Below, piece after piece: positions 1 through 64,000 of a DNA stretch of 64,000 nt; position 1 is the first letter of the stretch, and every line of letters begins with the position of its first letter. The stretch is taken from assembly GCA_000153445.1 (NCBI GenBank), contig CH672397.1, positions 1 to 64,000 of the forward strand. Direction: 5' to 3'. Position numbers and translations under genes: made by a program. This DNA is from a gamma proteobacterium HTCC2207 (GTDB taxonomy: Bacteria > Pseudomonadota > Gammaproteobacteria > Pseudomonadales > Porticoccaceae). The notes below the pieces were generated by a model. The model saw nothing but the letters and a program-made list of their open reading frames with translations. It ran no database searches and had not been told where the DNA came from.

Positions 1-2
1 CC

Positions 3-1295
3 ACTGACGTGGACAGTGATTTGGTCACCTTTAGTGTTGATAGCACTGAGTTGGCGATCAGTTCGGGTGGTGTGCTGAGCTTTATTGCTGCGGCAGACTT
101 TGAAGCGAAAAGCGCCTATTCAGTAACGGTAACGGCCACTGATGGCACCAATACAGCGACCCAGATTATCGCGATAACCGTGACGGATGCGGATGAAGAC
201 GCACCTGTTATCTCGTCCTCGCCGGCGTTTAGCGCTGCTGAGAATCAGACGGCCATAGGCAGTGTCTTGGCAACTGATGCAGGGTCTTTGAGCTTTAGCA
301 TCTCCGGTACCGAGTTGGCGATTAGTTCAGAGGGTGTGCTTAGCTTTGTCTCTACACCAGATTATGAGACTAAAGCGACTTACACCGCCACAGTCACAGT
401 GACTGATGCGGGTTCATTGGCTACTAGTCAAAACATCACTGTCGCCGTAACCGATATTGACGATGTGGCGCCGGTGTTTACCTCCGAGGCTTCATTCAGT
501 GCGGCTGAAAATCAGACCTCTATCGGCACTGTAACAGCCACTGACGTGGACAGTGATTTGGTCACCTTTAGTGTTGATAGCACTGAGTTGGCGATCAGTT
601 CGGGTGGTGTGCTGAGCTTTATTGCTGCGGCAGACTTTGAAGCGAAAAGCGCCTATTCAGTAACGGTAACGGCCACTGATGGCACCAATACAGCAACCCA
701 GATTATCGCGATAACCGTGACGGATGCGGATGAAGACGCACCTGTGATCTCGTCCTCGCCGGCGTTTAGCGCTGCTGAGAATCAGACGGCCATAGGCAGT
801 GTCTTGGCAACTGATGCAGGGTCTTTGAGCTTTAGCATCTCCGGTACCGAGTTGGCGATTAGTTCAGAGGGTGTGCTTAGCTTTGTCTCTACACCAGATT
901 ATGAGACTAAAGCGACTTACACCGCCACAGTCACAGTGACTGATGCGGGTTCATTGGCTACTAGTCAAAACATCACTGTCGCCGTAACCGATATTGACGA
1001 TGTGGCGCCGGTGTTTACCTCCGAGGCTTCATTCAGTGCGGCTGAAAATCAGACCTCTATCGGCACTGTAACAGCCACTGACGTGGACAGTGATTTGGTC
1101 ACCTTTAGTGTTGATAGCACTGAGTTGGCGATCAGTTCGGGTGGTGTGCTGAGCTTTATTGCTGCGGCAGACTTTGAAGCGAAAAGCGCCTATTCAGTAA
1201 CGGTAACGGCCACTGATGGCACCAATACAGCAACCCAGATTATCGCGATAACCGTGACGGATGCGGATGAAGACGCACCTGTTATCTCGTCCTAG
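3..1295 (+). CDS. Cadherin-like repeat adhesin, 5'-truncated, ends abruptly
   Basis: The reading frame is open from the first bases of the window, so the start lies upstream. The visible 430 residues are alternating cadherin-like or Ig-fold modules of about 90 residues (type A with AENQTSIGTVTATD, type B with AENQTAIGSVLATD). Each ends in the calcium-site-like DxDxxAPV linker typical of cadherin-type bacterial adhesins. Such proteins are usually secreted or surface-bound and act in adhesion. The frame closes at TAG 1293-1295, exactly where the repeat sequence is lost (expected ISSSPAF, seen ISS-stop). No C-terminal secretion or anchoring module precedes the stop. The gene is therefore probably broken at its 3' end, or joined to unrelated DNA by recombination or misassembly. 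The family assignment is good; the full architecture cannot be seen. Confidence 0.75.
   Translation, partial: TDVDSDLVTFSVDSTELAISSGGVLSFIAAADFEAKSAYSVTVTATDGTNTATQIIAITVTDADEDAPVISSSPAFSAAENQTAIGSVLATDAGSLSFSISGTELAISSEGVLSFVSTPDYETKATYTATVTVTDAGSLATSQNITVAVTDIDDVAPVFTSEASFSAAENQTSIGTVTATDVDSDLVTFSVDSTELAISSGGVLSFIAAADFEAKSAYSVTVTATDGTNTATQIIAITVTDADEDAPVISSSPAFSAAENQTAIGSVLATDAGSLSFSISGTELAISSEGVLSFVSTPDYETKATYTATVTVTDAGSLATSQNITVAVTDIDDVAPVFTSEASFSAAENQTSIGTVTATDVDSDLVTFSVDSTELAISSGGVLSFIAAADFEAKSAYSVTVTATDGTNTATQIIAITVTDADEDAPVISS
4..1292. repeat. 537-bp near-identical tandem repeats (2.4 copies)
   Basis: The segment beginning CTGACGTGGACAGTG recurs at 4, 541 and 1078, a 537-bp period equal to 179 codons or two cadherin-like modules. 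Copies differ at only a few silent sites, for example GCGACCCAG versus GCAACCCAG and GTTATCTCG versus GTGATCTCG. The third copy is cut after TCGTCCT at about 1292. The near-identity suggests recent duplication or gene conversion. Confidence 0.95.
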
Positions 1296-2066
1296 CCAGC
1301 TAACATTCTAAGCTGGTTCGTAAGGGCCGTTAAGAACAAATCGCGTCTTGGCCCGCATTAAGGCCTCGATCATCACCTTGAAGGGAGCGTCGTGTTGGGC
1401 AGCCACACTGTGCATTCGATCATCCTCGAGACGGCTGGTCGTCGACGGGTAAGGCCTGTCGTTGCCGCGAACCGGCCCCTTACTTGGTTATATATGCACC
1501 ATTAAGGTGCAGCAGGGATCAGAGGATTCGGATTCCAGGCATGAGTCCATCCTCACTAATGTTTTTCAATGTGAGCACATTGGTCATTTACTTGTTTTCC
1601 AAATGACTTGTTTGAAACACGATTTTACCCGGGAAATAGTTGAGTAGTGGTGAGTCCATATGGTTAGTCTAGCTTCCAGTGTAGGGCCACATTCTAGGAC
1701 AGAAGTGGTAGGTTACAATTTATTCCAACGCCGGGGGTGGAGACGGAGACAGCGGACTTATCGTATCTATTTCACGATTGTGGCAAGTCATGTTTATATA
1801 TACGTGCACATTGCAAGTGTTGCCTCACTCGTGCCATGGCGCATGGCTCACGTTAATGCTCCCCTCACTTTTTTTATGTCTTTGGTCCCAAATTACTGAT
1901 GATCCTACCTACAGCGAGAGAAGGCTCAAATAATTGATTGTTATCCCTGTGAAGCACTAGATGCTAGAGAGTAAATCACGGTAGTTCAGAGATGATACAG
2001 GTGCAGCCAATTCGCCAGTCCATGGGTAGAGGTTATATAGCCCACAATCGGATCTGGTCCATTTAA
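1296..2066. other. Unexplained DNA between two adhesin fragments
   Basis: I see no convincing gene in this roughly 770-bp stretch. All frames are broken into short pieces without ribosome binding sites. The longest suggestive piece is a minus-strand open frame from 1487 to 1308 (59 codons, no start, ending DAPFKVMIEALMRAKTRF...GPYEPA-stop), which may be a gene remnant that I cannot identify. No terminal inverted repeats or target duplications of an insertion sequence were seen. The segment separates two coding regions with related cadherin-like modules, so it may be a deletion scar, a decayed insertion or an assembly join. Confidence 0.5.
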
Positions 2067-2150
2067 TCCACAAACTGGAAATCGGCCCAGATTCTACCAT
2101 ACCTTGTTATCGATTTACGTGTCAAAGCAATATCATGCTGGTCACGCTGG

Positions 2151-4580
2151 TTGTTACCGAAGCCATCGAAGAGTGCTGGTACCTCAGCTTCTGGCGCCTC
2201 AGTCACCGATGATATGGCCCATGAAGCGATTCTTGATGCACTGTCCAAAATCGTTATTGAAACGATTAAGGTTCAGGAAGGTAAGCAGAGTAATCACATT
2301 GGTCATGTCTCACCTCCTGGTGCAGGTCTTTCAGATGAGGAAAAAAGAGCCGCTCAGGATGAGTTGAAGCTGAATCTAGCTGATAGAGAACATCTTGTAG
2401 AGTTGTTTGAGTTTCTTGATGAAGATGCAGCAAGTGGCCATTTACGTGATGCCTTGGAGGCTATAGGGGCCGATGTTCCTGTAGCAGTGCTAACGGCGAT
2501 CACTGACAAGACCTCAGAAATCATTAGCAATATTGCCATGGAGTTTGATGGACATGGTGAAAATGACTTTAGCTCTGCTGAGACACATATTACGTCACAT
2601 CTGAAGCATGATGCTGCTGAAGAAATCTTCGCTTTCGCTAAAGGCTATCGTGCGTATTACGATGCGACTAACGACAGTAGCTTCACCGGTGTCCAACCGG
2701 GGGACTTTCTGACTTTAGACGGTCCGACAGGTATTGAGGAAGCTCGGGCGTTAATTTTGGTTGAAGTTGAAGAGCATGCGCAGGACAAGATTACGGATAC
2801 AGATGGTGACGGTATCTTTGATTTACTTGATCCCGATGATGACAACGACGGTGTTGCTGACATTGATGATGCGTTTCCACGCGATGCCAATGAGAGTTCC
2901 GACAGCGACTCTGATGGTGTAGGCGATAATGCAGATACCTTTAGATTGTCAAACGCAGCAGTCACCTTGACTGACTATTATCCACTCGATGGCTCAACGG
3001 TTACCAATACTCTCGATTACACCGTTGTGGGTAATATGGCCAAGGTTGATTTACGTGCAGCGCCGCTGAATCTGACCAATATGCAAAACGCTATTTACGG
3101 AGGTGATTTCAAAGCGCCTGTGATTAGCTTCGGCCTAGCAGCTCTCCCAACTGGTTCAGGCAGCGAGACTCTGACTATCGCTCTAGTGGATGGTGTTGAT
3201 TCGTTTGTCGATTCAGGTGAGCGGCAGGTTTATGTGAGCCTAGATATTGATTGGGAGTCTGATGGCAACACTGCATCGGTGATCATTCCGCAGCAGTCTG
3301 TGAATGCTTATTACAAGACTTCAACAGGCGTTCAGATCGATGTCCAGGTGACAAATGTTGGCGCCGATGTGCTGAAGGTTAGCGCTGCTGGAGCAAATAA
3401 TCCTGCGACACTTGAGGTTAAGTTACTGTCTTTGATCAGCCAGCTCAGCGCCTTGCCTCTCGCAGATATCCTAGATATCGGCGTCTATCACCTAGATGTG
3501 ATCACTTCACTGCCGCTGAATGCGCCATCTGGGGAATCTGTTGATGGGATAAGCGCCATTGTTGAAATCACCGATGGCTTTAAACTGTCTAGTTCTTCGG
3601 TCAAGCTTGAAGACATCAACCCGCAGGACGGATCGGTGGTTGCAAGCAGTCATGAAGCTACTTTAGCTGATGGATTTTTGACAGTTGATATGCGCTCTGC
3701 CCCGCTAAGCTTATTGAATATAGAGAAAGGGCTCTACGGTCTTGACTTTAAATCGCCGAAGCTTGTGTTAGGTCTTGGCTCTATTCCTTCTGGAAGCGGC
3801 ACCGACACAGTCACTATTAATCTCACCGATGGCACAGATGCAGACCGAGATAATGGCGAGCGTCAGGTCTCGGTCAAGCTCGATATCGAATGGGATGCCT
3901 ATGGCACGTCCGCCGAGATTACAGTGCCTGCGCAGAATCTGTCAGCATCCTATCTGACTCGTGACGGGGTTAAGGTTGATATTGCTGTGGTCAATGCTGA
4001 CCTAGATGTTTTGACGGTAACGTCAGCTGGTGCCGGGTATCCCGCCACCCTAGAGTTCAAACTACTGTCTCTTATTGCTAAGTTGAATGGCTTACCGCTT
4101 GCGGACATTTTATCTGCTGGTGTCTTCCATATTGACGTGATTACCTCTATGCCACTGATTGATCCGTCTGGTTTGGCAGTTGACGGTGTCAGGGCGGTTG
4201 TTGCAATTGTCGATGATGTGGTTCCTGTATTCACTTCAACGGCCGCGTTTAGCGCTGAAGCGAATCAGACCACCGTCGGCACTGTTACGGCTATTGATGT
4301 TGAGGGCTCGGATGTTACCTATAGCGTTGCAGGCTCCGACTTTACGGTTAGCGCAGACGGAGTGGTTAGCTTTGTTTCGGCTCCGACATACGAGGCCAAT
4401 TTAACCTACAGCACCACAGTCACTGCCACTACTGGCGAGCGAATTTCGACTCAGACAATCACCGTAACAGTGCTTCAGGGACCTGCTGATCCGGAGGAAC
4501 CTGATGATACAGATGACTCTGATGCTTCAGATGAAGGATTTGTTTTACCGAAAGAAATCAAAGTTATTGAGGCCAAGTAA
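2151..4580 (+). CDS. Calcium-binding adhesin-like protein, probably lacking its N-terminus
   Basis: The listed start is a TTG without a ribosome binding site. The frame is open back to 2067 with no ATG, GTG or signal peptide, so this is probably the C-terminal part of a larger protein. With TTG as residue 1, residues 1-210 are an acidic helical region. Residues 215-262 hold thrombospondin type 3-like calcium repeats (TDTDGDGIFDLLDPDDDNDG). Two copies of a domain of about 200 residues follow at roughly 265-475 and 480-690, with shared features PLNLxN, GxDFxxP and DSGERQVxVxLDIxW. A cadherin-like module lies at 690-775, then an acidic Asp/Glu tail ending VLPKEIKVIEAK. The gene ends 4 bp before the next CDS, and the two proteins share the 200-residue domain, so they probably act together. 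An extracellular adhesive role is inferred. Confidence 0.65.
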   Translation: MLPKPSKSAGTSASGASVTDDMAHEAILDALSKIVIETIKVQEGKQSNHIGHVSPPGAGLSDEEKRAAQDELKLNLADREHLVELFEFLDEDAASGHLRDALEAIGADVPVAVLTAITDKTSEIISNIAMEFDGHGENDFSSAETHITSHLKHDAAEEIFAFAKGYRAYYDATNDSSFTGVQPGDFLTLDGPTGIEEARALILVEVEEHAQDKITDTDGDGIFDLLDPDDDNDGVADIDDAFPRDANESSDSDSDGVGDNADTFRLSNAAVTLTDYYPLDGSTVTNTLDYTVVGNMAKVDLRAAPLNLTNMQNAIYGGDFKAPVISFGLAALPTGSGSETLTIALVDGVDSFVDSGERQVYVSLDIDWESDGNTASVIIPQQSVNAYYKTSTGVQIDVQVTNVGADVLKVSAAGANNPATLEVKLLSLISQLSALPLADILDIGVYHLDVITSLPLNAPSGESVDGISAIVEITDGFKLSSSSVKLEDINPQDGSVVASSHEATLADGFLTVDMRSAPLSLLNIEKGLYGLDFKSPKLVLGLGSIPSGSGTDTVTINLTDGTDADRDNGERQVSVKLDIEWDAYGTSAEITVPAQNLSASYLTRDGVKVDIAVVNADLDVLTVTSAGAGYPATLEFKLLSLIAKLNGLPLADILSAGVFHIDVITSMPLIDPSGLAVDGVRAVVAIVDDVVPVFTSTAAFSAEANQTTVGTVTAIDVEGSDVTYSVAGSDFTVSADGVVSFVSAPTYEANLTYSTTVTATTGERISTQTITVTVLQGPADPEEPDDTDDSDASDEGFVLPKEIKVIEAK

Positions 4581-4584
4581 GAAA

Positions 4585-7500
4585 ATGAAATTATTCAAAA
4601 ATCTACTGTTATTGTGCTCTGTTATCTCGCCGGCCGTTATCGCTGCGCCGTTTGAAGAGGATAGGCAAAATTTTAACGTTGAAGGGCAGGTTATCAACCA
4701 AGCCCTAGACGGTATGAATTTCCTTCTGTGCATGGCGTCAGCTGTGCGGCCAGATGCCTTTGTGAATGACGGTGCTTATCTGGCTACGCTGTATGCAGAT
4801 GATTGTGACTCCGCCGCAGACGCATCATCGGAAGCGTCCGCAGCAACCCCGACCAGTTCCTCATCCGCTACAACGGCCTCGTCGGCAACTGCGACCACTG
4901 TTAGCGCCAAGGCGGCAGATCCTGCTGTTGCCAGTGTAATCCGCGACGGCGATATGATCGAAACCTCTGTTTGGATTGATATAGTTGACGAAGAAACGGA
5001 TCTGCCGGCAAGTGTATTTATGGGTGTTTCTCAAAGCGGTGGTGTCAGTGAAACCTCACCCAATGGCGATTTCGCGATTAACTACAGTGTTAACCTTCCT
5101 GAAGCAGGACTTGAGGGTATAGGTAGAGATGGCGGCTATGCCGAGGTTTTTGAAGACACTCTTAAATATAGAGACTGGCATGGAGAGGACAATATTGTAA
5201 AAAAGAATCTGCCGAATGGGGATTCTGAAGGTGTTTATTCTTATCGTGAAGGTCGTGGCTCAGGGCTTGAGCTTGGCTTAACGTACCAGTACTACATAAG
5301 TGTGTTAGATAAGGCATATTGTTTGAAGCTCCTTGAGGTAACGCTATACCCTGATGGCGGAGACGAATATTTTATTACAGATAGCTTGGATCAATACCCG
5401 GAATACGACTTGTCGCTCGATGATGAATGCTTCAGCACCGATGTGTCTAAAGCTCAGCGCAATGTCCACAGATATGGTGTGTATATCAATGGCGGCGCGG
5501 ACGATGGCCAACGATTAGCAAGTAACCAGGGTGGCTTCCCGCTCTACAGCGATGTCATTAATACTGAGGGTAAAGAGCAGCGTATTCACGCTTATGCAGA
5601 TTACTGGGGCGTTTGGGTAGAGCCTGAAGGTCGAGCTTTAATCAACGAATCAACAGAGTTTAAGCGTGAAACTTTTGATGAAAATGCCGGTGCTAGTGAG
5701 GTTACCTATAATCTTTCTGCGACCGATATTCGGATCGAAAAACGTGAGACATCTTACTTAGCATTAAATGATCTTGATGGGTTAAGTGTCGCTATGTACG
5801 TCGATGACGAGTGGTGGAGTGCGGAATTTACGTCGCTTTTCGGCGCAGCACCGACGTTTCAAGAGTACGAGGGAGTATTTGAAAAAGAGGGTGCGGAAGA
5901 TGGTTCTGGCCAGTTTGTATTTACCACGGGAATTAGCTTTCTCAACGGTTATGAGACTGAGTCGCTAGACACTCCTATTACCTTTAGCCTTGCCCAATGG
6001 CAGGAAAAAATGGTCAAGGAATATGGCACTATTTCTGATGACTGGTACTTCAAAGAAGTTCGGCAGATGGGAGTTTGGTCTCATGATACGCGCCAGTGGT
6101 ACGACATATCCTCAGAAGCGATGACGTCACCAAATTCGGCAACATTTGAAGCAGGTGTGCGTACAGAAAATATGTCGACTGTCTCGCCAAGTGATATCAC
6201 TGAGCCACTTTATTGTTTCCGCGACTGTGTAGACGGTCAGCTGGTTCAGGAGTCGTTCACCCAAGCAGTAGCTGAAGGTGTAAGTTCTGTAGATAGCCCC
6301 TTTGCTGATGTTGGTTCCTACCTCAAGGAAGACGTATCGGTTAGTGTTGTTAATAGTCAATGGGCGACGATCAGCGATGCAACCGATGAGTTTTACCTAG
6401 CGGATTATGACCTTGAGACAGTCGGTTTCAAGTTGGGCGAAGCTGGTGGTGTAGCCACTGACTTTCTCAATGGCGATGTCACTGCAAAAAATATTCAGCG
6501 GCTTGCATTTGATGTTTTAGAGAACGTTTACGAAGAGGGCGAAGAGTCGTATCTGACTGCGCGTTATTATCTGGAAGGGGATGGTTTTAGTGCCAACAAC
6601 TTAAATAAGTTATTGTCGTTTGATCCGGCGGACCCAGGCGTTATGCCGATTCTAAACTTTGATTTGGTGTCCATACCAGCAACTGGTACCTCTGGATCAA
6701 TGCCGATATCTGTTGGTCTTGAGAACGTGGATACGGGTAGAGCGCTTGAAGCAGAGGTAATGGTTGATTACGCTGCTACTCCAACTGGATTTAGCCTGAC
6801 CATTGCAAAGGGCACAACCATAGGCCTTATGTATTTTGGCGATAATGGTGTTGAGATAGAACTAGACTACACCAGTGGTAAAGACTGGGACTTCGCAACT
6901 GCATCTGGCATCTCCGGTCTGAGCATTAATTTTTTCCAATTACTTGATGGGACTTCTGGTCAAAACCCGCTTACGGATATTGGCGTCGATGATTTCTTCA
7001 ATACCGAATTCGGTTATCAGGCGAGTGTTACCCTGGGTAACGATGATTTAGGAGTCGAACTTCTGGGACAAGAGGGTGCTGGGTCGGTTCAGGCAGTCTC
7101 TCTATACTTTAGAGTTATCGAAGACGAGTGGATAACTCGCACCGAGACTTATAATAAGGGTGACTACTTTGAGGGTGTGCTAGCTTCAGATGCGTATAAA
7201 TACTCTTTGGTTTCTGGTGAAGTGCTGGACCCCAATTCAGTTAAGCTGACCAAAGGCTCTATTGCCGCTGCGGCCTTTGCCGAGCTTGATGACCCCAATA
7301 GCTTACTGCAGAACGTCAGCTTCACAAATGCTGACGGCTGGGAGCAATCTTTAGCCTGGGGAATTCGTACTGGTCAGCTTGTTGCTGAGTCAGATCTTGC
7401 TTTGATGGAGTGCAAGAAGATTGGCGAAGCTCAGCAGTATCAGTTCCACCCAGTTTTTGGAACAGATCCATCGACGCTGCGTTATTGTGAATCTCGAATT

Positions 7501-15766: not shown

Positions 15767-16150
15767 CTAGGCGCTCAAAATCTCACTGATTCTCTGTAAA
15801 CAGCCCTCCATACTACTGCGAATAAAAGTCTCAAACGCTACTGGTGTAACGGCGGTTTCCCAAATCAATCGGCAGCCATCTGCATTGGCTATGATCCGCA
15901 TGCTGGCATGATGAGACTCCAGTGGGGCAGGGGTTTCAAAGCAGGAATATTCCATAGTTCGCTGTTCAGGGTCACGGCTCAAGATTCTTTCTTTGATATC
16001 ACCGGCGCCAGGCAGAGACAGTGAGCGTACTTCACCGTCAAATGTACAGCTGGCAGCGCCAGGAACCCAATCGACTCGATCTGGCGTGCCGACTATGGCC
16101 CATAGTTGGTCTGCAGAGGCATTGAATTGGTGGTCAAATTTTACTGACAT
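15767..16150 (-). CDS. SRPBCC (START-like) family protein
   Basis: This 127-residue protein has the pattern of the SRPBCC/polyketide-cyclase fold: an N-terminal strand with FNASADQLWAIVGTPDRVDWVP, central beta strands, LIWETAVTP, and a C-terminal helix (FIRSSMEGCLQRISEIL). Members bind hydrophobic ligands in a deep cavity and include cyclases, dehydratases and lipid-binding proteins. The ligand cannot be deduced. It stands alone, convergent with uvrB, with no operon partner, signal peptide or membrane segment. Confidence 0.7.
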   Translation of the reverse strand: MSVKFDHQFNASADQLWAIVGTPDRVDWVPGAASCTFDGEVRSLSLPGAGDIKERILSRDPEQRTMEYSCFETPAPLESHHASMRIIANADGCRLIWETAVTPVAFETFIRSSMEGCLQRISEILSA

Positions 16151-16275
16151 AGGGGGCGTCCGTTTTGTTGTTATGGTTGCGGGTCTGGGAAAGATATTAA
16201 CGGATTGGTTAGTCAGCTGCCATTTCGATATTTACCGCTATCATCTCTAACGTCACAATCCTCGTCTTGAACGCC

Positions 16276-16406
16276 ATAGCTGCCATCCTGAACTTCACCG
16301 CAGTTATCCTAAACCTCACCGCAGTTATCCTAAACCTCACCGCTGTCATCTCGAACGAATGTGAGAGATCTAAAGATCCCTCGTTACTGCGCGCTGTCGG
16401 AATGAC
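16276..16406. repeat. 21-bp tandem array fused to a degenerate inverted repeat (family member 2)
   Basis: Four 21-bp units start at 16276, 16297, 16318 and 16339; the middle two are identical (ACCGCAGTTATCCTAAACCTC). The last unit runs into a hairpin-like segment whose right arm (AGATCCCTCGTTACTGCGCG... from 16374) is very similar to the right arm at 38578-38611. The units themselves look like degenerate copies of the arm end GCTGTCATCCTGAAC. Confidence 0.75.
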
Positions 16407-16438
16407 AAAAATGGTGGTCGCCACTTCCCCCCAGGCAA

Positions 16439-16472
16439 TAAAAAAGGCCGCTTCTTTCGAAGCAGCCTTTTC
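16439..16472 (-). terminator. Terminator of the tRNA-Val/tRNA-Asp transcript
   Basis: On the minus strand, AAAAGGCTGCTTC pairs with GAAGCGGCCTTTT around a short GAAA-type loop, followed by a T run. It lies just beyond the CCA end of tRNA-Asp. Confidence 0.85.
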
Positions 16473-16480
16473 TATTTTAG

Positions 16481-16557
16481 TGGCGGACCGGACGGGACTC
16501 GAACCCGCGACCTCCGGCGTGACAGGCCGGCATTCTAACCAGCTGAACTACCGGTCC
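16481..16557 (-). tRNA. tRNA-Asp (anticodon GTC)
   Basis: A 77-nt cloverleaf with encoded CCA. The acceptor GGACCGG pairs with CCGGTCC. The anticodon loop CTGTCAC gives GTC, and the T-arm is CGCGGGTTCGAGTCCCG. It is the second gene of a two-tRNA transcript after tRNA-Val. Confidence 0.97.
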
Positions 16558-16575
16558 GCATAAACTTTCAAAACT

Positions 16576-16651
16576 TGGTGGGTGGTACAGGGATTGAACC
16601 TGTGACCCTCGCCTTGTAAGGGCGATGCTCTACCAGCTGAGCTAACCACCC
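16576..16651 (-). tRNA. tRNA-Val (anticodon TAC)
   Basis: A 76-nt cloverleaf with encoded CCA. The acceptor GGGTGGT pairs with ACCACCC. The D-arm has AGCTCAGCTGGTAGAGC, the anticodon loop CTTACAA gives TAC, and the T-arm is ACAGGTTCAATCCCTGT. It is the first gene of the transcript. Confidence 0.97.
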
Positions 16652-16667
16652 ACTGAATGAGGGGCGC

Positions 16668-16695
16668 ATTCTACCGAATTGGGATGGGCTGTCAA
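16668..16695 (-). promoter_or_regulatory. Sigma-70 promoter of the tRNA-Val/tRNA-Asp operon
   Basis: On the minus strand, a consensus TTGACA (16690-16695) and TAGAAT (16668-16673) lie 16 bp apart. A GC-rich discriminator, GCGCCCC, follows, and the tRNA-Val 5' end is 16 bp downstream. Confidence 0.88.
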
Positions 16696-16773
16696 ACCTT
16701 TTCTATCGCTATATACATATCTCTTCGACGGCCCTAAGATACGCCTCAATATAGGCCAATCGAAAGCACAAAA

Positions 16774-17127
16774 ATGCAGATTTACAAAGAGTTTAGTATC
16801 GAGGCAGCTCACCGCTTGCCGAATGTTCCCGAAGGACATAAATGCTCGCGCTTACACGGCCATTCTTTTCTTGTAACAGTGGCTGTTGAAGGTCCTGTAG
16901 GAGAGCAATCCGGCTGGATTATGGACTTTGGTGATATAAAAGCGGCCTTTGCGCCGATCTATGATCAGCTCGACCACCATTACCTCAATGATATTGACGG
17001 GCTGGAAAATCCCACCAGTGAAAATCTCGCGATCTGGATTTGGCAACATCTCAAACCTGTGTTACCACTGCTTAGCTGCATCACTATTAAAGAGACTTGC
17101 ACCAGCGGTTGTGTCTATCGCGGTTAA
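16774..17127 (+). CDS. queD: 6-carboxy-5,6,7,8-tetrahydropterin synthase
   Basis: QueD converts 7,8-dihydroneopterin triphosphate to 6-carboxytetrahydropterin in queuosine biosynthesis. The 117-residue protein matches the small PTPS/QueD family. Zinc-ligand histidines fit H13 in SIEAAHRL and H28/H30 in LHGHSF. The catalytic cysteine is C24 in [11 protein letters not shown] conserved Glu lies in the C-terminal IKETCTSGC motif, and MDFGDIK is also typical. It stands alone between the tRNAs and a convergent MFS gene; no queC, queE or queF is adjacent. Confidence 0.9.
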
Positions 17128-17135
17128 TATTCCGC

Positions 17136-18323
17136 TTAGCTGGCTTTGGCGGATCTTGTGAGGTCCCAGGCCAGTGCCAACAGCATCAAGCTGATGGGGA
17201 TAGCGCACAGCAATAACATCTGCTGCCAGCTAATTAAGTTCAGCGCCCATCCTGCCGATAATGACGCCAACGCCTGCAGCGAAAACACCGTCGAGTCATT
17301 AAATGCTTGAGCCTTAAAGCGATCTGACTCTCTATAGCTGGTGGGCAGCAGGGCAGTGCCTGCGACAAACAGAAAATTCCAACCTACGCCCAGCAGCACC
17401 AGTTGCAACCAGAAACCATTGACACTGATATCGTAGTAGCCAATGCCGATTGTGGTTCCGTAACAGCCGAGACCCGCTGTCATCAAGCCCCTTGTGCCGA
17501 GCCATTTAAAAAGTAACGGTGCTATTAATGACGGCAGGAACATCGCCGCAATATGACTTTGAATCACCCATTTGGTATCCACCAGAGAATGACCGTAGGT
17601 ATGATGCATGCTGATGGGTGTGCCGGTCATCACAAAGGACATCACCACAAAGGCTACAGCGCCACTGGCCACCGCGAGAACAAATCCACGGCCTCGCAGA
17701 ATAGTCCGCAATGAGCCCGCGGCGACGGGCTTGCTAATAGTTTCAATCTGGGCCGGCTGGTAGGCGCTCAGCAGCAGCGCGCCACAGATAATCGATAGGG
17801 CGCCGAGCCAGAATGAGCCCTGGTAGTCAACTGCAGTGATATGGGCGCCCAGCACCGCCAGCTCTGGGCCAACAAAAGCCGCCAGAATCCCTCCGAGCAT
17901 CACTATTGATGCCGCACTGGCACCAGACTCCGGTGCTACAGATTCCATAGCGGCAAAACGTACCTGTTGCAGCGCTGAATTGGTAGTGCCCAACAGTACC
18001 GCGGCCAAGCAAAACAGGCCAAAGCTGCGTTGTTCCAGGGCTATACTTGCCATTGCGCAGGCGATCATGCCGAGTCCCATAAAAGCCCAGAGTCCAGTTT
18101 TTCGGCCTAAACGCTGCATCGCTCTGGTGGCTGGCACAATGCCCGCGGCGGTGCCGCAAATGGTTAGTGCCAGTGGCAGAGTCGCCCATTCTGGCGCCGG
18201 TGCTAAGTCACTGCCTACGAGACTGCCCACCAGAATCATCAGTGCCATAATCGACGCTGCCAGGGCATTGCTAAAGGTTAAAATCCAGACATTGTTGAAG
18301 CCGTTAGCTGTGATGTTTTGCAT
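17136..18323 (-). CDS. MFS transporter
   Basis: This 395-residue hydrophobic protein has about 12 predicted membrane helices and the major facilitator pattern. The A-motif-like loop after TM2 reads ATRAMQRLGRKTGLWAF, and Gly-rich helices and a central cytoplasmic break around residue 200 (QPAQIETISKPV) are visible. It lies 8 bp from the convergent queD stop. The cargo cannot be inferred; drug or metabolite efflux are both possible. No regulator gene is adjacent, and more than 500 bp separate its start from the next gene upstream. Confidence 0.75.
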   Translation of the reverse strand: MQNITANGFNNVWILTFSNALAASIMALMILVGSLVGSDLAPAPEWATLPLALTICGTAAGIVPATRAMQRLGRKTGLWAFMGLGMIACAMASIALEQRSFGLFCLAAVLLGTTNSALQQVRFAAMESVAPESGASAASIVMLGGILAAFVGPELAVLGAHITAVDYQGSFWLGALSIICGALLLSAYQPAQIETISKPVAAGSLRTILRGRGFVLAVASGAVAFVVMSFVMTGTPISMHHTYGHSLVDTKWVIQSHIAAMFLPSLIAPLLFKWLGTRGLMTAGLGCYGTTIGIGYYDISVNGFWLQLVLLGVGWNFLFVAGTALLPTSYRESDRFKAQAFNDSTVFSLQALASLSAGWALNLISWQQMLLLCAIPISLMLLALAWDLTRSAKAS

Positions 18324-18558
18324 AGTGTCCTCGTTGACGCCGAATTAATAACTACTAGCGAATTAATAAGCGGGGTGAGTACTGAGATACAATTCTTTGG
18401 CTCTTGATACACAGCTTGTTGACTGTGGTCACCGCATTTTTACCATGAGCTTAGCATGGCGGTAAACCTGCGAGCATTGTATTGCTACTTATTTTAGTCA
18501 TGCCGAATTGAATCTAATATTAGTTTAAATTTTTACTTTGTTGACCGAAAAAATTTTT

Positions 18559-18738
18559 ATGTTTAAAAAATCACTATCGGTGGATATCGAAGAATATTTC
18601 ACTGTCGATGTTTTCGAGCTCCAAATCGAAACCTTTGTAATCGTCAGTGACATTATTGATTATATTCAGCTAACGCTCTCTGCACAGCCTTCATTAGCGG
18701 GGTGGCAAAGGTTTAGTGCTCAGATATTATTCAGTTAG
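18559..18738 (+). pseudogene. Possible polysaccharide deacetylase N-terminal remnant
   Basis: A short frame (60 codons from ATG 18559, or 67 from TTG 18538) begins MFKKSLSVDIEEYFTVDVFE. This resembles the N-terminus of exosortase-linked polysaccharide deacetylases (ALSVDVEDYFQVxxFE). After about 20 residues the likeness is lost and the frame stops at 18738. It may be a decayed fragment or chance. The surrounding 18324-18893 stretch otherwise shows no gene. Confidence 0.3.
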
Positions 18739-18893
18739 AGCAAGAGGGCGGTAATGGTTAAGAGTACCTAATCTTAAATGCCGAGGTTACCTCAACTGCT
18801 GTATACTGCCGCCCTCTATTTACACTCACTGTCTTCAAACAATATTGATATTAAGTCAGTCGGGTTTTTAATAATCAAAGCGCGGTAAATAAA

Positions 18894-19727
18894 ATGGCAC
18901 AGGTTGGCAGGTTTAATAAATTAGAAGTGATTAAAGAAGTCGACTTTGGTGTCTATCTGGATGGCGGTGAGCTAGATAGTATTTTGCTTCCCCAGCGTTA
19001 TGTGCCAGAGGATTGCGAGGTCGGTGACTGGATTGATGTGTTTCTCTATTTTGATTCCGAAGATCTGTTAATTGCCACAACCGAAAAACCCAGGGTCGAA
19101 GTAGGGCGCTGTGAAATGCTCAAGGTTATCGATATCAATAATGCCGGTGCCTTTATGGATTGGGGGCTGCCCAAAGATCTGCTGGTGCCTTACAGTGAGC
19201 AACTTAAGCCTATGGAAGTCGGTTATTCCTATGTGGTTTATGCGTTTCACGATCAGGATAGCGATCGCATTGCCGCCTCGACCCGACTGCAAGACTATTT
19301 GGCTGAGGAATCGGTATGGGTCAAGCCCCGTCAGGCGGTCGATCTGTTAATTGCTGGACGTACAGATCTAGGCTACAAAGCGGTGATAAATGACCAGTAT
19401 TTAGGGCTTATTTTTCGTGATGACGCATTTAGACCACTTAAGGTCGGTGAGCGATTGCCAGGCTTTATTAAGAGTATTCGCAGCGATGGCAAGATTGATT
19501 TGGTGATTTCTCAGGGCACTCTACAGGGCGATCATGATCTGGGTGAGCAAATTATTGAACGTTTACGAGCATCCGATGGCGTCTCAACGCTGACGGACAA
19601 AAGCCAGCCAGACGAGATATACCGTGCCTTTAAGGTATCTAAGAAAAAATATAAGCAGGCTTTGGGGTCACTTTATAAAAGTAAAAGAATTTTACTGAGT
19701 GCTGAAAAAATTCAGTTGGTTGATTAA
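18894..19727 (+). CDS. S1-domain RNA-binding protein, CvfB family
   Basis: The 277-residue protein matches the CvfB/YitL family: tandem S1-like OB folds (about residues 5-65, 70-130 and 145-210) followed by a C-terminal winged-helix segment (YRAFKVSKKKYKQALGSLYK). Typical family motifs are GAFMDWGLPKDLLVP and GRTDLGYKAVINDQYLGLIF. In Staphylococcus the homologue binds RNA and influences virulence gene expression; its role in marine bacteria is unknown. It is a single-gene unit. The start ATG 18894 lies after an AT-rich leader containing a weak GCGGTAA. Confidence 0.85.
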   Translation: MAQVGRFNKLEVIKEVDFGVYLDGGELDSILLPQRYVPEDCEVGDWIDVFLYFDSEDLLIATTEKPRVEVGRCEMLKVIDINNAGAFMDWGLPKDLLVPYSEQLKPMEVGYSYVVYAFHDQDSDRIAASTRLQDYLAEESVWVKPRQAVDLLIAGRTDLGYKAVINDQYLGLIFRDDAFRPLKVGERLPGFIKSIRSDGKIDLVISQGTLQGDHDLGEQIIERLRASDGVSTLTDKSQPDEIYRAFKVSKKKYKQALGSLYKSKRILLSAEKIQLVD

Positions 19728-20078
19728 TTCTATTTTTCTGCTCAAGGTCTCAATAACCAAATTGTCTCCCTGCCAACTGTTATAAAAGCCTGTTTTGGCG
19801 TTGGCGAAGCGGCTGGGGCCTCTGATTTTGCTAATTAGCTGTGATATCATTCCGCCGTAAATGTGTAACACGTGTATGGCAAAGGCTGCGGCCTGTCTAA
19901 AAAAAATCTAAGCCTTAGAGCTTAGTGGTCAAAATTAATCTAAATGGAATTGGTTTTTTTAAAATAATGTCTCTCTCTTTAACCAGGGAGCGCATCAGGG
20001 AGTTGTTTGAAAAAAATGCGCAATTCCAATTTTTTTGGAAGTGATAAAAAAAAAATTCATTTTTTTGGGGAGTACCAT
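19728..20078. other. Leader region of the TonB-dependent receptor gene
   Basis: This 350-bp AT-rich region contains no gene that I can support. It holds a small inverted repeat (CTAAGC at 19908-19913, GCTTAG at 19920-19925) and long A and T runs just before the receptor's ribosome binding site. The receptor promoter is presumably here, but no clear box pair is visible. Confidence 0.45.
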
Positions 20079-22724
20079 ATGTTCCATAAAACTAAAGTAA
20101 ACCGCGCTGTTGTAGCGGTTATGACTGCCACCATTGCCGCTAGTACTGCGGGTCTTGTTACCGCAGAGGGTATGCTAGAAGAAATTGTAGTAACTGCAAC
20201 CAAAAAGTCCGCCAGCATGCAGGACATTCCAATTGCTGTTCAGGCGATGACTGAAGAGACATTGGAAGAGCAAAATGTTACAAGTTTTGAAGACTATGTT
20301 AAATATCTTCCTAGCGTAAATGCAGGCGGCCGTGGGCCGGGGCAAAACGAAATCTACATCCGTGGTGCAGCTGTTGATGCGATCAACATTTCTGTTGCGG
20401 AATCACAGGGTTCTGCGCCCAACGTAGCGCTCTATCTGGATGAACAGCCAGTAACAGCTGGTGGCCGTAACCTCGATGTTTACATTACTGATATGGAGCG
20501 AATAGAGGTTCTTCCTGGACCCCAGGGCACTCTGTACGGTGCAAGTTCGCAGGCAGGTACAGTGCGATTGATTACTAATAAGCCTGTTATCGACGAGTTC
20601 GCTGCAAGCCTGTCAGCTGGGTACTCATCTACCGCTGGTGGTGAGGATAGCAACAAAGTTGAAGCTATGATCAATATCCCTCTTATCGAAGGTAAGCTTG
20701 CGGTTCGTGCTGCGGTGTACACCGATAACAAGGGCGGTTACATCGATAATGTCGAAGGCACATTCACTGCGAATCCGGCTTTAAACCCAGCTTACCCGGG
20801 GAACTCAGTTGACTTTGCTGAAGGTCATATCTTTGGTAATGGCACTGTAGTGGGCGAGGGTGGTGTGACTATTCCGGTTAACTACACCACCGCAACAAGC
20901 TCAGGTTTAGTTGAAGATGACTTTAACGATGTGTCGTACCAAGGTATGCGTTTAGGTGCTAAGTACCTGATCAATGATGACTGGTCAGCTCTGATTCAGT
21001 TCACCCAGCAGTCTCTAAAGACTCAGGGTGTTTTTGACTACGACGAATCTCTGGGCGATCTCAAGGTAGCACGTTTTACTGAAGATTCTCTCGAAGATGA
21101 ATTTACTCAGTTTGCCTGGACCTTAGAGGGTCGTGCTGGCGCTCTTGACCTTGTGTACACCGGTGCTTACTTAGATCGTGAAGTATCACAGCGCTTGGAC
21201 TACACCGGTTATTCCAATATCGGTGCTTATATTCCAGGGTACCAGTGTGAGTATTTGACTGGCCCTTACTATCATGGGTTAGATATTGGTCAGGCTAACT
21301 ATAGCTGGGATCCAACTCTCAGTGGCAATACTGGTGTGATCGAATGTGGCAACCCTGCCAATAACTTCAATGCAGAAAATGAAAATACTCGTATGACTCA
21401 CGAATTCCGTGTATCTACTGATCCGGAAGCCTCTTTGCGCTTTACTGGTGGTGTTTTCTACGAAGATGCTGAAATTCTTCATATCGGTAACTTCAACTAT
21501 TTAGGGCCAGCAGAAGCCGGCTTTACACCAATCGACATCAACCTGAACTCTTCATTGGATGATGCAGATGCTAATGCCCGTGGTTTGGTTAGCCCAGCTA
21601 CTCAGTTCCGTAACGATAACCATCGTAATGAGGAGCAGATAGCAGTATTTGGCGAGCTTTCCTATGACATCAGCGAAACATTAACTGTTGCCGCCTCGGC
21701 TCGTTACTACGATCTGGAGTATGGCTTCACCGGTTATGGTGCATGGCGTTATGGCAACCGTCCTCTGTTTACAGATGATAATGACCCCACTAATGACGTG
21801 ATTCCAAATGTAACTGGTGGTCGAGATTACGCGCAGAAGTTTAATGTGCTGCAACCAATCAGCACCACTGATACTATCACTAAGTTCACTGTGACTTGGA
21901 CGCCTAATGAAGACCTACTAATGTATGTGACTTCCTCTGAAGGTTACCGTCCACCTGGATTCAACCGTGGCGCAGCGCAGAAGGGTACCTACGACGGTAC
22001 TGACTGTGTTGATGTTGCGGCCAATCCTAGCAACGGTTTCCCAGGCTACTGTCTGCCATACAAGTTTGATTCTGACACCCTCGAGAACCTTGAGCTGGGT
22101 TGGAAAATGACCATGATGGATGGCGATATGCGTTTGAACGGTGCTGTATATCGTATCGATTGGAAAGATATTCAGGTATCTCAATTTGACTCGCAGAACA
22201 TCTCTATCTTTACTATCGTAGATAACGGCGGCGATGCAGAAATCACTGGTATTGAAATGGATATGGTCTGGGCTGCCAGTGATAACCTGACCATTTTTGG
22301 TGCAATGTCTTACAACGAGACTGAACTGGTACGTGTAGACCCAGGTTTCTCTTTTGTTGTACAGGACGAAGGCCGCCCTCTGCCATTAACTCCTGAGTTC
22401 CAGGGAAATCTCCGTGCACGTTACAGCTGGGATATGGCTGGCGGAATGGAAGCTTACTGGCAGCTAGGTGGTAAGTACTCAGACAAAGCACTCAACTCAA
22501 TTGTTGATACGCCTACTGAGCCAAATACCATGCAGGACAGCTATGTCATTATGGACGCTTCAGCTGGTGTAACTACTGACGCAGGTTGGGGTGTTGAGAT
22601 GTATGTCAGCAATTTGACTGATGAGCGTGCTCAACTGCATATCAACCGTCAGGACTTCTTGGAGAGAACCACTACCAACCGTCCTCGTACAATTGGTATG
22701 CGATTCAACTACGATTTTAATTAA
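20079..22724 (+). CDS. TonB-dependent outer-membrane receptor
   Basis: This 881-residue protein is a ligand-gated outer-membrane channel powered by TonB-ExbBD. The start ATG 20079 is chosen over an upstream in-frame start because GGGGAG lies 6 bases before it and because it gives a good signal peptide (MFHKTKVNRAVVAVMTATIA...AEG). The TonB box is LEEIVVTATK. The plug domain follows (IPIAVQAMTEETLEEQN, then IYIRGAAVD and VLPGPQGTLYGASSQAGTV). The rest is a 22-strand-type barrel ending in the aromatic C-terminal signature MRFNYDFN. The family includes receptors for siderophores, vitamins and glycans. The absence of starch-utilisation partners and the sulfotransferase next door leave the ligand open. 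A strong terminator follows. Confidence 0.92.
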   Translation: MFHKTKVNRAVVAVMTATIAASTAGLVTAEGMLEEIVVTATKKSASMQDIPIAVQAMTEETLEEQNVTSFEDYVKYLPSVNAGGRGPGQNEIYIRGAAVDAINISVAESQGSAPNVALYLDEQPVTAGGRNLDVYITDMERIEVLPGPQGTLYGASSQAGTVRLITNKPVIDEFAASLSAGYSSTAGGEDSNKVEAMINIPLIEGKLAVRAAVYTDNKGGYIDNVEGTFTANPALNPAYPGNSVDFAEGHIFGNGTVVGEGGVTIPVNYTTATSSGLVEDDFNDVSYQGMRLGAKYLINDDWSALIQFTQQSLKTQGVFDYDESLGDLKVARFTEDSLEDEFTQFAWTLEGRAGALDLVYTGAYLDREVSQRLDYTGYSNIGAYIPGYQCEYLTGPYYHGLDIGQANYSWDPTLSGNTGVIECGNPANNFNAENENTRMTHEFRVSTDPEASLRFTGGVFYEDAEILHIGNFNYLGPAEAGFTPIDINLNSSLDDADANARGLVSPATQFRNDNHRNEEQIAVFGELSYDISETLTVAASARYYDLEYGFTGYGAWRYGNRPLFTDDNDPTNDVIPNVTGGRDYAQKFNVLQPISTTDTITKFTVTWTPNEDLLMYVTSSEGYRPPGFNRGAAQKGTYDGTDCVDVAANPSNGFPGYCLPYKFDSDTLENLELGWKMTMMDGDMRLNGAVYRIDWKDIQVSQFDSQNISIFTIVDNGGDAEITGIEMDMVWAASDNLTIFGAMSYNETELVRVDPGFSFVVQDEGRPLPLTPEFQGNLRARYSWDMAGGMEAYWQLGGKYSDKALNSIVDTPTEPNTMQDSYVIMDASAGVTTDAGWGVEMYVSNLTDERAQLHINRQDFLERTTTNRPRTIGMRFNYDFN

Positions 22725-22770
22725 TGGTTAGAAGTGACTATTAGTTAATATTCGTTAAGTCGAAGTAAAG

Positions 22771-22798
22771 AGAAAGGCGAGCTTAGGCTCGCCTTTCT
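22771..22798 (+). terminator. Terminator after the TonB-dependent receptor gene
   Basis: AGAAAGGCGAGC (22771-22782) pairs perfectly with GCTCGCCTTTCT (22787-22798) around a TTAG loop: a 12-bp stem 46 bp after the stop codon. The tail TTGTATT is only moderately T-rich. It probably attenuates read-through into the TPR-sulfotransferase gene. Confidence 0.85.
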
Positions 22799-22874
22799 TG
22801 TATTAAATGTAAGGCTTGTATTAAATATAAGGCTTTAAGAATTGGCTGTGGTAAATTTAAATACTCCTTAGGTA

Positions 22875-24926
22875 ATGGAAAATTATATGTCTGGCAGTAA
22901 TCCAACTGATTATAGTAATGACTCAACAAAGCTTTCAGTAGAGGCGGTAGCAGAACTTTTATCAAAAGGTAGAGCGCTTATCCAGACAGGTGAATTCAGT
23001 GGTGCTCAGAGCTGTATGGAGCGTTTGCTGAGTGATTATCCCAATCACTCAGAGGCTCTTTACTTTACTGCTGTGGCTCAGAGGTTTAGTGAAAACTACC
23101 AGAGTGCGCTGAGCTCGTTGCAAAAACTTATTGAGATCGAGCCAACCTATGGTCGGGCTTGGCAAGAGCGAGGCCATATTCTTATGGCCCAGGGTGAAAT
23201 AGCCGATGCGCGAGCGTCTTTCCAGCAGGCGGTCATCCACAATGGGAGTCTAATTGCCAGCTGGCAGATGTTAATGACATTGACTGATCTGCCAGTTGAC
23301 CAAAAAGCCTATGATTTTTTTGAAGATAAGTTTCAGCGCTTAGCCGCGCTGCCGCCAGAGCTTTTGGGCGTTAGAAATATGATGGAAGAGGGCAAGCTGT
23401 CAAAAGCGGAGCAGCTGTGCCGAAGCTTTTTGCAGCAACATCCCAAACATATTGAGGGTATGCGTCTGCTAGCTGACCTGGGTGTAAAAACCCATGTGCT
23501 TGATGATGCCGAGTTTATTCTTGAAAGTGCGTTGGTCTATGAGCCAGAGAATCAGCTAGTACGCTTTGATTATATGAACGTACTGTACAAGAGGCAGAAA
23601 TTTGAGCTCTGTATGGAGCAGGCGCAGGTCCTGCTGGATGCCGATCCAGAGAATAGTAAATACCGTTTTTCCTATGCCAACCAATGTGTTGCCGTAGGGC
23701 GATTTGAAGAGGCCTTGGCCCTTTATGATGAGTTTATCGCCGCAGACCCCAGTGCGGCTCCTTCTCACTTACTGCGCGGACATACCTTAAAAACCATTGG
23801 CAGAATTGATGAGGCGGTTGAGGCCTATCGCGCTGTCTATAGAGCCAAACCGGATTTTGGTGATGCTTTTTGGAGTCTGGCTAATCTTAAGACCTACGGG
23901 TTTGAAGATGCAGAAATAGATTTGATGCGTGAGCATCAGCAATCAGATTCCACTGGGTTAGACGATAGAATTCATCTTAGCTTTGCCCTGGGCAAGGCTA
24001 TGGAAGATGCAAAAGATTATGCTGCAGCTAGTGACTATTATGTTCAGGGCAACCATCTAAAGAAGCAAGATGTGCAGTACGATGGCGAGCGTATGAGCTA
24101 CAAAATGTCTCTGCAACAGAAGTTTTGTACTGCCGAGCTATTTGCAAGATTCGGTCAATCTGGCTGCGCTGCTCCTGACCCTATCTTTATTGTTGGCCTG
24201 CCCAGGGCGGGCTCCACATTGCTGGAACAGATTCTAGCGTCCCACTCCCAGGTTGATGGAACCCTGGAGTTAAACAATATTCCCGCGATTGCCCATCGCT
24301 TAAATGGCCGTCGTACTGTATTTGAAGAGCCGAGATACCCTCAGATACTAGAGCAATTAACGCCGGAAATTGCTGCAAAGCTTGGGCAGACCTACATAGA
24401 TGAAACCCAGATACATCGCGAGGGGGCGCCTTACTTTATCGATAAGATGCCCAATAACTTCCGTGATATTGGCCTAATTCAGATGATTTTGCCCAATGCC
24501 AAAATTATAGATGCACGTCGTCATCCGATGGCTTGCTGTTTTAGTGGGTTTAAACAGCTGTTTTTTGAAGGGCAGGAGTTTACCTATGGTTTACATGAGG
24601 TGGGCACCTACTACCGCAACTATGTAGATTTGATGGATCACTGGGATAGGGTTTTGCCCGGCAAAGTTCTGTCTGTGCAGTATGAAGAAGTGGTAGCTGA
24701 TCTGGAGACTCAGGTGCGTCGCATTCTTGATTATTGTGGACTGCCGTTTGAAGAAGCCTGCATCAACTTCCATAAGAATGAGCGCTCTGTGCGCACTCCC
24801 AGTGCGGAGCAGGTCAGACAGCCTATCTACACTAGTGGCCTAGAGCAGTGGAAGCACTTTGAGTCTAGCCTCAATCCGCTTAAAGAGGCTCTGGGTCCAG
24901 TGTTAGACCGATACCCAATAAAATAA
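22875..24926 (+). CDS. TPR-repeat sulfotransferase
   Basis: Residues 25-400 form about nine tetratricopeptide helix pairs (for example EALYFTAVAQRFSENYQSAL and GRIDEAVEAYRAVYRAKPDF). Residues 430-680 form a PAPS-dependent sulfotransferase domain. The 5'-phosphosulfate loop is PIFIVGLPRAGSTLLEQ (about 435). The 3'-phosphate site is DARRHPMACCFSGFKQLF (about 545). Related TPR-sulfotransferases beside TonB-dependent receptors recur in marine gammaproteobacteria. The acceptor is unknown; it could be a peptide tyrosine, as in other TPR-linked enzymes, or a glycan. ATG 22875 and ATG 22887 are both possible starts, and neither has a strong ribosome binding site. The gene lies 150 bp after the receptor, beyond a terminator. 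Confidence 0.85.
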   Translation: MENYMSGSNPTDYSNDSTKLSVEAVAELLSKGRALIQTGEFSGAQSCMERLLSDYPNHSEALYFTAVAQRFSENYQSALSSLQKLIEIEPTYGRAWQERGHILMAQGEIADARASFQQAVIHNGSLIASWQMLMTLTDLPVDQKAYDFFEDKFQRLAALPPELLGVRNMMEEGKLSKAEQLCRSFLQQHPKHIEGMRLLADLGVKTHVLDDAEFILESALVYEPENQLVRFDYMNVLYKRQKFELCMEQAQVLLDADPENSKYRFSYANQCVAVGRFEEALALYDEFIAADPSAAPSHLLRGHTLKTIGRIDEAVEAYRAVYRAKPDFGDAFWSLANLKTYGFEDAEIDLMREHQQSDSTGLDDRIHLSFALGKAMEDAKDYAAASDYYVQGNHLKKQDVQYDGERMSYKMSLQQKFCTAELFARFGQSGCAAPDPIFIVGLPRAGSTLLEQILASHSQVDGTLELNNIPAIAHRLNGRRTVFEEPRYPQILEQLTPEIAAKLGQTYIDETQIHREGAPYFIDKMPNNFRDIGLIQMILPNAKIIDARRHPMACCFSGFKQLFFEGQEFTYGLHEVGTYYRNYVDLMDHWDRVLPGKVLSVQYEEVVADLETQVRRILDYCGLPFEEACINFHKNERSVRTPSAEQVRQPIYTSGLEQWKHFESSLNPLKEALGPVLDRYPIK

Positions 24927-24948
24927 TAATTTATGCCGAGAGAACCTT

Positions 24949-25971
24949 ATGACCGACTTAACCTTATCTGAAGCAGAAATTCAGCAGCTCGTCGAGCAAT
25001 GTCTAATCGCCAATGGCTGCAACACTGACAACGCCGAAGCCCTGGGGCGCACCATCGCCTCAGCCGAACGGGACGGCAGCGCCTCCCACGGTTTATTCCG
25101 TATGCCCGGTTATATAGCATCTCTGCGCAGCGGCAAGGTCAATGGCAATGCCAACCCAACTGTTACGCGCATCTCTCCCGCAGTGGTCAAGGTCGACGGC
25201 GATCATGGTTACGCGCCACTGGCTCTGGAAAAAGGTCGTGCAGCCCTAATCGAAGCCGCCCGAGAGAATGGCATTGCGGCAATGGCCCTGGTCAATGTAC
25301 ATCACTTTGCCTCGCTCTGGGTTGAGGTTGAGCCGATTGCCGAAGCTGGACTAGTGGCTATGGCCTTTACCACCTACAAGCCCGCCGTGGTGCCCGCTGG
25401 TGCCAAGACGCCACTCTTTGGCACCAACCCCATGTGCTTTGGCTGGCCCCGTGGTGACAAGCCGCCACTGGTGTTTGATCAGGCCTCTGCTTCTATGGCC
25501 CGTGGTGAAGTAATGATCGCTGCCCGTGATGGACATCCTGTGCCTATGGGAACCGGTGTCGATGCTGAGGGCAATCAGACCACAGACGCGCAGAAGATTA
25601 TTGATGGCGGCGCACTGTTGCCCTTTGGGGGTCACAAGGGTTCCACTATTGCCATGATGATTGAGCTGCTAGTAGCTGGCCTTACCGGTATGGACTTTAG
25701 CTACGAAGCACAGAAGAATGACAATAATGATGGCGGCCCACCGAATGGCGGTGAATTTATGCTCGCTATAGATCCTAATCGTTTTGGCGATGCCGAGGGC
25801 TGGTTAAACCACTCTGAGGACTTTTTGCAGCGCTTGGCGGGGATGGAGGGGGCACATATGCCGGGCAATCGTCGCTATGCCAATCGGGCAAAAAGCGCCG
25901 CCGAAGGTATTATGATTAGTGCCAAGACCCACGCCAGCTGCATTGAGTTTATCAATACTGCCGGTCAATAG
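24949..25971 (+). CDS. Ldh-family (malate/L-lactate dehydrogenase-like) oxidoreductase
   Basis: This 340-residue NAD(P)H-dependent enzyme belongs to the type-2 malate/L-lactate dehydrogenase fold. The fold includes Delta1-piperideine-2-carboxylate/Delta1-pyrroline-2-carboxylate reductase (DpkA) and ureidoglycolate dehydrogenase. Visible family signatures are SAERDGSASHGLFRMPGY (residues about 43-60), the HHF motif in VNVHHFASLW, and GTNPMCFGWP. LLPFGGHKGS is also present. The DpkA-like imine reductases act on cyclic imines from proline or lysine analogues and on N-methylated amino acids. That fits the betaine-type cassette downstream (aldehyde dehydrogenase, M19-like, BCCT). It follows the TPR-sulfotransferase by 22 bp but probably belongs functionally to the downstream genes. 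Confidence 0.85.
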   Translation: MTDLTLSEAEIQQLVEQCLIANGCNTDNAEALGRTIASAERDGSASHGLFRMPGYIASLRSGKVNGNANPTVTRISPAVVKVDGDHGYAPLALEKGRAALIEAARENGIAAMALVNVHHFASLWVEVEPIAEAGLVAMAFTTYKPAVVPAGAKTPLFGTNPMCFGWPRGDKPPLVFDQASASMARGEVMIAARDGHPVPMGTGVDAEGNQTTDAQKIIDGGALLPFGGHKGSTIAMMIELLVAGLTGMDFSYEAQKNDNNDGGPPNGGEFMLAIDPNRFGDAEGWLNHSEDFLQRLAGMEGAHMPGNRRYANRAKSAAEGIMISAKTHASCIEFINTAGQ

Positions 25972-26001
25972 TGACCTTCCTGTTTCTCGACGCTCTGTGA
26001 G

Positions 26002-26859
26002 TTAAAGCAGTGTCAAACCATATTTGGCAACCTGACGAGGTGTCTCGCGGATAATGGTTTCCATCATTGCCTCCGCGGCGGGCGATAGGATCCAGTCCTT
26101 GCGGGTAATAATATAGATCTCACGGCTCTCTGAAGGCACCAGTGGTCGTGAGATTAGCTCGCCAGCCGGTTTCGGTATGGCCAGAGAGGGCAGTACCGAA
26201 ACCCCGAGATTAGATCTCAGCATGGCCATCAACGTCGTGAGGTTGGGAAAATCAAACTTGGATTGGCCACCCTCTTGGCGCGGTCTCAGGTCTCGGGTCA
26301 CACCTGTATCGAGAAAGGTCGCCTGATCCAACTGTTGCCACTCAATGCCCCCGCTATGCTGGGCCAGGGGATGATCCCGGTGACAGATCAATTCGAGCTT
26401 GTCAGCAAATAAGGGTGTGAACTCCAGTACCTTATTGGGGTTCCACATGCTGCCAATACCAAAGTCCACCTCATTGCTTTCCACCCGATGCTGCACACCG
26501 CGGGAACTATCATCGTCTAGGTGCAGATTGATACCGGGAAATTCAGTGGCAAAGGTTTTGATAATATCCGGTAGCAAGTTGGTCGCCACTGAGGGTACCA
26601 CAGCCATACTCACATGGCCGCTGCGGCGCTCAGAGGTGGCCCTGAGATCATAGATTGCGCTGTCAAAATCTCGCACCAGACGCTCCGCGATGGGCAGAAA
26701 GTTCTCCCCTTCGGCAGTGGTGCTGACATTGCGCGTAGTGCGTTGCAAAAGCTTCAAGCCGATAAATCCTTCAAGCTGCTTTACTGCTAAGGTGATAGCC
26801 GGCTGGGTGCGAGCGAGTTTTTCTGCGGCACGGTTAAAGCTGCCTTCATTGGCTACCAC
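26002..26859 (-). CDS. LysR-family regulator with no canonical start codon
   Basis: A winged-helix DNA-binding domain (VANEGSFNRAAEKLARTQPAIT, VKQLEGFIGLKLLQRTTRNV) is followed by the LysR ligand-binding domain; the visible protein is 285 residues. The first GTG (26859) would remove the start of the first helix. The frame continues upstream as VTLRHLRTFIV, which is normal LysR sequence. However, no ATG, GTG or TTG exists before the stop at about 26956-26958. The true start may therefore be ATT, ATC or another rare codon around 26910-26955, or the gene has lost its start. It lies divergent to the aldehyde dehydrogenase gene, with imperfect AT-rich inverted sequence between them, and is the likely regulator of the cassette. 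It is convergent with the Ldh-family gene. Confidence 0.75.
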   Translation of the reverse strand: MVANEGSFNRAAEKLARTQPAITLAVKQLEGFIGLKLLQRTTRNVSTTAEGENFLPIAERLVRDFDSAIYDLRATSERRSGHVSMAVVPSVATNLLPDIIKTFATEFPGINLHLDDDSSRGVQHRVESNEVDFGIGSMWNPNKVLEFTPLFADKLELICHRDHPLAQHSGGIEWQQLDQATFLDTGVTRDLRPRQEGGQSKFDFPNLTTLMAMLRSNLGVSVLPSLAIPKPAGELISRPLVPSESREIYIITRKDWILSPAAEAMMETIIRETPRQVAKYGLTLL

Positions 26860-27063
26860 TATAAAGGTACGTAAATGTCGAAGAGTGACGTTTAAGTGTT
26901 TGATATAGATGCCTTTATGGTTTTTAAAGTGGAATGTTACGAGAATAACAATAAATTAATTTAGCTTATATATCTATAGTATTTTTTAATTAGATTTATA
27001 GCTGGATAAGCATAAGATTGGCGAGCCGCAAGGCGCTAATCGTTTATAAAAAGGGGAGTCAGT

Positions 27064-28509
27064 ATGAGTCACGAGATATTTCAGAACTATATTAATGGAC
27101 AGTGGGTTGGTAGCTCAGCAGCAATAGAGAATATTAACCCCTCAGATACCAGCGATATAGTTGGCCACTACGCCAAAGCGTCCTCAGAAGACTGCCTTGC
27201 AGCCATTGCCGCTGCCAATGCGGCCTTTGCTGATTGGTCCAAGAGCGGCTTAGAACAGCGCAAACAGGTGCTCGACTTTATCGGCGCAGAGCTGATTGCT
27301 CGCAGCGCCGAAATCGGTGAGATTCTCGCTCGAGAAGAGGGCAAAACCCGCGCTGAGGGCGTGGGTGAGGTCTATCGCTCCGGTCAATTCTTTCAATACT
27401 ACGGTGCCGAAGCCCTGCGCCTGATGGGCGAAAATACGCAGTCAGTGCGACCCGGCGTGGATGTAGAAGTGCACCGTGAAGCTCTGGGCGTTGTCGGTAT
27501 AGTCACGCCGTGGAATTTCCCCATGGCAGTGGCAGCATGGAAAGTGGCTCCGGCCCTGGCCTATGGCAATGCTGTAGTACTTAAGCCCGCCGAGCTGGTG
27601 CCCGCCAGTGCTTGGATACTGGCGGATATTATTAGCCGCAGTGGTCTGCCCGCTGGCGCGTTCAACCTAGTGATGGGCTCAGGCCGCGATGTGGGTGAAA
27701 CCCTCTGTACCTCCCCTGATATTCAAGCCGTAACCTTTACTGGCTCGGTGGGCGTGGGCCGCCATATTGCTCGCAATGCCATCGACAATATGGCCCGTGT
27801 GCAGTTGGAGATGGGCAGTAAGAATGCACTGGTCGTGTTGGACGACGCAGATATGGATACGGCGGTTAACTGTGCCCTAGCCGGTGGTTATTTTGGTACC
27901 GGACAGAAGTGCACTGCCTCTTCAAGAATTATTGTTCAGTCTGGTATTCATGATGCATTCGTTGAAAAGCTTAGCGCCGCTGTGAGCAAGTTGGTAGTGG
28001 GTCACGCCCTTGGTGAGGGCTCACAGATCGGCCCGGTAGTGGATGCCCGTCAGCTGCAGCAGAATCTTGATTATATGCAGATCGCTAAAGATGAGGGTGC
28101 AGAGTTATTGGTCGGTGGTGAGCGTTTAAACCTGGATACAGACGGTTTCTTTATGTCTCCCGCACTGTTTGTGAATACCACCAACCAGATGCGCATTAAC
28201 CGCGAAGAAGTGTTTGGTCCCATCGCCTGTGTGATCAAGGTGGATAGCTATGAGCAGGCCCTTGAAGTGTCTAACGATTCAGACTTTGGTTTGACCTCGG
28301 GCATTATTACTAACTCCTTGCATCACGCTGGCCACTTCAAGCGTCACTCTCAGTCTGGCTGTGTGATGGTCAATCTGCCCACCGCAGGTACCGATTATCA
28401 CGTGCCCTTTGGCGGTCGCAAGAACTCTAGTTACGGTCCGCGAGAGCAGGGTAGTTCAGCTCGCGAGTTCTACACCATTGTGAAAACTAACTACAGCAAG
28501 CCCTATTAA
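27064..28509 (+). CDS. NAD(P)-dependent aldehyde dehydrogenase (ketoglutarate-semialdehyde dehydrogenase type)
   Basis: This 481-residue ALDH oxidises an aldehyde to the acid. Catalytic C283 lies in FGTGQKCTASS and the general base E249 in LEMGSKN. The cofactor-site motif TPWNFPMAVAAWK and TFTGSVGVG are present. The pattern is closest, by eye, to the alpha-ketoglutarate- or succinate-semialdehyde dehydrogenase group (terminal PFGGRKNSSYGPREQG), which acts late in catabolism of proline, hydroxyproline and sugar acids. GGGGAG gives a good ribosome binding site before ATG 27064. It is the first gene of a tight operon (10 bp to the next gene). The true substrate is inferred only as a semialdehyde from the cassette. 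Confidence 0.9.
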   Translation: MSHEIFQNYINGQWVGSSAAIENINPSDTSDIVGHYAKASSEDCLAAIAAANAAFADWSKSGLEQRKQVLDFIGAELIARSAEIGEILAREEGKTRAEGVGEVYRSGQFFQYYGAEALRLMGENTQSVRPGVDVEVHREALGVVGIVTPWNFPMAVAAWKVAPALAYGNAVVLKPAELVPASAWILADIISRSGLPAGAFNLVMGSGRDVGETLCTSPDIQAVTFTGSVGVGRHIARNAIDNMARVQLEMGSKNALVVLDDADMDTAVNCALAGGYFGTGQKCTASSRIIVQSGIHDAFVEKLSAAVSKLVVGHALGEGSQIGPVVDARQLQQNLDYMQIAKDEGAELLVGGERLNLDTDGFFMSPALFVNTTNQMRINREEVFGPIACVIKVDSYEQALEVSNDSDFGLTSGIITNSLHHAGHFKRHSQSGCVMVNLPTAGTDYHVPFGGRKNSSYGPREQGSSAREFYTIVKTNYSKPY

Positions 28510-28519
28510 TCGGGAGCCA

Positions 28520-29518
28520 ATGATGAACAAAGATATGCTCATGATTGACGGCTTACAGTACGTCAATTGGAATCGAGGACTGTTTGAACAGGCTCAGCGG
28601 GCTGGATTACATGCGATTCATGTGACCATCGCCTATTGGGAAAATAGCCGCGAAACGCTGGAAAATATCGGTCACTGGAATCGTCATTTCCTCGATCATG
28701 GCGATCTGATTATGCCGGTGCATCAGGCGGCAGATATCCTAGAAGCCAAGCGCCTCGGCAAAGTGGGTATTATCTTTGGTTTTCAAAACTGCTCGCCCAT
28801 GGAAGACGACGTTAAAATGGTGCAGATTCTGCATCAGCTGGGGGTGCGTATTATGCAGCTCAGCTATAACAACCAGAGTCTGCTGGCCACCGGTTGTTAC
28901 GAAGAGCAGGACGGCGGTATTACCCGCTTTGGCCGACAGGTGATTAGTGAGATGAACCGCGTGGGCATGATTATTGATATGTCTCACAGTGCTGAAAAAT
29001 CCACTCTGGAAGCGATCGAAATCTCTGAGCGGCCCATCGCGATCACCCATGCCAACCCGACATTTTTCCATGCTGCCCTAAGAAATAAATCCGATAAGGT
29101 ACTCCGTGCGATTGGTGAATCTGAAGGCATGCTGGGTTTTAGCATGTATCCATTTCATCTAAAAAATGGCTCAGATTGCACCTTGCCAGAGTTCTGTCAG
29201 ATGATTATGCAAACCGCCGAAATGATCGGTATAGACCGTCTGGGTATTGGCTCGGATCTCTGTGAAAACTGGGATTACTCTGTCCTCGAGTGGATGCGTA
29301 GCGGCCGCTGGACCATGGGTATAGATCATGGCGAAGGCACAGCCGCCAGTCCTTCATGGCCGCGGCAGCCAACTTGGTTTGCCGGGTCAAAGGATATGCA
29401 CACTGTTGCTCAGGGCCTAGAAGATGTGGGCTTTAGCGAGACAGATGTGGCCAAGATCATGGGACAGAACTGGCAGTCATTTTTTGAGAAGTCATTTTTC
29501 GGCAAGGCGCGAACATGA
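28520..29518 (+). CDS. M19 membrane-dipeptidase-like protein lacking key metal ligands
   Basis: This 332-residue TIM-barrel protein is of the renal-dipeptidase (M19) family. Canonical M19 enzymes bind two zinc ions with an HxD motif near the N-terminus, a bridging Glu, and two later His. Here the HxD position reads IDGLQYVNW (His to Leu, Asp to Tyr), and the Glu region reads FGFQNCSP (Glu to Gln). The later His remain (DMSHSAEKS, ITHANPTFF), as does GIGSDLCEN. It belongs to a variant subgroup that, from memory, also occurs in pseudomonad glycine-betaine/dimethylglycine gene regions. It is probably not an ordinary dipeptidase. GGGAG precedes ATG 28520, and the gene overlaps the BCCT gene by 4 bp (ATGA), implying translational coupling. 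Confidence 0.8.
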   Translation: MMNKDMLMIDGLQYVNWNRGLFEQAQRAGLHAIHVTIAYWENSRETLENIGHWNRHFLDHGDLIMPVHQAADILEAKRLGKVGIIFGFQNCSPMEDDVKMVQILHQLGVRIMQLSYNNQSLLATGCYEEQDGGITRFGRQVISEMNRVGMIIDMSHSAEKSTLEAIEISERPIAITHANPTFFHAALRNKSDKVLRAIGESEGMLGFSMYPFHLKNGSDCTLPEFCQMIMQTAEMIGIDRLGIGSDLCENWDYSVLEWMRSGRWTMGIDHGEGTAASPSWPRQPTWFAGSKDMHTVAQGLEDVGFSETDVAKIMGQNWQSFFEKSFFGKART

Positions 29519-31056
29519 GTCATCAGGTCAGCGAAAAGTCTGTCGCAGTTATTGATTGGCCCGTATTTGTTCTGAGCGGCGGATTCTTAATGCTGTTTGT
29601 TGCCACCGCACTATTCGATATTGAGCTGCTATCAGCAACGGTTAACGGCGCCTTTGGCGGCGCAACCAAGTTATTTGGCGCTTACTGGCAAGTGTTAATG
29701 CTACTGACTTTTTTGGTGGCCCTGATGGTTGCGATCTCCGATTCAGGTAAGGCGCGACTGGGCAATCTCGAGGCACCGGATATCAGCACCTATAAATGGG
29801 TGGCGATTATTATGTGCACGTTATTGGCGGGTGGCGGTGTGTTCTGGGCCGCCGCAGAGCCTATGGCGCACTTTATCTCCTCACCGCCACTGTTTGGCGT
29901 GGAGTCAGCGAGCCCCGAGGCGGTCTATCCGGCACTTGCCCAGAGCTATATGCACTGGGGCTTTTTATCCTGGTCGATTCTCGGCAGTCTCACGGCAATT
30001 ATTTTTATGTATCTGCACTACGACAAAGGTCTGCCGTTAAAACCCCGCATTCTGCTCTATCCGCTGTTCGGAGAGCGAGTGTTGCACGGCTGGCTCGGTG
30101 CTTTTATCGATGCAGTCTGTGTGGTGGCAGTTGTTTCAGGTACTGTCGGGCCGATTGGCTTTTTGGGCCTCCAGGTTAGTTTTGGCCTCTCTGAGCTGTT
30201 TGGTCTGACTAATGACTACAGCGCTCAGTTGCTGATTATTCTCGGCCTAATTGCGATTTATACGGTCTCTGCTGTCTCTGGTGTTACCCGGGGTATCCAA
30301 ATCCTGAGCTCATTTAATATTGGTCTCTCCATTGTGTTGATCAGCTTTATTTTATTGTTTGGGCCAACAGCGTTTATTTTCGATAGTTTTATTCAGTCCG
30401 TGGGAGTGTTGATCAGCGAGTTTATTCCCATGGCCAGTTATCGTGCCGACAGCGGTTGGGTAAATGGCTGGACAGTGTTCTTTTGGGGATGGTTTATTGG
30501 CTATGGTCCGCTGATGGCCATGTTTATTGCGCGTATCTCTCGGGGCCGGACTATTCGCCAACTGATCATTACTCTGTCGCTGATCGCACCGCTGGTAACC
30601 TACTTTTGGTTCACCATTGTCGGCGGTACGGGCATTGCCTTTGAACTGGCGAATCCCGGAGTGATCTCTGGTCCCTATGCAGCCTCTGGTATGCCTGCGG
30701 CACTGCTAGCCATTACCCAGCAGTTACCCTGGGGCTTTTTGATCTCAGTGCTGTTTTTGGTGCTCACAACAATCTTTGTTGCCACCACCGGTGACTCCAT
30801 GACCTATACGGTTTCTATGGTCATGACCGGCACCGATGATCCGCCTACTGCCCTGAGAGTATTCTGGGGAATTATGATGGGGGTGCTGGCGGCAATTTTA
30901 ATCTCAATCGGCTCTGGCGGCGTATCGGCATTACAGTCATTTATTGTCGTAACTGCCGTTCCAGTGTCGCTTATATTAATGCCGTCACTTTGGAATGCGC
31001 CTAAAATAGCCAAATTAATGGCCTTGCAACAGGGTCATATTAAGCGCTCGTATTAG
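29515..31056 (+). CDS. BCCT-family betaine/choline/carnitine/DMSP transporter
   Basis: This 513-residue protein has about 12 membrane helices and the BCCT signature (WTVFFWGWFIGYGPLMAMFI, then ARISRGRT). The aromatic substrate region includes GGGVFWAAAEP. BCCT proteins import quaternary ammonium or sulfonium zwitterions by Na+ or H+ symport or exchange. There is no long C-terminal osmosensing extension, so a catabolic uptake role is more likely than osmotic control. It is translationally coupled to the M19-like gene. In Marinomonas the DMSP cluster contains a BCCT (DddT). Here the transporter lies within 10 kb of dddBCD but in the other operon, so DMSP or another betaine are both possible substrates. 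Confidence 0.92.
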   Translation: MSHQVSEKSVAVIDWPVFVLSGGFLMLFVATALFDIELLSATVNGAFGGATKLFGAYWQVLMLLTFLVALMVAISDSGKARLGNLEAPDISTYKWVAIIMCTLLAGGGVFWAAAEPMAHFISSPPLFGVESASPEAVYPALAQSYMHWGFLSWSILGSLTAIIFMYLHYDKGLPLKPRILLYPLFGERVLHGWLGAFIDAVCVVAVVSGTVGPIGFLGLQVSFGLSELFGLTNDYSAQLLIILGLIAIYTVSAVSGVTRGIQILSSFNIGLSIVLISFILLFGPTAFIFDSFIQSVGVLISEFIPMASYRADSGWVNGWTVFFWGWFIGYGPLMAMFIARISRGRTIRQLIITLSLIAPLVTYFWFTIVGGTGIAFELANPGVISGPYAASGMPAALLAITQQLPWGFLISVLFLVLTTIFVATTGDSMTYTVSMVMTGTDDPPTALRVFWGIMMGVLAAILISIGSGGVSALQSFIVVTAVPVSLILMPSLWNAPKIAKLMALQQGHIKRSY

Positions 31057-31130
31057 ACACTCATATTGGACAATCTGATTAAGTTATTAGATTGATAAAA
31101 CATTGGTTAAAGACATAGGAAGATACCGCC

Positions 31131-32882
31131 GTGCAGCAAGATCCGCACTTAATAGAGCAGTTGGCCGCGAGCAATATTAGACTATTGCCGCTGCGTCCTG
31201 CCAGCCAGGTTATGCAACTTGAACGCCTAGGTAGCTTTCATCAGTCACGTCTCAGCTTTATGCGCACATTGGTGCGACGAATGGTGGCGGAAAATTGGCA
31301 GGTAAGCACCCCTATATTTGATTTAGATGATCAGGGCTATGGCACTGTGGTCTATCAGGTGGAGGCGAAATATGGCACTTTTAGTTTTGTCTTGTTCTCT
31401 CATTATCTCGACCCAGAGCAGCGCAATGATCGGGTAATTGCCAACCAATGGGATCTCACCATGGCCCTTTGTGAAGGCACTGTAGGGCCTGAACAGCTAG
31501 ATTTTTTACGCACCAATGTGCCCAAGCAGGAAGCCGGTCGAGTGGATTCGCGGGTGCTGGTGCTATCCCGTGCCAACCGCAGTGCTCGGACCTTTGACTA
31601 CGTCGTGGATGAATTAGCTCAGGGTCGCCAGCCGAATGTCGATGTAATTGCTGAAGTGGGCTACCTCTATCGCACTACCGCAGCCTACGGTAGCGGCAAG
31701 TTGGGGATGGCAGATTGGGAGAAGGTTCGCACCAAACATCGCGACTTTGCTCGACCCTTTGCCGCGGAGATGTTCACCTGCTATATGTTGCGTCACTTTA
31801 GTATGCAGCAGGCAGATTATTTAGCCGCCCAGCGCAGTCCTGAAACTGCGGTGAATCTGCATCTAGATATTAAACGCTATCTTGGTATTGGTAATTCCAC
31901 CGGTCTGGGTATGGCGCCATTTTTAATTAATCATCCGCTGCTGATTAATCAGTGGATTGAGATGCGTGAAACTGCTCTGGCGACAGCGGTGGTTGCTAGT
32001 GAGACCGGCGTCGATAGAGAAACCATGGCGCGGTTAGATATGGCGACTCAAAGAGTGATCCAACATCTGGGAGAAATTATTACCGCCGATGAGCGTCAGA
32101 GCAATTCCAATGTCGTGGTTCGTGAAGAGCTTCAGGCCCTGCACCTATGGCTCCAAGAGCAGGCCGCTGAGCTGGCGATTACCCACTATGTGTGGGCCGA
32201 TCTGATTCAGTATGCCGAGCAGCACTGGCATATAGAAACCCAGGAAGTGATCAATAGCATGCTGATCGAACTCTATCCGGATTTGGTCGATGGTCTCGAA
32301 GAGCAAATGGGGGCAGAGGAGTCTCAGCAGATAACTCCCGAAATGTCAGTCTCCGAGCTGTTGGCAATCATTGAAGACAAATACGATTGGGCCCTGGCCA
32401 TCGACTTTAGTAAACACGAGTCTGTGGGGGCATTTTGGTATCGCTCTGAAGAGAAAATGGAGCCGCGTCTCGGTCAAACCAATATAGATATGGGCATGGA
32501 AAAAGAAATGCCTCTGGGTATTGGCCGTCTGGTACGTGAGTGCTACGACTGTATCCAAGACTACAGTAAAATCAGCCCTAGTCAGAATGTCGCACATTTT
32601 ATTATTAAAAATCCTACTTTTAGCGGCATAGTCGCGCGCATGCAAACCATGGCCCAGAGTCGTTATGGGGATATTCGTGAAAACCTGGTACACAGCGATG
32701 TGCTGCCAATTTATCTACTGCGCTGCAAGCTGTCATTTTTTGGTGTCAGCAAATTTGATCCGCGCTCCCGCCTTTGGGTACGCAACACCATGTTTCAGGG
32801 CGCTCCCCTGATTAGTGATTTTGGCCAAGCCATTGTCGATGATTGGCAGTTTCCCATCAAACCTGTATTAACGACGCAATAA
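31131..32882 (+). CDS. Uncharacterised 583-residue cytoplasmic protein of the betaine-type cassette
   Basis: I do not recognise this family. The 583 residues show no signal peptide or membrane helices and are rich in helices and acidic residues. Notable segments are NIRLLPLRPASQVMQ near the N-terminus, SRANRSARTFDYVVDELAQG, GIGNSTGLGMAPFLINHPLL (about 250-270), and SKFDPRSRLWVRNTMFQGAP near the C-terminus. The GIGNSTGLGMAPF segment and conserved-looking Arg/His residues suggest a ligand-binding or enzymatic role, but no catalytic motif is clear. The start is GTG 31131 with AGGA about 10 bp upstream. It lies 74 bp after the BCCT gene and 5 bp before the DUF3726-like gene, so the last two genes are probably co-translated partners. 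Confidence 0.6.
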   Translation: MQQDPHLIEQLAASNIRLLPLRPASQVMQLERLGSFHQSRLSFMRTLVRRMVAENWQVSTPIFDLDDQGYGTVVYQVEAKYGTFSFVLFSHYLDPEQRNDRVIANQWDLTMALCEGTVGPEQLDFLRTNVPKQEAGRVDSRVLVLSRANRSARTFDYVVDELAQGRQPNVDVIAEVGYLYRTTAAYGSGKLGMADWEKVRTKHRDFARPFAAEMFTCYMLRHFSMQQADYLAAQRSPETAVNLHLDIKRYLGIGNSTGLGMAPFLINHPLLINQWIEMRETALATAVVASETGVDRETMARLDMATQRVIQHLGEIITADERQSNSNVVVREELQALHLWLQEQAAELAITHYVWADLIQYAEQHWHIETQEVINSMLIELYPDLVDGLEEQMGAEESQQITPEMSVSELLAIIEDKYDWALAIDFSKHESVGAFWYRSEEKMEPRLGQTNIDMGMEKEMPLGIGRLVRECYDCIQDYSKISPSQNVAHFIIKNPTFSGIVARMQTMAQSRYGDIRENLVHSDVLPIYLLRCKLSFFGVSKFDPRSRLWVRNTMFQGAPLISDFGQAIVDDWQFPIKPVLTTQ

Positions 32883-32887
32883 GCTCC

Positions 32888-33622
32888 ATGAAAGTCTCTA
32901 AAAATGAATTGATAGCCTCCCTAAAGAAGGCCTTTGAGGGCCTCGGGTTCCGCTCCGGCGACTATCAGGACGCCGCGGATATGGTGGTCTGGTTAGAGAC
33001 CCATGGTTTTGATGGTTTTGAACGTCTGCAGGCAGCGCTGATCTATCTCAATGCCACCAAGCCGATTCATGCCGAGCTAGTTCAGGAAGATACCCATAAC
33101 GCTGTGCTCGATGGCCGCGGCACGTCTATCCTGCTCTGCGGTAGTGAGGCAGTTGATCTGGTTAGATCTCAGGTAATGCTGGGCTCCTGCGCAGCGATAG
33201 AGCTATTCGACTGTTATAACCGAAGCTTTATTATGCAGCGGCTGGTGAAGGCCGCGCAGCGCAATTACGCCTTTATTGCCTATTGGCGGCAGCTTGATTA
33301 CTGCGTCAAAGTGTCTATTGAGGCGGGCGCTGCACTGCCCGAGTATCAGACTTTTACGATTACCGAAGTGCTTGAACCTCAGTCTCTGCGAGTATTTTGC
33401 GGCACCAGCTTAGAGGCTATTGAAAAGCAATATGCCCTGCAGTTGCAGTTTGGTACATTGCTTGAAACCTACACTGGGGAAGAGATGATCGCCTGTTACC
33501 AGGATTCACTGGAGGGAGGCATAGAGATAGACGAAGCACTGTGGCGAACGCTAGATGATCTGGTCACCAGAGTATTGGTGCCATCTACCGACAGCTCGCG
33601 TGCCGGAGCTGGCGGCTCATAG
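32888..33622 (+). CDS. DUF3726-like protein
   Basis: This 244-residue protein resembles the DUF3726 family, which has no known function. The start ATG 32888 (MKVSKNELIASLKKAFEGLG) is preferred over an in-frame upstream codon because it avoids overlap with the preceding gene and gives a family-like N-terminus. Features are DAADMVVWLETHGFDGFERL, a central region beginning LDGRGTSILLCGSEAVDL, and FCGTSLEAIEKQYALQL. No signal peptide or membrane segment is visible. It sits 5 bp after the 583-residue unknown and ends the operon, convergent with the LysR gene. Its place beside an Ldh-type reductase, ALDH and BCCT suggests a role in degrading the transported compound. Confidence 0.6.
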   Translation: MKVSKNELIASLKKAFEGLGFRSGDYQDAADMVVWLETHGFDGFERLQAALIYLNATKPIHAELVQEDTHNAVLDGRGTSILLCGSEAVDLVRSQVMLGSCAAIELFDCYNRSFIMQRLVKAAQRNYAFIAYWRQLDYCVKVSIEAGAALPEYQTFTITEVLEPQSLRVFCGTSLEAIEKQYALQLQFGTLLETYTGEEMIACYQDSLEGGIEIDEALWRTLDDLVTRVLVPSTDSSRAGAGGS

Positions 33623-33659
33623 GTTCTCTAAAAGCGCCTTGTAGGATACCTGTACAAAA

Positions 33660-34574
33660 CTAATAGCGGGCATTCTGCCCCTGGTGAATCACCCAGCTGC
33701 GAAAGGCCTGCACATGATTCTGAATTGGCTTGTTTGACGGGATCGCAATAAAAAATGCCTCCTCGGTTGTGACGCCACCCTCAAAGGGTTTTATCAGTTT
33801 TCCAGAGGCCAGCAAGGTCGAGGCTATGGACGTGCGACTGAGAGCGATACCGTGGCCTTGCACGGCCATTTCCATAGCTGTAATCAAGGAGTCAAAGTGA
33901 ATCCCCTGCGAAGCATCGATACTGTGATGGCCGAGTTTTTTCAGCCAATGCCCCCAGCCTTCTTCGTAACCAATTACATGGAGTAATGTGTGCTCTGCTA
34001 GCTCCTCGGCGTTGGACGGTGGCGGGGTGTCTTTGCTGATATGGTCGGGGCCTAAAAGCTGTGGGCTACAGACCGGAATCAACTGATCCCAGGTCAACCG
34101 ATCACTGATTAGATCCGGCCACATACCTTTGCCATAGCGAATTTCTATATCCGCTTCTTTGTTTACCGAATCCAACCAGATATTGCTGGTAAAGCGCAGA
34201 TCTATATCCGGATAGTTATGGCGAAAGTTGGCCAGCCTCGGTGCAAGCCAGGTATTGAAAAACACCAGGTTGCTTCGCACTGTCAATGTATGGCTACGCT
34301 CTTTGCCGAACACTTCGTCGGTGACTACAGAGAGCTTTTCAATGGATTCACGAACTCCAGGAATATAGGCGCGCGCTGCATCGGTGAGTTCTAAGCCCCG
34401 GGGTAAACGGATAAATAAGGCACAGCCAAGCTGGGATTCAAGGCCTTTAATCTGCTGACTAATAGTTGCCTGAGTCATATTCAATTCGGCGGCCGCCAGG
34501 GTGAAATTTAGATGCCGAGCAGCGGCTTCAAATGAGCGCAGCCAGTTTAGTGGGGGCAGTCTTTTTTTAATCAT
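33660..34574 (-). CDS. LysR-family regulator (GcvA-like), candidate DddR
   Basis: This 304-residue LysR protein has an N-terminal winged helix (LPPLNWLRSFEAAARHLNFT, AAAELNMTQATISQQIKGLE) of the GcvA-like subgroup and a C-terminal effector domain (DIEIRYGKGMWPD, QGIHFDSLITAMEMAVQGHG). It is the last gene of the run dddB-dddC-iclR-lysR, 15 bp after iclR. DMSP-cleavage clusters of other bacteria carry a LysR activator, DddR. The position makes this the candidate for that role, but sequence alone does not show it. Confidence 0.82.
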   Translation of the reverse strand: MIKKRLPPLNWLRSFEAAARHLNFTLAAAELNMTQATISQQIKGLESQLGCALFIRLPRGLELTDAARAYIPGVRESIEKLSVVTDEVFGKERSHTLTVRSNLVFFNTWLAPRLANFRHNYPDIDLRFTSNIWLDSVNKEADIEIRYGKGMWPDLISDRLTWDQLIPVCSPQLLGPDHISKDTPPPSNAEELAEHTLLHVIGYEEGWGHWLKKLGHHSIDASQGIHFDSLITAMEMAVQGHGIALSRTSIASTLLASGKLIKPFEGGVTTEEAFFIAIPSNKPIQNHVQAFRSWVIHQGQNARY

Positions 34575-34589
34575 TATTATCCCTCGCTA

Positions 34590-35372
34590 TTAGCCGTTGA
34601 CGCTGTCTGGACCGTCAATCAGTGTGCCCAATTCGGCGGCCGCTGTATGTAAAATATCACGGTAACTGAGCAATTGATCGAGACTTTTACGCAATAGTGG
34701 CGCGTGAATAAACAGGCAGGCACAGAGCCGTCCTTCAGCGTCCAAAATAGGCACAGCACAGCCCGCCATTCCGTCGACAAACTCTTCATTATCAGTGCCG
34801 ATTTTGCGCTGCCTAGTCGTCGCCAAATCCGCCTCTAACTGCTCCACATCGACAATCGTATTGCGCGCATATTGGCGCAGAGGCAGATGGCTAATAATCT
34901 TCTGCCGGCGCTGCTTAGGCAGCGAGCTGAGATAGAGCTTGCCGCTGGCAGTGCACCAGGCCGGTGTATGGCTACCTACCGGTAAGTTGAGCTGCAGAGG
35001 CCAGTCTGACTGTACCCGGTCGTAGTAAATCATCTCGCTGCCATTGGCTATGGCAATGCCACAGGTCTCCCCAGTCTGTTCGGTGAGCTGCTGCAGAATA
35101 GCCCGGCGCGCAGCGCTAAAACGCTGGCTGTGCAACACGCCCCAGGCGACACCGTGCAAACGCAGACCGGGAACAATCAGTCCGCGCATATTGGTCTGCA
35201 CAACCCGATCGTTTTCCAGCTGATTGAGCAGGCGGTGAATACTCGGTTTGGGGATATTCAAAAGCAGGGCGAGATCCGCTGGCGACAGGGGTCGCTCAGC
35301 TTTAGATACCGCCTCAATAATGTCCATCACCCGGCTAATGCTCGAGCCTTTCTCTCTGCCGCTGGTTTCCAT
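34590..35372 (-). CDS. IclR-family regulator
   Basis: The 260 residues comprise an N-terminal winged helix (ISRVMDIIEAVSKAERPLSP, LALLLNIPKPSIHRLLNQLE) and the IclR effector domain with TGETCGIAIANG, TPAWCTASGKLYLSSLP, the segment NEEFVDGMAGCAVPILD, and FIHAPLLRKS. IclR proteins sense small acids and often control aromatic or organic acid degradation. The gene lies 12 bp after dddC and 15 bp before the lysR gene, so it is probably in the same operon. It may sense DMSP or a product such as acrylate or 3-hydroxypropionate, which is inference. An IclR gene inside a ddd operon is unusual compared with the LysR-only arrangement known in Marinomonas. Confidence 0.85.
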   Translation of the reverse strand: METSGREKGSSISRVMDIIEAVSKAERPLSPADLALLLNIPKPSIHRLLNQLENDRVVQTNMRGLIVPGLRLHGVAWGVLHSQRFSAARRAILQQLTEQTGETCGIAIANGSEMIYYDRVQSDWPLQLNLPVGSHTPAWCTASGKLYLSSLPKQRRQKIISHLPLRQYARNTIVDVEQLEADLATTRQRKIGTDNEEFVDGMAGCAVPILDAEGRLCACLFIHAPLLRKSLDQLLSYRDILHTAAAELGTLIDGPDSVNG

Positions 35373-35384
35373 CTTTATCTGTCC

Positions 35385-36881
35385 TTAGCTCATTGTCGGC
35401 ATAGAGAACAGTACACCCTCACGCACACCGGCCGAAGGCCAGCGCTGAGTGATGGTTTTACGTTTGGTATAAAAGCGCACTGCATCTGGGCCATAGGCGT
35501 GCAGATCACCAAACAGTGAACGCTTCCAGCCACCAAAGCTATGGTAGGCCACAGGCACTGGCAGCGGAATATTAATGCCCACCATACCCACTTGTATATT
35601 ATCGGAGAAGTAGCGCGCCGCTTCACCGTCGCGGGTGAATATGCAGGTGCCGTTACCGTATTCATGAGCGTCAATTAGATCCATCGCCGCCTGCATACTG
35701 TCGACACGAATAACCTGTAATACAGGGCCAAAAATTTCTGCTTTATAGCTTTCCATCTCGGCAGTTACGCCATCGATTAGGGTACCACCGACAAAGAAAC
35801 CTTTTTCATGGCCAGCAATTTCAGGCTTGCGACCATCGACCACAATGGTCGCGCCTTGCTGCTCGGCACTGTCGATATAGCCGACCACTTTTTGCTGATG
35901 CTGTTGGGTAATCACCGGGCCAAAATCATTGTTGCTGTCGTTAAAAGGACCCACTTTTAAGGCTTTCATAGCCGCAGTCATTTTACTGACCAGCGCATCA
36001 CCGGCGGCATCGCCAACCGCCACGGCAACAGAGAGCGCCATGCAGCGTTCGCCAGAACTGCCAAAGGCCGCGCCCAGCAATTGATTCACTGCATTGTCCA
36101 TATCCGCATCGGGCATCACTATGGCATGGTTTTTCGCACCGCCGAGAGCCTGGCAGCGCTTGCCATTGGCACTGGCCGTGGCATAAATATATTCGGCAAT
36201 AGGTGTTGAACCCACAAAGCTAACCGCCTTGATATGCTCATCATGCAACAGCGTATCAACCGCTTCTTTGTCGCCATTGACCACATTCATCACACCGTCC
36301 GGCAGGCCCGCTTCTTTTAGCAGAGACGCTATATAAAGTGTTGAACTGGGATCCCGCTCGGAGGGCTTAAGAATAAAACAGTTGCCGCAGACGATCGCCA
36401 TGGGATACATCCACAGTGGCACCATGGCGGGGAAGTTAAATGGCGTAATACCCGCCACTACCCCCAGAGGTTGAAACTCACTCCAGGAATCCACATCAGC
36501 TGCGACATTTTTACTGTGCTCGCCTTTTAATAGTTCCGGCGCACCACAGGCGTACTCGACATTTTCTATGCCGCGCTGGAGTTCACCAGCGGCATCGTGA
36601 GAAATCTTGCCGTGCTCTTCGCCAATCATCTGGCAAATTTTATCGGCGTTCTGTTCCAGCAGATCTTTAAACTTAAACATCACTCGAGCACGCTTTATAG
36701 CAGGAGTATTACGCCATGCGGGGAAAGCCGCCTGAGCCGCCGCAATGGCCTCTTCAACTGTGGCTTTGGATGCTAGAACTACCTGTTTGCTCACCGCGCC
36801 TGTGGATGGGTTATAGACATCCTGAGTGCGTTCACCATCAGTAGTAAGTTGACCGTTGATAAAATGTCCGACAGTGGTCAT
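35385..36881 (-). CDS. dddC: Methylmalonate/malonate-semialdehyde dehydrogenase (CoA-acylating), DddC
   Basis: This 498-residue CoA-acylating ALDH is of the MmsA type. Catalytic C280 lies in FGSSGERCMAL. The cofactor site TPFNFPAMVPLWM and the MmsA-specific tail GDLHAYGPDAVRFYTKRK with TQRW are present. MmsA enzymes turn malonate semialdehyde into acetyl-CoA (or the methyl form into propionyl-CoA). Next to dddB and opposite dddD it fits DddC, the last step of DMSP-derived 3-hydroxypropionate oxidation. It lies 65 bp after dddB. A role in valine degradation (mmsA) is the alternative, but no valine-pathway genes are adjacent. Confidence 0.85.
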   Translation of the reverse strand: MTTVGHFINGQLTTDGERTQDVYNPSTGAVSKQVVLASKATVEEAIAAAQAAFPAWRNTPAIKRARVMFKFKDLLEQNADKICQMIGEEHGKISHDAAGELQRGIENVEYACGAPELLKGEHSKNVAADVDSWSEFQPLGVVAGITPFNFPAMVPLWMYPMAIVCGNCFILKPSERDPSSTLYIASLLKEAGLPDGVMNVVNGDKEAVDTLLHDEHIKAVSFVGSTPIAEYIYATASANGKRCQALGGAKNHAIVMPDADMDNAVNQLLGAAFGSSGERCMALSVAVAVGDAAGDALVSKMTAAMKALKVGPFNDSNNDFGPVITQQHQQKVVGYIDSAEQQGATIVVDGRKPEIAGHEKGFFVGGTLIDGVTAEMESYKAEIFGPVLQVIRVDSMQAAMDLIDAHEYGNGTCIFTRDGEAARYFSDNIQVGMVGINIPLPVPVAYHSFGGWKRSLFGDLHAYGPDAVRFYTKRKTITQRWPSAGVREGVLFSMPTMS

Positions 36882-36946
36882 GGTTTGTATCCTTTAAATA
36901 AAGTGTAGAAAATTAATTTGGTAAAAATGAAATTCGTTGAAACGAA

Positions 36947-38104
36947 CTACCAAAGTTTTTTATAGATCTGAATAATTTCCTCTGCGCTGGGCATCCGAGG
37001 ATTATTGCCGGGAGAACCCGAGCCAATCGCCTGTTCCGCCATGATCTCGAGATTGCCAAAAAAGTGTTCTCGGGAAATACCAAATTGCTCCGGCGTAGGC
37101 ACCTGCAACTCCTCGTTGATGGCATAGAGTTCAGTCATCAGTTTGGCATTGGCCTGCGCATCGCTGTCGCTTACGGCAGCGACACCCATGGCCCGGGCAC
37201 AGTCCGCGTAACGCTCTGAAGCTGCTGGAATAGAGTATTCAGTAACCGCTGGCAGCAACATGGCATTGGAGAGACCGTGGGGTACATGATAGAACGCCCC
37301 AATGGGACGGCTCATACCGTGGACCAGAGCCACCGAGGCATTGGAGAAGGCCACGCCCGCCAAAGTTGAACCCAGCATCATCGCTTCCCGAGCGTCTCGG
37401 TCGCTGCCATCATGGAAGGCGCGGCGGAGATTGGGCGCTAGCAGCTTCATCGCGGCAATCGCCTGAGTATCGCTGTAGAGGCTCGCCTTCTTGCTGACAT
37501 AGGCTTCCATGGCATGGGTAAGGGCATCTATACCTGTATCTGCCGTAGTGCGTGCAGGCAAACTCAGGGTTAACTCGTAGTCCACCAGAGCGGCGGTAGG
37601 CATAAACCCAATACCCACACAGAGCATTTTTTCGTCATTGGTTTCATCGGTAATAATGGTCACGCGGGTGGCTTCAGAGCCTGTGCCTGCGGTGGTGGGT
37701 ATAGCAATAATCGGCAGGCCCGGCTCACTCACTATGCGGGGGAATTTATAGTCGCGCATCACGCCGCCATATTTTCCAAGAATACTGATCGCCTTGGCAC
37801 TGTCGATAGGGCTGCCACCGCCAATGGCAATAATCGAATCGTAGTTGCCGTCACGGACCATCTCGACCCCAGCCTGAATTGAACTGACAGTGGGCTCGGG
37901 CACGGTGTCATCAAAAATATCGGAGTGAATACCCAGAGCGCTGAGGCTCTCTTGGATACGTGCCACATAACCCAGCTGCACCATCATTTTGTCGGTGACG
38001 ATTAAAGGACGCTGACATTCCAGGGCCTGGACTATGGCGCCTGCCTCTTGGCTGGCGCCGGCACCTATTTGCAGGATACGTGGCAGGATAATTTGCACGG
38101 ACAT
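36947..38104 (-). CDS. dddB: Iron-containing alcohol dehydrogenase, DddB
   Basis: The 385 residues match group III iron alcohol dehydrogenases. The NAD site is IGGGSPIDSAKAISIL, followed by PTTAGTGSEATRVTII. Metal ligands fit the Asp and His of DTGIDALTHAMEAYVS, plus the His residues in LVHGMSRPIGAFYHVPHGLSN. In DMSP-cleaving bacteria DddB oxidises 3-hydroxypropionate (or its CoA ester product) to malonate semialdehyde. Its position first in the minus-strand run, divergent from dddD, supports this. It is about 35-40% similar by eye to the second iron alcohol dehydrogenase at 54885-56042, which sits in a different context. Confidence 0.83.
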   Translation of the reverse strand: MSVQIILPRILQIGAGASQEAGAIVQALECQRPLIVTDKMMVQLGYVARIQESLSALGIHSDIFDDTVPEPTVSSIQAGVEMVRDGNYDSIIAIGGGSPIDSAKAISILGKYGGVMRDYKFPRIVSEPGLPIIAIPTTAGTGSEATRVTIITDETNDEKMLCVGIGFMPTAALVDYELTLSLPARTTADTGIDALTHAMEAYVSKKASLYSDTQAIAAMKLLAPNLRRAFHDGSDRDAREAMMLGSTLAGVAFSNASVALVHGMSRPIGAFYHVPHGLSNAMLLPAVTEYSIPAASERYADCARAMGVAAVSDSDAQANAKLMTELYAINEELQVPTPEQFGISREHFFGNLEIMAEQAIGSGSPGNNPRMPSAEEIIQIYKKLW

Positions 38105-38496
38105 TTTCTTACTCCCCCTTAATTCTTATATTTATGGTGGCGATATTACACCTATTTTTAGCCTTTAAATAGTATAACGATACGAATTGTATTGTTTTTA
38201 GTGGTAAATGATTGCAGGCATTAAAAAACTAGGCCCAAGACCCTAAAAATCATTGGGACTCAGGGGCTAAAGCAGGCCTAAATTTAACGTTGTAGGCTCT
38301 CTTGATCCCATTGGTTAATGGGGCTCTAGATCAGTGTTTTCGGGGCTTTTCGGATTCAGTTTTGGCCGCTCTGAAGGCATAAGAAAAACCATGCCTGAGG
38401 CCAATTTTTAATTGATGGTGCGGTGAATAATTCGCTCCTATTATGCCGCACATAAGTGACCGGATTAGCGCTGTTTAGGCTAGTTTTCTCCCAATT

Positions 38497-38611
38497 TGTC
38501 ATCCCGACAGAGCGCAGCGACGAGGGATCTCTGGGTTGGGTGTGAGCAAAGCCGAAGGATGTCCTAGCGACTGGTTGAGATCCCTCGTCGCTGCGCTCTG
38601 TCGGGATGACA
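38497..38611. repeat. Perfect 34-bp inverted repeat between dddB and dddD (family member 3)
   Basis: The left arm (38497-38530, TGTCATCCCGACAGAGCGCA...) and right arm (38578-38611) are perfectly complementary over 34 bp. The 47-bp centre contains CGAAGGATGTCCTAGCGACTG, shared almost exactly with the centre of the element at 15675-15745. It lies in the 744-bp divergent intergenic region. Transcription from either side would form a very stable hairpin. Confidence 0.95.
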
Positions 38612-38757
38612 GAATTTAATGGGTCGGGATGACAGAATTTAATGGGTCGGGATGACAGAATTTAATGGGTCGGGATGACAGAATTTAATGGGTCGGGATG
38701 ACAGAATTTAATGGGTCGGGATGACAGAATTTAGCGGGTCGGGATGACAGGTTAGGG
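38601..38757. repeat. 23-bp tandem array upstream of dddD (7 units)
   Basis: Units of TCGGGATGACAGAATTTAAT plus GGG start at 38601, 38624, 38647, 38670, 38693, 38716 and 38739. The first five are identical, the sixth differs (TTAGCGGG) and the seventh is partial. The first unit begins inside the right arm of the inverted repeat, so the array looks like an expansion of the arm end. It ends about 90 bp before the dddD start and is a likely site of copy-number variation between strains. Confidence 0.95.
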
Positions 38758-38848
38758 TGGCGTGGGACGACAGAGTAGGGCGATTAGAGACAACAGAATG
38801 ACAGTAGTTCAACAAAACAATAAAAACGATTTTTATAGGTAGCAAGCA

Positions 38849-41479
38849 ATGCAAAAACAGCCTCAACTTCCACTCGTTGGAGTTCGCGTTATCGACTTCG
38901 GTCAGCAAATAGCTGGACCCGCTGTCGCCATGGTATTGGCCGACCTAGGCGCTACAGTCATCCATATAGACCCGCCCCAGGGTCCCCAGTGGAACCATGC
39001 TGCCAACGCCATTTTAAATCGTAACAAAAGCTGCATGCGCCTAGATCTAAAAACCGATCAGGGTCTTGTTGACGCACTGAGTCTGATAGACCACGCCGAT
39101 ATTGTGATCGAATCCTTCCGCCCCGGTGTGATGGAAAAGCTTGGCGTCGACTTTCAGCAACTGCGTGAACAGCGTCCAGAATTGATTACCCTCTCAATGC
39201 CGGGGTTCGCCAGCAATGACCAACTGCGCCGAGATTGGAAAGCCACCGAAGCCGTAGTGGCCGCTACGGCCGGCGCCTTCACCGATATGGGCTTTAACCG
39301 CGTACTAATGGGTCTCAACCCCTGCTTCTCACCCTTGCCACTGGGTTCTTCCTACGCGACCTGCCTGGGCGCCAGTGCACTGGCACTGGCTCTATTTGGT
39401 CGGGAAAAAACCGGCAGCGGCGACAGCATTGAAGTACCTGTTGTGGCAGCAATGATGGAAGGTCTTTCCTACAACTCCTATGTTGTAGAAGGACTTCCCG
39501 AGCGCTATAAAACCATGCGTGAGCTGGAAATCGAACGGCGTAATGCAGCCAATATTGCCTTCGATCTCAGCTATGACGATCTTCAGGAATACTTAGATCC
39601 GTTTTACCGCAGCTATGATTGTGCCGATGGCCGAAAATTTTACTGTGTTTGTCCGTCTCATCGCACCCATGCTCGCCGCTGCCTCGACGTGCTGGGTCTC
39701 TATGAGGAGCTGGTTGCCGAGGGGCTGCCGGAAACCTCTGACCTCCATGCCCCGGTTAGCCAGTGGGACGGCGAGACCTCTATTGGTGTCTATCCACTGC
39801 CGAAAAAATGGGCGGATATAATCGCCGAAAAAATGAAACTGGTCTTTCTGACCAAGACTTCTGATGAGTGGGGCGTTTTGTTTGGTGAGGGAAAAATTCC
39901 CGGTGCACCTCATCGCACGACCAATGAGTGGGTCAATAGTGATCACTGCCGCGATGCAGGTCTAATTGTTGAGGTCAATGATCCCGAATATGGTTTGATG
40001 AAACAGCCTGGCCCAGTAGCCTGGTTGGAGGATTCAGCGCACCTAATGCTGACGCCAGCAGCGCGCAAAATGGTTAGTTTTGAACAGGCCTTGGAGCTAT
40101 TAAAAGTGGTTGCAGCGGCTGAGACCATTACCCGACCTCAGGCTATTAAGGGCGACGCTCAAACCAACCTTATGGACAAGACCGGTTGGCTGGATGGCGT
40201 GCGTATTTTGGATCTGACCAATGTAATTGCCGGGCCGCACTCCTCCGCTTTTTTGGCGCGCTTTGGTGCAGAGATTATAAAGCTACAGTCGGTAGTGCCC
40301 ACTTATGACCCTCTTATTGGCACCTTGTTTGGCTTTCAGTCGGATATGGGCAAGCGCAGTGGCCTACTCGATATTAATCAGCCTCAGGGACGAGAAGCCT
40401 TTGAGCGTTTGGTACGCAGTGTCGATATGGTGGTTATTAATGCCCCTGAACGACAGATGATTGGCCTAGGTCTTGATCATGATAGCCTGCAAAAAATTAA
40501 TCCCGGTGTACTGTTCTGTCGCCTCGACTGTTTTGGCGGCCCAGCTGCGGGTCCAAAGACCAACTACATTGGTTACGACGATATTATTCAGGCCAACAGC
40601 GGCATTATGTCCCGTTTTGGAGGCCTAGAGACCCCAGAGGAGCATGCTCATTTGGGTACTCTGGATGTCAACTGTGGATTCGCCGGTGGTGTGGGTATGG
40701 CTATGGCGCTCTACCATAACCTCAAAACCGGTGTGGCCTGTCGGGCGCGCACGTCACTGTCCGCAGTGACCAATCTGGCGCAGCTGCCGTTCTGTTTTGA
40801 CTACGCTGGACTGGAGCCCTTTAACGAGCCTTCGGGTCGGGCCGCTATGGGTAACAATGCACTGTCGCATTTTTACAAAACCTGGGATGACTGGATATTT
40901 ATCGATTCCAGCGAAGCGGATCTCGAGCGTCTGGAAACCACGGTACCCGGTCTCCAGGGCATTACCCTAACTGGCGATATTCAAACCTTTTTAACCGTGG
41001 CCTTCCAGCAGGCCTCCTCTGAAGAGTGGGTTAAACGCTTTATCGCAGCCGATATTGCCGCGGCCCAGCCCCAGTCTATTGAGACTTTGCGCGCGCAGTA
41101 CAGTCGCGAGACGGATGGTTTTGTCGGCACCGATCTGGGCAGTTTTGCTTTTTCAATTGATGCCAACCACCCTAGCGGACACTGCCTGACCCAGATCGAT
41201 CACTATGCTATTCGACCCACCAACAGCATGATTCGATCAGTTTCCCCTGCCGAGCGTCACGGTCAGTCAACCCGCGAAATTCTCGCGTCGGTGAACTACT
41301 CCGAGGCCGAGGTGGAGCTGATGATTGAACATAAAATTGCCTCACTGGGTTGGACTGATGAACATCTGCCTTCAGACCATGGCGAGCAATCTTTTGCCAT
41401 TGCCACGGCGAATGTTTCAATAGGGCAGGCAGCGGATCTATTAACCGATATGGACGACGATCCTGGATTAATTGTCTAA
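38849..41479 (+). CDS. dddD: DMSP CoA-transferase/lyase DddD
   Basis: The 876-residue protein is a fusion of two type III CoA-transferase (CaiB/BaiF) domains (about residues 8-400 and 445-830), the architecture of DddD. DddD uses acetyl-CoA to convert dimethylsulfoniopropionate to DMS and a 3-hydroxypropionyl-CoA product. The candidate catalytic Asp in the second domain is D606 in HLGTLDVNCGF, close to the D602 described for the Marinomonas enzyme. The N-terminal domain opens VRVIDFGQQIAGPAVAMVLA, with GATVIHIDPPQGPQW. The gene is divergent from dddB-dddC across a repeat-rich intergenic region and has GGTAGC before ATG 38849. Other fused CoA-transferases exist, but the neighbouring dddB and dddC make this call strong. 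Confidence 0.9.
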   Translation: MQKQPQLPLVGVRVIDFGQQIAGPAVAMVLADLGATVIHIDPPQGPQWNHAANAILNRNKSCMRLDLKTDQGLVDALSLIDHADIVIESFRPGVMEKLGVDFQQLREQRPELITLSMPGFASNDQLRRDWKATEAVVAATAGAFTDMGFNRVLMGLNPCFSPLPLGSSYATCLGASALALALFGREKTGSGDSIEVPVVAAMMEGLSYNSYVVEGLPERYKTMRELEIERRNAANIAFDLSYDDLQEYLDPFYRSYDCADGRKFYCVCPSHRTHARRCLDVLGLYEELVAEGLPETSDLHAPVSQWDGETSIGVYPLPKKWADIIAEKMKLVFLTKTSDEWGVLFGEGKIPGAPHRTTNEWVNSDHCRDAGLIVEVNDPEYGLMKQPGPVAWLEDSAHLMLTPAARKMVSFEQALELLKVVAAAETITRPQAIKGDAQTNLMDKTGWLDGVRILDLTNVIAGPHSSAFLARFGAEIIKLQSVVPTYDPLIGTLFGFQSDMGKRSGLLDINQPQGREAFERLVRSVDMVVINAPERQMIGLGLDHDSLQKINPGVLFCRLDCFGGPAAGPKTNYIGYDDIIQANSGIMSRFGGLETPEEHAHLGTLDVNCGFAGGVGMAMALYHNLKTGVACRARTSLSAVTNLAQLPFCFDYAGLEPFNEPSGRAAMGNNALSHFYKTWDDWIFIDSSEADLERLETTVPGLQGITLTGDIQTFLTVAFQQASSEEWVKRFIAADIAAAQPQSIETLRAQYSRETDGFVGTDLGSFAFSIDANHPSGHCLTQIDHYAIRPTNSMIRSVSPAERHGQSTREILASVNYSEAEVELMIEHKIASLGWTDEHLPSDHGEQSFAIATANVSIGQAADLLTDMDDDPGLIV

Positions 41480-41590
41480 GCAGGGAATATGTTTTAGAGG
41501 CTTTATACGAAGAGTATTTTTAGTTTATCGATAGCCTTTTAATGCAGGGAGATTAGTTATAGGCTGAGACATTAATTGATGGTTTAGATT

Positions 41591-43018
41591 ATGTGTCGAC
41601 AGCTTTATTTCGCATTGCTTTGTATGGCTGCGCTCAGCGCCAACGCCTCAGTGCCTTTGTCTGTAACCTTGCCAAATTCTTTGCCAATAAGTTTGGCCGC
41701 CCAGGTGGCAGGCTACAAAGCGGTTCTTACCTGTGGCTCCACCTTTAATGGGGGCAAGTCTGTCGCCATGATTGCTGCGGATGAACTCACCGGTATTCGT
41801 GTGGACTTTCGCGATACTTTTGCGCAGCTTCCCGATGCGCAAATTAATCACCAAGAAAAATACGTAGCCGCTCAGTTTGACGACGATCTGCCCCCGCGCT
41901 ATGCAGTTTGGCGTGCTGGATTTGGCTGCGCGCAGCTGCCTGTAGGTGCAAAGCTAAATCGGCGCACGCTGCTGCCCACTGCGGCAATCAAAAATGTTGC
42001 TCAGCAAATCAATGAGCCCTGGCCCTTTGGCGACAGAGTCGAGCGCATCCATAAGCCTAATCTGGCCTTGGCGAAAGTCGTGGATAAGGCCCTAAACAGC
42101 GACACCTACGGCGACTTGAATACCACTAGCGCGGTATTGGTCAGCACTCCAGATCAATTACTTCTCGAACAGTATAAATCGGGTTACACGCCCTATACAT
42201 CTCAGCGCACCTGGTCGGTTGGCAAAGCGATTACCGCTACGGTAATCGGTGTGGCTGTTGAAAAAGGTCTGGTGGATATCAAGGCGCCTGCCACTATTCC
42301 CGAATGGTCGGCACCGGGCGACGAACGTCAGACAATAACCTTGGAAAATCTGCTACAGATGACCAGTGGCCTATATAGCACGGTAAACGGCGCTAATACC
42401 CCAGAGATTTATTTTGGCGGCGGTCTGGTAACGGACTATGCAACAGCAACCGCACTTGAGGCGGCTCCGGGCACTCAGTTTAAATATGCCAATAATGACA
42501 CCATGCTGGCGGTGCGTAGTCTCCGGGCAACATTGAATGACGATGAAAAAATGTTGCGCTTTCCGAGTAAAAATCTGTTTTATAAAATCGGCATGAACAA
42601 CACAGTCGCCGAGACCGACTGGCAGGGAAATTTTGTTCTGTCGAGTCAGATCTGGACGACCTCAAGAGATCTTGGTCGCTTAGGTATTCTCTATCTCAAC
42701 GATGGCCTATGGCGCGGTGAGCGCATTTTGCCCGAAGGCTGGCGCGACTATGTTAGTCGCCCATCTGGCGCGCAGCCGCCTGCGGAAATCGAGGGTGCCA
42801 AGATTCCGGGTTATGGCGCGCAGTTTTGGCTCTATCCCAGTCGCTTTGAGGGCATGCCGGATGATTCCTTTAACGCCGAGGGTCAGCGCGGTCAAAGCAT
42901 GATGATTATCCCATCGCGAAATCTGGTGATTGTGCGCAGAGGCTATGATCACAAAGATGGCCTGCGCTTTGATATAGCTCGATTCTCCGCGGATATTCTC
43001 GCGGCACTGGCGGATTAA
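41591..43018 (+). CDS. Secreted serine hydrolase, beta-lactamase/class C-like
   Basis: This 475-residue protein has a signal peptide (MCRQLYFALLCMAALSANA, then SVPLSV) and a serine beta-lactamase/penicillin-binding-like domain. The nucleophile motif SxxK is S209-V-G-K212 in TWSVGKAITAT, YxN is Y299-A-N301 in FKYANND, and GYGAQFWLYP and GQRGQSMMIIPSRNLV fit the C-terminal region. Family members include esterases, D-aminopeptidases and 6-aminohexanoate-dimer hydrolases as well as beta-lactamases. The substrate cannot be stated. It follows dddD by 111 bp, but a role in DMSP metabolism is not evident. It is convergent with a LysR gene. Confidence 0.82.
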   Translation: MCRQLYFALLCMAALSANASVPLSVTLPNSLPISLAAQVAGYKAVLTCGSTFNGGKSVAMIAADELTGIRVDFRDTFAQLPDAQINHQEKYVAAQFDDDLPPRYAVWRAGFGCAQLPVGAKLNRRTLLPTAAIKNVAQQINEPWPFGDRVERIHKPNLALAKVVDKALNSDTYGDLNTTSAVLVSTPDQLLLEQYKSGYTPYTSQRTWSVGKAITATVIGVAVEKGLVDIKAPATIPEWSAPGDERQTITLENLLQMTSGLYSTVNGANTPEIYFGGGLVTDYATATALEAAPGTQFKYANNDTMLAVRSLRATLNDDEKMLRFPSKNLFYKIGMNNTVAETDWQGNFVLSSQIWTTSRDLGRLGILYLNDGLWRGERILPEGWRDYVSRPSGAQPPAEIEGAKIPGYGAQFWLYPSRFEGMPDDSFNAEGQRGQSMMIIPSRNLVIVRRGYDHKDGLRFDIARFSADILAALAD

Positions 43019-43040
43019 TCTGTTTCGCCGAGGCAGGAGC

Positions 43041-44018
43041 TTAGATTGCGGGCATTTCGTCTAAGGCATAGGCCTGCTGCTTGAGCCAGGGTGCAATTTT
43101 TTCCAGCTGCGGGACAATCTCATTGCTGTAGAGACCGCGGCATATTTTAGCCGTGAGTTGCGGTAGCTTACCCAGTTCATCGGGACGGGATAGCAAAGTG
43201 AGATAGCGGGCGTGATTGCCATTGGCCAAGGGCATAACGTCAACTTCATTGAGCAATTCCGGATAGCGCACTATGCAGAGCCCGGTGACAATCGCCCAGC
43301 CGTGACCGGCTTGTACAAAGCGCAGTAGGGTCTGAGTGCTGTCTAATTCATAGTTAGCCATCAGTTTGATATTCATGCGCCGGGCAATCAGGTCAGTGAG
43401 CGCGCCTAGGCGCGACTGGCGGTTGTACTGAATAAACGGCAAATTATCTGCCAACCACTGAATATCTAAGTCAGCGCGCTGGCTATATTTTTTCGGTACC
43501 AAGACCACAAAGGGATCGCGCAGGACTGGGTAGCGTTGCAGTTGCGGATGTTCGTCTAGTGGATCGCCGGTAATCAATAAATCCAGATCGCGATTGAGCA
43601 GAGCTTGGGTCAGCGGGGACACCAATCCGGTGCGCAACGCCAGTTTTGAGGTAAAGGGCTTAAGCTGTTCCATAAGCTGCACGCCGGCTACATCGCAGAA
43701 GGAGTCAACCATGCCTATATTCAGCGGAATCAAACCGCCTTTGGAGGCCATGCGCACATCTGAGAGCATACGCTGAGTGTCTTCGATAACCTGCTGGGCA
43801 TAGTCTTTTAGGACTTGGCCGCTAGGGGTCAGTTTGATCGGTCGCGAGCGGGTTATAACCAGCTGGGTGTCGGTTTGAATTTCTAGCTGCTTAATAGTCT
43901 GTGAGACAGCCGACTGGGTAATACCCAGCTGTTCGCCGGCCTGGGTCAGAGTGTCTGAGGTGGAGACTGCGGCAAAAATTTTTAGTGCGCCGATTTCGAT
44001 ATTTTTAGTATTTTTCAT
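43041..44018 (-). CDS. LysR-family regulator
   Basis: This 325-residue LysR protein has a typical N-terminal helix-turn-helix (ALKIFAAVSTSDTLTQAGEQ, LGITQSAVSQTIKQLEIQ) and effector domain (LLITGDPLDEHPQLQRYPV, QAGHGWAIVTGLCIVRYPEL). It is a single gene, convergent with the serine hydrolase (22 bp between stops). Upstream lies the terminator of the MDR gene on the same strand. The target is unknown; an adjacent regulated gene on the opposite strand is not present. Confidence 0.85.
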   Translation of the reverse strand: MKNTKNIEIGALKIFAAVSTSDTLTQAGEQLGITQSAVSQTIKQLEIQTDTQLVITRSRPIKLTPSGQVLKDYAQQVIEDTQRMLSDVRMASKGGLIPLNIGMVDSFCDVAGVQLMEQLKPFTSKLALRTGLVSPLTQALLNRDLDLLITGDPLDEHPQLQRYPVLRDPFVVLVPKKYSQRADLDIQWLADNLPFIQYNRQSRLGALTDLIARRMNIKLMANYELDSTQTLLRFVQAGHGWAIVTGLCIVRYPELLNEVDVMPLANGNHARYLTLLSRPDELGKLPQLTAKICRGLYSNEIVPQLEKIAPWLKQQAYALDEMPAI

Positions 44019-44112
44019 CGCCCTAGTATCTTACGCGTTTAAGGTGTTTGCAATCGGTGGTGGCACAAATGTCGCTGGTGGAACTTGTGTGGGGTGCGGT
44101 AATAAAACAAGT

Positions 44113-44160
44113 CCAAAAAAAAAGAGCTACAACCACTGATTAACGTGGCGTAGCTCTTTA
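44113..44160 (-). terminator. Terminator of the MDR dehydrogenase gene
   Basis: On the minus strand, TAAAGAGCTAC pairs with GTAGCTCTTT (with additional CCAC/GTGG pairing inside), followed by a T9 tract. It lies just after the stop of the MDR gene at 44189. Confidence 0.88.
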
Positions 44161-44188
44161 TCTCAGCTCTTTGTTTTAGCCAGCAGTT

Positions 44189-45325
44189 TTACTTATGTGG
44201 GCAGACCAGGAACTTCTCACCTGTAGCTTGTTTAACATACTCTTTAATCACTTCAGGCTGGAGCATCTCTTCGAAAGAGATCTCCTGGCTGTATTGACTG
44301 GCAAAAGTAGTGGTGATTTCCTTAGCCACGCGGGCGCGCATCTGACCAAATCTCTCCATGCCGATACGTCCAATCATTGGCGTTAACAACCAGCCGCCAA
44401 GACCCCACTGCATACCAAATGATCGGTTCAAAATAGTTGGCGATTGATCCAGACCACCATAGATATAAACCTGCTTGTGAATATCTGAACCATAGCGGCT
44501 GTATTCTTTAGCGGTTTTGTTGGCCGCGATTTCCATAGCCGCCAGTATCTGTCCTGGAAGCTTGCCGCCATTACCACCACCGGTGGCATCAAATGCCAAT
44601 GTGGCGCCAGTGGCGATTAAGGCAGCCACCAAATCATCCATAAAACTCTCATCACTGGTGTTGCAGACATGTTCTGCACCCAAACTCTTCAGCACTTCGA
44701 CCTGCTCAGCTTTGCGGACGATATTTACTAGAGGAATGCCGTCGTCTTTACAGATCTTAACCAGCATTTGGCCAAGATTTGAGGCCGCAGCAGTATTGAC
44801 CAATGCGGTATGGTTTTCCATACGCATGGTTTCAACAAAGGCCAGGGCAGTTAAAGGGTTAACAAATGATGACGCCGCTTCGGGACAGGTAGTGCCGTCT
44901 TCCATCACCAGGCAGCTTTGAGCTGGAACACAGCGATACTGAGAATACATGGCTCCACCGGCCACACCTACAGTCTTGCCAATAAGCCGTTTAGCATTGG
45001 CTCCTGCATCGACCACTACACCAGAGCCTTCATTGCCGGCCTGCATGGCTTGATCCAATCTTGGGGTCATGGCTTTCATCAGCGCCGGGCGCACTCTCAT
45101 TGAGGCTACAGTGTCATCGCCAGAACCGGTTACAGTGAGGCTGTCTAAATCTGCGGCAAAGGTTGTCAGAAGGGCAAGATCCGATGGGTTAATCGGCGAT
45201 GCTTCTACCTTGATCAACACTTCATTTTCTTTGGGTATTGGCATTGGGACGTTAACAATAGAGATTGTAATGTCGCCATCGCTGGTAACTGTTGATCGGA
45301 TTTCTTTTGAAGTCTGTTCTGACAT
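44189..45325 (-). CDS. MDR (zinc-type alcohol dehydrogenase superfamily) oxidoreductase
   Basis: This 378-residue member of the medium-chain dehydrogenase superfamily has a GroES-like N-terminus (ENEVLIKVEASPINPSDLAL, QAGNEGSGVVVDAGA) and a Rossmann domain (NTAAASNLGQMLVKICKDDG). FDATGGGNGG and YIYGGLDQSP lie in the C-terminal half. Zinc-ligand cysteines of true alcohol dehydrogenases are not evident, so it is probably a quinone or enoyl reductase type. It is a single-gene unit with its own terminator and a perfect palindrome 55 bp upstream of the start, suggesting repression by a dimeric regulator. The substrate is unknown. Confidence 0.82.
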   Translation of the reverse strand: MSEQTSKEIRSTVTSDGDITISIVNVPMPIPKENEVLIKVEASPINPSDLALLTTFAADLDSLTVTGSGDDTVASMRVRPALMKAMTPRLDQAMQAGNEGSGVVVDAGANAKRLIGKTVGVAGGAMYSQYRCVPAQSCLVMEDGTTCPEAASSFVNPLTALAFVETMRMENHTALVNTAAASNLGQMLVKICKDDGIPLVNIVRKAEQVEVLKSLGAEHVCNTSDESFMDDLVAALIATGATLAFDATGGGNGGKLPGQILAAMEIAANKTAKEYSRYGSDIHKQVYIYGGLDQSPTILNRSFGMQWGLGGWLLTPMIGRIGMERFGQMRARVAKEITTTFASQYSQEISFEEMLQPEVIKEYVKQATGEKFLVCPHK

Positions 45326-45379
45326 ACTTGGGTTCCCCTTGATTTTCTTAGACGTTAATTAACAGATTTGTTTATTATT

Positions 45380-45398
45380 ATGACAGTTTGACTGTCAT
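45380..45398. promoter_or_regulatory. Perfect palindrome ATGACAGT-TTG-ACTGTCAT, operator candidate
   Basis: Two 8-bp perfect half sites are separated by 3 bp, 55-73 bp upstream of the MDR gene start on the minus strand. The size and symmetry fit TetR- or MarR-type operators. No such regulator gene is adjacent, so the protein would be encoded elsewhere. The rest of 45326-45703 shows no gene. Confidence 0.6.
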
Positions 45399-45703
45399 CA
45401 CTTTTGCCCCAACATATAAACATACTGTTATCTAAAAGCAAACTGTGACTAAGCACTTAAGCTCAATATAGGTGCCAGATCAGCAATAATGACTAATTTG
45501 GCTGTGGCCACCGTCCCCGAGTTTTTATGGCAGCGCTAAAGGTTAGGCGTACGCTTTACCCGGTAATAGTATTAGGCCCAGTTTGTTGCCGTTAATTGTG
45601 TATTGGATTCCACTATTGGCGGCTGTGGCTAGGCGAGGTGGTCAGCGTCATTTAATCTCGGTACTTTATAGTTGACGAGGTACGGCTTAGCCGTATAGGC
45701 TCT

Positions 45704-46016
45704 TTGCAAACAGTTATAGAGACAGGGATCTTTACATCCAAGGTGAGCAAGGTCTGGGCTCCATCGGATTACCAGGAGTTTATTGTGTATATCGCCACCC
45801 ACCCCAGAGCAGGTGAGGTTGTGGCAGGCTCGGGTGGGGGTTAGGAAAATCCGCTGGACCCGAGGAAATAGAGGCAAGAGCGGTGGTGTTAGAATTATTT
45901 ATTTCAATAGTTCTTCCAAGGTCACCTTGCTGCTAACGCTGCACAGTAAGAACGAGCGCGAAACCATTCCGGCTCATGAATTGAAGAGAATTAAGGAGGC
46001 GATCGATGACGACTAA
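45704..46016 (+). pseudogene. HigB/RelE-type toxin, frameshifted at a G5 tract
   Basis: From a possible TTG start at 45704, the frame reads LQTVIETGIFTSKVSKVW and continues to GEVVAGSGG, then hits TAG at 45842-45844. Removing one G from GGGGG (45836-45840) joins it in frame to VRKIRWTRGNRGKSGGVRII and a C-terminus containing LHSKNERETIPAHELKRIKE. The composite is a normal HigB/RelE-superfamily ribonuclease toxin of about 104 residues. The single-base shift means a pseudogene, a phase-variable tract, a programmed frameshift or a sequencing error. It overlaps the antitoxin start by 11 bp, the usual toxin-first HigBA layout. The TTG start is uncertain. Confidence 0.8.
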
Positions 46017-46344
46017 ATTGAGTAGAAAGTCGAGTAAAAATCCGAGTCAAAAGCAGAGTAAAAAACCAAGCAAAATGACCACTGCAGGCCAAGCTCTGCT
46101 CGATGATGTGTTGGCAATCAAAGCGGGAGCTTCGGCAAAAACCTGGTCCCCAGAGCAGTTATTAGTGATTAGTGTGCGAAAAGAACTGCATAAGACTCAG
46201 CCCGCCTTTGCCAAACTATTGGGCATTCCCGTCGGCACTCTGCGTGACTGGGAACAGGGGCGCAAGCAGCCGGATAGCGCTGCAGTGACACTAATAAAGG
46301 TTGCTCAGAGGCATCCTCAAGTACTGGAGCAACTCGTCGCTTAG
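46006..46344 (+). CDS. HigA-type HTH antitoxin
   Basis: The 112-residue protein has a basic N-terminal tail (MTTKLSRKSSKNPSQKQSKK) and a C-terminal XRE-type helix-turn-helix (HKTQPAFAKLLGIPVGTLRD, WEQGRKQPDSAAVTLI). It matches the antitoxin of toxin-first HigBA pairs, which binds the toxin and represses the operon. ATG 46006 overlaps the toxin's last codons (TCGATGACGACTAA); an in-frame ATG also lies later, at residue 24. The antitoxin is intact while the toxin is frameshifted, as expected when toxin loss is tolerated. It is convergent with soxG, 7 bp away. Confidence 0.87.
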   Translation: MTTKLSRKSSKNPSQKQSKKPSKMTTAGQALLDDVLAIKAGASAKTWSPEQLLVISVRKELHKTQPAFAKLLGIPVGTLRDWEQGRKQPDSAAVTLIKVAQRHPQVLEQLVA

Positions 46345-46351
46345 CAGTCGA

Positions 46352-47041
46352 TTACCGACAGTCGCGCAGTGCCTGAATACCCACCGCGGCACCCTCGAAT
46401 TCGGCCATGGCGTCGAGCAAACTGTCCCACAAAAATTCCACTGAGCTGCTGTCGCTAAAAATGCAGTAGCTAAGCGTCTCGCCCAAATCATTACGCACAA
46501 TCACGCCATTGATTTTCGCAATCGATGTCTGAGCTATTTCACCATCGGCAAACTTGTGCGGGCGCAGATCGACGCCGCAGACTTTGGCGAGGGTTTCTGC
46601 CGCTTGGCTGCCGCAGAGCACCAGCCAGCTGTGACTATCGCTGCGCGGCAAGCTATAGACACGCTCGGCGAGCTCAGCTTGAGTTGCATTGGCAATAGAC
46701 TCAGACAAGCCATTTAGATTACTGGCAAGCAGTAGTTCGCTCTGGGATAGACGCGCGACCAATGTGCCATCAGATTGCAGTAGCGCTCTGTTCGGCCGTG
46801 CCGGCAGTTCAATACCCAAGTCTAGGGCCCAATCTGGTGTACCCAGACCTTTAAAACCGGTACGGGGCAGAGTTGAAAGGTCGGCGAGCCCGAGATGCTG
46901 AGCCTGTTTGGTTTCGTCCTCACTTGCGTAGTGAGACACTACAACACTGTCACCCAGAGTGGTAAAAGTGGCGTCCATGGCCATATGACGGCGATAGAGT
47001 TGACTGCGGCGCAGGGCATCAGTTGCGAGAGTCGATAACAT
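46352..47041 (-). CDS. soxG: Sarcosine oxidase gamma subunit
   Basis: This 229-residue protein is the gamma subunit of heterotetrameric sarcosine oxidase, with a GcvT-like fold that packs against the alpha subunit. Typical segments are LADLSTLPRTGFKGLGTPDW, RLSQSELLLASN, YSLPRSDSHSWLVLCG and CGVDLRPHKF. It starts 2 bp after soxA and ends the operon purU-soxB-soxD-soxA-soxG. The complex oxidatively demethylates sarcosine to glycine, giving H2O2 and 5,10-methylenetetrahydrofolate. Confidence 0.92.
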   Translation of the reverse strand: MLSTLATDALRRSQLYRRHMAMDATFTTLGDSVVVSHYASEDETKQAQHLGLADLSTLPRTGFKGLGTPDWALDLGIELPARPNRALLQSDGTLVARLSQSELLLASNLNGLSESIANATQAELAERVYSLPRSDSHSWLVLCGSQAAETLAKVCGVDLRPHKFADGEIAQTSIAKINGVIVRNDLGETLSYCIFSDSSSVEFLWDSLLDAMAEFEGAAVGIQALRDCR

Positions 47042-47043
47042 GA

Positions 47044-49971
47044 TTAAAGCTCCTGGCGTAGAGTTTCGGGGTCGTAGAAGGGCAGGTTTACCGCTTCTGC
47101 GTCGACCATCACCGCGCCGCTGGATTTGATTGTAAAGTGACTGCCAGCCTCGGTTTTGTCTGGCTCCACATAGGCTAGGCCAACGGCCTTGCCGAGGGTC
47201 GGTGAGTAGTTGCAGGAGGTGACTCGTCCGGTCATGCGATCGCCGTCGAGTACCAAATGACTCTCCAGAGGAATGGGTGCCTTGAGATCATTGATCACAA
47301 AGCCAATTAGGCTGCGTTTAAGGGGCGCTTTGTTCAATTCCTGAATACTGCGACTGCCGACAAAGAACGGCTTTTGCTTGGCAATAGCCCAGCTCATTTG
47401 CACCTCAGCCGGATTCGACATGGCGTCGGTGTCCTGGCCGATAATAATGTGGCCTTTTTCCAAACGCAGAATTCGCTGCGCCTCTATACCAAAGGGCTTA
47501 ATATCGAACTCAGCACCCGCAGCGATCAAGGCATCCCAGAGCGCTTCGCCACAGTGTTGAGGTATATGCACTTCATAGCCCAGCTCGCCAACAAAGCCGA
47601 CGCGAATCACTCGGGCGGCAATTCCAGCAACAGTGCCCTCACGAACACCCATATAGGGAAAGGCTTCACTGTCCAGGTCTATATCAGAGCAGACCTTAGC
47701 CAATACTTTTCGGGCATTGGGGCCGGCGATATTCACCGCGGAATAGGCCGAGGTGACATTGGCTATATCCACATCCAAACGCCACTGAGCATTCCACTTG
47801 AGCATGCTTTGATAAACATTGCCCACGCCGCCAGTGGTAGCGGTGACATAGTAGTGCTGCTCGCTAAAGCGACAGGCAACACCGTCGTCGATCACCACGC
47901 CCGCTTCATTGGTCAGCAGTGCATAGCGTGCTTTGCCCACAGGCTGCTTTAAAAAACCAAAGGTATAGAAGCGGTTTAAGAATTCCGGCGCATCGGGTCC
48001 TCGCACTTCGAGACCACCCAGTGTTGAGACATCCACTAGGCCGACATTGTTACGCACATTATTCACTTCACTGTTAATCCAGTCTTGGCGTTTATCGGCG
48101 CTGCCATAATAGGCTGGTCTATACCAGGCACCGGCCTGAAGCATCTGCGCACCAGCTTCAAGATGGCGATAGTGCATATTGCTGCGCTGGGCAGGATAAA
48201 AGCTGCGCCCGGCGCTGTGGGCTAAATGCTCTGCAGAAAATGGCGGTCGCGCGGTGGTCACGCCCGTCTGAGCCACAGTTCTATTGGTTGCGGCGGCGAC
48301 TAAACGCGCCGTTGCCAGTGCCGAGTGACGACCCTGAGAGGGGCCCATACCGCAGGTGGAGTAGCGTTTAACCAGCTGGATATGCTCGTAGCCATCTTTG
48401 GTGGCATTAATAATATCGGCAATCTGTAGATCTTCATCGAAGTCGACAAATTCCTTGCCCTTGGGATGGGCGAAAATCGGCCAGCCAAAGTTCGGGCTCT
48501 GCTGCTGTGACAGGGCAATAGTCTCGGGCACAGTTTCTGTGGTCAGCTCTAATGCATTGGTGGCAATGATGGCGGCCCGTTTGGCATCGGCCATCACATC
48601 ATTCAGCAGCCAGTGACTATTGACTGATCCGGCAATCTGACAATCCTGTGGGCAGTTGGTCAGAGTAAACATAGAGCTTTCGTCATCGTAACTGAGCTGT
48701 CCGCCGCCCTGACAGACTAGCTGGTAGGTGGGGGTGTAACCCACCGACATGCATAGAGTATCGCAGTCAATGATTTCGCCCTTGCCACTTGTCGGCGTCG
48801 CGCAAATACCCTGACTAATAATTTCACGGACTTCCACCGAACCCAGATGCAGACCGCTGCGATCTTTATTGGCAGCGTAAACCGCACAACCCGTCTTGAT
48901 TTTTAGACCTTTGCTGACAGCATATTGGGCAACTGCGTCATATTCGGGCCGCTTGCGGAGATCGATAATGGCTTTAACCTCAACACCTGCATCTAGCAGA
49001 TCCAACGCGGCGCCATAACCGTCGTTATTGCCGGTGACCACGACTGCAGCTTTGCCAGGACGCACGCCATAGAGGTGTATCAGTCGCTGGGCGGCGCTGC
49101 TCATAATCACGCCTGGCAGATCGTTACTGTGGAACACAGCCTGCTGCTCCATAGAGCCGACGCAGAGGATGGTCTGCTTGGCGCGGACTTTATAAAGTCG
49201 CTTGCCACAGATAATGGGCAGCCAGTTATCGGCAAACCAACCATTGCAGGTAGCGCTGGTCATGGCGGTAATATTGGCGCTGGCCTCAACTTCGGCCACT
49301 AGGCGCTGACGCAGTTCCCGAGCAGCAGTTCCCTCGGCATCCAGTCGACTGTAATTTAGTGAGCCACCTAGGCTAGCATTTTCGTCCACCAGTAATACTT
49401 CGCCACCGCTTTTCGCGGCTTCCAAAGCAGCTGATAATCCCGCTGGTCCGGCTCCGATCACGGCAACATCATAAAATTGATACTGCTTGTCGTAATACTC
49501 TGGCTGGTAGTCTTGGTTGATCACCCCAAGGCCGGCTTTTTTACGAATCAGTAATGCCCACTTTTCCCACATACCGGCTGGTTTGAAAAAGGCTTTGTAA
49601 TAAAAGCCCACGGGCAAAAACCGGGAAAACAATCCGAGCAGGGCACCGCTATCCCGATTGAGGCTACCGCTGTAGTTTTGTCCCATCACCTCAAGGCCTT
49701 CACTGAGTGCAATGCGATCTGCGAGTGCATTGGGATCCGAGGGCAGTTGAATCATGGTATTGGCATCTTGCCCAGCCATCGTCAATAGGCCCCGCGGCCG
49801 GTGGTATTTAAACGAGCGACTCAGTAACCATTGTTGGTTGGCGGCCAGTGCGCTGGCGATATTGTCCCCGGCAAAGCCTTTATAGGATTGCTTTTCAAAG
49901 CTAAAACTCAAAGGTTGCTCGCGGTTGATCAGCGAGCCAAAGGGTGGGGCTAAACGGTTGTTATTGGACAT
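47044..49971 (-). CDS. soxA: Sarcosine oxidase alpha subunit
   Basis: The 975 residues match the large alpha subunit. The N-terminal ferredoxin-like part has FSFEKQSYKGFAGDNIASAL. A central NAD(H)/FAD nucleotide-binding region contains VIGAGPAGLSAALEAAKSGG (about residues 172-191) and VVVTGNNDGYGAALDLLDAG. The C-terminal GcvT-like folate-binding part (about 580-975) includes DVSTLGGLEVRGPDAPEFLN and IGFVINDLKAP. The folate domain takes up the methyl group as methylene-THF. ATG 49971 overlaps the soxD stop by one base (TAATG), giving tight coupling. Confidence 0.95.
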   Translation of the reverse strand: MSNNNRLAPPFGSLINREQPLSFSFEKQSYKGFAGDNIASALAANQQWLLSRSFKYHRPRGLLTMAGQDANTMIQLPSDPNALADRIALSEGLEVMGQNYSGSLNRDSGALLGLFSRFLPVGFYYKAFFKPAGMWEKWALLIRKKAGLGVINQDYQPEYYDKQYQFYDVAVIGAGPAGLSAALEAAKSGGEVLLVDENASLGGSLNYSRLDAEGTAARELRQRLVAEVEASANITAMTSATCNGWFADNWLPIICGKRLYKVRAKQTILCVGSMEQQAVFHSNDLPGVIMSSAAQRLIHLYGVRPGKAAVVVTGNNDGYGAALDLLDAGVEVKAIIDLRKRPEYDAVAQYAVSKGLKIKTGCAVYAANKDRSGLHLGSVEVREIISQGICATPTSGKGEIIDCDTLCMSVGYTPTYQLVCQGGGQLSYDDESSMFTLTNCPQDCQIAGSVNSHWLLNDVMADAKRAAIIATNALELTTETVPETIALSQQQSPNFGWPIFAHPKGKEFVDFDEDLQIADIINATKDGYEHIQLVKRYSTCGMGPSQGRHSALATARLVAAATNRTVAQTGVTTARPPFSAEHLAHSAGRSFYPAQRSNMHYRHLEAGAQMLQAGAWYRPAYYGSADKRQDWINSEVNNVRNNVGLVDVSTLGGLEVRGPDAPEFLNRFYTFGFLKQPVGKARYALLTNEAGVVIDDGVACRFSEQHYYVTATTGGVGNVYQSMLKWNAQWRLDVDIANVTSAYSAVNIAGPNARKVLAKVCSDIDLDSEAFPYMGVREGTVAGIAARVIRVGFVGELGYEVHIPQHCGEALWDALIAAGAEFDIKPFGIEAQRILRLEKGHIIIGQDTDAMSNPAEVQMSWAIAKQKPFFVGSRSIQELNKAPLKRSLIGFVINDLKAPIPLESHLVLDGDRMTGRVTSCNYSPTLGKAVGLAYVEPDKTEAGSHFTIKSSGAVMVDAEAVNLPFYDPETLRQEL

Positions 49972-50279
49972 TATTTTCTCTCCCCCTGGTCCGCGGGAGT
50001 GGGGTTGAAGTCGATGCGCTCTCTAAAGATTTCGTCGGCGGGAAAGGTTCGTAGAATCTGGTCGCTGATAGTATTGCGCTCAGCCAAAAACCAGTAGGAG
50101 CTGGCACTGTGACACCACCATTCGATAACCACACCGGCACTGTTGTCGTGAAAGAAAACATGCTCCGCCCACTCCCTAGACGTAGCCTGCTGATGGTCGG
50201 GCATGGGGTGATATTCGCCGCCATAGGTAAATTCAGTGATATTGCGCTGGCCATTTAAAGGGCAGGTTAATAGTTTCAT
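49971..50279 (-). CDS. soxD: Sarcosine oxidase delta subunit
   Basis: This 102-residue subunit carries the family's zinc-binding pattern (LLTCPLNGQRNITEF with later His residues) and the motif EYHPMPD. GVVIEWWCHSASSYWFLAER and a short C-terminal helix follow. SoxD is structural in the tetramer. It lies 18 bp after soxB and overlaps soxA by one base. Confidence 0.93.
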   Translation of the reverse strand: MKLLTCPLNGQRNITEFTYGGEYHPMPDHQQATSREWAEHVFFHDNSAGVVIEWWCHSASSYWFLAERNTISDQILRTFPADEIFRERIDFNPTPADQGERK

Positions 50280-50297
50280 ATTGGTCTCCCTTAAGTG

Positions 50298-51539
50298 TTA
50301 GTGGCTGGCTGCAGTCGCGCCGGCTTCGTTGATTTGCTGGTATTTGTAAAAACGCTCAAGCTCAAACGGCTTAATAATGTCCGGGACTTTTTTCGTCGCC
50401 ACCAGCTCAGCCATGGTCTTGCCGCAGATTGGCGTCGCTTTAAAGCCCCAGGTGCCCCAGCCGGCATCCAGATAATAATTCTCCACTGGGCTAAGTCCCA
50501 TAATCGGGCTGTAGTCCGGTGTCATATCCGTGGTGCCGGCCCACTGGCGCAACATCCGCGCCTGCGCAAAAAAGGGAAACAGTTCCAGTGCCGCTGCAGT
50601 AAGCGATTCACGCTGATCCAGCGTTGCCCTGGTGTTATACAGAGGGTAGGGATCAGAACCGCCACCGATAACAAATTCGCCACGGGAAGTCTGATGGGTG
50701 TAGACATGCAGATGGGGCGAGCTGACATGGGGCGTCAAAATGGGTTTGTAGGGCTGAGTGACCATTGCTTGCAGTGGGTAGGAGTGAATGGGCAATGGTA
50801 TGCCGGCCATTTTGGCTACCACTGAACTGGCACCGGCCACTGCCTGAACCACACAGCCACATTCGATGCGGCCACGATTGGTTTTGACTGCGGTCACTCG
50901 ACCACTGGTTACTTCTATATCCTGTACTTCGGTGAGCTGGTGAAGTTCCACACCGCGCTCACAGGCGCCTTTGGCATAGCCCCAGGCTACGGCATCGTGA
51001 CGAGCTGTTGCACCATCCGCGTGCCAGAGTCCACCCATAATCGGAAAGCGCGAGTCCTCAGACATATTCAAATTGGGCACCATCTCGGCGATCTGCTGAC
51101 GGTCGATCAGTTCCGAGCGCACACCCATATGCTGATTGACCTCGGCGCGCCAGCGAAAGCTGCGGATCGCGGCATCGCTGTGGGCCAGAGTGAGCTGGCC
51201 GCGACTTTCCATCATCACGTTATAGTTAAATTCGTTGCTCAGGTCTTGCCAGAGTTTTACTGACTCGCGATAGAAGGTGACACCTTCCTCAGTGAGATAG
51301 TTGGAGCGAATCACCGCGGTATTGCGGGCGGTATTACCACTGCCGAGATAGTTCTTTTCCAGCACCGCGACATTGGTAATGCCGTGGTATTTAGCCAGAT
51401 GGTAAGCGATGCCAGTGCCGTGACCGCCGGCGCCAATGATCACTACGTCGTAGTGCTTTTTCAGCTCTGTGGTGGGATTAAAATGATGTTCACCCGGATA
51501 CTCACTGCTGAGCCCGTATTTTAAAAGTCCAAATGGCAT
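50298..51539 (-). CDS. soxB: Sarcosine oxidase beta subunit
   Basis: This 413-residue FAD-dependent subunit oxidises sarcosine. The dinucleotide-binding motif is DVVIIGAGGHGTGIAYHLAK (31-50). The catalytic region includes GSGNTARNTAVIRSNYLTEE, then GGLWHADGATARHDAVAWGY, where H173 and H181 are candidates for covalent FMN attachment between the alpha and beta subunits. The C-terminal FAD-binding part contains QWAGTTDMTPDYSPIMG and GWGTWGFKATPICGKTMAEL. The length and order match other soxBDAG operons. Confidence 0.95.
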   Translation of the reverse strand: MPFGLLKYGLSSEYPGEHHFNPTTELKKHYDVVIIGAGGHGTGIAYHLAKYHGITNVAVLEKNYLGSGNTARNTAVIRSNYLTEEGVTFYRESVKLWQDLSNEFNYNVMMESRGQLTLAHSDAAIRSFRWRAEVNQHMGVRSELIDRQQIAEMVPNLNMSEDSRFPIMGGLWHADGATARHDAVAWGYAKGACERGVELHQLTEVQDIEVTSGRVTAVKTNRGRIECGCVVQAVAGASSVVAKMAGIPLPIHSYPLQAMVTQPYKPILTPHVSSPHLHVYTHQTSRGEFVIGGGSDPYPLYNTRATLDQRESLTAAALELFPFFAQARMLRQWAGTTDMTPDYSPIMGLSPVENYYLDAGWGTWGFKATPICGKTMAELVATKKVPDIIKPFELERFYKYQQINEAGATAASH

Positions 51540-51567
51540 ATTGCCTCCAGAGCGCTGTCAGCGGCGT

Positions 51568-52446
51568 TTAGCCGCCGAGAAACACGACTGTTTTATTGCC
51601 GTCGAGAAACACTCGCCGTTCAATGTGATAAGTGATTGCCTTACTCAGAGCTGTGCTTTCATTGTCACGGCCAACTCTGACTAGATGTTCAGGCTTGTAG
51701 TTGTGGTTAACGCGGGTCAGGATCTGTTCGATAATAGGCCCTTCGTCGAGATCCGAGGTAACATAGTGCGCGGTTGCACCAATCACTTTTACGCCTCGTT
51801 CATAGGCTTGATGATAGGGCTTAGCGCCTTTAAATCCAGGCAGAAAAGAGTGGTGAATGTTAATACAGCGGCCAGACAGCTGCGCTGACAGTTCATTGGA
51901 AAGAATCTGCATGTAGCGGGCCAAAATTACTAGCTCGGTGCCTGTTTCATTGACAATTTCCAGCAGTCGCTGCTCCTGCTGCGGCTTGGTATCTTTGGTT
52001 ACTGGCAGATGGATAAACGCAATGCCCTCACGTTCGACCATGGCGCGCAGATCAACATGGTTGGACACCACTGCGGTGATTTCCATATTAAATTCGCCTT
52101 TGCGTCGGCGATATAAAATATCGTCGAGACAGTGATCGTACTTAGAGACCATGATCAAGGTTTTAACTGGAACCTTGGGATCGTGAATATGCCAGTCCAT
52201 AGCAAACTTGGCTGATACCTCAGCAAAGGATTCACGGATACTGTCGATGGATGGCGAGCCGTCTTGCGGACGAAAAACAGCGCGCATAAAAAATTTGTCG
52301 GTGGAGTCGTCGTCAAACTGTTCAAGGGCGCAGATATAGCAGTCGCGCTCGGCTAAATAACTGGTGACGGCGGCAACCACACCAGTGCCTGCCCGGCAGG
52401 TGCCAGTGAAAATATAGTTGTTAGCCTCTTGTGGCATAGTCGTCAT
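51568..52446 (-). CDS. purU: Formyltetrahydrofolate deformylase
   Basis: PurU hydrolyses 10-formyl-THF to formate and THF, balancing the folate pool. The 292 residues comprise an N-terminal ACT domain (about 10-90) and a formyltransferase-fold domain. Active-site motifs are RCINIHHSFLPGFKGAKPYH and TSDLDEGPIIEQ. It is the first gene of the sox operon, 28 bp before soxB. This fits the need to process one-carbon units from sarcosine demethylation, as in pseudomonad betaine regions. Confidence 0.95.
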   Translation of the reverse strand: MTTMPQEANNYIFTGTCRAGTGVVAAVTSYLAERDCYICALEQFDDDSTDKFFMRAVFRPQDGSPSIDSIRESFAEVSAKFAMDWHIHDPKVPVKTLIMVSKYDHCLDDILYRRRKGEFNMEITAVVSNHVDLRAMVEREGIAFIHLPVTKDTKPQQEQRLLEIVNETGTELVILARYMQILSNELSAQLSGRCINIHHSFLPGFKGAKPYHQAYERGVKVIGATAHYVTSDLDEGPIIEQILTRVNHNYKPEHLVRVGRDNESTALSKAITYHIERRVFLDGNKTVVFLGG

Positions 52447-52662
52447 GATAGGGGTCCGCTAAAAATTTGCTGTCAGATAAATGTTATACGTCGAGCAATT
52501 ACACCGGCTTTGCAGGTCGATCACAAAGCGCATGAATAATGCCGCGAAGTCTGTAAAATGGTCAATCAATTCGGGAGGCAATTAGCAAGTCTACTGTTGA
52601 TCTACAGATACGCTAATTATCTTTGTTGCCTGACTAATTCCAGACAATACAATACCTAAAAA

Positions 52663-53304
52663 ATGCCTAAAAAACATAGTTTTAACATAGCTACATCATC
52701 GGTCCTCAAGGCGCTATTACTCTGTGTAGTAGTGGCTCTGTCGGGTTGTAGCACCTACAAACCTGCCAAGACTACGGATATCTGTAATATTTTTCGCGGT
52801 GAAACCGATTGGTATAAAGCTGCCCGAAAAGCGCAAAAGCGCTGGGGAACACCGATTCCACTGATGATGGCGATTATTAATCAGGAATCCAGTTTTCGGC
52901 ACAATGTTCGCCCCGACCGACCGAAATTTTTCTTTATACCACTGCCACGAAGATCTTCCGCCTACGGCTATGCTCAGGCCCAGGACCCTGCCTGGAATGA
53001 CTATCGTCGCGACACCGGACACTGGAGTCACGACCGAGACAAGTTCGGCGATGCGATTAACTTCGTTGGCTGGTACACGGATAAGAGCCATAAAAATCTC
53101 GGCCTCTCGAAGTGGGATGCGTCTAACCAATACCTTGCCTATCATGAAGGTTGGGGAGGCTATAAGCGTGGCACTTACAAAAAGAAAAAGTTTTTAAGTG
53201 GCGTTGCGGCCAAGGTCAAAAAGCAAACCGCCACGTACAGTGTTCAGCTAAAGAAATGTCAGCCAGCGTTGGATAGAGCGGTAAAAGGTTGGTGGCCTTT
53301 CTAA
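52663..53304 (+). CDS. Lytic transglycosylase-like lipoprotein
   Basis: This 213-residue lipoprotein has a signal peptide with lipobox LSGC (acylated C29). It also has an SLT-type domain in which E75 of AIINQESSF is the likely catalytic Glu. YGYAQAQDPAWNDYRRDTG and LAYHEGWGGYKRGTY follow. The family cleaves peptidoglycan glycosidic bonds with anhydro-muramyl products. There is no partner gene in an operon; it is divergent from purU across 216 bp. The ribosome binding site before ATG 52663 is weak. Confidence 0.85.
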   Translation: MPKKHSFNIATSSVLKALLLCVVVALSGCSTYKPAKTTDICNIFRGETDWYKAARKAQKRWGTPIPLMMAIINQESSFRHNVRPDRPKFFFIPLPRRSSAYGYAQAQDPAWNDYRRDTGHWSHDRDKFGDAINFVGWYTDKSHKNLGLSKWDASNQYLAYHEGWGGYKRGTYKKKKFLSGVAAKVKKQTATYSVQLKKCQPALDRAVKGWWPF

Positions 53305-53391
53305 TGGAGGGGCTTGCAGCCTTGAGTCGCAATCACTGAGTTGTCCTCAAGCTGCAATAGAGACTGATAACAATAAAAAAAGATCGTTTTT

Positions 53392-54852
53392 ATGAATCAC
53401 TTCGACATGATTATCATTGGTGCCGGCCTATCGGGTATAGGCGCGGCCTGCCATCTTCAGCTTAAGCATCCGAATAAAAGCTACAAGATTATCGAGAGCC
53501 GCGAGCGCATGGGCGGTACCTGGGATCTATTTCGTTATCCGGGAGTGCGTTCCGATTCCGATATGCATACCTTGGGTTATAGTTTTAAGCCTTGGTTAGA
53601 TGCGAAAGCCATTGCTGACGGCCCAGCTATCCGCGATTACATCAAAGAGAGCGCTGCCGAATTTGGCGTTGATCAACATATTCACTACCAGCGCAAAGTC
53701 GTTGCCGCCGCCTGGGATAGCACAACAGCAAAATGGACCCTGACCTTAGAGAATACCAGTAGCGATGAGCGTCGAGAGACAGAAATTCTGACCTGCAACT
53801 TTATCTATAGCTGCACTGGCTACTACCGTTATGATCAAGGCTTTACGCCTGATTTTCCCGATGCCGATCAGTTTAAAGGTCAGGTGGTGCATCCTCAGTT
53901 ATGGCCAGAGGACCTCGATTACAGTGGTAAGCGCATTGTCGTTATCGGCAGTGGCGCTACAGCCATTACACTGGTGCCCTCGTTAGCCAAGACCGCTGCC
54001 CATGTCACCATGTTGCAGCGCTCGCCAACCTATGTGCTGTCGCGCCCGGATGTGGATTCGGTCAGCCAAAAACTACGGCGCTGGTTCCCTGAACAGTTTG
54101 CCTATGATCTGACACGCTGGAAAAATGTCACGGCCCAAGCGATTTTGTTCCAATTGAGCCGACGCTTTCCCAACTATGTTAAAAAGCTGGTGCGCAAGGT
54201 AGTTCACGCCTGGATGGGCGATGATTTTGATATAGACACCCATTTTAATCCCAGCTACAACCCCTGGGATCAACGGCTCTGTCTAGTGCCCAATGGCGAC
54301 TTGTTTCGCTCATTGCGCAAAGGCACCTCAAGCATAGTTACCGACCATATTGAGCGTTTCACCGAGAACGGTATTCAGCTTAAATCTGGAGAGATTTTAG
54401 AGGCGGATATTATTATCACCGCCACCGGTCTTGAGTTACTGCTGCTCGGCGGTCTCAAACTTGAAGTTGATGGGGTCGAGAAAAAAGTCTCAGATAGTCT
54501 TACCTACAAGGGCATGATGTTTAGCGGCATACCCAATCTTGCCCTGGCAGCGGGCTACACCAACGCCTCCTGGACACTTAAATGCGATCTTACCAGCAAC
54601 TACGTCTGTCGACTGATCAGCTATATGGACAGACACAATTATCAATACTGTGTTGCCAATAATGATCCGAGCGTCAAGCGGCTGCAGTTTTTGGATCTGG
54701 CATCGGGCTACGTAGATCGAGCTATTGATCAATTTCCCAAGCAAGGTGATAAGAGCCCCTGGAAACTGCATCAGAACTATCTGCTGGATATTATGAATCT
54801 ACGATTGGGTTCGGTTCGGGATAGCGCTATGGAATTTTACAAAGCTAAATAA
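53392..54852 (+). CDS. Flavin-containing Baeyer-Villiger-type monooxygenase
   Basis: This 486-residue class B flavoprotein monooxygenase contains an FAD Rossmann motif GAGLSGIGAA (10-19), GGTWDLFRYPGVRSDSDMHT, the BVMO fingerprint FKGQVVHPQLWP (about 161-172, FxGxxxHxxxWP), and an NADP Rossmann motif VVIGSGATAITLVPSLA. It inserts oxygen next to a carbonyl, making esters or lactones from ketones. It is the first gene of a run with an iron alcohol dehydrogenase and a thioesterase on the same strand (32 bp to the next gene). Cyclic or long-chain ketone degradation is a reasonable inference; the exact substrate is open. Confidence 0.9.
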   Translation: MNHFDMIIIGAGLSGIGAACHLQLKHPNKSYKIIESRERMGGTWDLFRYPGVRSDSDMHTLGYSFKPWLDAKAIADGPAIRDYIKESAAEFGVDQHIHYQRKVVAAAWDSTTAKWTLTLENTSSDERRETEILTCNFIYSCTGYYRYDQGFTPDFPDADQFKGQVVHPQLWPEDLDYSGKRIVVIGSGATAITLVPSLAKTAAHVTMLQRSPTYVLSRPDVDSVSQKLRRWFPEQFAYDLTRWKNVTAQAILFQLSRRFPNYVKKLVRKVVHAWMGDDFDIDTHFNPSYNPWDQRLCLVPNGDLFRSLRKGTSSIVTDHIERFTENGIQLKSGEILEADIIITATGLELLLLGGLKLEVDGVEKKVSDSLTYKGMMFSGIPNLALAAGYTNASWTLKCDLTSNYVCRLISYMDRHNYQYCVANNDPSVKRLQFLDLASGYVDRAIDQFPKQGDKSPWKLHQNYLLDIMNLRLGSVRDSAMEFYKAK

Positions 54853-54884
54853 ATAATAAAAAATAAGCAAACGGCAGCAATTTT

Positions 54885-56042
54885 ATGGACAGTTTTTTCT
54901 ACAGCGCAGTATCTGATGTTCTTGTGGGCGCAGGCACCTCTACTCAGCTCGGTGATCTAGCCGCATCCATGGGTATTCAGCGCGCTTTAATCGTCACCGA
55001 TCCGGGGATTATTAAATTTGGCCTTTTGGATGGAGCGGTCGCCAATCTTAAAGCCAATAATATTGAACTGAGTATCTATTCCGATGTGATTGCGGATCCC
55101 CCAGAGTCAGTTGTTATGGACGCGGTGTCCTCAGCCCAGGCCTTTGGCTGTGACGGCGTTATCGGCTTTGGCGGCGGCAGTTCCATGGACGTGGCCAAGC
55201 TGTTGGCGGTACTGATTAAAGGCGAGCAGCAGCTGTCCGAGATTTACGGTGTGGATCAGATTAGCGGCGGGAGATTGCCATTGATTCAGGTGCCCACTAC
55301 AGCGGGTACTGGATCTGAAGCCACCATGGTGTCGATTATTACCACAGGGGAAACCACCAAAGCCGGTGTAGTCAGTCGAACCCTCCTAGCGGACAAGGTT
55401 ATTCTCGATGCCAAGCTGACTCTCGGCTTACCCCCAACAGTTACGGCGGCCACGGGCATTGATGCCATGGTCCACGCCATCGAAGCCTACACCAGTGTGC
55501 GTTTAAAAAATCCGCTATCCGATATGTTAGCCCGCGAGGCTCTGCGTCTGATGGCAAGCAATATCTCCACAGCGGTTAAGCAGGGGGATAATCTGCAAGC
55601 GCGGGAGGCTATGTTATTGGGCGCCATGCTGGCAGGTCAGGCCTTTGCCAATGCCCCGGTGGCGGCGGTGCATGCCTTGGCCTATCCATTGGGTGGCAAT
55701 TATCATATTCCCCACGGTTTAAGTAACTCCCTAGTGCTGCCCCATGTGCTGCGTTTTAATGCCCCCGCGGCAGCTGAGTTATACGCTGAATTGGCACCGA
55801 TTATTTTGCCCGGCACAACCTTGCCCAGTGATCCTCTTAAAGTTAGCGAATTGCTGGCGGAGCACTTTTTACAGCTGGCTGCAGATTTAGGTTTGCAGAC
55901 CAAATTAAGCGAGATGAATATTGCCGAATCGGATCTGCCCAAACTAGCAGAAGAGGCCATGTTGCAGCAGCGACTACTAATCAACAATCCCCGAGAGCTG
56001 AGTCTTGATGATGCGCTTTCAATCTACCAACAGGCGTTTTAA
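54885..56042 (+). CDS. Iron-containing alcohol dehydrogenase
   Basis: The 385 residues show the group III iron alcohol dehydrogenase pattern: GFGGGSSMDVAKLLAVL, PTTAGTGSEATMVSII, and metal ligands in ATGIDAMVHAIEAYTS and AVHALAYPLGGNYHIPHGLS. It lies 32 bp after the BVMO gene and directly abuts the thioesterase gene, so an alcohol intermediate of ketone breakdown is the likely substrate. It is a paralogue of DddB but not part of the DMSP cluster. Confidence 0.88.
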   Translation: MDSFFYSAVSDVLVGAGTSTQLGDLAASMGIQRALIVTDPGIIKFGLLDGAVANLKANNIELSIYSDVIADPPESVVMDAVSSAQAFGCDGVIGFGGGSSMDVAKLLAVLIKGEQQLSEIYGVDQISGGRLPLIQVPTTAGTGSEATMVSIITTGETTKAGVVSRTLLADKVILDAKLTLGLPPTVTAATGIDAMVHAIEAYTSVRLKNPLSDMLAREALRLMASNISTAVKQGDNLQAREAMLLGAMLAGQAFANAPVAAVHALAYPLGGNYHIPHGLSNSLVLPHVLRFNAPAAAELYAELAPIILPGTTLPSDPLKVSELLAEHFLQLAADLGLQTKLSEMNIAESDLPKLAEEAMLQQRLLINNPRELSLDDALSIYQQAF

Positions 56043-56045
56043 GTG

Positions 56046-56480
56046 ATGGCTGATAACAGCGACCAACGTAGTAGCTATAACTATTTTGCCGATATCACTA
56101 CCCGCTGGATGGATAACGATATCTATGGTCATGTCAACAACGTGGTCTATTACAGTTACTTTGATTCCGTGGCGAATCAGTTTTTGATCGAAGAGGGCGG
56201 TTTGGATATTCACAGCGCCGAGATAATTGGTTTTGTGGTGGCATCCAACTGTCAGTACAAATCGCCGATTGCCTATCCGGATAAAATCGATGCCGGCTTG
56301 CGGGTCAATAAGCTGGGTAATAGCTCAGTGGAATACGGTATCGCGATTTTTAAACAGGGCGCCGAAACTGCTTCAGCAGTCGGCACCTTTACCCATGTGT
56401 TTGTCAATCGCGCCACTGACAAGTCAGTGGCGATTCCCGCTCAAATTAGATCTGCTTTAGAGAAAGTCTTGGCTGTTTAA
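56046..56480 (+). CDS. 4HBT-family acyl-CoA thioesterase
   Basis: This 144-residue hot-dog protein of the YbgC/FadM type has the family motif DNDIYGHVNNVVYYSYFD, containing the catalytic Asp/His/Asn region, and VASNCQYKSPIAYPDKIDAG. It hydrolyses acyl-CoA thioesters. The start ATG 56046 (or GTG 56043) follows the alcohol dehydrogenase stop immediately, indicating translational coupling. It is convergent with the TesB gene. Confidence 0.85.
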   Translation: MADNSDQRSSYNYFADITTRWMDNDIYGHVNNVVYYSYFDSVANQFLIEEGGLDIHSAEIIGFVVASNCQYKSPIAYPDKIDAGLRVNKLGNSSVEYGIAIFKQGAETASAVGTFTHVFVNRATDKSVAIPAQIRSALEKVLAV

Positions 56481-56500
56481 GCTTATTGGCAGCATAGCTA

Positions 56501-57382
56501 TCAGCTGCGCAAACGTATCAAACCTTCTTGAATCGTGCTGGCAACCAGTCGGCCATCCCGAGAGTAAAACGAGCCGCGGCTCAGTCCACGGCTATGGCTG
56601 CTGCGCGGACTGTCCATGCAATAGAGCATCCACTCATCCACTTTAAATTCATCGTGAAACCAGATGCAATGATCCAAAGATGCAGCCTGCAATTTGTTAT
56701 TCATAAAATTGATTGCATGGGGCAGTAGTGAAGTCCCCATTAAACTAAAGTCTGAGGCATAGGCCAAAATGGCCCGCTGAAGACCGGGGTCCTCAACTAT
56801 ATCTGGCAGCGATCCCGCAGCTTTAACCCAGACAAATTGTTCTGCAGGATGAACTGTGGGATTGGCCAGATCCACTGGATTCACGGTGCGCATTTCAATC
56901 GGGCGCAGCGCTGGGCGATGAGCTATGGCTCCGGTTTCGGCTTTGTCAGCCACCATCTCTCTAAGCTTGGCCCAGCGAATATTGTCATCTTCGAGACCCT
57001 CTGGTCCAACACAGTCCGGCATATCCGCCTGATGTGACAGACCGGGTTCAATCACTTGAAAGGATAGTTCGGTGCTGAAAATAGCCTTGCCACGCTGAGA
57101 GGCAACCACTCTTCGAGTGGTAAAAGAGCCGCCATCGCGAATGCCATCCACCTGATACAAAATCGGCACGCTGGGATCGCCGGGACGCAAGAAATAGCCA
57201 TGCTGTGAATGCACCATGCGATCCTCAGGAACTGTGTCCTGAGCTGCACGCATAGCCTGAGCGAATACCTGACCACCAAATACTCGCTTGTTGGTGGTTT
57301 CAGGTGTCACGCCGCGATAAATAGTCTCGTCAATTTTTTCCAGCTCGAGAATATTTAGTAGTTGTTGCAGTGCTTCGCTCAT
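56501..57382 (-). CDS. tesB: Acyl-CoA thioesterase II
   Basis: TesB hydrolyses medium- and long-chain acyl-CoA. The 293 residues match the double hot-dog family. Typical segments are RVFGGQVFAQAMRAAQDTVP, HSQHGYFLRPGDPSVPILYQ, the active-site-region DFSLMGTSLLPH, LDHCIWFHDEFKVDEWMLY and GRGSFYSRDGRLVASTIQEG-like text near the C-terminus. It is in a minus-strand run with the downstream-numbered MDR gene, 39 bp apart. Confidence 0.93.
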   Translation of the reverse strand: MSEALQQLLNILELEKIDETIYRGVTPETTNKRVFGGQVFAQAMRAAQDTVPEDRMVHSQHGYFLRPGDPSVPILYQVDGIRDGGSFTTRRVVASQRGKAIFSTELSFQVIEPGLSHQADMPDCVGPEGLEDDNIRWAKLREMVADKAETGAIAHRPALRPIEMRTVNPVDLANPTVHPAEQFVWVKAAGSLPDIVEDPGLQRAILAYASDFSLMGTSLLPHAINFMNNKLQAASLDHCIWFHDEFKVDEWMLYCMDSPRSSHSRGLSRGSFYSRDGRLVASTIQEGLIRLRS

Positions 57383-57421
57383 GCAGTCTTTATTCCTTTA
57401 ATTTAAGGTTAATAATATTGG

Positions 57422-58444
57422 CTATTGATCGGCAATTTTTACCACTAGCTTGCCGAAGTTTTTGCCACTAAACAGCCAGGAGAAATACTCCGGTGCTTTT
57501 TCCAGACCTTCAACCAGAGTCTCTTTATATTTCAGTTCGCCATTGGCAACCCAGTCAGTTAAGACGTTGTTGGCTTCGGCATAATCATCCATGTAGTCAA
57601 AGACCAAAAAGAACTTGTGCGCCGGTGGTGTTTCAAGCTCACCGAAGATATGAAAGGGCGTACGCTCTTTGCTGATATCGGTGGAATTATAGTTGGAGAT
57701 ATAGCCGCAGATGGGCACTCGTGCACCAGCATTTAATTGCTTGGCCACGGCTTCGGTTAGCGCCCCACCGACGGATTCAAAATAGATATCAATACCATTG
57801 GGGCAGGCGGCGGCGAGATCGGCATCTAGGTTGCCGGCTTTGTAGTCGACCACCTGATCAAAACCCAGCTCATCTTTCACGTAGGCACATTTGTCAGGGC
57901 CACCGGCTACGCCAACCACGTGTAGGCCGAGCTTTTTGCCGATCTGGCCAACCGCTGAACCCACAGCGCCAGAGGCGGCAGATACTACTAATGTTTCGCC
58001 GGCCTGAGGTTTGCCCTGAGTCTTTAGGCCAAAGTAAGCGGTGCGGCCTGGCATGCCACAGACGCCCAGATAGGCAGAGAGTGGTACTTTGGCGGCATCG
58101 ACCTTGTAGGTCAGGGGATCATTTTCTTCGCTGACAAAATATTCCTGCCAGCCAGAGCGGCTGCATACGTGATCGCCCACGGCATAGAGTGCCGATTTGG
58201 ATTCCACGACTACGCCGGCGCTTTCCGCGGTCATCACTTCGCCAATGGCTACTGGATCAGCGTAGGACTTGGCGGCACTCATGCGGCCGCGCATATAGGG
58301 GTCAAGAGACAGGTAGAGTGTCTTGATCAGAATCTGGCCCTCAGTGATAGGCGCTACAGAGGTGGTCTCCAGTCGGAAATTATCTGCTGTGGGCTGGCCT
58401 ACTGGGCGACTGGCTAAAACGATGCTCTTGTTAACATGGCTCAT
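57422..58444 (-). CDS. NADP-dependent oxidoreductase (CurA/leukotriene B4 dehydrogenase type)
   Basis: This 340-residue zinc-free MDR enzyme has the typical LYLSLDPYMRGRMSAAKSYA motif, VCGMPGRTAYFGL, the NADP site VVSAASGAVGSAVGQIGKKL, and DIYFESVGGALTEAV. The group reduces alpha,beta-unsaturated carbonyls. It is transcribed just ahead of tesB and divergently from the acyl-CoA dehydrogenase run; the 270-bp divergent region shows no obvious gene. Confidence 0.92.
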   Translation of the reverse strand: MSHVNKSIVLASRPVGQPTADNFRLETTSVAPITEGQILIKTLYLSLDPYMRGRMSAAKSYADPVAIGEVMTAESAGVVVESKSALYAVGDHVCSRSGWQEYFVSEENDPLTYKVDAAKVPLSAYLGVCGMPGRTAYFGLKTQGKPQAGETLVVSAASGAVGSAVGQIGKKLGLHVVGVAGGPDKCAYVKDELGFDQVVDYKAGNLDADLAAACPNGIDIYFESVGGALTEAVAKQLNAGARVPICGYISNYNSTDISKERTPFHIFGELETPPAHKFFLVFDYMDDYAEANNVLTDWVANGELKYKETLVEGLEKAPEYFSWLFSGKNFGKLVVKIADQ

Positions 58445-58716
58445 GGAGTTTTCCTCTTAATTTGGCGGCGCCACTTTAGGTTTGAGTGACTTGTTATTGT
58501 GGTTTTTGACCGACCCACATGATGGTTGTTAAGACGCTGTATTGCTAGCTCAAATAACGACCAGTGGTACTCAAAATACAGGCTATTAGCTGTAAATACT
58601 TGAAAGTCACAATAACATACTGTAAGTTCAATTCCATAAAAATACATCTCGATTGCTAGCGTAGCGATCGTCTTTTTTAAACCCTTTCTAACTCTGTGAC
58701 ACAGCAGGAGACTAAT

Positions 58717-59892
58717 GTGAGTGACTTACAAGCCTTCAGGCAAGAAACCCGGGATTGGCTAGAGCAAAACTGCCCCGCGTCAATGCGTCTACCAACCGCT
58801 GGCGATGATTCCTGTTGGGGTGGGCGCAACTTTAAGTTTGCCAGTGAAGATCAGAAGCTGTGGATGGAGCGCATGGCCGCCAAAGGCTGGACCGCGCCAG
58901 ATTGGCCTACCGAATACGGTGGCGGTGGTTTGGATAAAGGGCAGCACAAAGTTCTAAAAGAAGAGCTGGCGAGTATCAATGCTCGTTCACCGCTAGACAG
59001 TTTTGGTATCTGGATGATTGGGCCCGCACTGCTTAAGTTTGGCTCTGAGGCACTTAAACAGCAGCACTTGCCACCAATTGTTCGCGGTGAGATTCGCTGG
59101 TGTCAGGGTTATTCAGAACCCGGCGCTGGATCAGATCTCGCGGGCCTGCAATCGAAGGGCGAAGATATGGGCGATCACTTTATTGCCAACGGCCAAAAAG
59201 TCTGGACTTCTTACGGCGATAAGGCCGATTGGATGTTCTGTCTGCTGCGCACTGATACTGAAGCCAAAAAGCAAATGGGTATTAGCTTGGTGCTCTTTGA
59301 TATGGAAACACCAGGTGTGACGCCGAAGCCAATCAAACTGATTTCTGGTAGCTCTCCGTTCTGTGAAACCTTCCTCGATGATGTTCGTGTTGAGAAAGAT
59401 CAGGTGGTGGGTGAGGTTAACCACGGCTGGACTATTGCCAAGTATCTGCTGACCCACGAGCGTGAAATGATTGGTGGTATGGGTGCGGCGGTTGTCGGTG
59501 GTGAGAGTCTGAGCCAACATGCCAGTCAAGTAATGGGCCTTGAGCAGGGCCGCATGAACAATCCAATCCTGCGTGCTGAAGTGGCGACCTGGGAAATGGA
59601 TGCCGCCTGTTTTGGCCTTACGGCAGAGCGTGTAACTGACGAAGTTAAATCGGGTCAGGGCGTGGGTGCGACCTCGGCCATGCTCAAGTACTACGGTACC
59701 GAACTCAATAAACGTCGCTTTGAAACACTGCTAAAGATCAACGGCAGCGATGGCATAGTCTGGGATGGCGAGGCCTCTAATGGTGGCTGGTTGCCACGCA
59801 CTTGGTTACGCACTAAGGGTAACTCAATTGAAGGGGGAACCTCAGAGGTTCAGCTCAATGTTATCGCTAAAAATATCCTCGGCCTGGGCTAA
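58717..59892 (+). CDS. Acyl-CoA dehydrogenase (first of three)
   Basis: GTG 58717 is chosen as the start because GGAG lies 6 bases before it; an in-frame GTG seven codons upstream has no ribosome binding site. The 391 residues form the N-terminal helical, middle beta (WCQGYSEPGAGSDLAGLQSK) and C-terminal helical domains of the FAD acyl-CoA dehydrogenase family. The C-terminal motif GGTSEVQLNVIAKNILGLG is typical. Such enzymes remove alpha,beta hydrogens from acyl-CoA and pass electrons to ETF. It heads a run of acyl-CoA dehydrogenases and an SDR. Confidence 0.92.
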   Translation: MSDLQAFRQETRDWLEQNCPASMRLPTAGDDSCWGGRNFKFASEDQKLWMERMAAKGWTAPDWPTEYGGGGLDKGQHKVLKEELASINARSPLDSFGIWMIGPALLKFGSEALKQQHLPPIVRGEIRWCQGYSEPGAGSDLAGLQSKGEDMGDHFIANGQKVWTSYGDKADWMFCLLRTDTEAKKQMGISLVLFDMETPGVTPKPIKLISGSSPFCETFLDDVRVEKDQVVGEVNHGWTIAKYLLTHEREMIGGMGAAVVGGESLSQHASQVMGLEQGRMNNPILRAEVATWEMDAACFGLTAERVTDEVKSGQGVGATSAMLKYYGTELNKRRFETLLKINGSDGIVWDGEASNGGWLPRTWLRTKGNSIEGGTSEVQLNVIAKNILGLG

Positions 59893-59962
59893 CAGGCTTT
59901 GAGAGCGCTCTTTTTTAGAGCATTCTTTTTAGAGCACTAACAGAATTTTAAGGTACAGAATC

Positions 59963-61102
59963 ATGGCACTAGTTTTAAACGAAGAGCAGCAGATGCTCAA
60001 AGAGTCAGCGCAGGGTTTTCTCGCTGAATTTGCCCCAGTGGCAGAGTTGCGCAAGCAGCGTGATGCCGGTAGCCAAACGGGTTACGGCGACAAGCTCTGG
60101 GCCCAGATGGCGAATATGGGTTGGGCGGCAATTTTGGTTCCCGAAGCCTATGGCGGGCTGGAGTTTGGCCATGTGGGTATGGGGCAAATTGTTGAGCAAA
60201 GTGGACGTACGCTAACCGCGTCGCCGCTGTTTGCCACTGCAGTGCTTGGCGTAACGGCGATTAATCTCGCCGGCAACGAAGAGCAAAAAACAGCGTTACT
60301 CGGTGCTATCGCCGGGGGTGAAATCACTACGGCGCTGGCGGTTGATGAAAAAATTCATCATGCCCCGTCGCGGATTAGTATGACTGCGGTTAAGCAAAAT
60401 GGGGGCTATGTCTTAAATGGTGCCAAGCGTTTTGTTGCCGATGGCAGCACCGCGGACAAGCTAATTGTTGCGGCTCGTACTGCCGGTGAAGCCGGTGACA
60501 CAAAGGGCATAAGCCTATTTGTTGTGGATCGCGGCGCTGTGGGTGTTGAGGTTGAGCGCACTGAGATGGCTGATACACGCAACTATGCCAATATCACTTT
60601 CAGCAATGTTGAAGTGGCTGAGACTGCGCTCTTAGGTGAGGAGGGCAAGGGCTTTAAGGCGCTCTCTGGAACACTGGATGCCGGTAATGTCTATCTGGCG
60701 GCTGAGATGTTAGGCATCTGTCAGGAAAGCTTTGATCGCACTCTGCAATATCTAAAAGAGCGCAAGCAGTTTGGTGTATTGATTGGTTCATTCCAGGCAT
60801 TGCAGCATCGCGCTGCCGATTGGTGGAGTCAGGTTGAGCTGTGCAAATCAGTGGTCTTAAAAGCGCTGCAGGCAATGGATGAAGGTGATGTAAAAGCTCC
60901 GGCACTGGCCAGCGTTGCCAAAGCCAAGCTTTGCCAAGTGACTGAGTTATCTACTAATGAAGCGGTGCAGATGCACGCCGGTATTGGCATGACCGATGAA
61001 TATGAAATTGGCTTCTTTATGAAGCGCGCGCGACCAGCGCAGATCATGTTTGGTGACAACAGTTATCATACTGATCGTTTTGCACTGTTGAGCCGTTATT
61101 AA
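59963..61102 (+). CDS. Acyl-CoA dehydrogenase (second of three)
   Basis: This 379-residue acyl-CoA dehydrogenase resembles the short partner of paired dehydrogenases. The N-terminal region has MGWAAILVPEAYGGLEFG, a reduced middle domain contains GAKRFVADGSTADKLIVAAR, and the C-terminal QMHAGIGMTDEYEIGFFMKR is close to the family flavin-binding motif. Paired adjacent genes of this kind often form heteromeric dehydrogenases for sterol or branched substrates, so partnership with the preceding gene is likely. AAGG precedes ATG 59963. Confidence 0.9.
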   Translation: MALVLNEEQQMLKESAQGFLAEFAPVAELRKQRDAGSQTGYGDKLWAQMANMGWAAILVPEAYGGLEFGHVGMGQIVEQSGRTLTASPLFATAVLGVTAINLAGNEEQKTALLGAIAGGEITTALAVDEKIHHAPSRISMTAVKQNGGYVLNGAKRFVADGSTADKLIVAARTAGEAGDTKGISLFVVDRGAVGVEVERTEMADTRNYANITFSNVEVAETALLGEEGKGFKALSGTLDAGNVYLAAEMLGICQESFDRTLQYLKERKQFGVLIGSFQALQHRAADWWSQVELCKSVVLKALQAMDEGDVKAPALASVAKAKLCQVTELSTNEAVQMHAGIGMTDEYEIGFFMKRARPAQIMFGDNSYHTDRFALLSRY

Positions 61103-61219
61103 GTTAAGCAAATAACAATTATTAGTGGCTTATCAGCAATGATGCCTCGTTTTGTATTCTGGCTGTATTAGAATGTTGTCAGAATAAAAATCATAAATAT
61201 AACAAGAAGGATAGAGACG

Positions 61220-62434
61220 ATGGATTTAGGTATAAGTGACAAGCTCAAACCGATTCTGGAAGAAGTAACAAACTTTATTGATTTAGAGATTTTGCCCCTA
61301 GAGCAGGAATATCACGCTGAAGTAGAGAAAGGCGATCGCTGGGCTTATACCGAGCGTCAGACTGAAATTCTTGAAAGCTTAAAATCAAAAGCCAAAGCGA
61401 AAAATCTGTGGAATTTCTTCCTCACCCATTTCGAAGGCGGTCACGGTCTAAATACCGTCGAATACGCTTATATTGCAGAGCAAACCGGTCGTTCGCACCT
61501 GGCACCTGAGGTATTTAACTGCGCTGCGCCGGATACCGGCAATATGGAAGTATTGGCTCGCTATTGTAATGAAGAGCAAAAAGAAACCTGGTTGAAGCCG
61601 CTGTTGGCCGGCGAGATTCGCTCTGCCTATGCCATGACTGAGCCTCAAGTCGCCTCATCTGACGCCACCAATATCGCCATGAGCTGTGTTGCCGATGGTG
61701 ATGAGTGGGTCTTGAACGGTGAGAAAATTTGGATCTCTGGTGCCGGTGATCCGCGCTGTAAAATTATGATCGTTATGGTTAACACCAACCCTGACGCACC
61801 GCGCCATTCACGTCACTCCCAAGTGTTGGTGCCCTTTGACACCCCAGGTGTAAAGAATCTGCGCCCGATGCAAATCTTCAATATAGATGATGCACCTCAC
61901 GGCCATATGCATATGCGCTTTACCGATGTGCGTGTGCCTAAAGAAAATATGATTCTCGGCGAAGGCCGTGGATTTGAAGTGGCTCAGGGTCGTTTAGGGC
62001 CCGGTCGTATTCACCACTGCATGCGTTCTATTGGCATGGCTGAAGCCGCACTGAAATTGATGGTTGAGCGTTCGTTAGAGCGTGAAGCTTTCGGTCGTCC
62101 GCTGGCCAAGTTAGGTGGCAATGTGGATATTATTGCTCAGGCGCGCATTGATATTGAGATGACTCGACTGTTATGTCTCAAGGCTGCATGGCTGATGGAC
62201 AACGTGGGTACCGACGCGGCACAGCCGTTTATCTCCATGATTAAGGTAGCGGCACCGAATATGGCCCTGAAGATTCTCGATGAAGCCATGCAGATGCACG
62301 GCGGACTGGGTCTCTCTCAGGATACGCCTCTGGCGATCTGGTATGGCGGTCAGCGAACTCTGCGTTTTGCCGATGGTCCAGATGCAGTGCACCGTATGGT
62401 GATTGGTCGCCGCGAAATTAAACAATATATGTAA
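61220..62434 (+). CDS. Acyl-CoA dehydrogenase (third of three)
   Basis: The 404 residues form a full acyl-CoA dehydrogenase. Visible motifs are RSAYAMTEPQVASSDATNIA, WVLNGEKIWISGAGDPRCKI, the segment RHSRHSQVLVPFDTPGVKN, QMHGGLGLSQDTPLAIWYGG and RFADGPDAVHRMVIGRREIK. This pattern is that of the ACAD10/11-like or FadE-type group acting on long or hydroxylated acyl-CoA. GAAGGA precedes ATG 61220. It is followed 9 bp later by the SDR gene. Confidence 0.92.
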   Translation: MDLGISDKLKPILEEVTNFIDLEILPLEQEYHAEVEKGDRWAYTERQTEILESLKSKAKAKNLWNFFLTHFEGGHGLNTVEYAYIAEQTGRSHLAPEVFNCAAPDTGNMEVLARYCNEEQKETWLKPLLAGEIRSAYAMTEPQVASSDATNIAMSCVADGDEWVLNGEKIWISGAGDPRCKIMIVMVNTNPDAPRHSRHSQVLVPFDTPGVKNLRPMQIFNIDDAPHGHMHMRFTDVRVPKENMILGEGRGFEVAQGRLGPGRIHHCMRSIGMAEAALKLMVERSLEREAFGRPLAKLGGNVDIIAQARIDIEMTRLLCLKAAWLMDNVGTDAAQPFISMIKVAAPNMALKILDEAMQMHGGLGLSQDTPLAIWYGGQRTLRFADGPDAVHRMVIGRREIKQYM

Positions 62435-62443
62435 GGAAACAGC

Positions 62444-63358
62444 ATGACGATTAGATATGACGATCAGGTTGCCATTGTCACAGGCTCGGGCAATGGCTTG
62501 GGCCGCTCTCATGCCCTGGCATTAGCAGCGCGTGGCGCCAAAGTCGTGGTTAACGATCTTGGCGGTTCGGTAAATGGTGATGGCGTATCCAGTGCTGCGG
62601 CACTGGAAACCGTTGCCATGATTGAAGCTGCCGGCGGCGAAGCGATTGCCAATGGTGCCAATGTGGCAAAAATGGATGAAGTTGAAGCCATGGTTGCTCA
62701 GGCTGTGGCGAAGTGGGGCCGTGTCGATATTTTGGTCAACAATGCCGGAATCTTGCGCGACAAAAGCTTTGTCAAAATGGGCATGGATGACTTCCAGCTG
62801 GTTGTGGATGTTCACCTGATGGGCTCAGCCAACTGCTCGAAAGCGGTTTGGGAACTGATGCGCGAGCAGGGCTATGGTCGTATTGTGATGACCACCTCCT
62901 CCAGCGGCATGTACGGCAACTTTGGTCAGGCAAACTATGGCGCAGCAAAAATGGCTGTAGTTGGATTGATGAATACTCTCTGTATAGAGGGTGAAAAATA
63001 CAATGTGAAGGTCAACTGTCTGTCTCCCACAGCCGGTACTCGTATGTTAGAGGGACTGATCACGGAAGAGCATTCTGAGCTGATGACTGTAGAGTCGGTA
63101 ACTGCTGGTCTGTTGACTCTCTGCGATGCAGATTCACCCAACCGCTCGATTTTATGTGCCGGTGCCGGCGGTTACGCTCGCACGCAGATCTATGAGACTC
63201 AGGGTATTTATCTACCACCAGAGCAACAATCACCAGAGAATGTTCGTGCGCAAATCGAAGCTATCGACAATGCTGATGGGCAGGAAGTTCTCGTAGGCGG
63301 TTTCCAACAGACCAATAAGTTTATTGCAAAAGCCGTCGATTATTTGGCTGAAAAATAA
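62444..63358 (+). CDS. Short-chain dehydrogenase (hydroxyacyl-CoA dehydrogenase, MFE type)
   Basis: This 304-residue SDR has the cofactor motif TGSGNGLGRSHALALAARG, VVVNDLGGSVNGDG and NNAGILRDKSF. The catalytic Ser-Tyr-Lys is in TTSSSGMYGNFGQANYGAAK. The pattern is that of the dehydrogenase domain of peroxisomal multifunctional enzyme 2, which oxidises 3-hydroxyacyl-CoA. It follows the third acyl-CoA dehydrogenase by 9 bp, so both probably act in one beta-oxidation pathway. Confidence 0.92.
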   Translation: MTIRYDDQVAIVTGSGNGLGRSHALALAARGAKVVVNDLGGSVNGDGVSSAAALETVAMIEAAGGEAIANGANVAKMDEVEAMVAQAVAKWGRVDILVNNAGILRDKSFVKMGMDDFQLVVDVHLMGSANCSKAVWELMREQGYGRIVMTTSSSGMYGNFGQANYGAAKMAVVGLMNTLCIEGEKYNVKVNCLSPTAGTRMLEGLITEEHSELMTVESVTAGLLTLCDADSPNRSILCAGAGGYARTQIYETQGIYLPPEQQSPENVRAQIEAIDNADGQEVLVGGFQQTNKFIAKAVDYLAEK

Positions 63359-63384
63359 TAATAACACTAGCCCAGGACATAAAT

Positions 63385-64000
63385 ATGAAAGCGTTAGTCT
63401 GTAATGAGTTTGGCCCCACTGAAAATTTAACTCTTGAAGAGCGCCCGGTACCCACCCCAGGTAAAGGCGAGATTCTGGTTGATATCAAAGCTGCCGGGGT
63501 TAACTTTCCCGATGTGTTAACGGTTCAGGGCAAGTATCAATTTAAACCGGAGCTACCCTTTGTTCCCGGTGGCGAAGTAGCGGGTATAGTCACTGCTGTA
63601 GGCGAGGGTGTAACCAGCCGCAAAGTCGGCGACAAAGTGGTTTCTACTGTTCAGATCGGTGGTTTTGCAGAGCAGTGTGTGGGTTCTGAACACGGCGCTT
63701 TTGCCATGGGTGAAACCATGTCTTTTGAACAGGCCGCGGGTTTTGCAATTACTTATGGCACCTCTTACTACGCCTTAAAGCAGCAGGCCAATATTCAGCC
63801 CGGCGAAACGCTGCTGGTCTTGGGTGCCGCTGGCGGTGTGGGTATTGCCACGATTCAAATCGCTAAAGCCATGGGTGCAACAGTGATTGCTGCAGCCAGC
63901 ACCGAAGAAAAGTTGGATTTTGCCTGTGAAGCCGGTGCTGATTTGCGTATTAACTACAGCACTGAAAACCTTAAAGATAAAGTCAAAGAGCTCACCGGTG
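63385..64000 (+). CDS. MDR quinone/enoyl oxidoreductase, 3'-truncated by window end
   Basis: The frame starts at ATG 63385 (MKALVCNEFGPTENLTLEER) and is open to the last base. The 205 visible residues are the GroES-like part (GEILVDIKAAGVNFPDVLTV, FVPGGEVAGIVTAVGEG) and the NADP-binding Rossmann motif LLVLGAAGGVGIATIQIAKA of the QOR/zeta-crystallin group. It follows the SDR gene by 26 bp and probably belongs to the same operon, acting as an enoyl or quinone reductase. Confidence 0.9.
   Translation, partial: MKALVCNEFGPTENLTLEERPVPTPGKGEILVDIKAAGVNFPDVLTVQGKYQFKPELPFVPGGEVAGIVTAVGEGVTSRKVGDKVVSTVQIGGFAEQCVGSEHGAFAMGETMSFEQAAGFAITYGTSYYALKQQANIQPGETLLVLGAAGGVGIATIQIAKAMGATVIAAASTEEKLDFACEAGADLRINYSTENLKDKVKELTG

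Follow-up and report, generated by a model that had tools for sequence, protein, structure and literature searches.

Which compound is taken up and degraded by a conserved gene cassette of the SAR92 bacterium HTCC2207, and where does its product go? The window, the whole stretch of DNA analysed here, covers positions 1 to 64,000 of contig CH672397.1 (GCA_000153445.1) of this gamma proteobacterium. Its gene content makes it fairly probable that the cassette is an operon for the catabolism of an N-methyl heterocyclic betaine, with homarine (N-methylpicolinate) as the likeliest substrate; most likely it is the SAR92 form of the homarine operon of 2026. The gene families, the alternation of Ldh with RidA, and the type and linkage of an N-methylglutamate dehydrogenase (Mgd) operon are supported by the sequence; the substrate and every chemical step are what we infer from them. 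The cassette and the two genes before it are arranged as follows.

20007-22724, plus strand: TonB-dependent receptor, 905 aa (TonB barrel and plug domains)
22875-24926, plus strand: TPR-sulfotransferase protein, 683 aa (Sulfotransfer_3, E 1e-53)
24949-25971, plus strand: Ldh2-family imine reductase, Ldh (Ldh_2, E 9e-100, 334 bits)
26002-26859, minus strand: divergent LysR regulator (HTH_1 and LysR_substrate)
27064-28509, plus strand: semialdehyde-type aldehyde dehydrogenase, ALDH (Aldedh, E 1e-155)
28520-29518, plus strand: altered M19 TIM-barrel protein (Peptidase_M19, E 1e-73, 248 bits)
29515-31056, plus strand: BCCT importer (BCCT, E 1e-150)
31131-32882, plus strand: 583-aa protein of no recognised family, a candidate ring-opening enzyme together with DUF3726 and M19
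32888-33622, plus strand: DUF3726 protein, a shortened Ldh2-fold protein (DUF3726, E 2e-13)

An earlier note on this DNA had placed seven genes at 24949..33622, and all seven reading frames are present there and match the families it named. The five plus-strand genes that it described as tightly linked behind the divergent LysR gene follow one another with gaps of 10, -4, 74 and 5 bases. Alignments indicate that the DUF3726 gene most likely starts at ATG 32888, not TTG 32843. The called LysR frame lacks its first residues, as its match to the HTH profile begins only at profile position 10; the true start probably lies upstream of the called GTG, and the 90 bases upstream contain no in-frame ATG, GTG or TTG. 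An Rfam search of 24500-35500 returned no family at the gathering score, and neither promoter-like sites (7 vs 10.0 in shuffles) nor terminator-like sites (11 vs 10.1) rose above chance.

The gene set recurs in Pseudomonadota far beyond chance. The 583-aa gene was found in 38 of 397 sampled genomes, the window's own genome counted, and the family is encoded at no fewer than 584 loci. At the 132 loci with adequate flanks, the neighbours within 12 kb include M19 (122 loci), DUF3726 (121), ALDH (95) and LysR (93, a loose count because the LysR family is common). The module occurs in Roseobacteraceae, and the core of M19, 583-aa and DUF3726 genes occurs in two genomes whose 16S exactly matches a SAR11 probe; the 583-aa protein is also present in rhizobia and at least one haloarchaeon. 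The proposal that the cassette is conserved and serves to take up and degrade a zwitterionic N-methyl compound is supported, and homarine was among the examples given with it.

Two enzymes alternate in the cassette. At the 95 loci that carry both ALDH and M19, Ldh is found at 27 and RidA at 61; none has both and 7 have neither. After removal of the 80 loci nearest the window, 37 remain (Ldh 16, RidA 17, both 0, neither 4). The tree requires at least nine switches between the two, one of which happened in place, in Marinomonas (L070). Both forms also occur within Phaeobacter inhibens, RidA in DSM 17395 and Ldh in M643, while Ruegeria sp. TM1040 has the Ldh form. Since Ldh and RidA are together at none of the 95 loci, it is probable that one and the same imine is reduced in some genomes and hydrolysed in others. 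The combination of ALDH with either Ldh or RidA forms a coherent and widespread sub-type, tied to Mgd in SAR92. Among solved structures, the nearest relative of the window Ldh is DpkA, an imine reductase acting as delta1-piperideine-2-carboxylate reductase (1wtj, phmmer E 4e-90; next best 4e-41). By its Ldh_2 domain, its motifs (SHG, GTNP and GGHKG) and this nearest relative, the protein falls in the DpkA branch of the Ldh2 family, and it is proposed here as the enzyme that would make N-methylglutamate.

A consumer for such a product is encoded further along the window:

46352-47041, minus strand: gamma-type Mgd-like subunit (soxG match 44 bits, cut-off 144)
47044-49971, minus strand: alpha-type Mgd-like subunit (864.9 bits vs soxA cut-off 1164)
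49971-50279, minus strand: delta-type Mgd-like subunit, 102 aa (SoxD domain, E 1e-26)
50298-51539, minus strand: beta-type Mgd-like subunit (477.4 bits vs soxB cut-off 529.45)
51568-52446, minus strand: PurU formyltetrahydrofolate deformylase, a one-carbon outlet beside Mgd (TIGR00655, above cut-off)

This operon had been taken for sox. Judged by the curated cut-offs of TIGR01372 and TIGR01373, both of which the window operon misses, sarcosine oxidase SoxBDAG was rejected for the tetramer. The SoxA model gives 864.9 to the window copy, 845.9 to an Acinetobacter cluster copy and 1470.6 to the host's other copy, and the window alpha subunit is 57% identical to the Acinetobacter plasmid copy (L106) vs 38% to the Sox-type copy that the host also has. 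The plasmid neighbours, annotated as glnT, glutamine amidotransferase, glxC and FMN-binding glutamate synthase, can be read as putative gmaS and mgsABC. By these scores and identities the operon is of the Mgd type and not a sarcosine oxidase, comparable with MgdABCD of the indirect methylamine pathway. In contrast to that pathway, the nine SAR92 genomes examined contain no convincing GmaS or MgsC; the SAR92 Mgd would therefore serve another N-methylglutamate source, for which the cassette is the obvious candidate.

The two operons are linked within SAR92. Mgd is encoded in all nine module-bearing SAR92 genomes examined (36 are known), and in eight of them 13-17 kb separate it from the 583-aa gene; it is missing from all eight relatives without the module, an absence that is not specific because the Sox-type copy is missing there too. 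Phylum-wide, Mgd (E<=1e-200) was found in 3/38 genomes with the 583-aa gene vs 13/359 without it (Fisher p 0.19, or 0.64 minus the window's genome), and a test on independent pairs of the tree cannot attain significance. Mgd/Sox tetramer genes of at least 40% identity lie within 12 kb at 7/27 Ldh loci and 0/61 RidA loci (Fisher p 1e-4, the loci not being independent); in TM1040 and Roseateles, Sox-type tetramers adjoin Ldh. Across the phylum the association of Mgd with the 583-aa gene is unconvincing; it is seen within SAR92 and in some adjacencies only.

A route can be proposed on this basis. The substrate would enter through the TonB receptor, a possible outer-membrane entry, and the BCCT importer; in some genomes betaine-type ABC importers replace BCCT, and either kind fits a betaine-type substrate. 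Ring opening would fall to the 583-aa protein, acting together with DUF3726 and the altered M19 protein, and would yield a C5 semialdehyde with the methyl group still on nitrogen, which ALDH (C283 and E249 invariant in 72/72 aligned rows) would oxidise to the acid. The resulting N-methyl imine or enamine of 2-oxoglutarate would be reduced to N-methylglutamate by the DpkA-like Ldh, and the Mgd-type operon, some 16 kb distant, would convert this to glutamate and methylene-tetrahydrofolate. In relatives with RidA, the imine would instead be hydrolysed to 2-oxoglutarate and methylamine; if so, the choice between Ldh and RidA would determine whether the cell retains the nitrogen in glutamate or loses it as methylamine. 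The passage from N-methyl imino acid through N-methylglutamate to Mgd is held with good confidence, and homarine as the starting compound is favoured with more reserve.

The two proposed partners of the 583-aa protein in ring opening are an altered M19 and a degenerate Ldh2-fold protein. The M19 protein is closest to 2i5g, and it has DGLQY where the dipeptidase has DGHxD and GFQN vs GIEG of 5lx7. With ligand positions that we take from renal dipeptidase (HxD, the bridging Glu, two other His, Arg and Asp), three metal ligands, the HxD pair and the bridging Glu, are missing, and H156, H177, R188 and D246 are retained; these four residues and L12, Q13 and Q89 are invariant in 72/72 rows. A canonical dipeptidase role was dropped on account of the missing ligands. 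The DUF3726 protein (32888-33622) has the Ldh2 fold in degenerate form, a point that is possibly new; no mention of DUF3726 was found in the literature searched. Neither GTNP nor GG[HYF]KG occurs in any of 77 DUF3726 proteins, whereas 14/14 Ldh proteins of the same loci have GTNP and GG.KG. DUF3726 is a probable partner of the 583-aa protein.

The 583-aa protein has no Pfam match up to E 1, no NCBIfam match up to E 0.1 and no match in a PDB sequence search. Its AF2 model (pLDDT 88, pTM 0.90) finds no PDB fold at E<=0.001, and no cofactor or oxygenase motif is recognised in its sequence. It is conserved, belongs to no recognised class and is probably catalytic. The want of a usable PDB match for the predicted model may be new, as may the recurrence of the 583-aa/M19 core in other contexts.

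Those contexts suggest that the core could be a general N-methyl-betaine device, with the cassette acting on another betaine (trigonelline, a carnitine-type compound or an unknown marine zwitterion). It stands beside an MttB-family protein at three alphaproteobacterial loci, one of which adds a DMGDH-like protein and a homocysteine S-methyltransferase; on S. meliloti pSymA, a plasmid needed for growth on trigonelline, it is accompanied by an aminotransferase, SSADH and RidA; and at the two SAR11 loci no ALDH, Ldh or RidA was found near it. In soil Pseudomonas and in rhizobia, the homologues may act on other compounds. For the cassette itself, however, this reading is improbable, given how coherent and widespread ALDH plus Ldh or RidA is and how it is tied to Mgd in SAR92. 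Proline betaine (stachydrine) or N-methylproline would suit the closeness of Ldh to a cyclic-imine reductase, with Ldh, like DpkA, taking a cyclic imine and ALDH a glutamate-type semialdehyde; the best NCBIfam models for ALDH are those of 2,5-dioxovalerate and alpha-ketoglutarate semialdehyde dehydrogenases (neither reaching its cut-off), the importers are of betaine type, and two loci have Rieske-type oxygenase genes in their vicinity. Yet the ten proteins scanned at 22875-35372 include neither an MttB demethylase nor a Rieske oxygenase of the kind used in betaine demethylation (Stc2/GbcA), and the exchange of Ldh for RidA, with linked Mgd, points to an open-chain N-methyl imine. With no demethylase in the cassette and with the RidA alternation, proline betaine was dropped as first choice and is an unlikely substrate.

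Homarine might also be opened hydrolytically between C6 and N (Zincke-type), giving 2-(methylamino)muconate semialdehyde, from which ALDH would form 2-(methylamino)muconate, with RidA as a 2-aminomuconate deaminase. The substrate would be the same and the chemistry different. ALDH with a RidA-type deaminase is the known 2-aminomuconate route, a hydroxymuconic semialdehyde dehydrogenase appears in the NCBIfam list of the ALDH, and the absence of a recognised oxygenase motif in the 583-aa protein agrees with hydrolysis. But six backbone carbons would be kept, so N-methylglutamate could not arise unless one carbon were lost, and the pairing of Ldh with Mgd would be left unexplained; we give this chemistry little chance.

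The preferred reading, homarine degraded to N-methylglutamate, can be compared with described systems. Trigonelline, an N-methylpyridinium carboxylate, is catabolised by tgnABCDE in a route that opens the ring and includes semialdehyde dehydrogenase and amidohydrolase steps; it employs a flavin monooxygenase pair, and no flavin monooxygenase gene is found among the ten proteins scanned at 22875-35372. A homarine operon of 2026, homABCDER, reportedly has five genes and a regulator, is said to lead to N-methylglutamate and glutamate, and is said to occur in Rhodobacterales and SAR11. The cassette has ALDH, M19, 583-aa, DUF3726 and Ldh (or RidA) plus LysR, hence the same gene count, with the module in Roseobacteraceae and the core in SAR11; SAR92 differs in adding BCCT, the TonB receptor, the TPR-sulfotransferase protein and an Mgd operon without convincing gmaS/mgs. 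The published homarine pathway is, by its title, conserved in environmental bacteria (Ferrer-Gonzalez et al. 2026, Nat Microbiol 11:1531-1546), and a citing paper has Mgd taking part in homarine catabolism (PMC13390433). Because of this published pathway and the reportedly equal gene count, the label "undescribed" once given to the cassette is probably wrong: the pathway was probably reported in 2026, and what stands apart is a ring-opening 583-aa candidate without recognised relatives.

A bolder proposal, put forward tentatively, is that the 583-aa, DUF3726 and altered M19 proteins could form a new enzyme class opening N-methylpyridinium carboxylate rings. One dedicated version would act on homarine, accompanied by ALDH and either Ldh or RidA, and another on trigonelline, accompanied on S. 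meliloti pSymA by aminotransferase, SSADH and RidA; the homarine imine would go to N-methylglutamate for Mgd or, via RidA, to 2-oxoglutarate and methylamine, these endings having been exchanged at least nine times. As the 583-aa protein is shared by SAR11, rhizobia and one or more haloarchaea, knowledge of what it catalyses would account for many operons that lack annotation. Homarine is a plankton osmolyte drawn down quickly by R. pomeroyi (PMC12817926), for which no homarine importer had been confirmed in 2022 (PMC9723723). If the cassette is a homarine route, its BCCT becomes a candidate importer and SAR92 joins the homarine consumers.

Comparable genes stand before the cassette at other loci. 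Seven SAR92-type loci, and L078 and L085 besides, also have a receptor and a TPR-sulfotransferase upstream of it; these receptors are 31-41% identical to the window TonB receptor, except in L034 (92%), and the TPR-sulfotransferase homologues, at 47-84%, precede the cassette in those loci and also in L066.

The proposed homarine (N-methylpicolinate) cassette consists of seven genes, all present as the earlier note described them, judging by reading frames and family profiles. The plus-strand order is ALDH, M19, BCCT, the 583-aa protein (the proposed ring opener) and DUF3726, with 10, -4, 74 and 5 bases between successive genes; LysR is divergent from them, and Ldh lies beyond LysR. Relevant features are:

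26002-26859, minus strand: LysR frame of the cassette
33660-41479: cassette neighbours, namely LysR, IclR, methylmalonate-semialdehyde dehydrogenase, iron alcohol dehydrogenase and a two-stretch CoA-transferase III protein
46352-52446, minus strand: tetramer operon, PurU included

The CoA-transferase III protein is dddD-like, in agreement with the neighbouring dddD noted earlier. LysR, IclR and an ALDH of this neighbourhood also stand beside the cassette in SAR92 relatives. The HTH profile match of the cassette LysR suggests an extension into 26860-26949; these 90 upstream bases hold no in-frame ATG, GTG or TTG, and an unusual start codon may be in use. The host genome (2.63 Mb) belongs to the SAR92 clade. 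A collection scan gave at least 584 loci with the 583-aa gene, of which the best 80 were taken further; among these 80, the nearest named relatives of the window's protein are SAR92, HTCC2207 and Porticoccaceae metagenome-assembled genomes (MAGs), one Porticoccaceae MAG copy being 100% identical. A TonB receptor and a TPR-sulfotransferase lie upstream of the cassette in the window and in SAR92 relatives; two further MAGs, one gammaproteobacterial (L078) and one from Hellea (L085), have them in the same place at 31-51% identity.

Ferrer-Gonzalez et al. 2026 (Nat Microbiol 11:1531) reportedly describe a conserved homarine catabolism pathway, whose operon homABCDER is said to lead to N-methylglutamate and glutamate and to occur in Rhodobacterales and SAR11. 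The module (the cassette gene set) resembles this operon in gene number and taxonomic spread, so the set, previously called undescribed, has quite probably been assigned to a published pathway already. N-methylglutamate dehydrogenase (Mgd) is involved in homarine catabolism, according to a paper citing that study (PMC13390433). Possibly new are the alternation of Ldh with RidA, the fold of DUF3726, the presence in SAR92 of Mgd unaccompanied by methylamine genes, and reuse of the core (M19, 583-aa protein and DUF3726) in other settings.

The 583-aa gene occurs in 42 of 143 related genomes and 38 of 397 genomes sampled phylum-wide (the window's genome included in both), in 53 of 385 sampled across the class of genome G312, which is Alphaproteobacteria judging by the SAR11 genomes within it, and in 168 of 72,556 plasmid records. 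Loci around the gene were annotated by tblastn (152, in batches of 85, 40, 7 and 20), and counts were restricted to the 132 with flanks of at least 5 kb and 4 kb. Conserved co-occurrence, which the earlier note had proposed as a check, was found: within 12 kb, M19 is present at 122 of the 132 loci, DUF3726 at 121, ALDH at 95, LysR at 93 and BCCT at 69, shares skewed to the window's kin because the best 80 of the at least 584 loci are those closest to it. The importer varies between BCCT, a glycine-betaine-type ABC system and a branched-chain-type ABC system. Two genomes (G044, G011) carry two 583-aa gene copies each, and G011 two Mgd alpha genes as well; as the copy on one G044 contig matches the window's exactly, these bins may be mixed. 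On contig C10 of the SAR92 relative G047, the gene is interrupted by in-frame stops and is possibly a decaying copy.

Ldh and RidA replace one another. Where ALDH and M19 occur together (95 loci), Ldh is present at 27, RidA at 61, both at 0 and neither at 7 (Fisher p 1e-17, inflated by kinship). Without the 80 loci nearest the window, 37 are left: 16 with Ldh, 17 with RidA, 0 with both and 4 with neither. A FastTree phylogeny of 129 dereplicated 583-aa proteins requires at least nine changes across the 90 rows with a single Ldh or RidA label. RidA proteins hydrolyse imines and enamines, and the nearest solved relative of the window Ldh is DpkA (delta1-piperideine-2-carboxylate reductase); taken with the alternation in gene content, this makes it most likely that both act on one imine. 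DpkA is an imine reductase producing N-methyl amino acids (PMC6110843). In Marinomonas (L070), Ldh occupies the terminal position of the BCCT-M19-ALDH arm, which in relatives is taken by RidA.

Homarine has the formula C7H7NO2. If the ring were cleaved oxidatively at the C5-C6 bond, using O2 and two reducing equivalents, the product would be C7H9NO4, a 2-(N-methylformamido)-5-oxopentenoate. Its aldehyde group would be the target of oxidation by ALDH; the window ALDH is closest to dioxovalerate-type dehydrogenases and scores below those models' cut-offs. M19 is a candidate for removing the formyl group; the deformylated enamine or imine would be converted by Ldh to N-methylglutamate or, alternatively, by RidA to 2-oxoglutarate and methylamine. 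Hydrolytic ring opening is the rival to oxidative C5-C6 cleavage; the gene set fits the oxidative route, for which we infer which protein takes which step.

The tetramer operon, earlier read as sox, is instead of the Mgd kind. With 864.9 bits, its alpha subunit stays below the soxA cut-off of 1164, like an Acinetobacter copy (845.9 bits with the same model; 57% identity), whereas a second alpha copy in the window's host reaches 1470.6 bits. The gene content of the Acinetobacter cluster (dmm genes, purU, folD, the tetramer, glnT and glutamate-synthase-like genes) in our reading points to the methylamine (gmaS, mgs) pathway.

A Mgd-type operon is present in 9 of 9 module-bearing SAR92 genomes examined (36 are known among the 143 related genomes) and in 0 of 8 module-free relatives (4 of the genus's 14 module-free members, plus 4 from other genera). 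This contrast is not specific to Mgd, since all eight also lack a Sox-type copy. Mgd lies 13.2-16.6 kb from the 583-aa gene at nine loci in eight genomes, and on a separate contig in G003; because the genes are linked, the nine co-occurrences represent one inherited island, not nine events. Against a Mgd link stand the phylum-wide counts (Mgd in 3 of 38 carriers of the 583-aa gene versus 13 of 359 non-carriers) and the Sox scores of the tetramer beside the cassette in TM1040 (1356.5) and Roseateles (1406.2). In TM1040 and Phaeobacter (L023, L158), sox-type genes and a helix-turn-helix regulator precede the cassette. In R. pomeroyi, the AraC regulator TmaR adjoins mgd (PMC13390433).

GmaS and MgsC belong to the route from methylamine to N-methylglutamate. 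In the nine SAR92 genomes, no GmaS match was stronger than E 2e-43, and the best ones spanned about 260 of 444 residues; MgsC gave only 36-37% stretches within frames of 1488-1828 residues, like ordinary glutamate synthase. The search can detect true genes, since G194 and G712 gave full-length matches to GmaS (2e-87 and 3e-96) and MgsC (76% and 51%). With no convincing GmaS or MgsC in these nine genomes, SAR92 N-methylglutamate probably does not derive from methylamine, and the cassette Ldh is the best candidate source.

The core also occurs in other settings, where ALDH is absent. Two genomes with the core exactly match the SAR11-441R probe, which we take to be a SAR11 marker; no ALDH, Ldh or RidA was found in the 19.6-kb stretches around their cores, and a Mgd/Sox-type alpha gene (41-44%) lies about 8 kb away. 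At three alphaproteobacterial loci (L139, L140, L141), M19, the 583-aa protein and DUF3726 are joined with an MttB-family methyltransferase; L139 additionally has a DMGDH-like protein, a homocysteine S-methyltransferase and a PEP-mutase family protein. On S. meliloti pSymA, a 583-aa homologue (29% identity), M19 and, in place of DUF3726, a 242-aa protein with no Pfam match are followed by an ABC importer, an aminotransferase, SSADH and RidA. Since S. meliloti lacking pSymA does not grow on trigonelline (PMC4207669), the pSymA core could be a trigonelline version, a lead only in a record of 1387 features. A plasmid of the haloarchaeon Natrinema versiforme (L159) encodes an Ldh_2-like protein as partner of a 583-aa homologue (33% identity), together with genes that are annotated as aldehyde dehydrogenase and BCCT.
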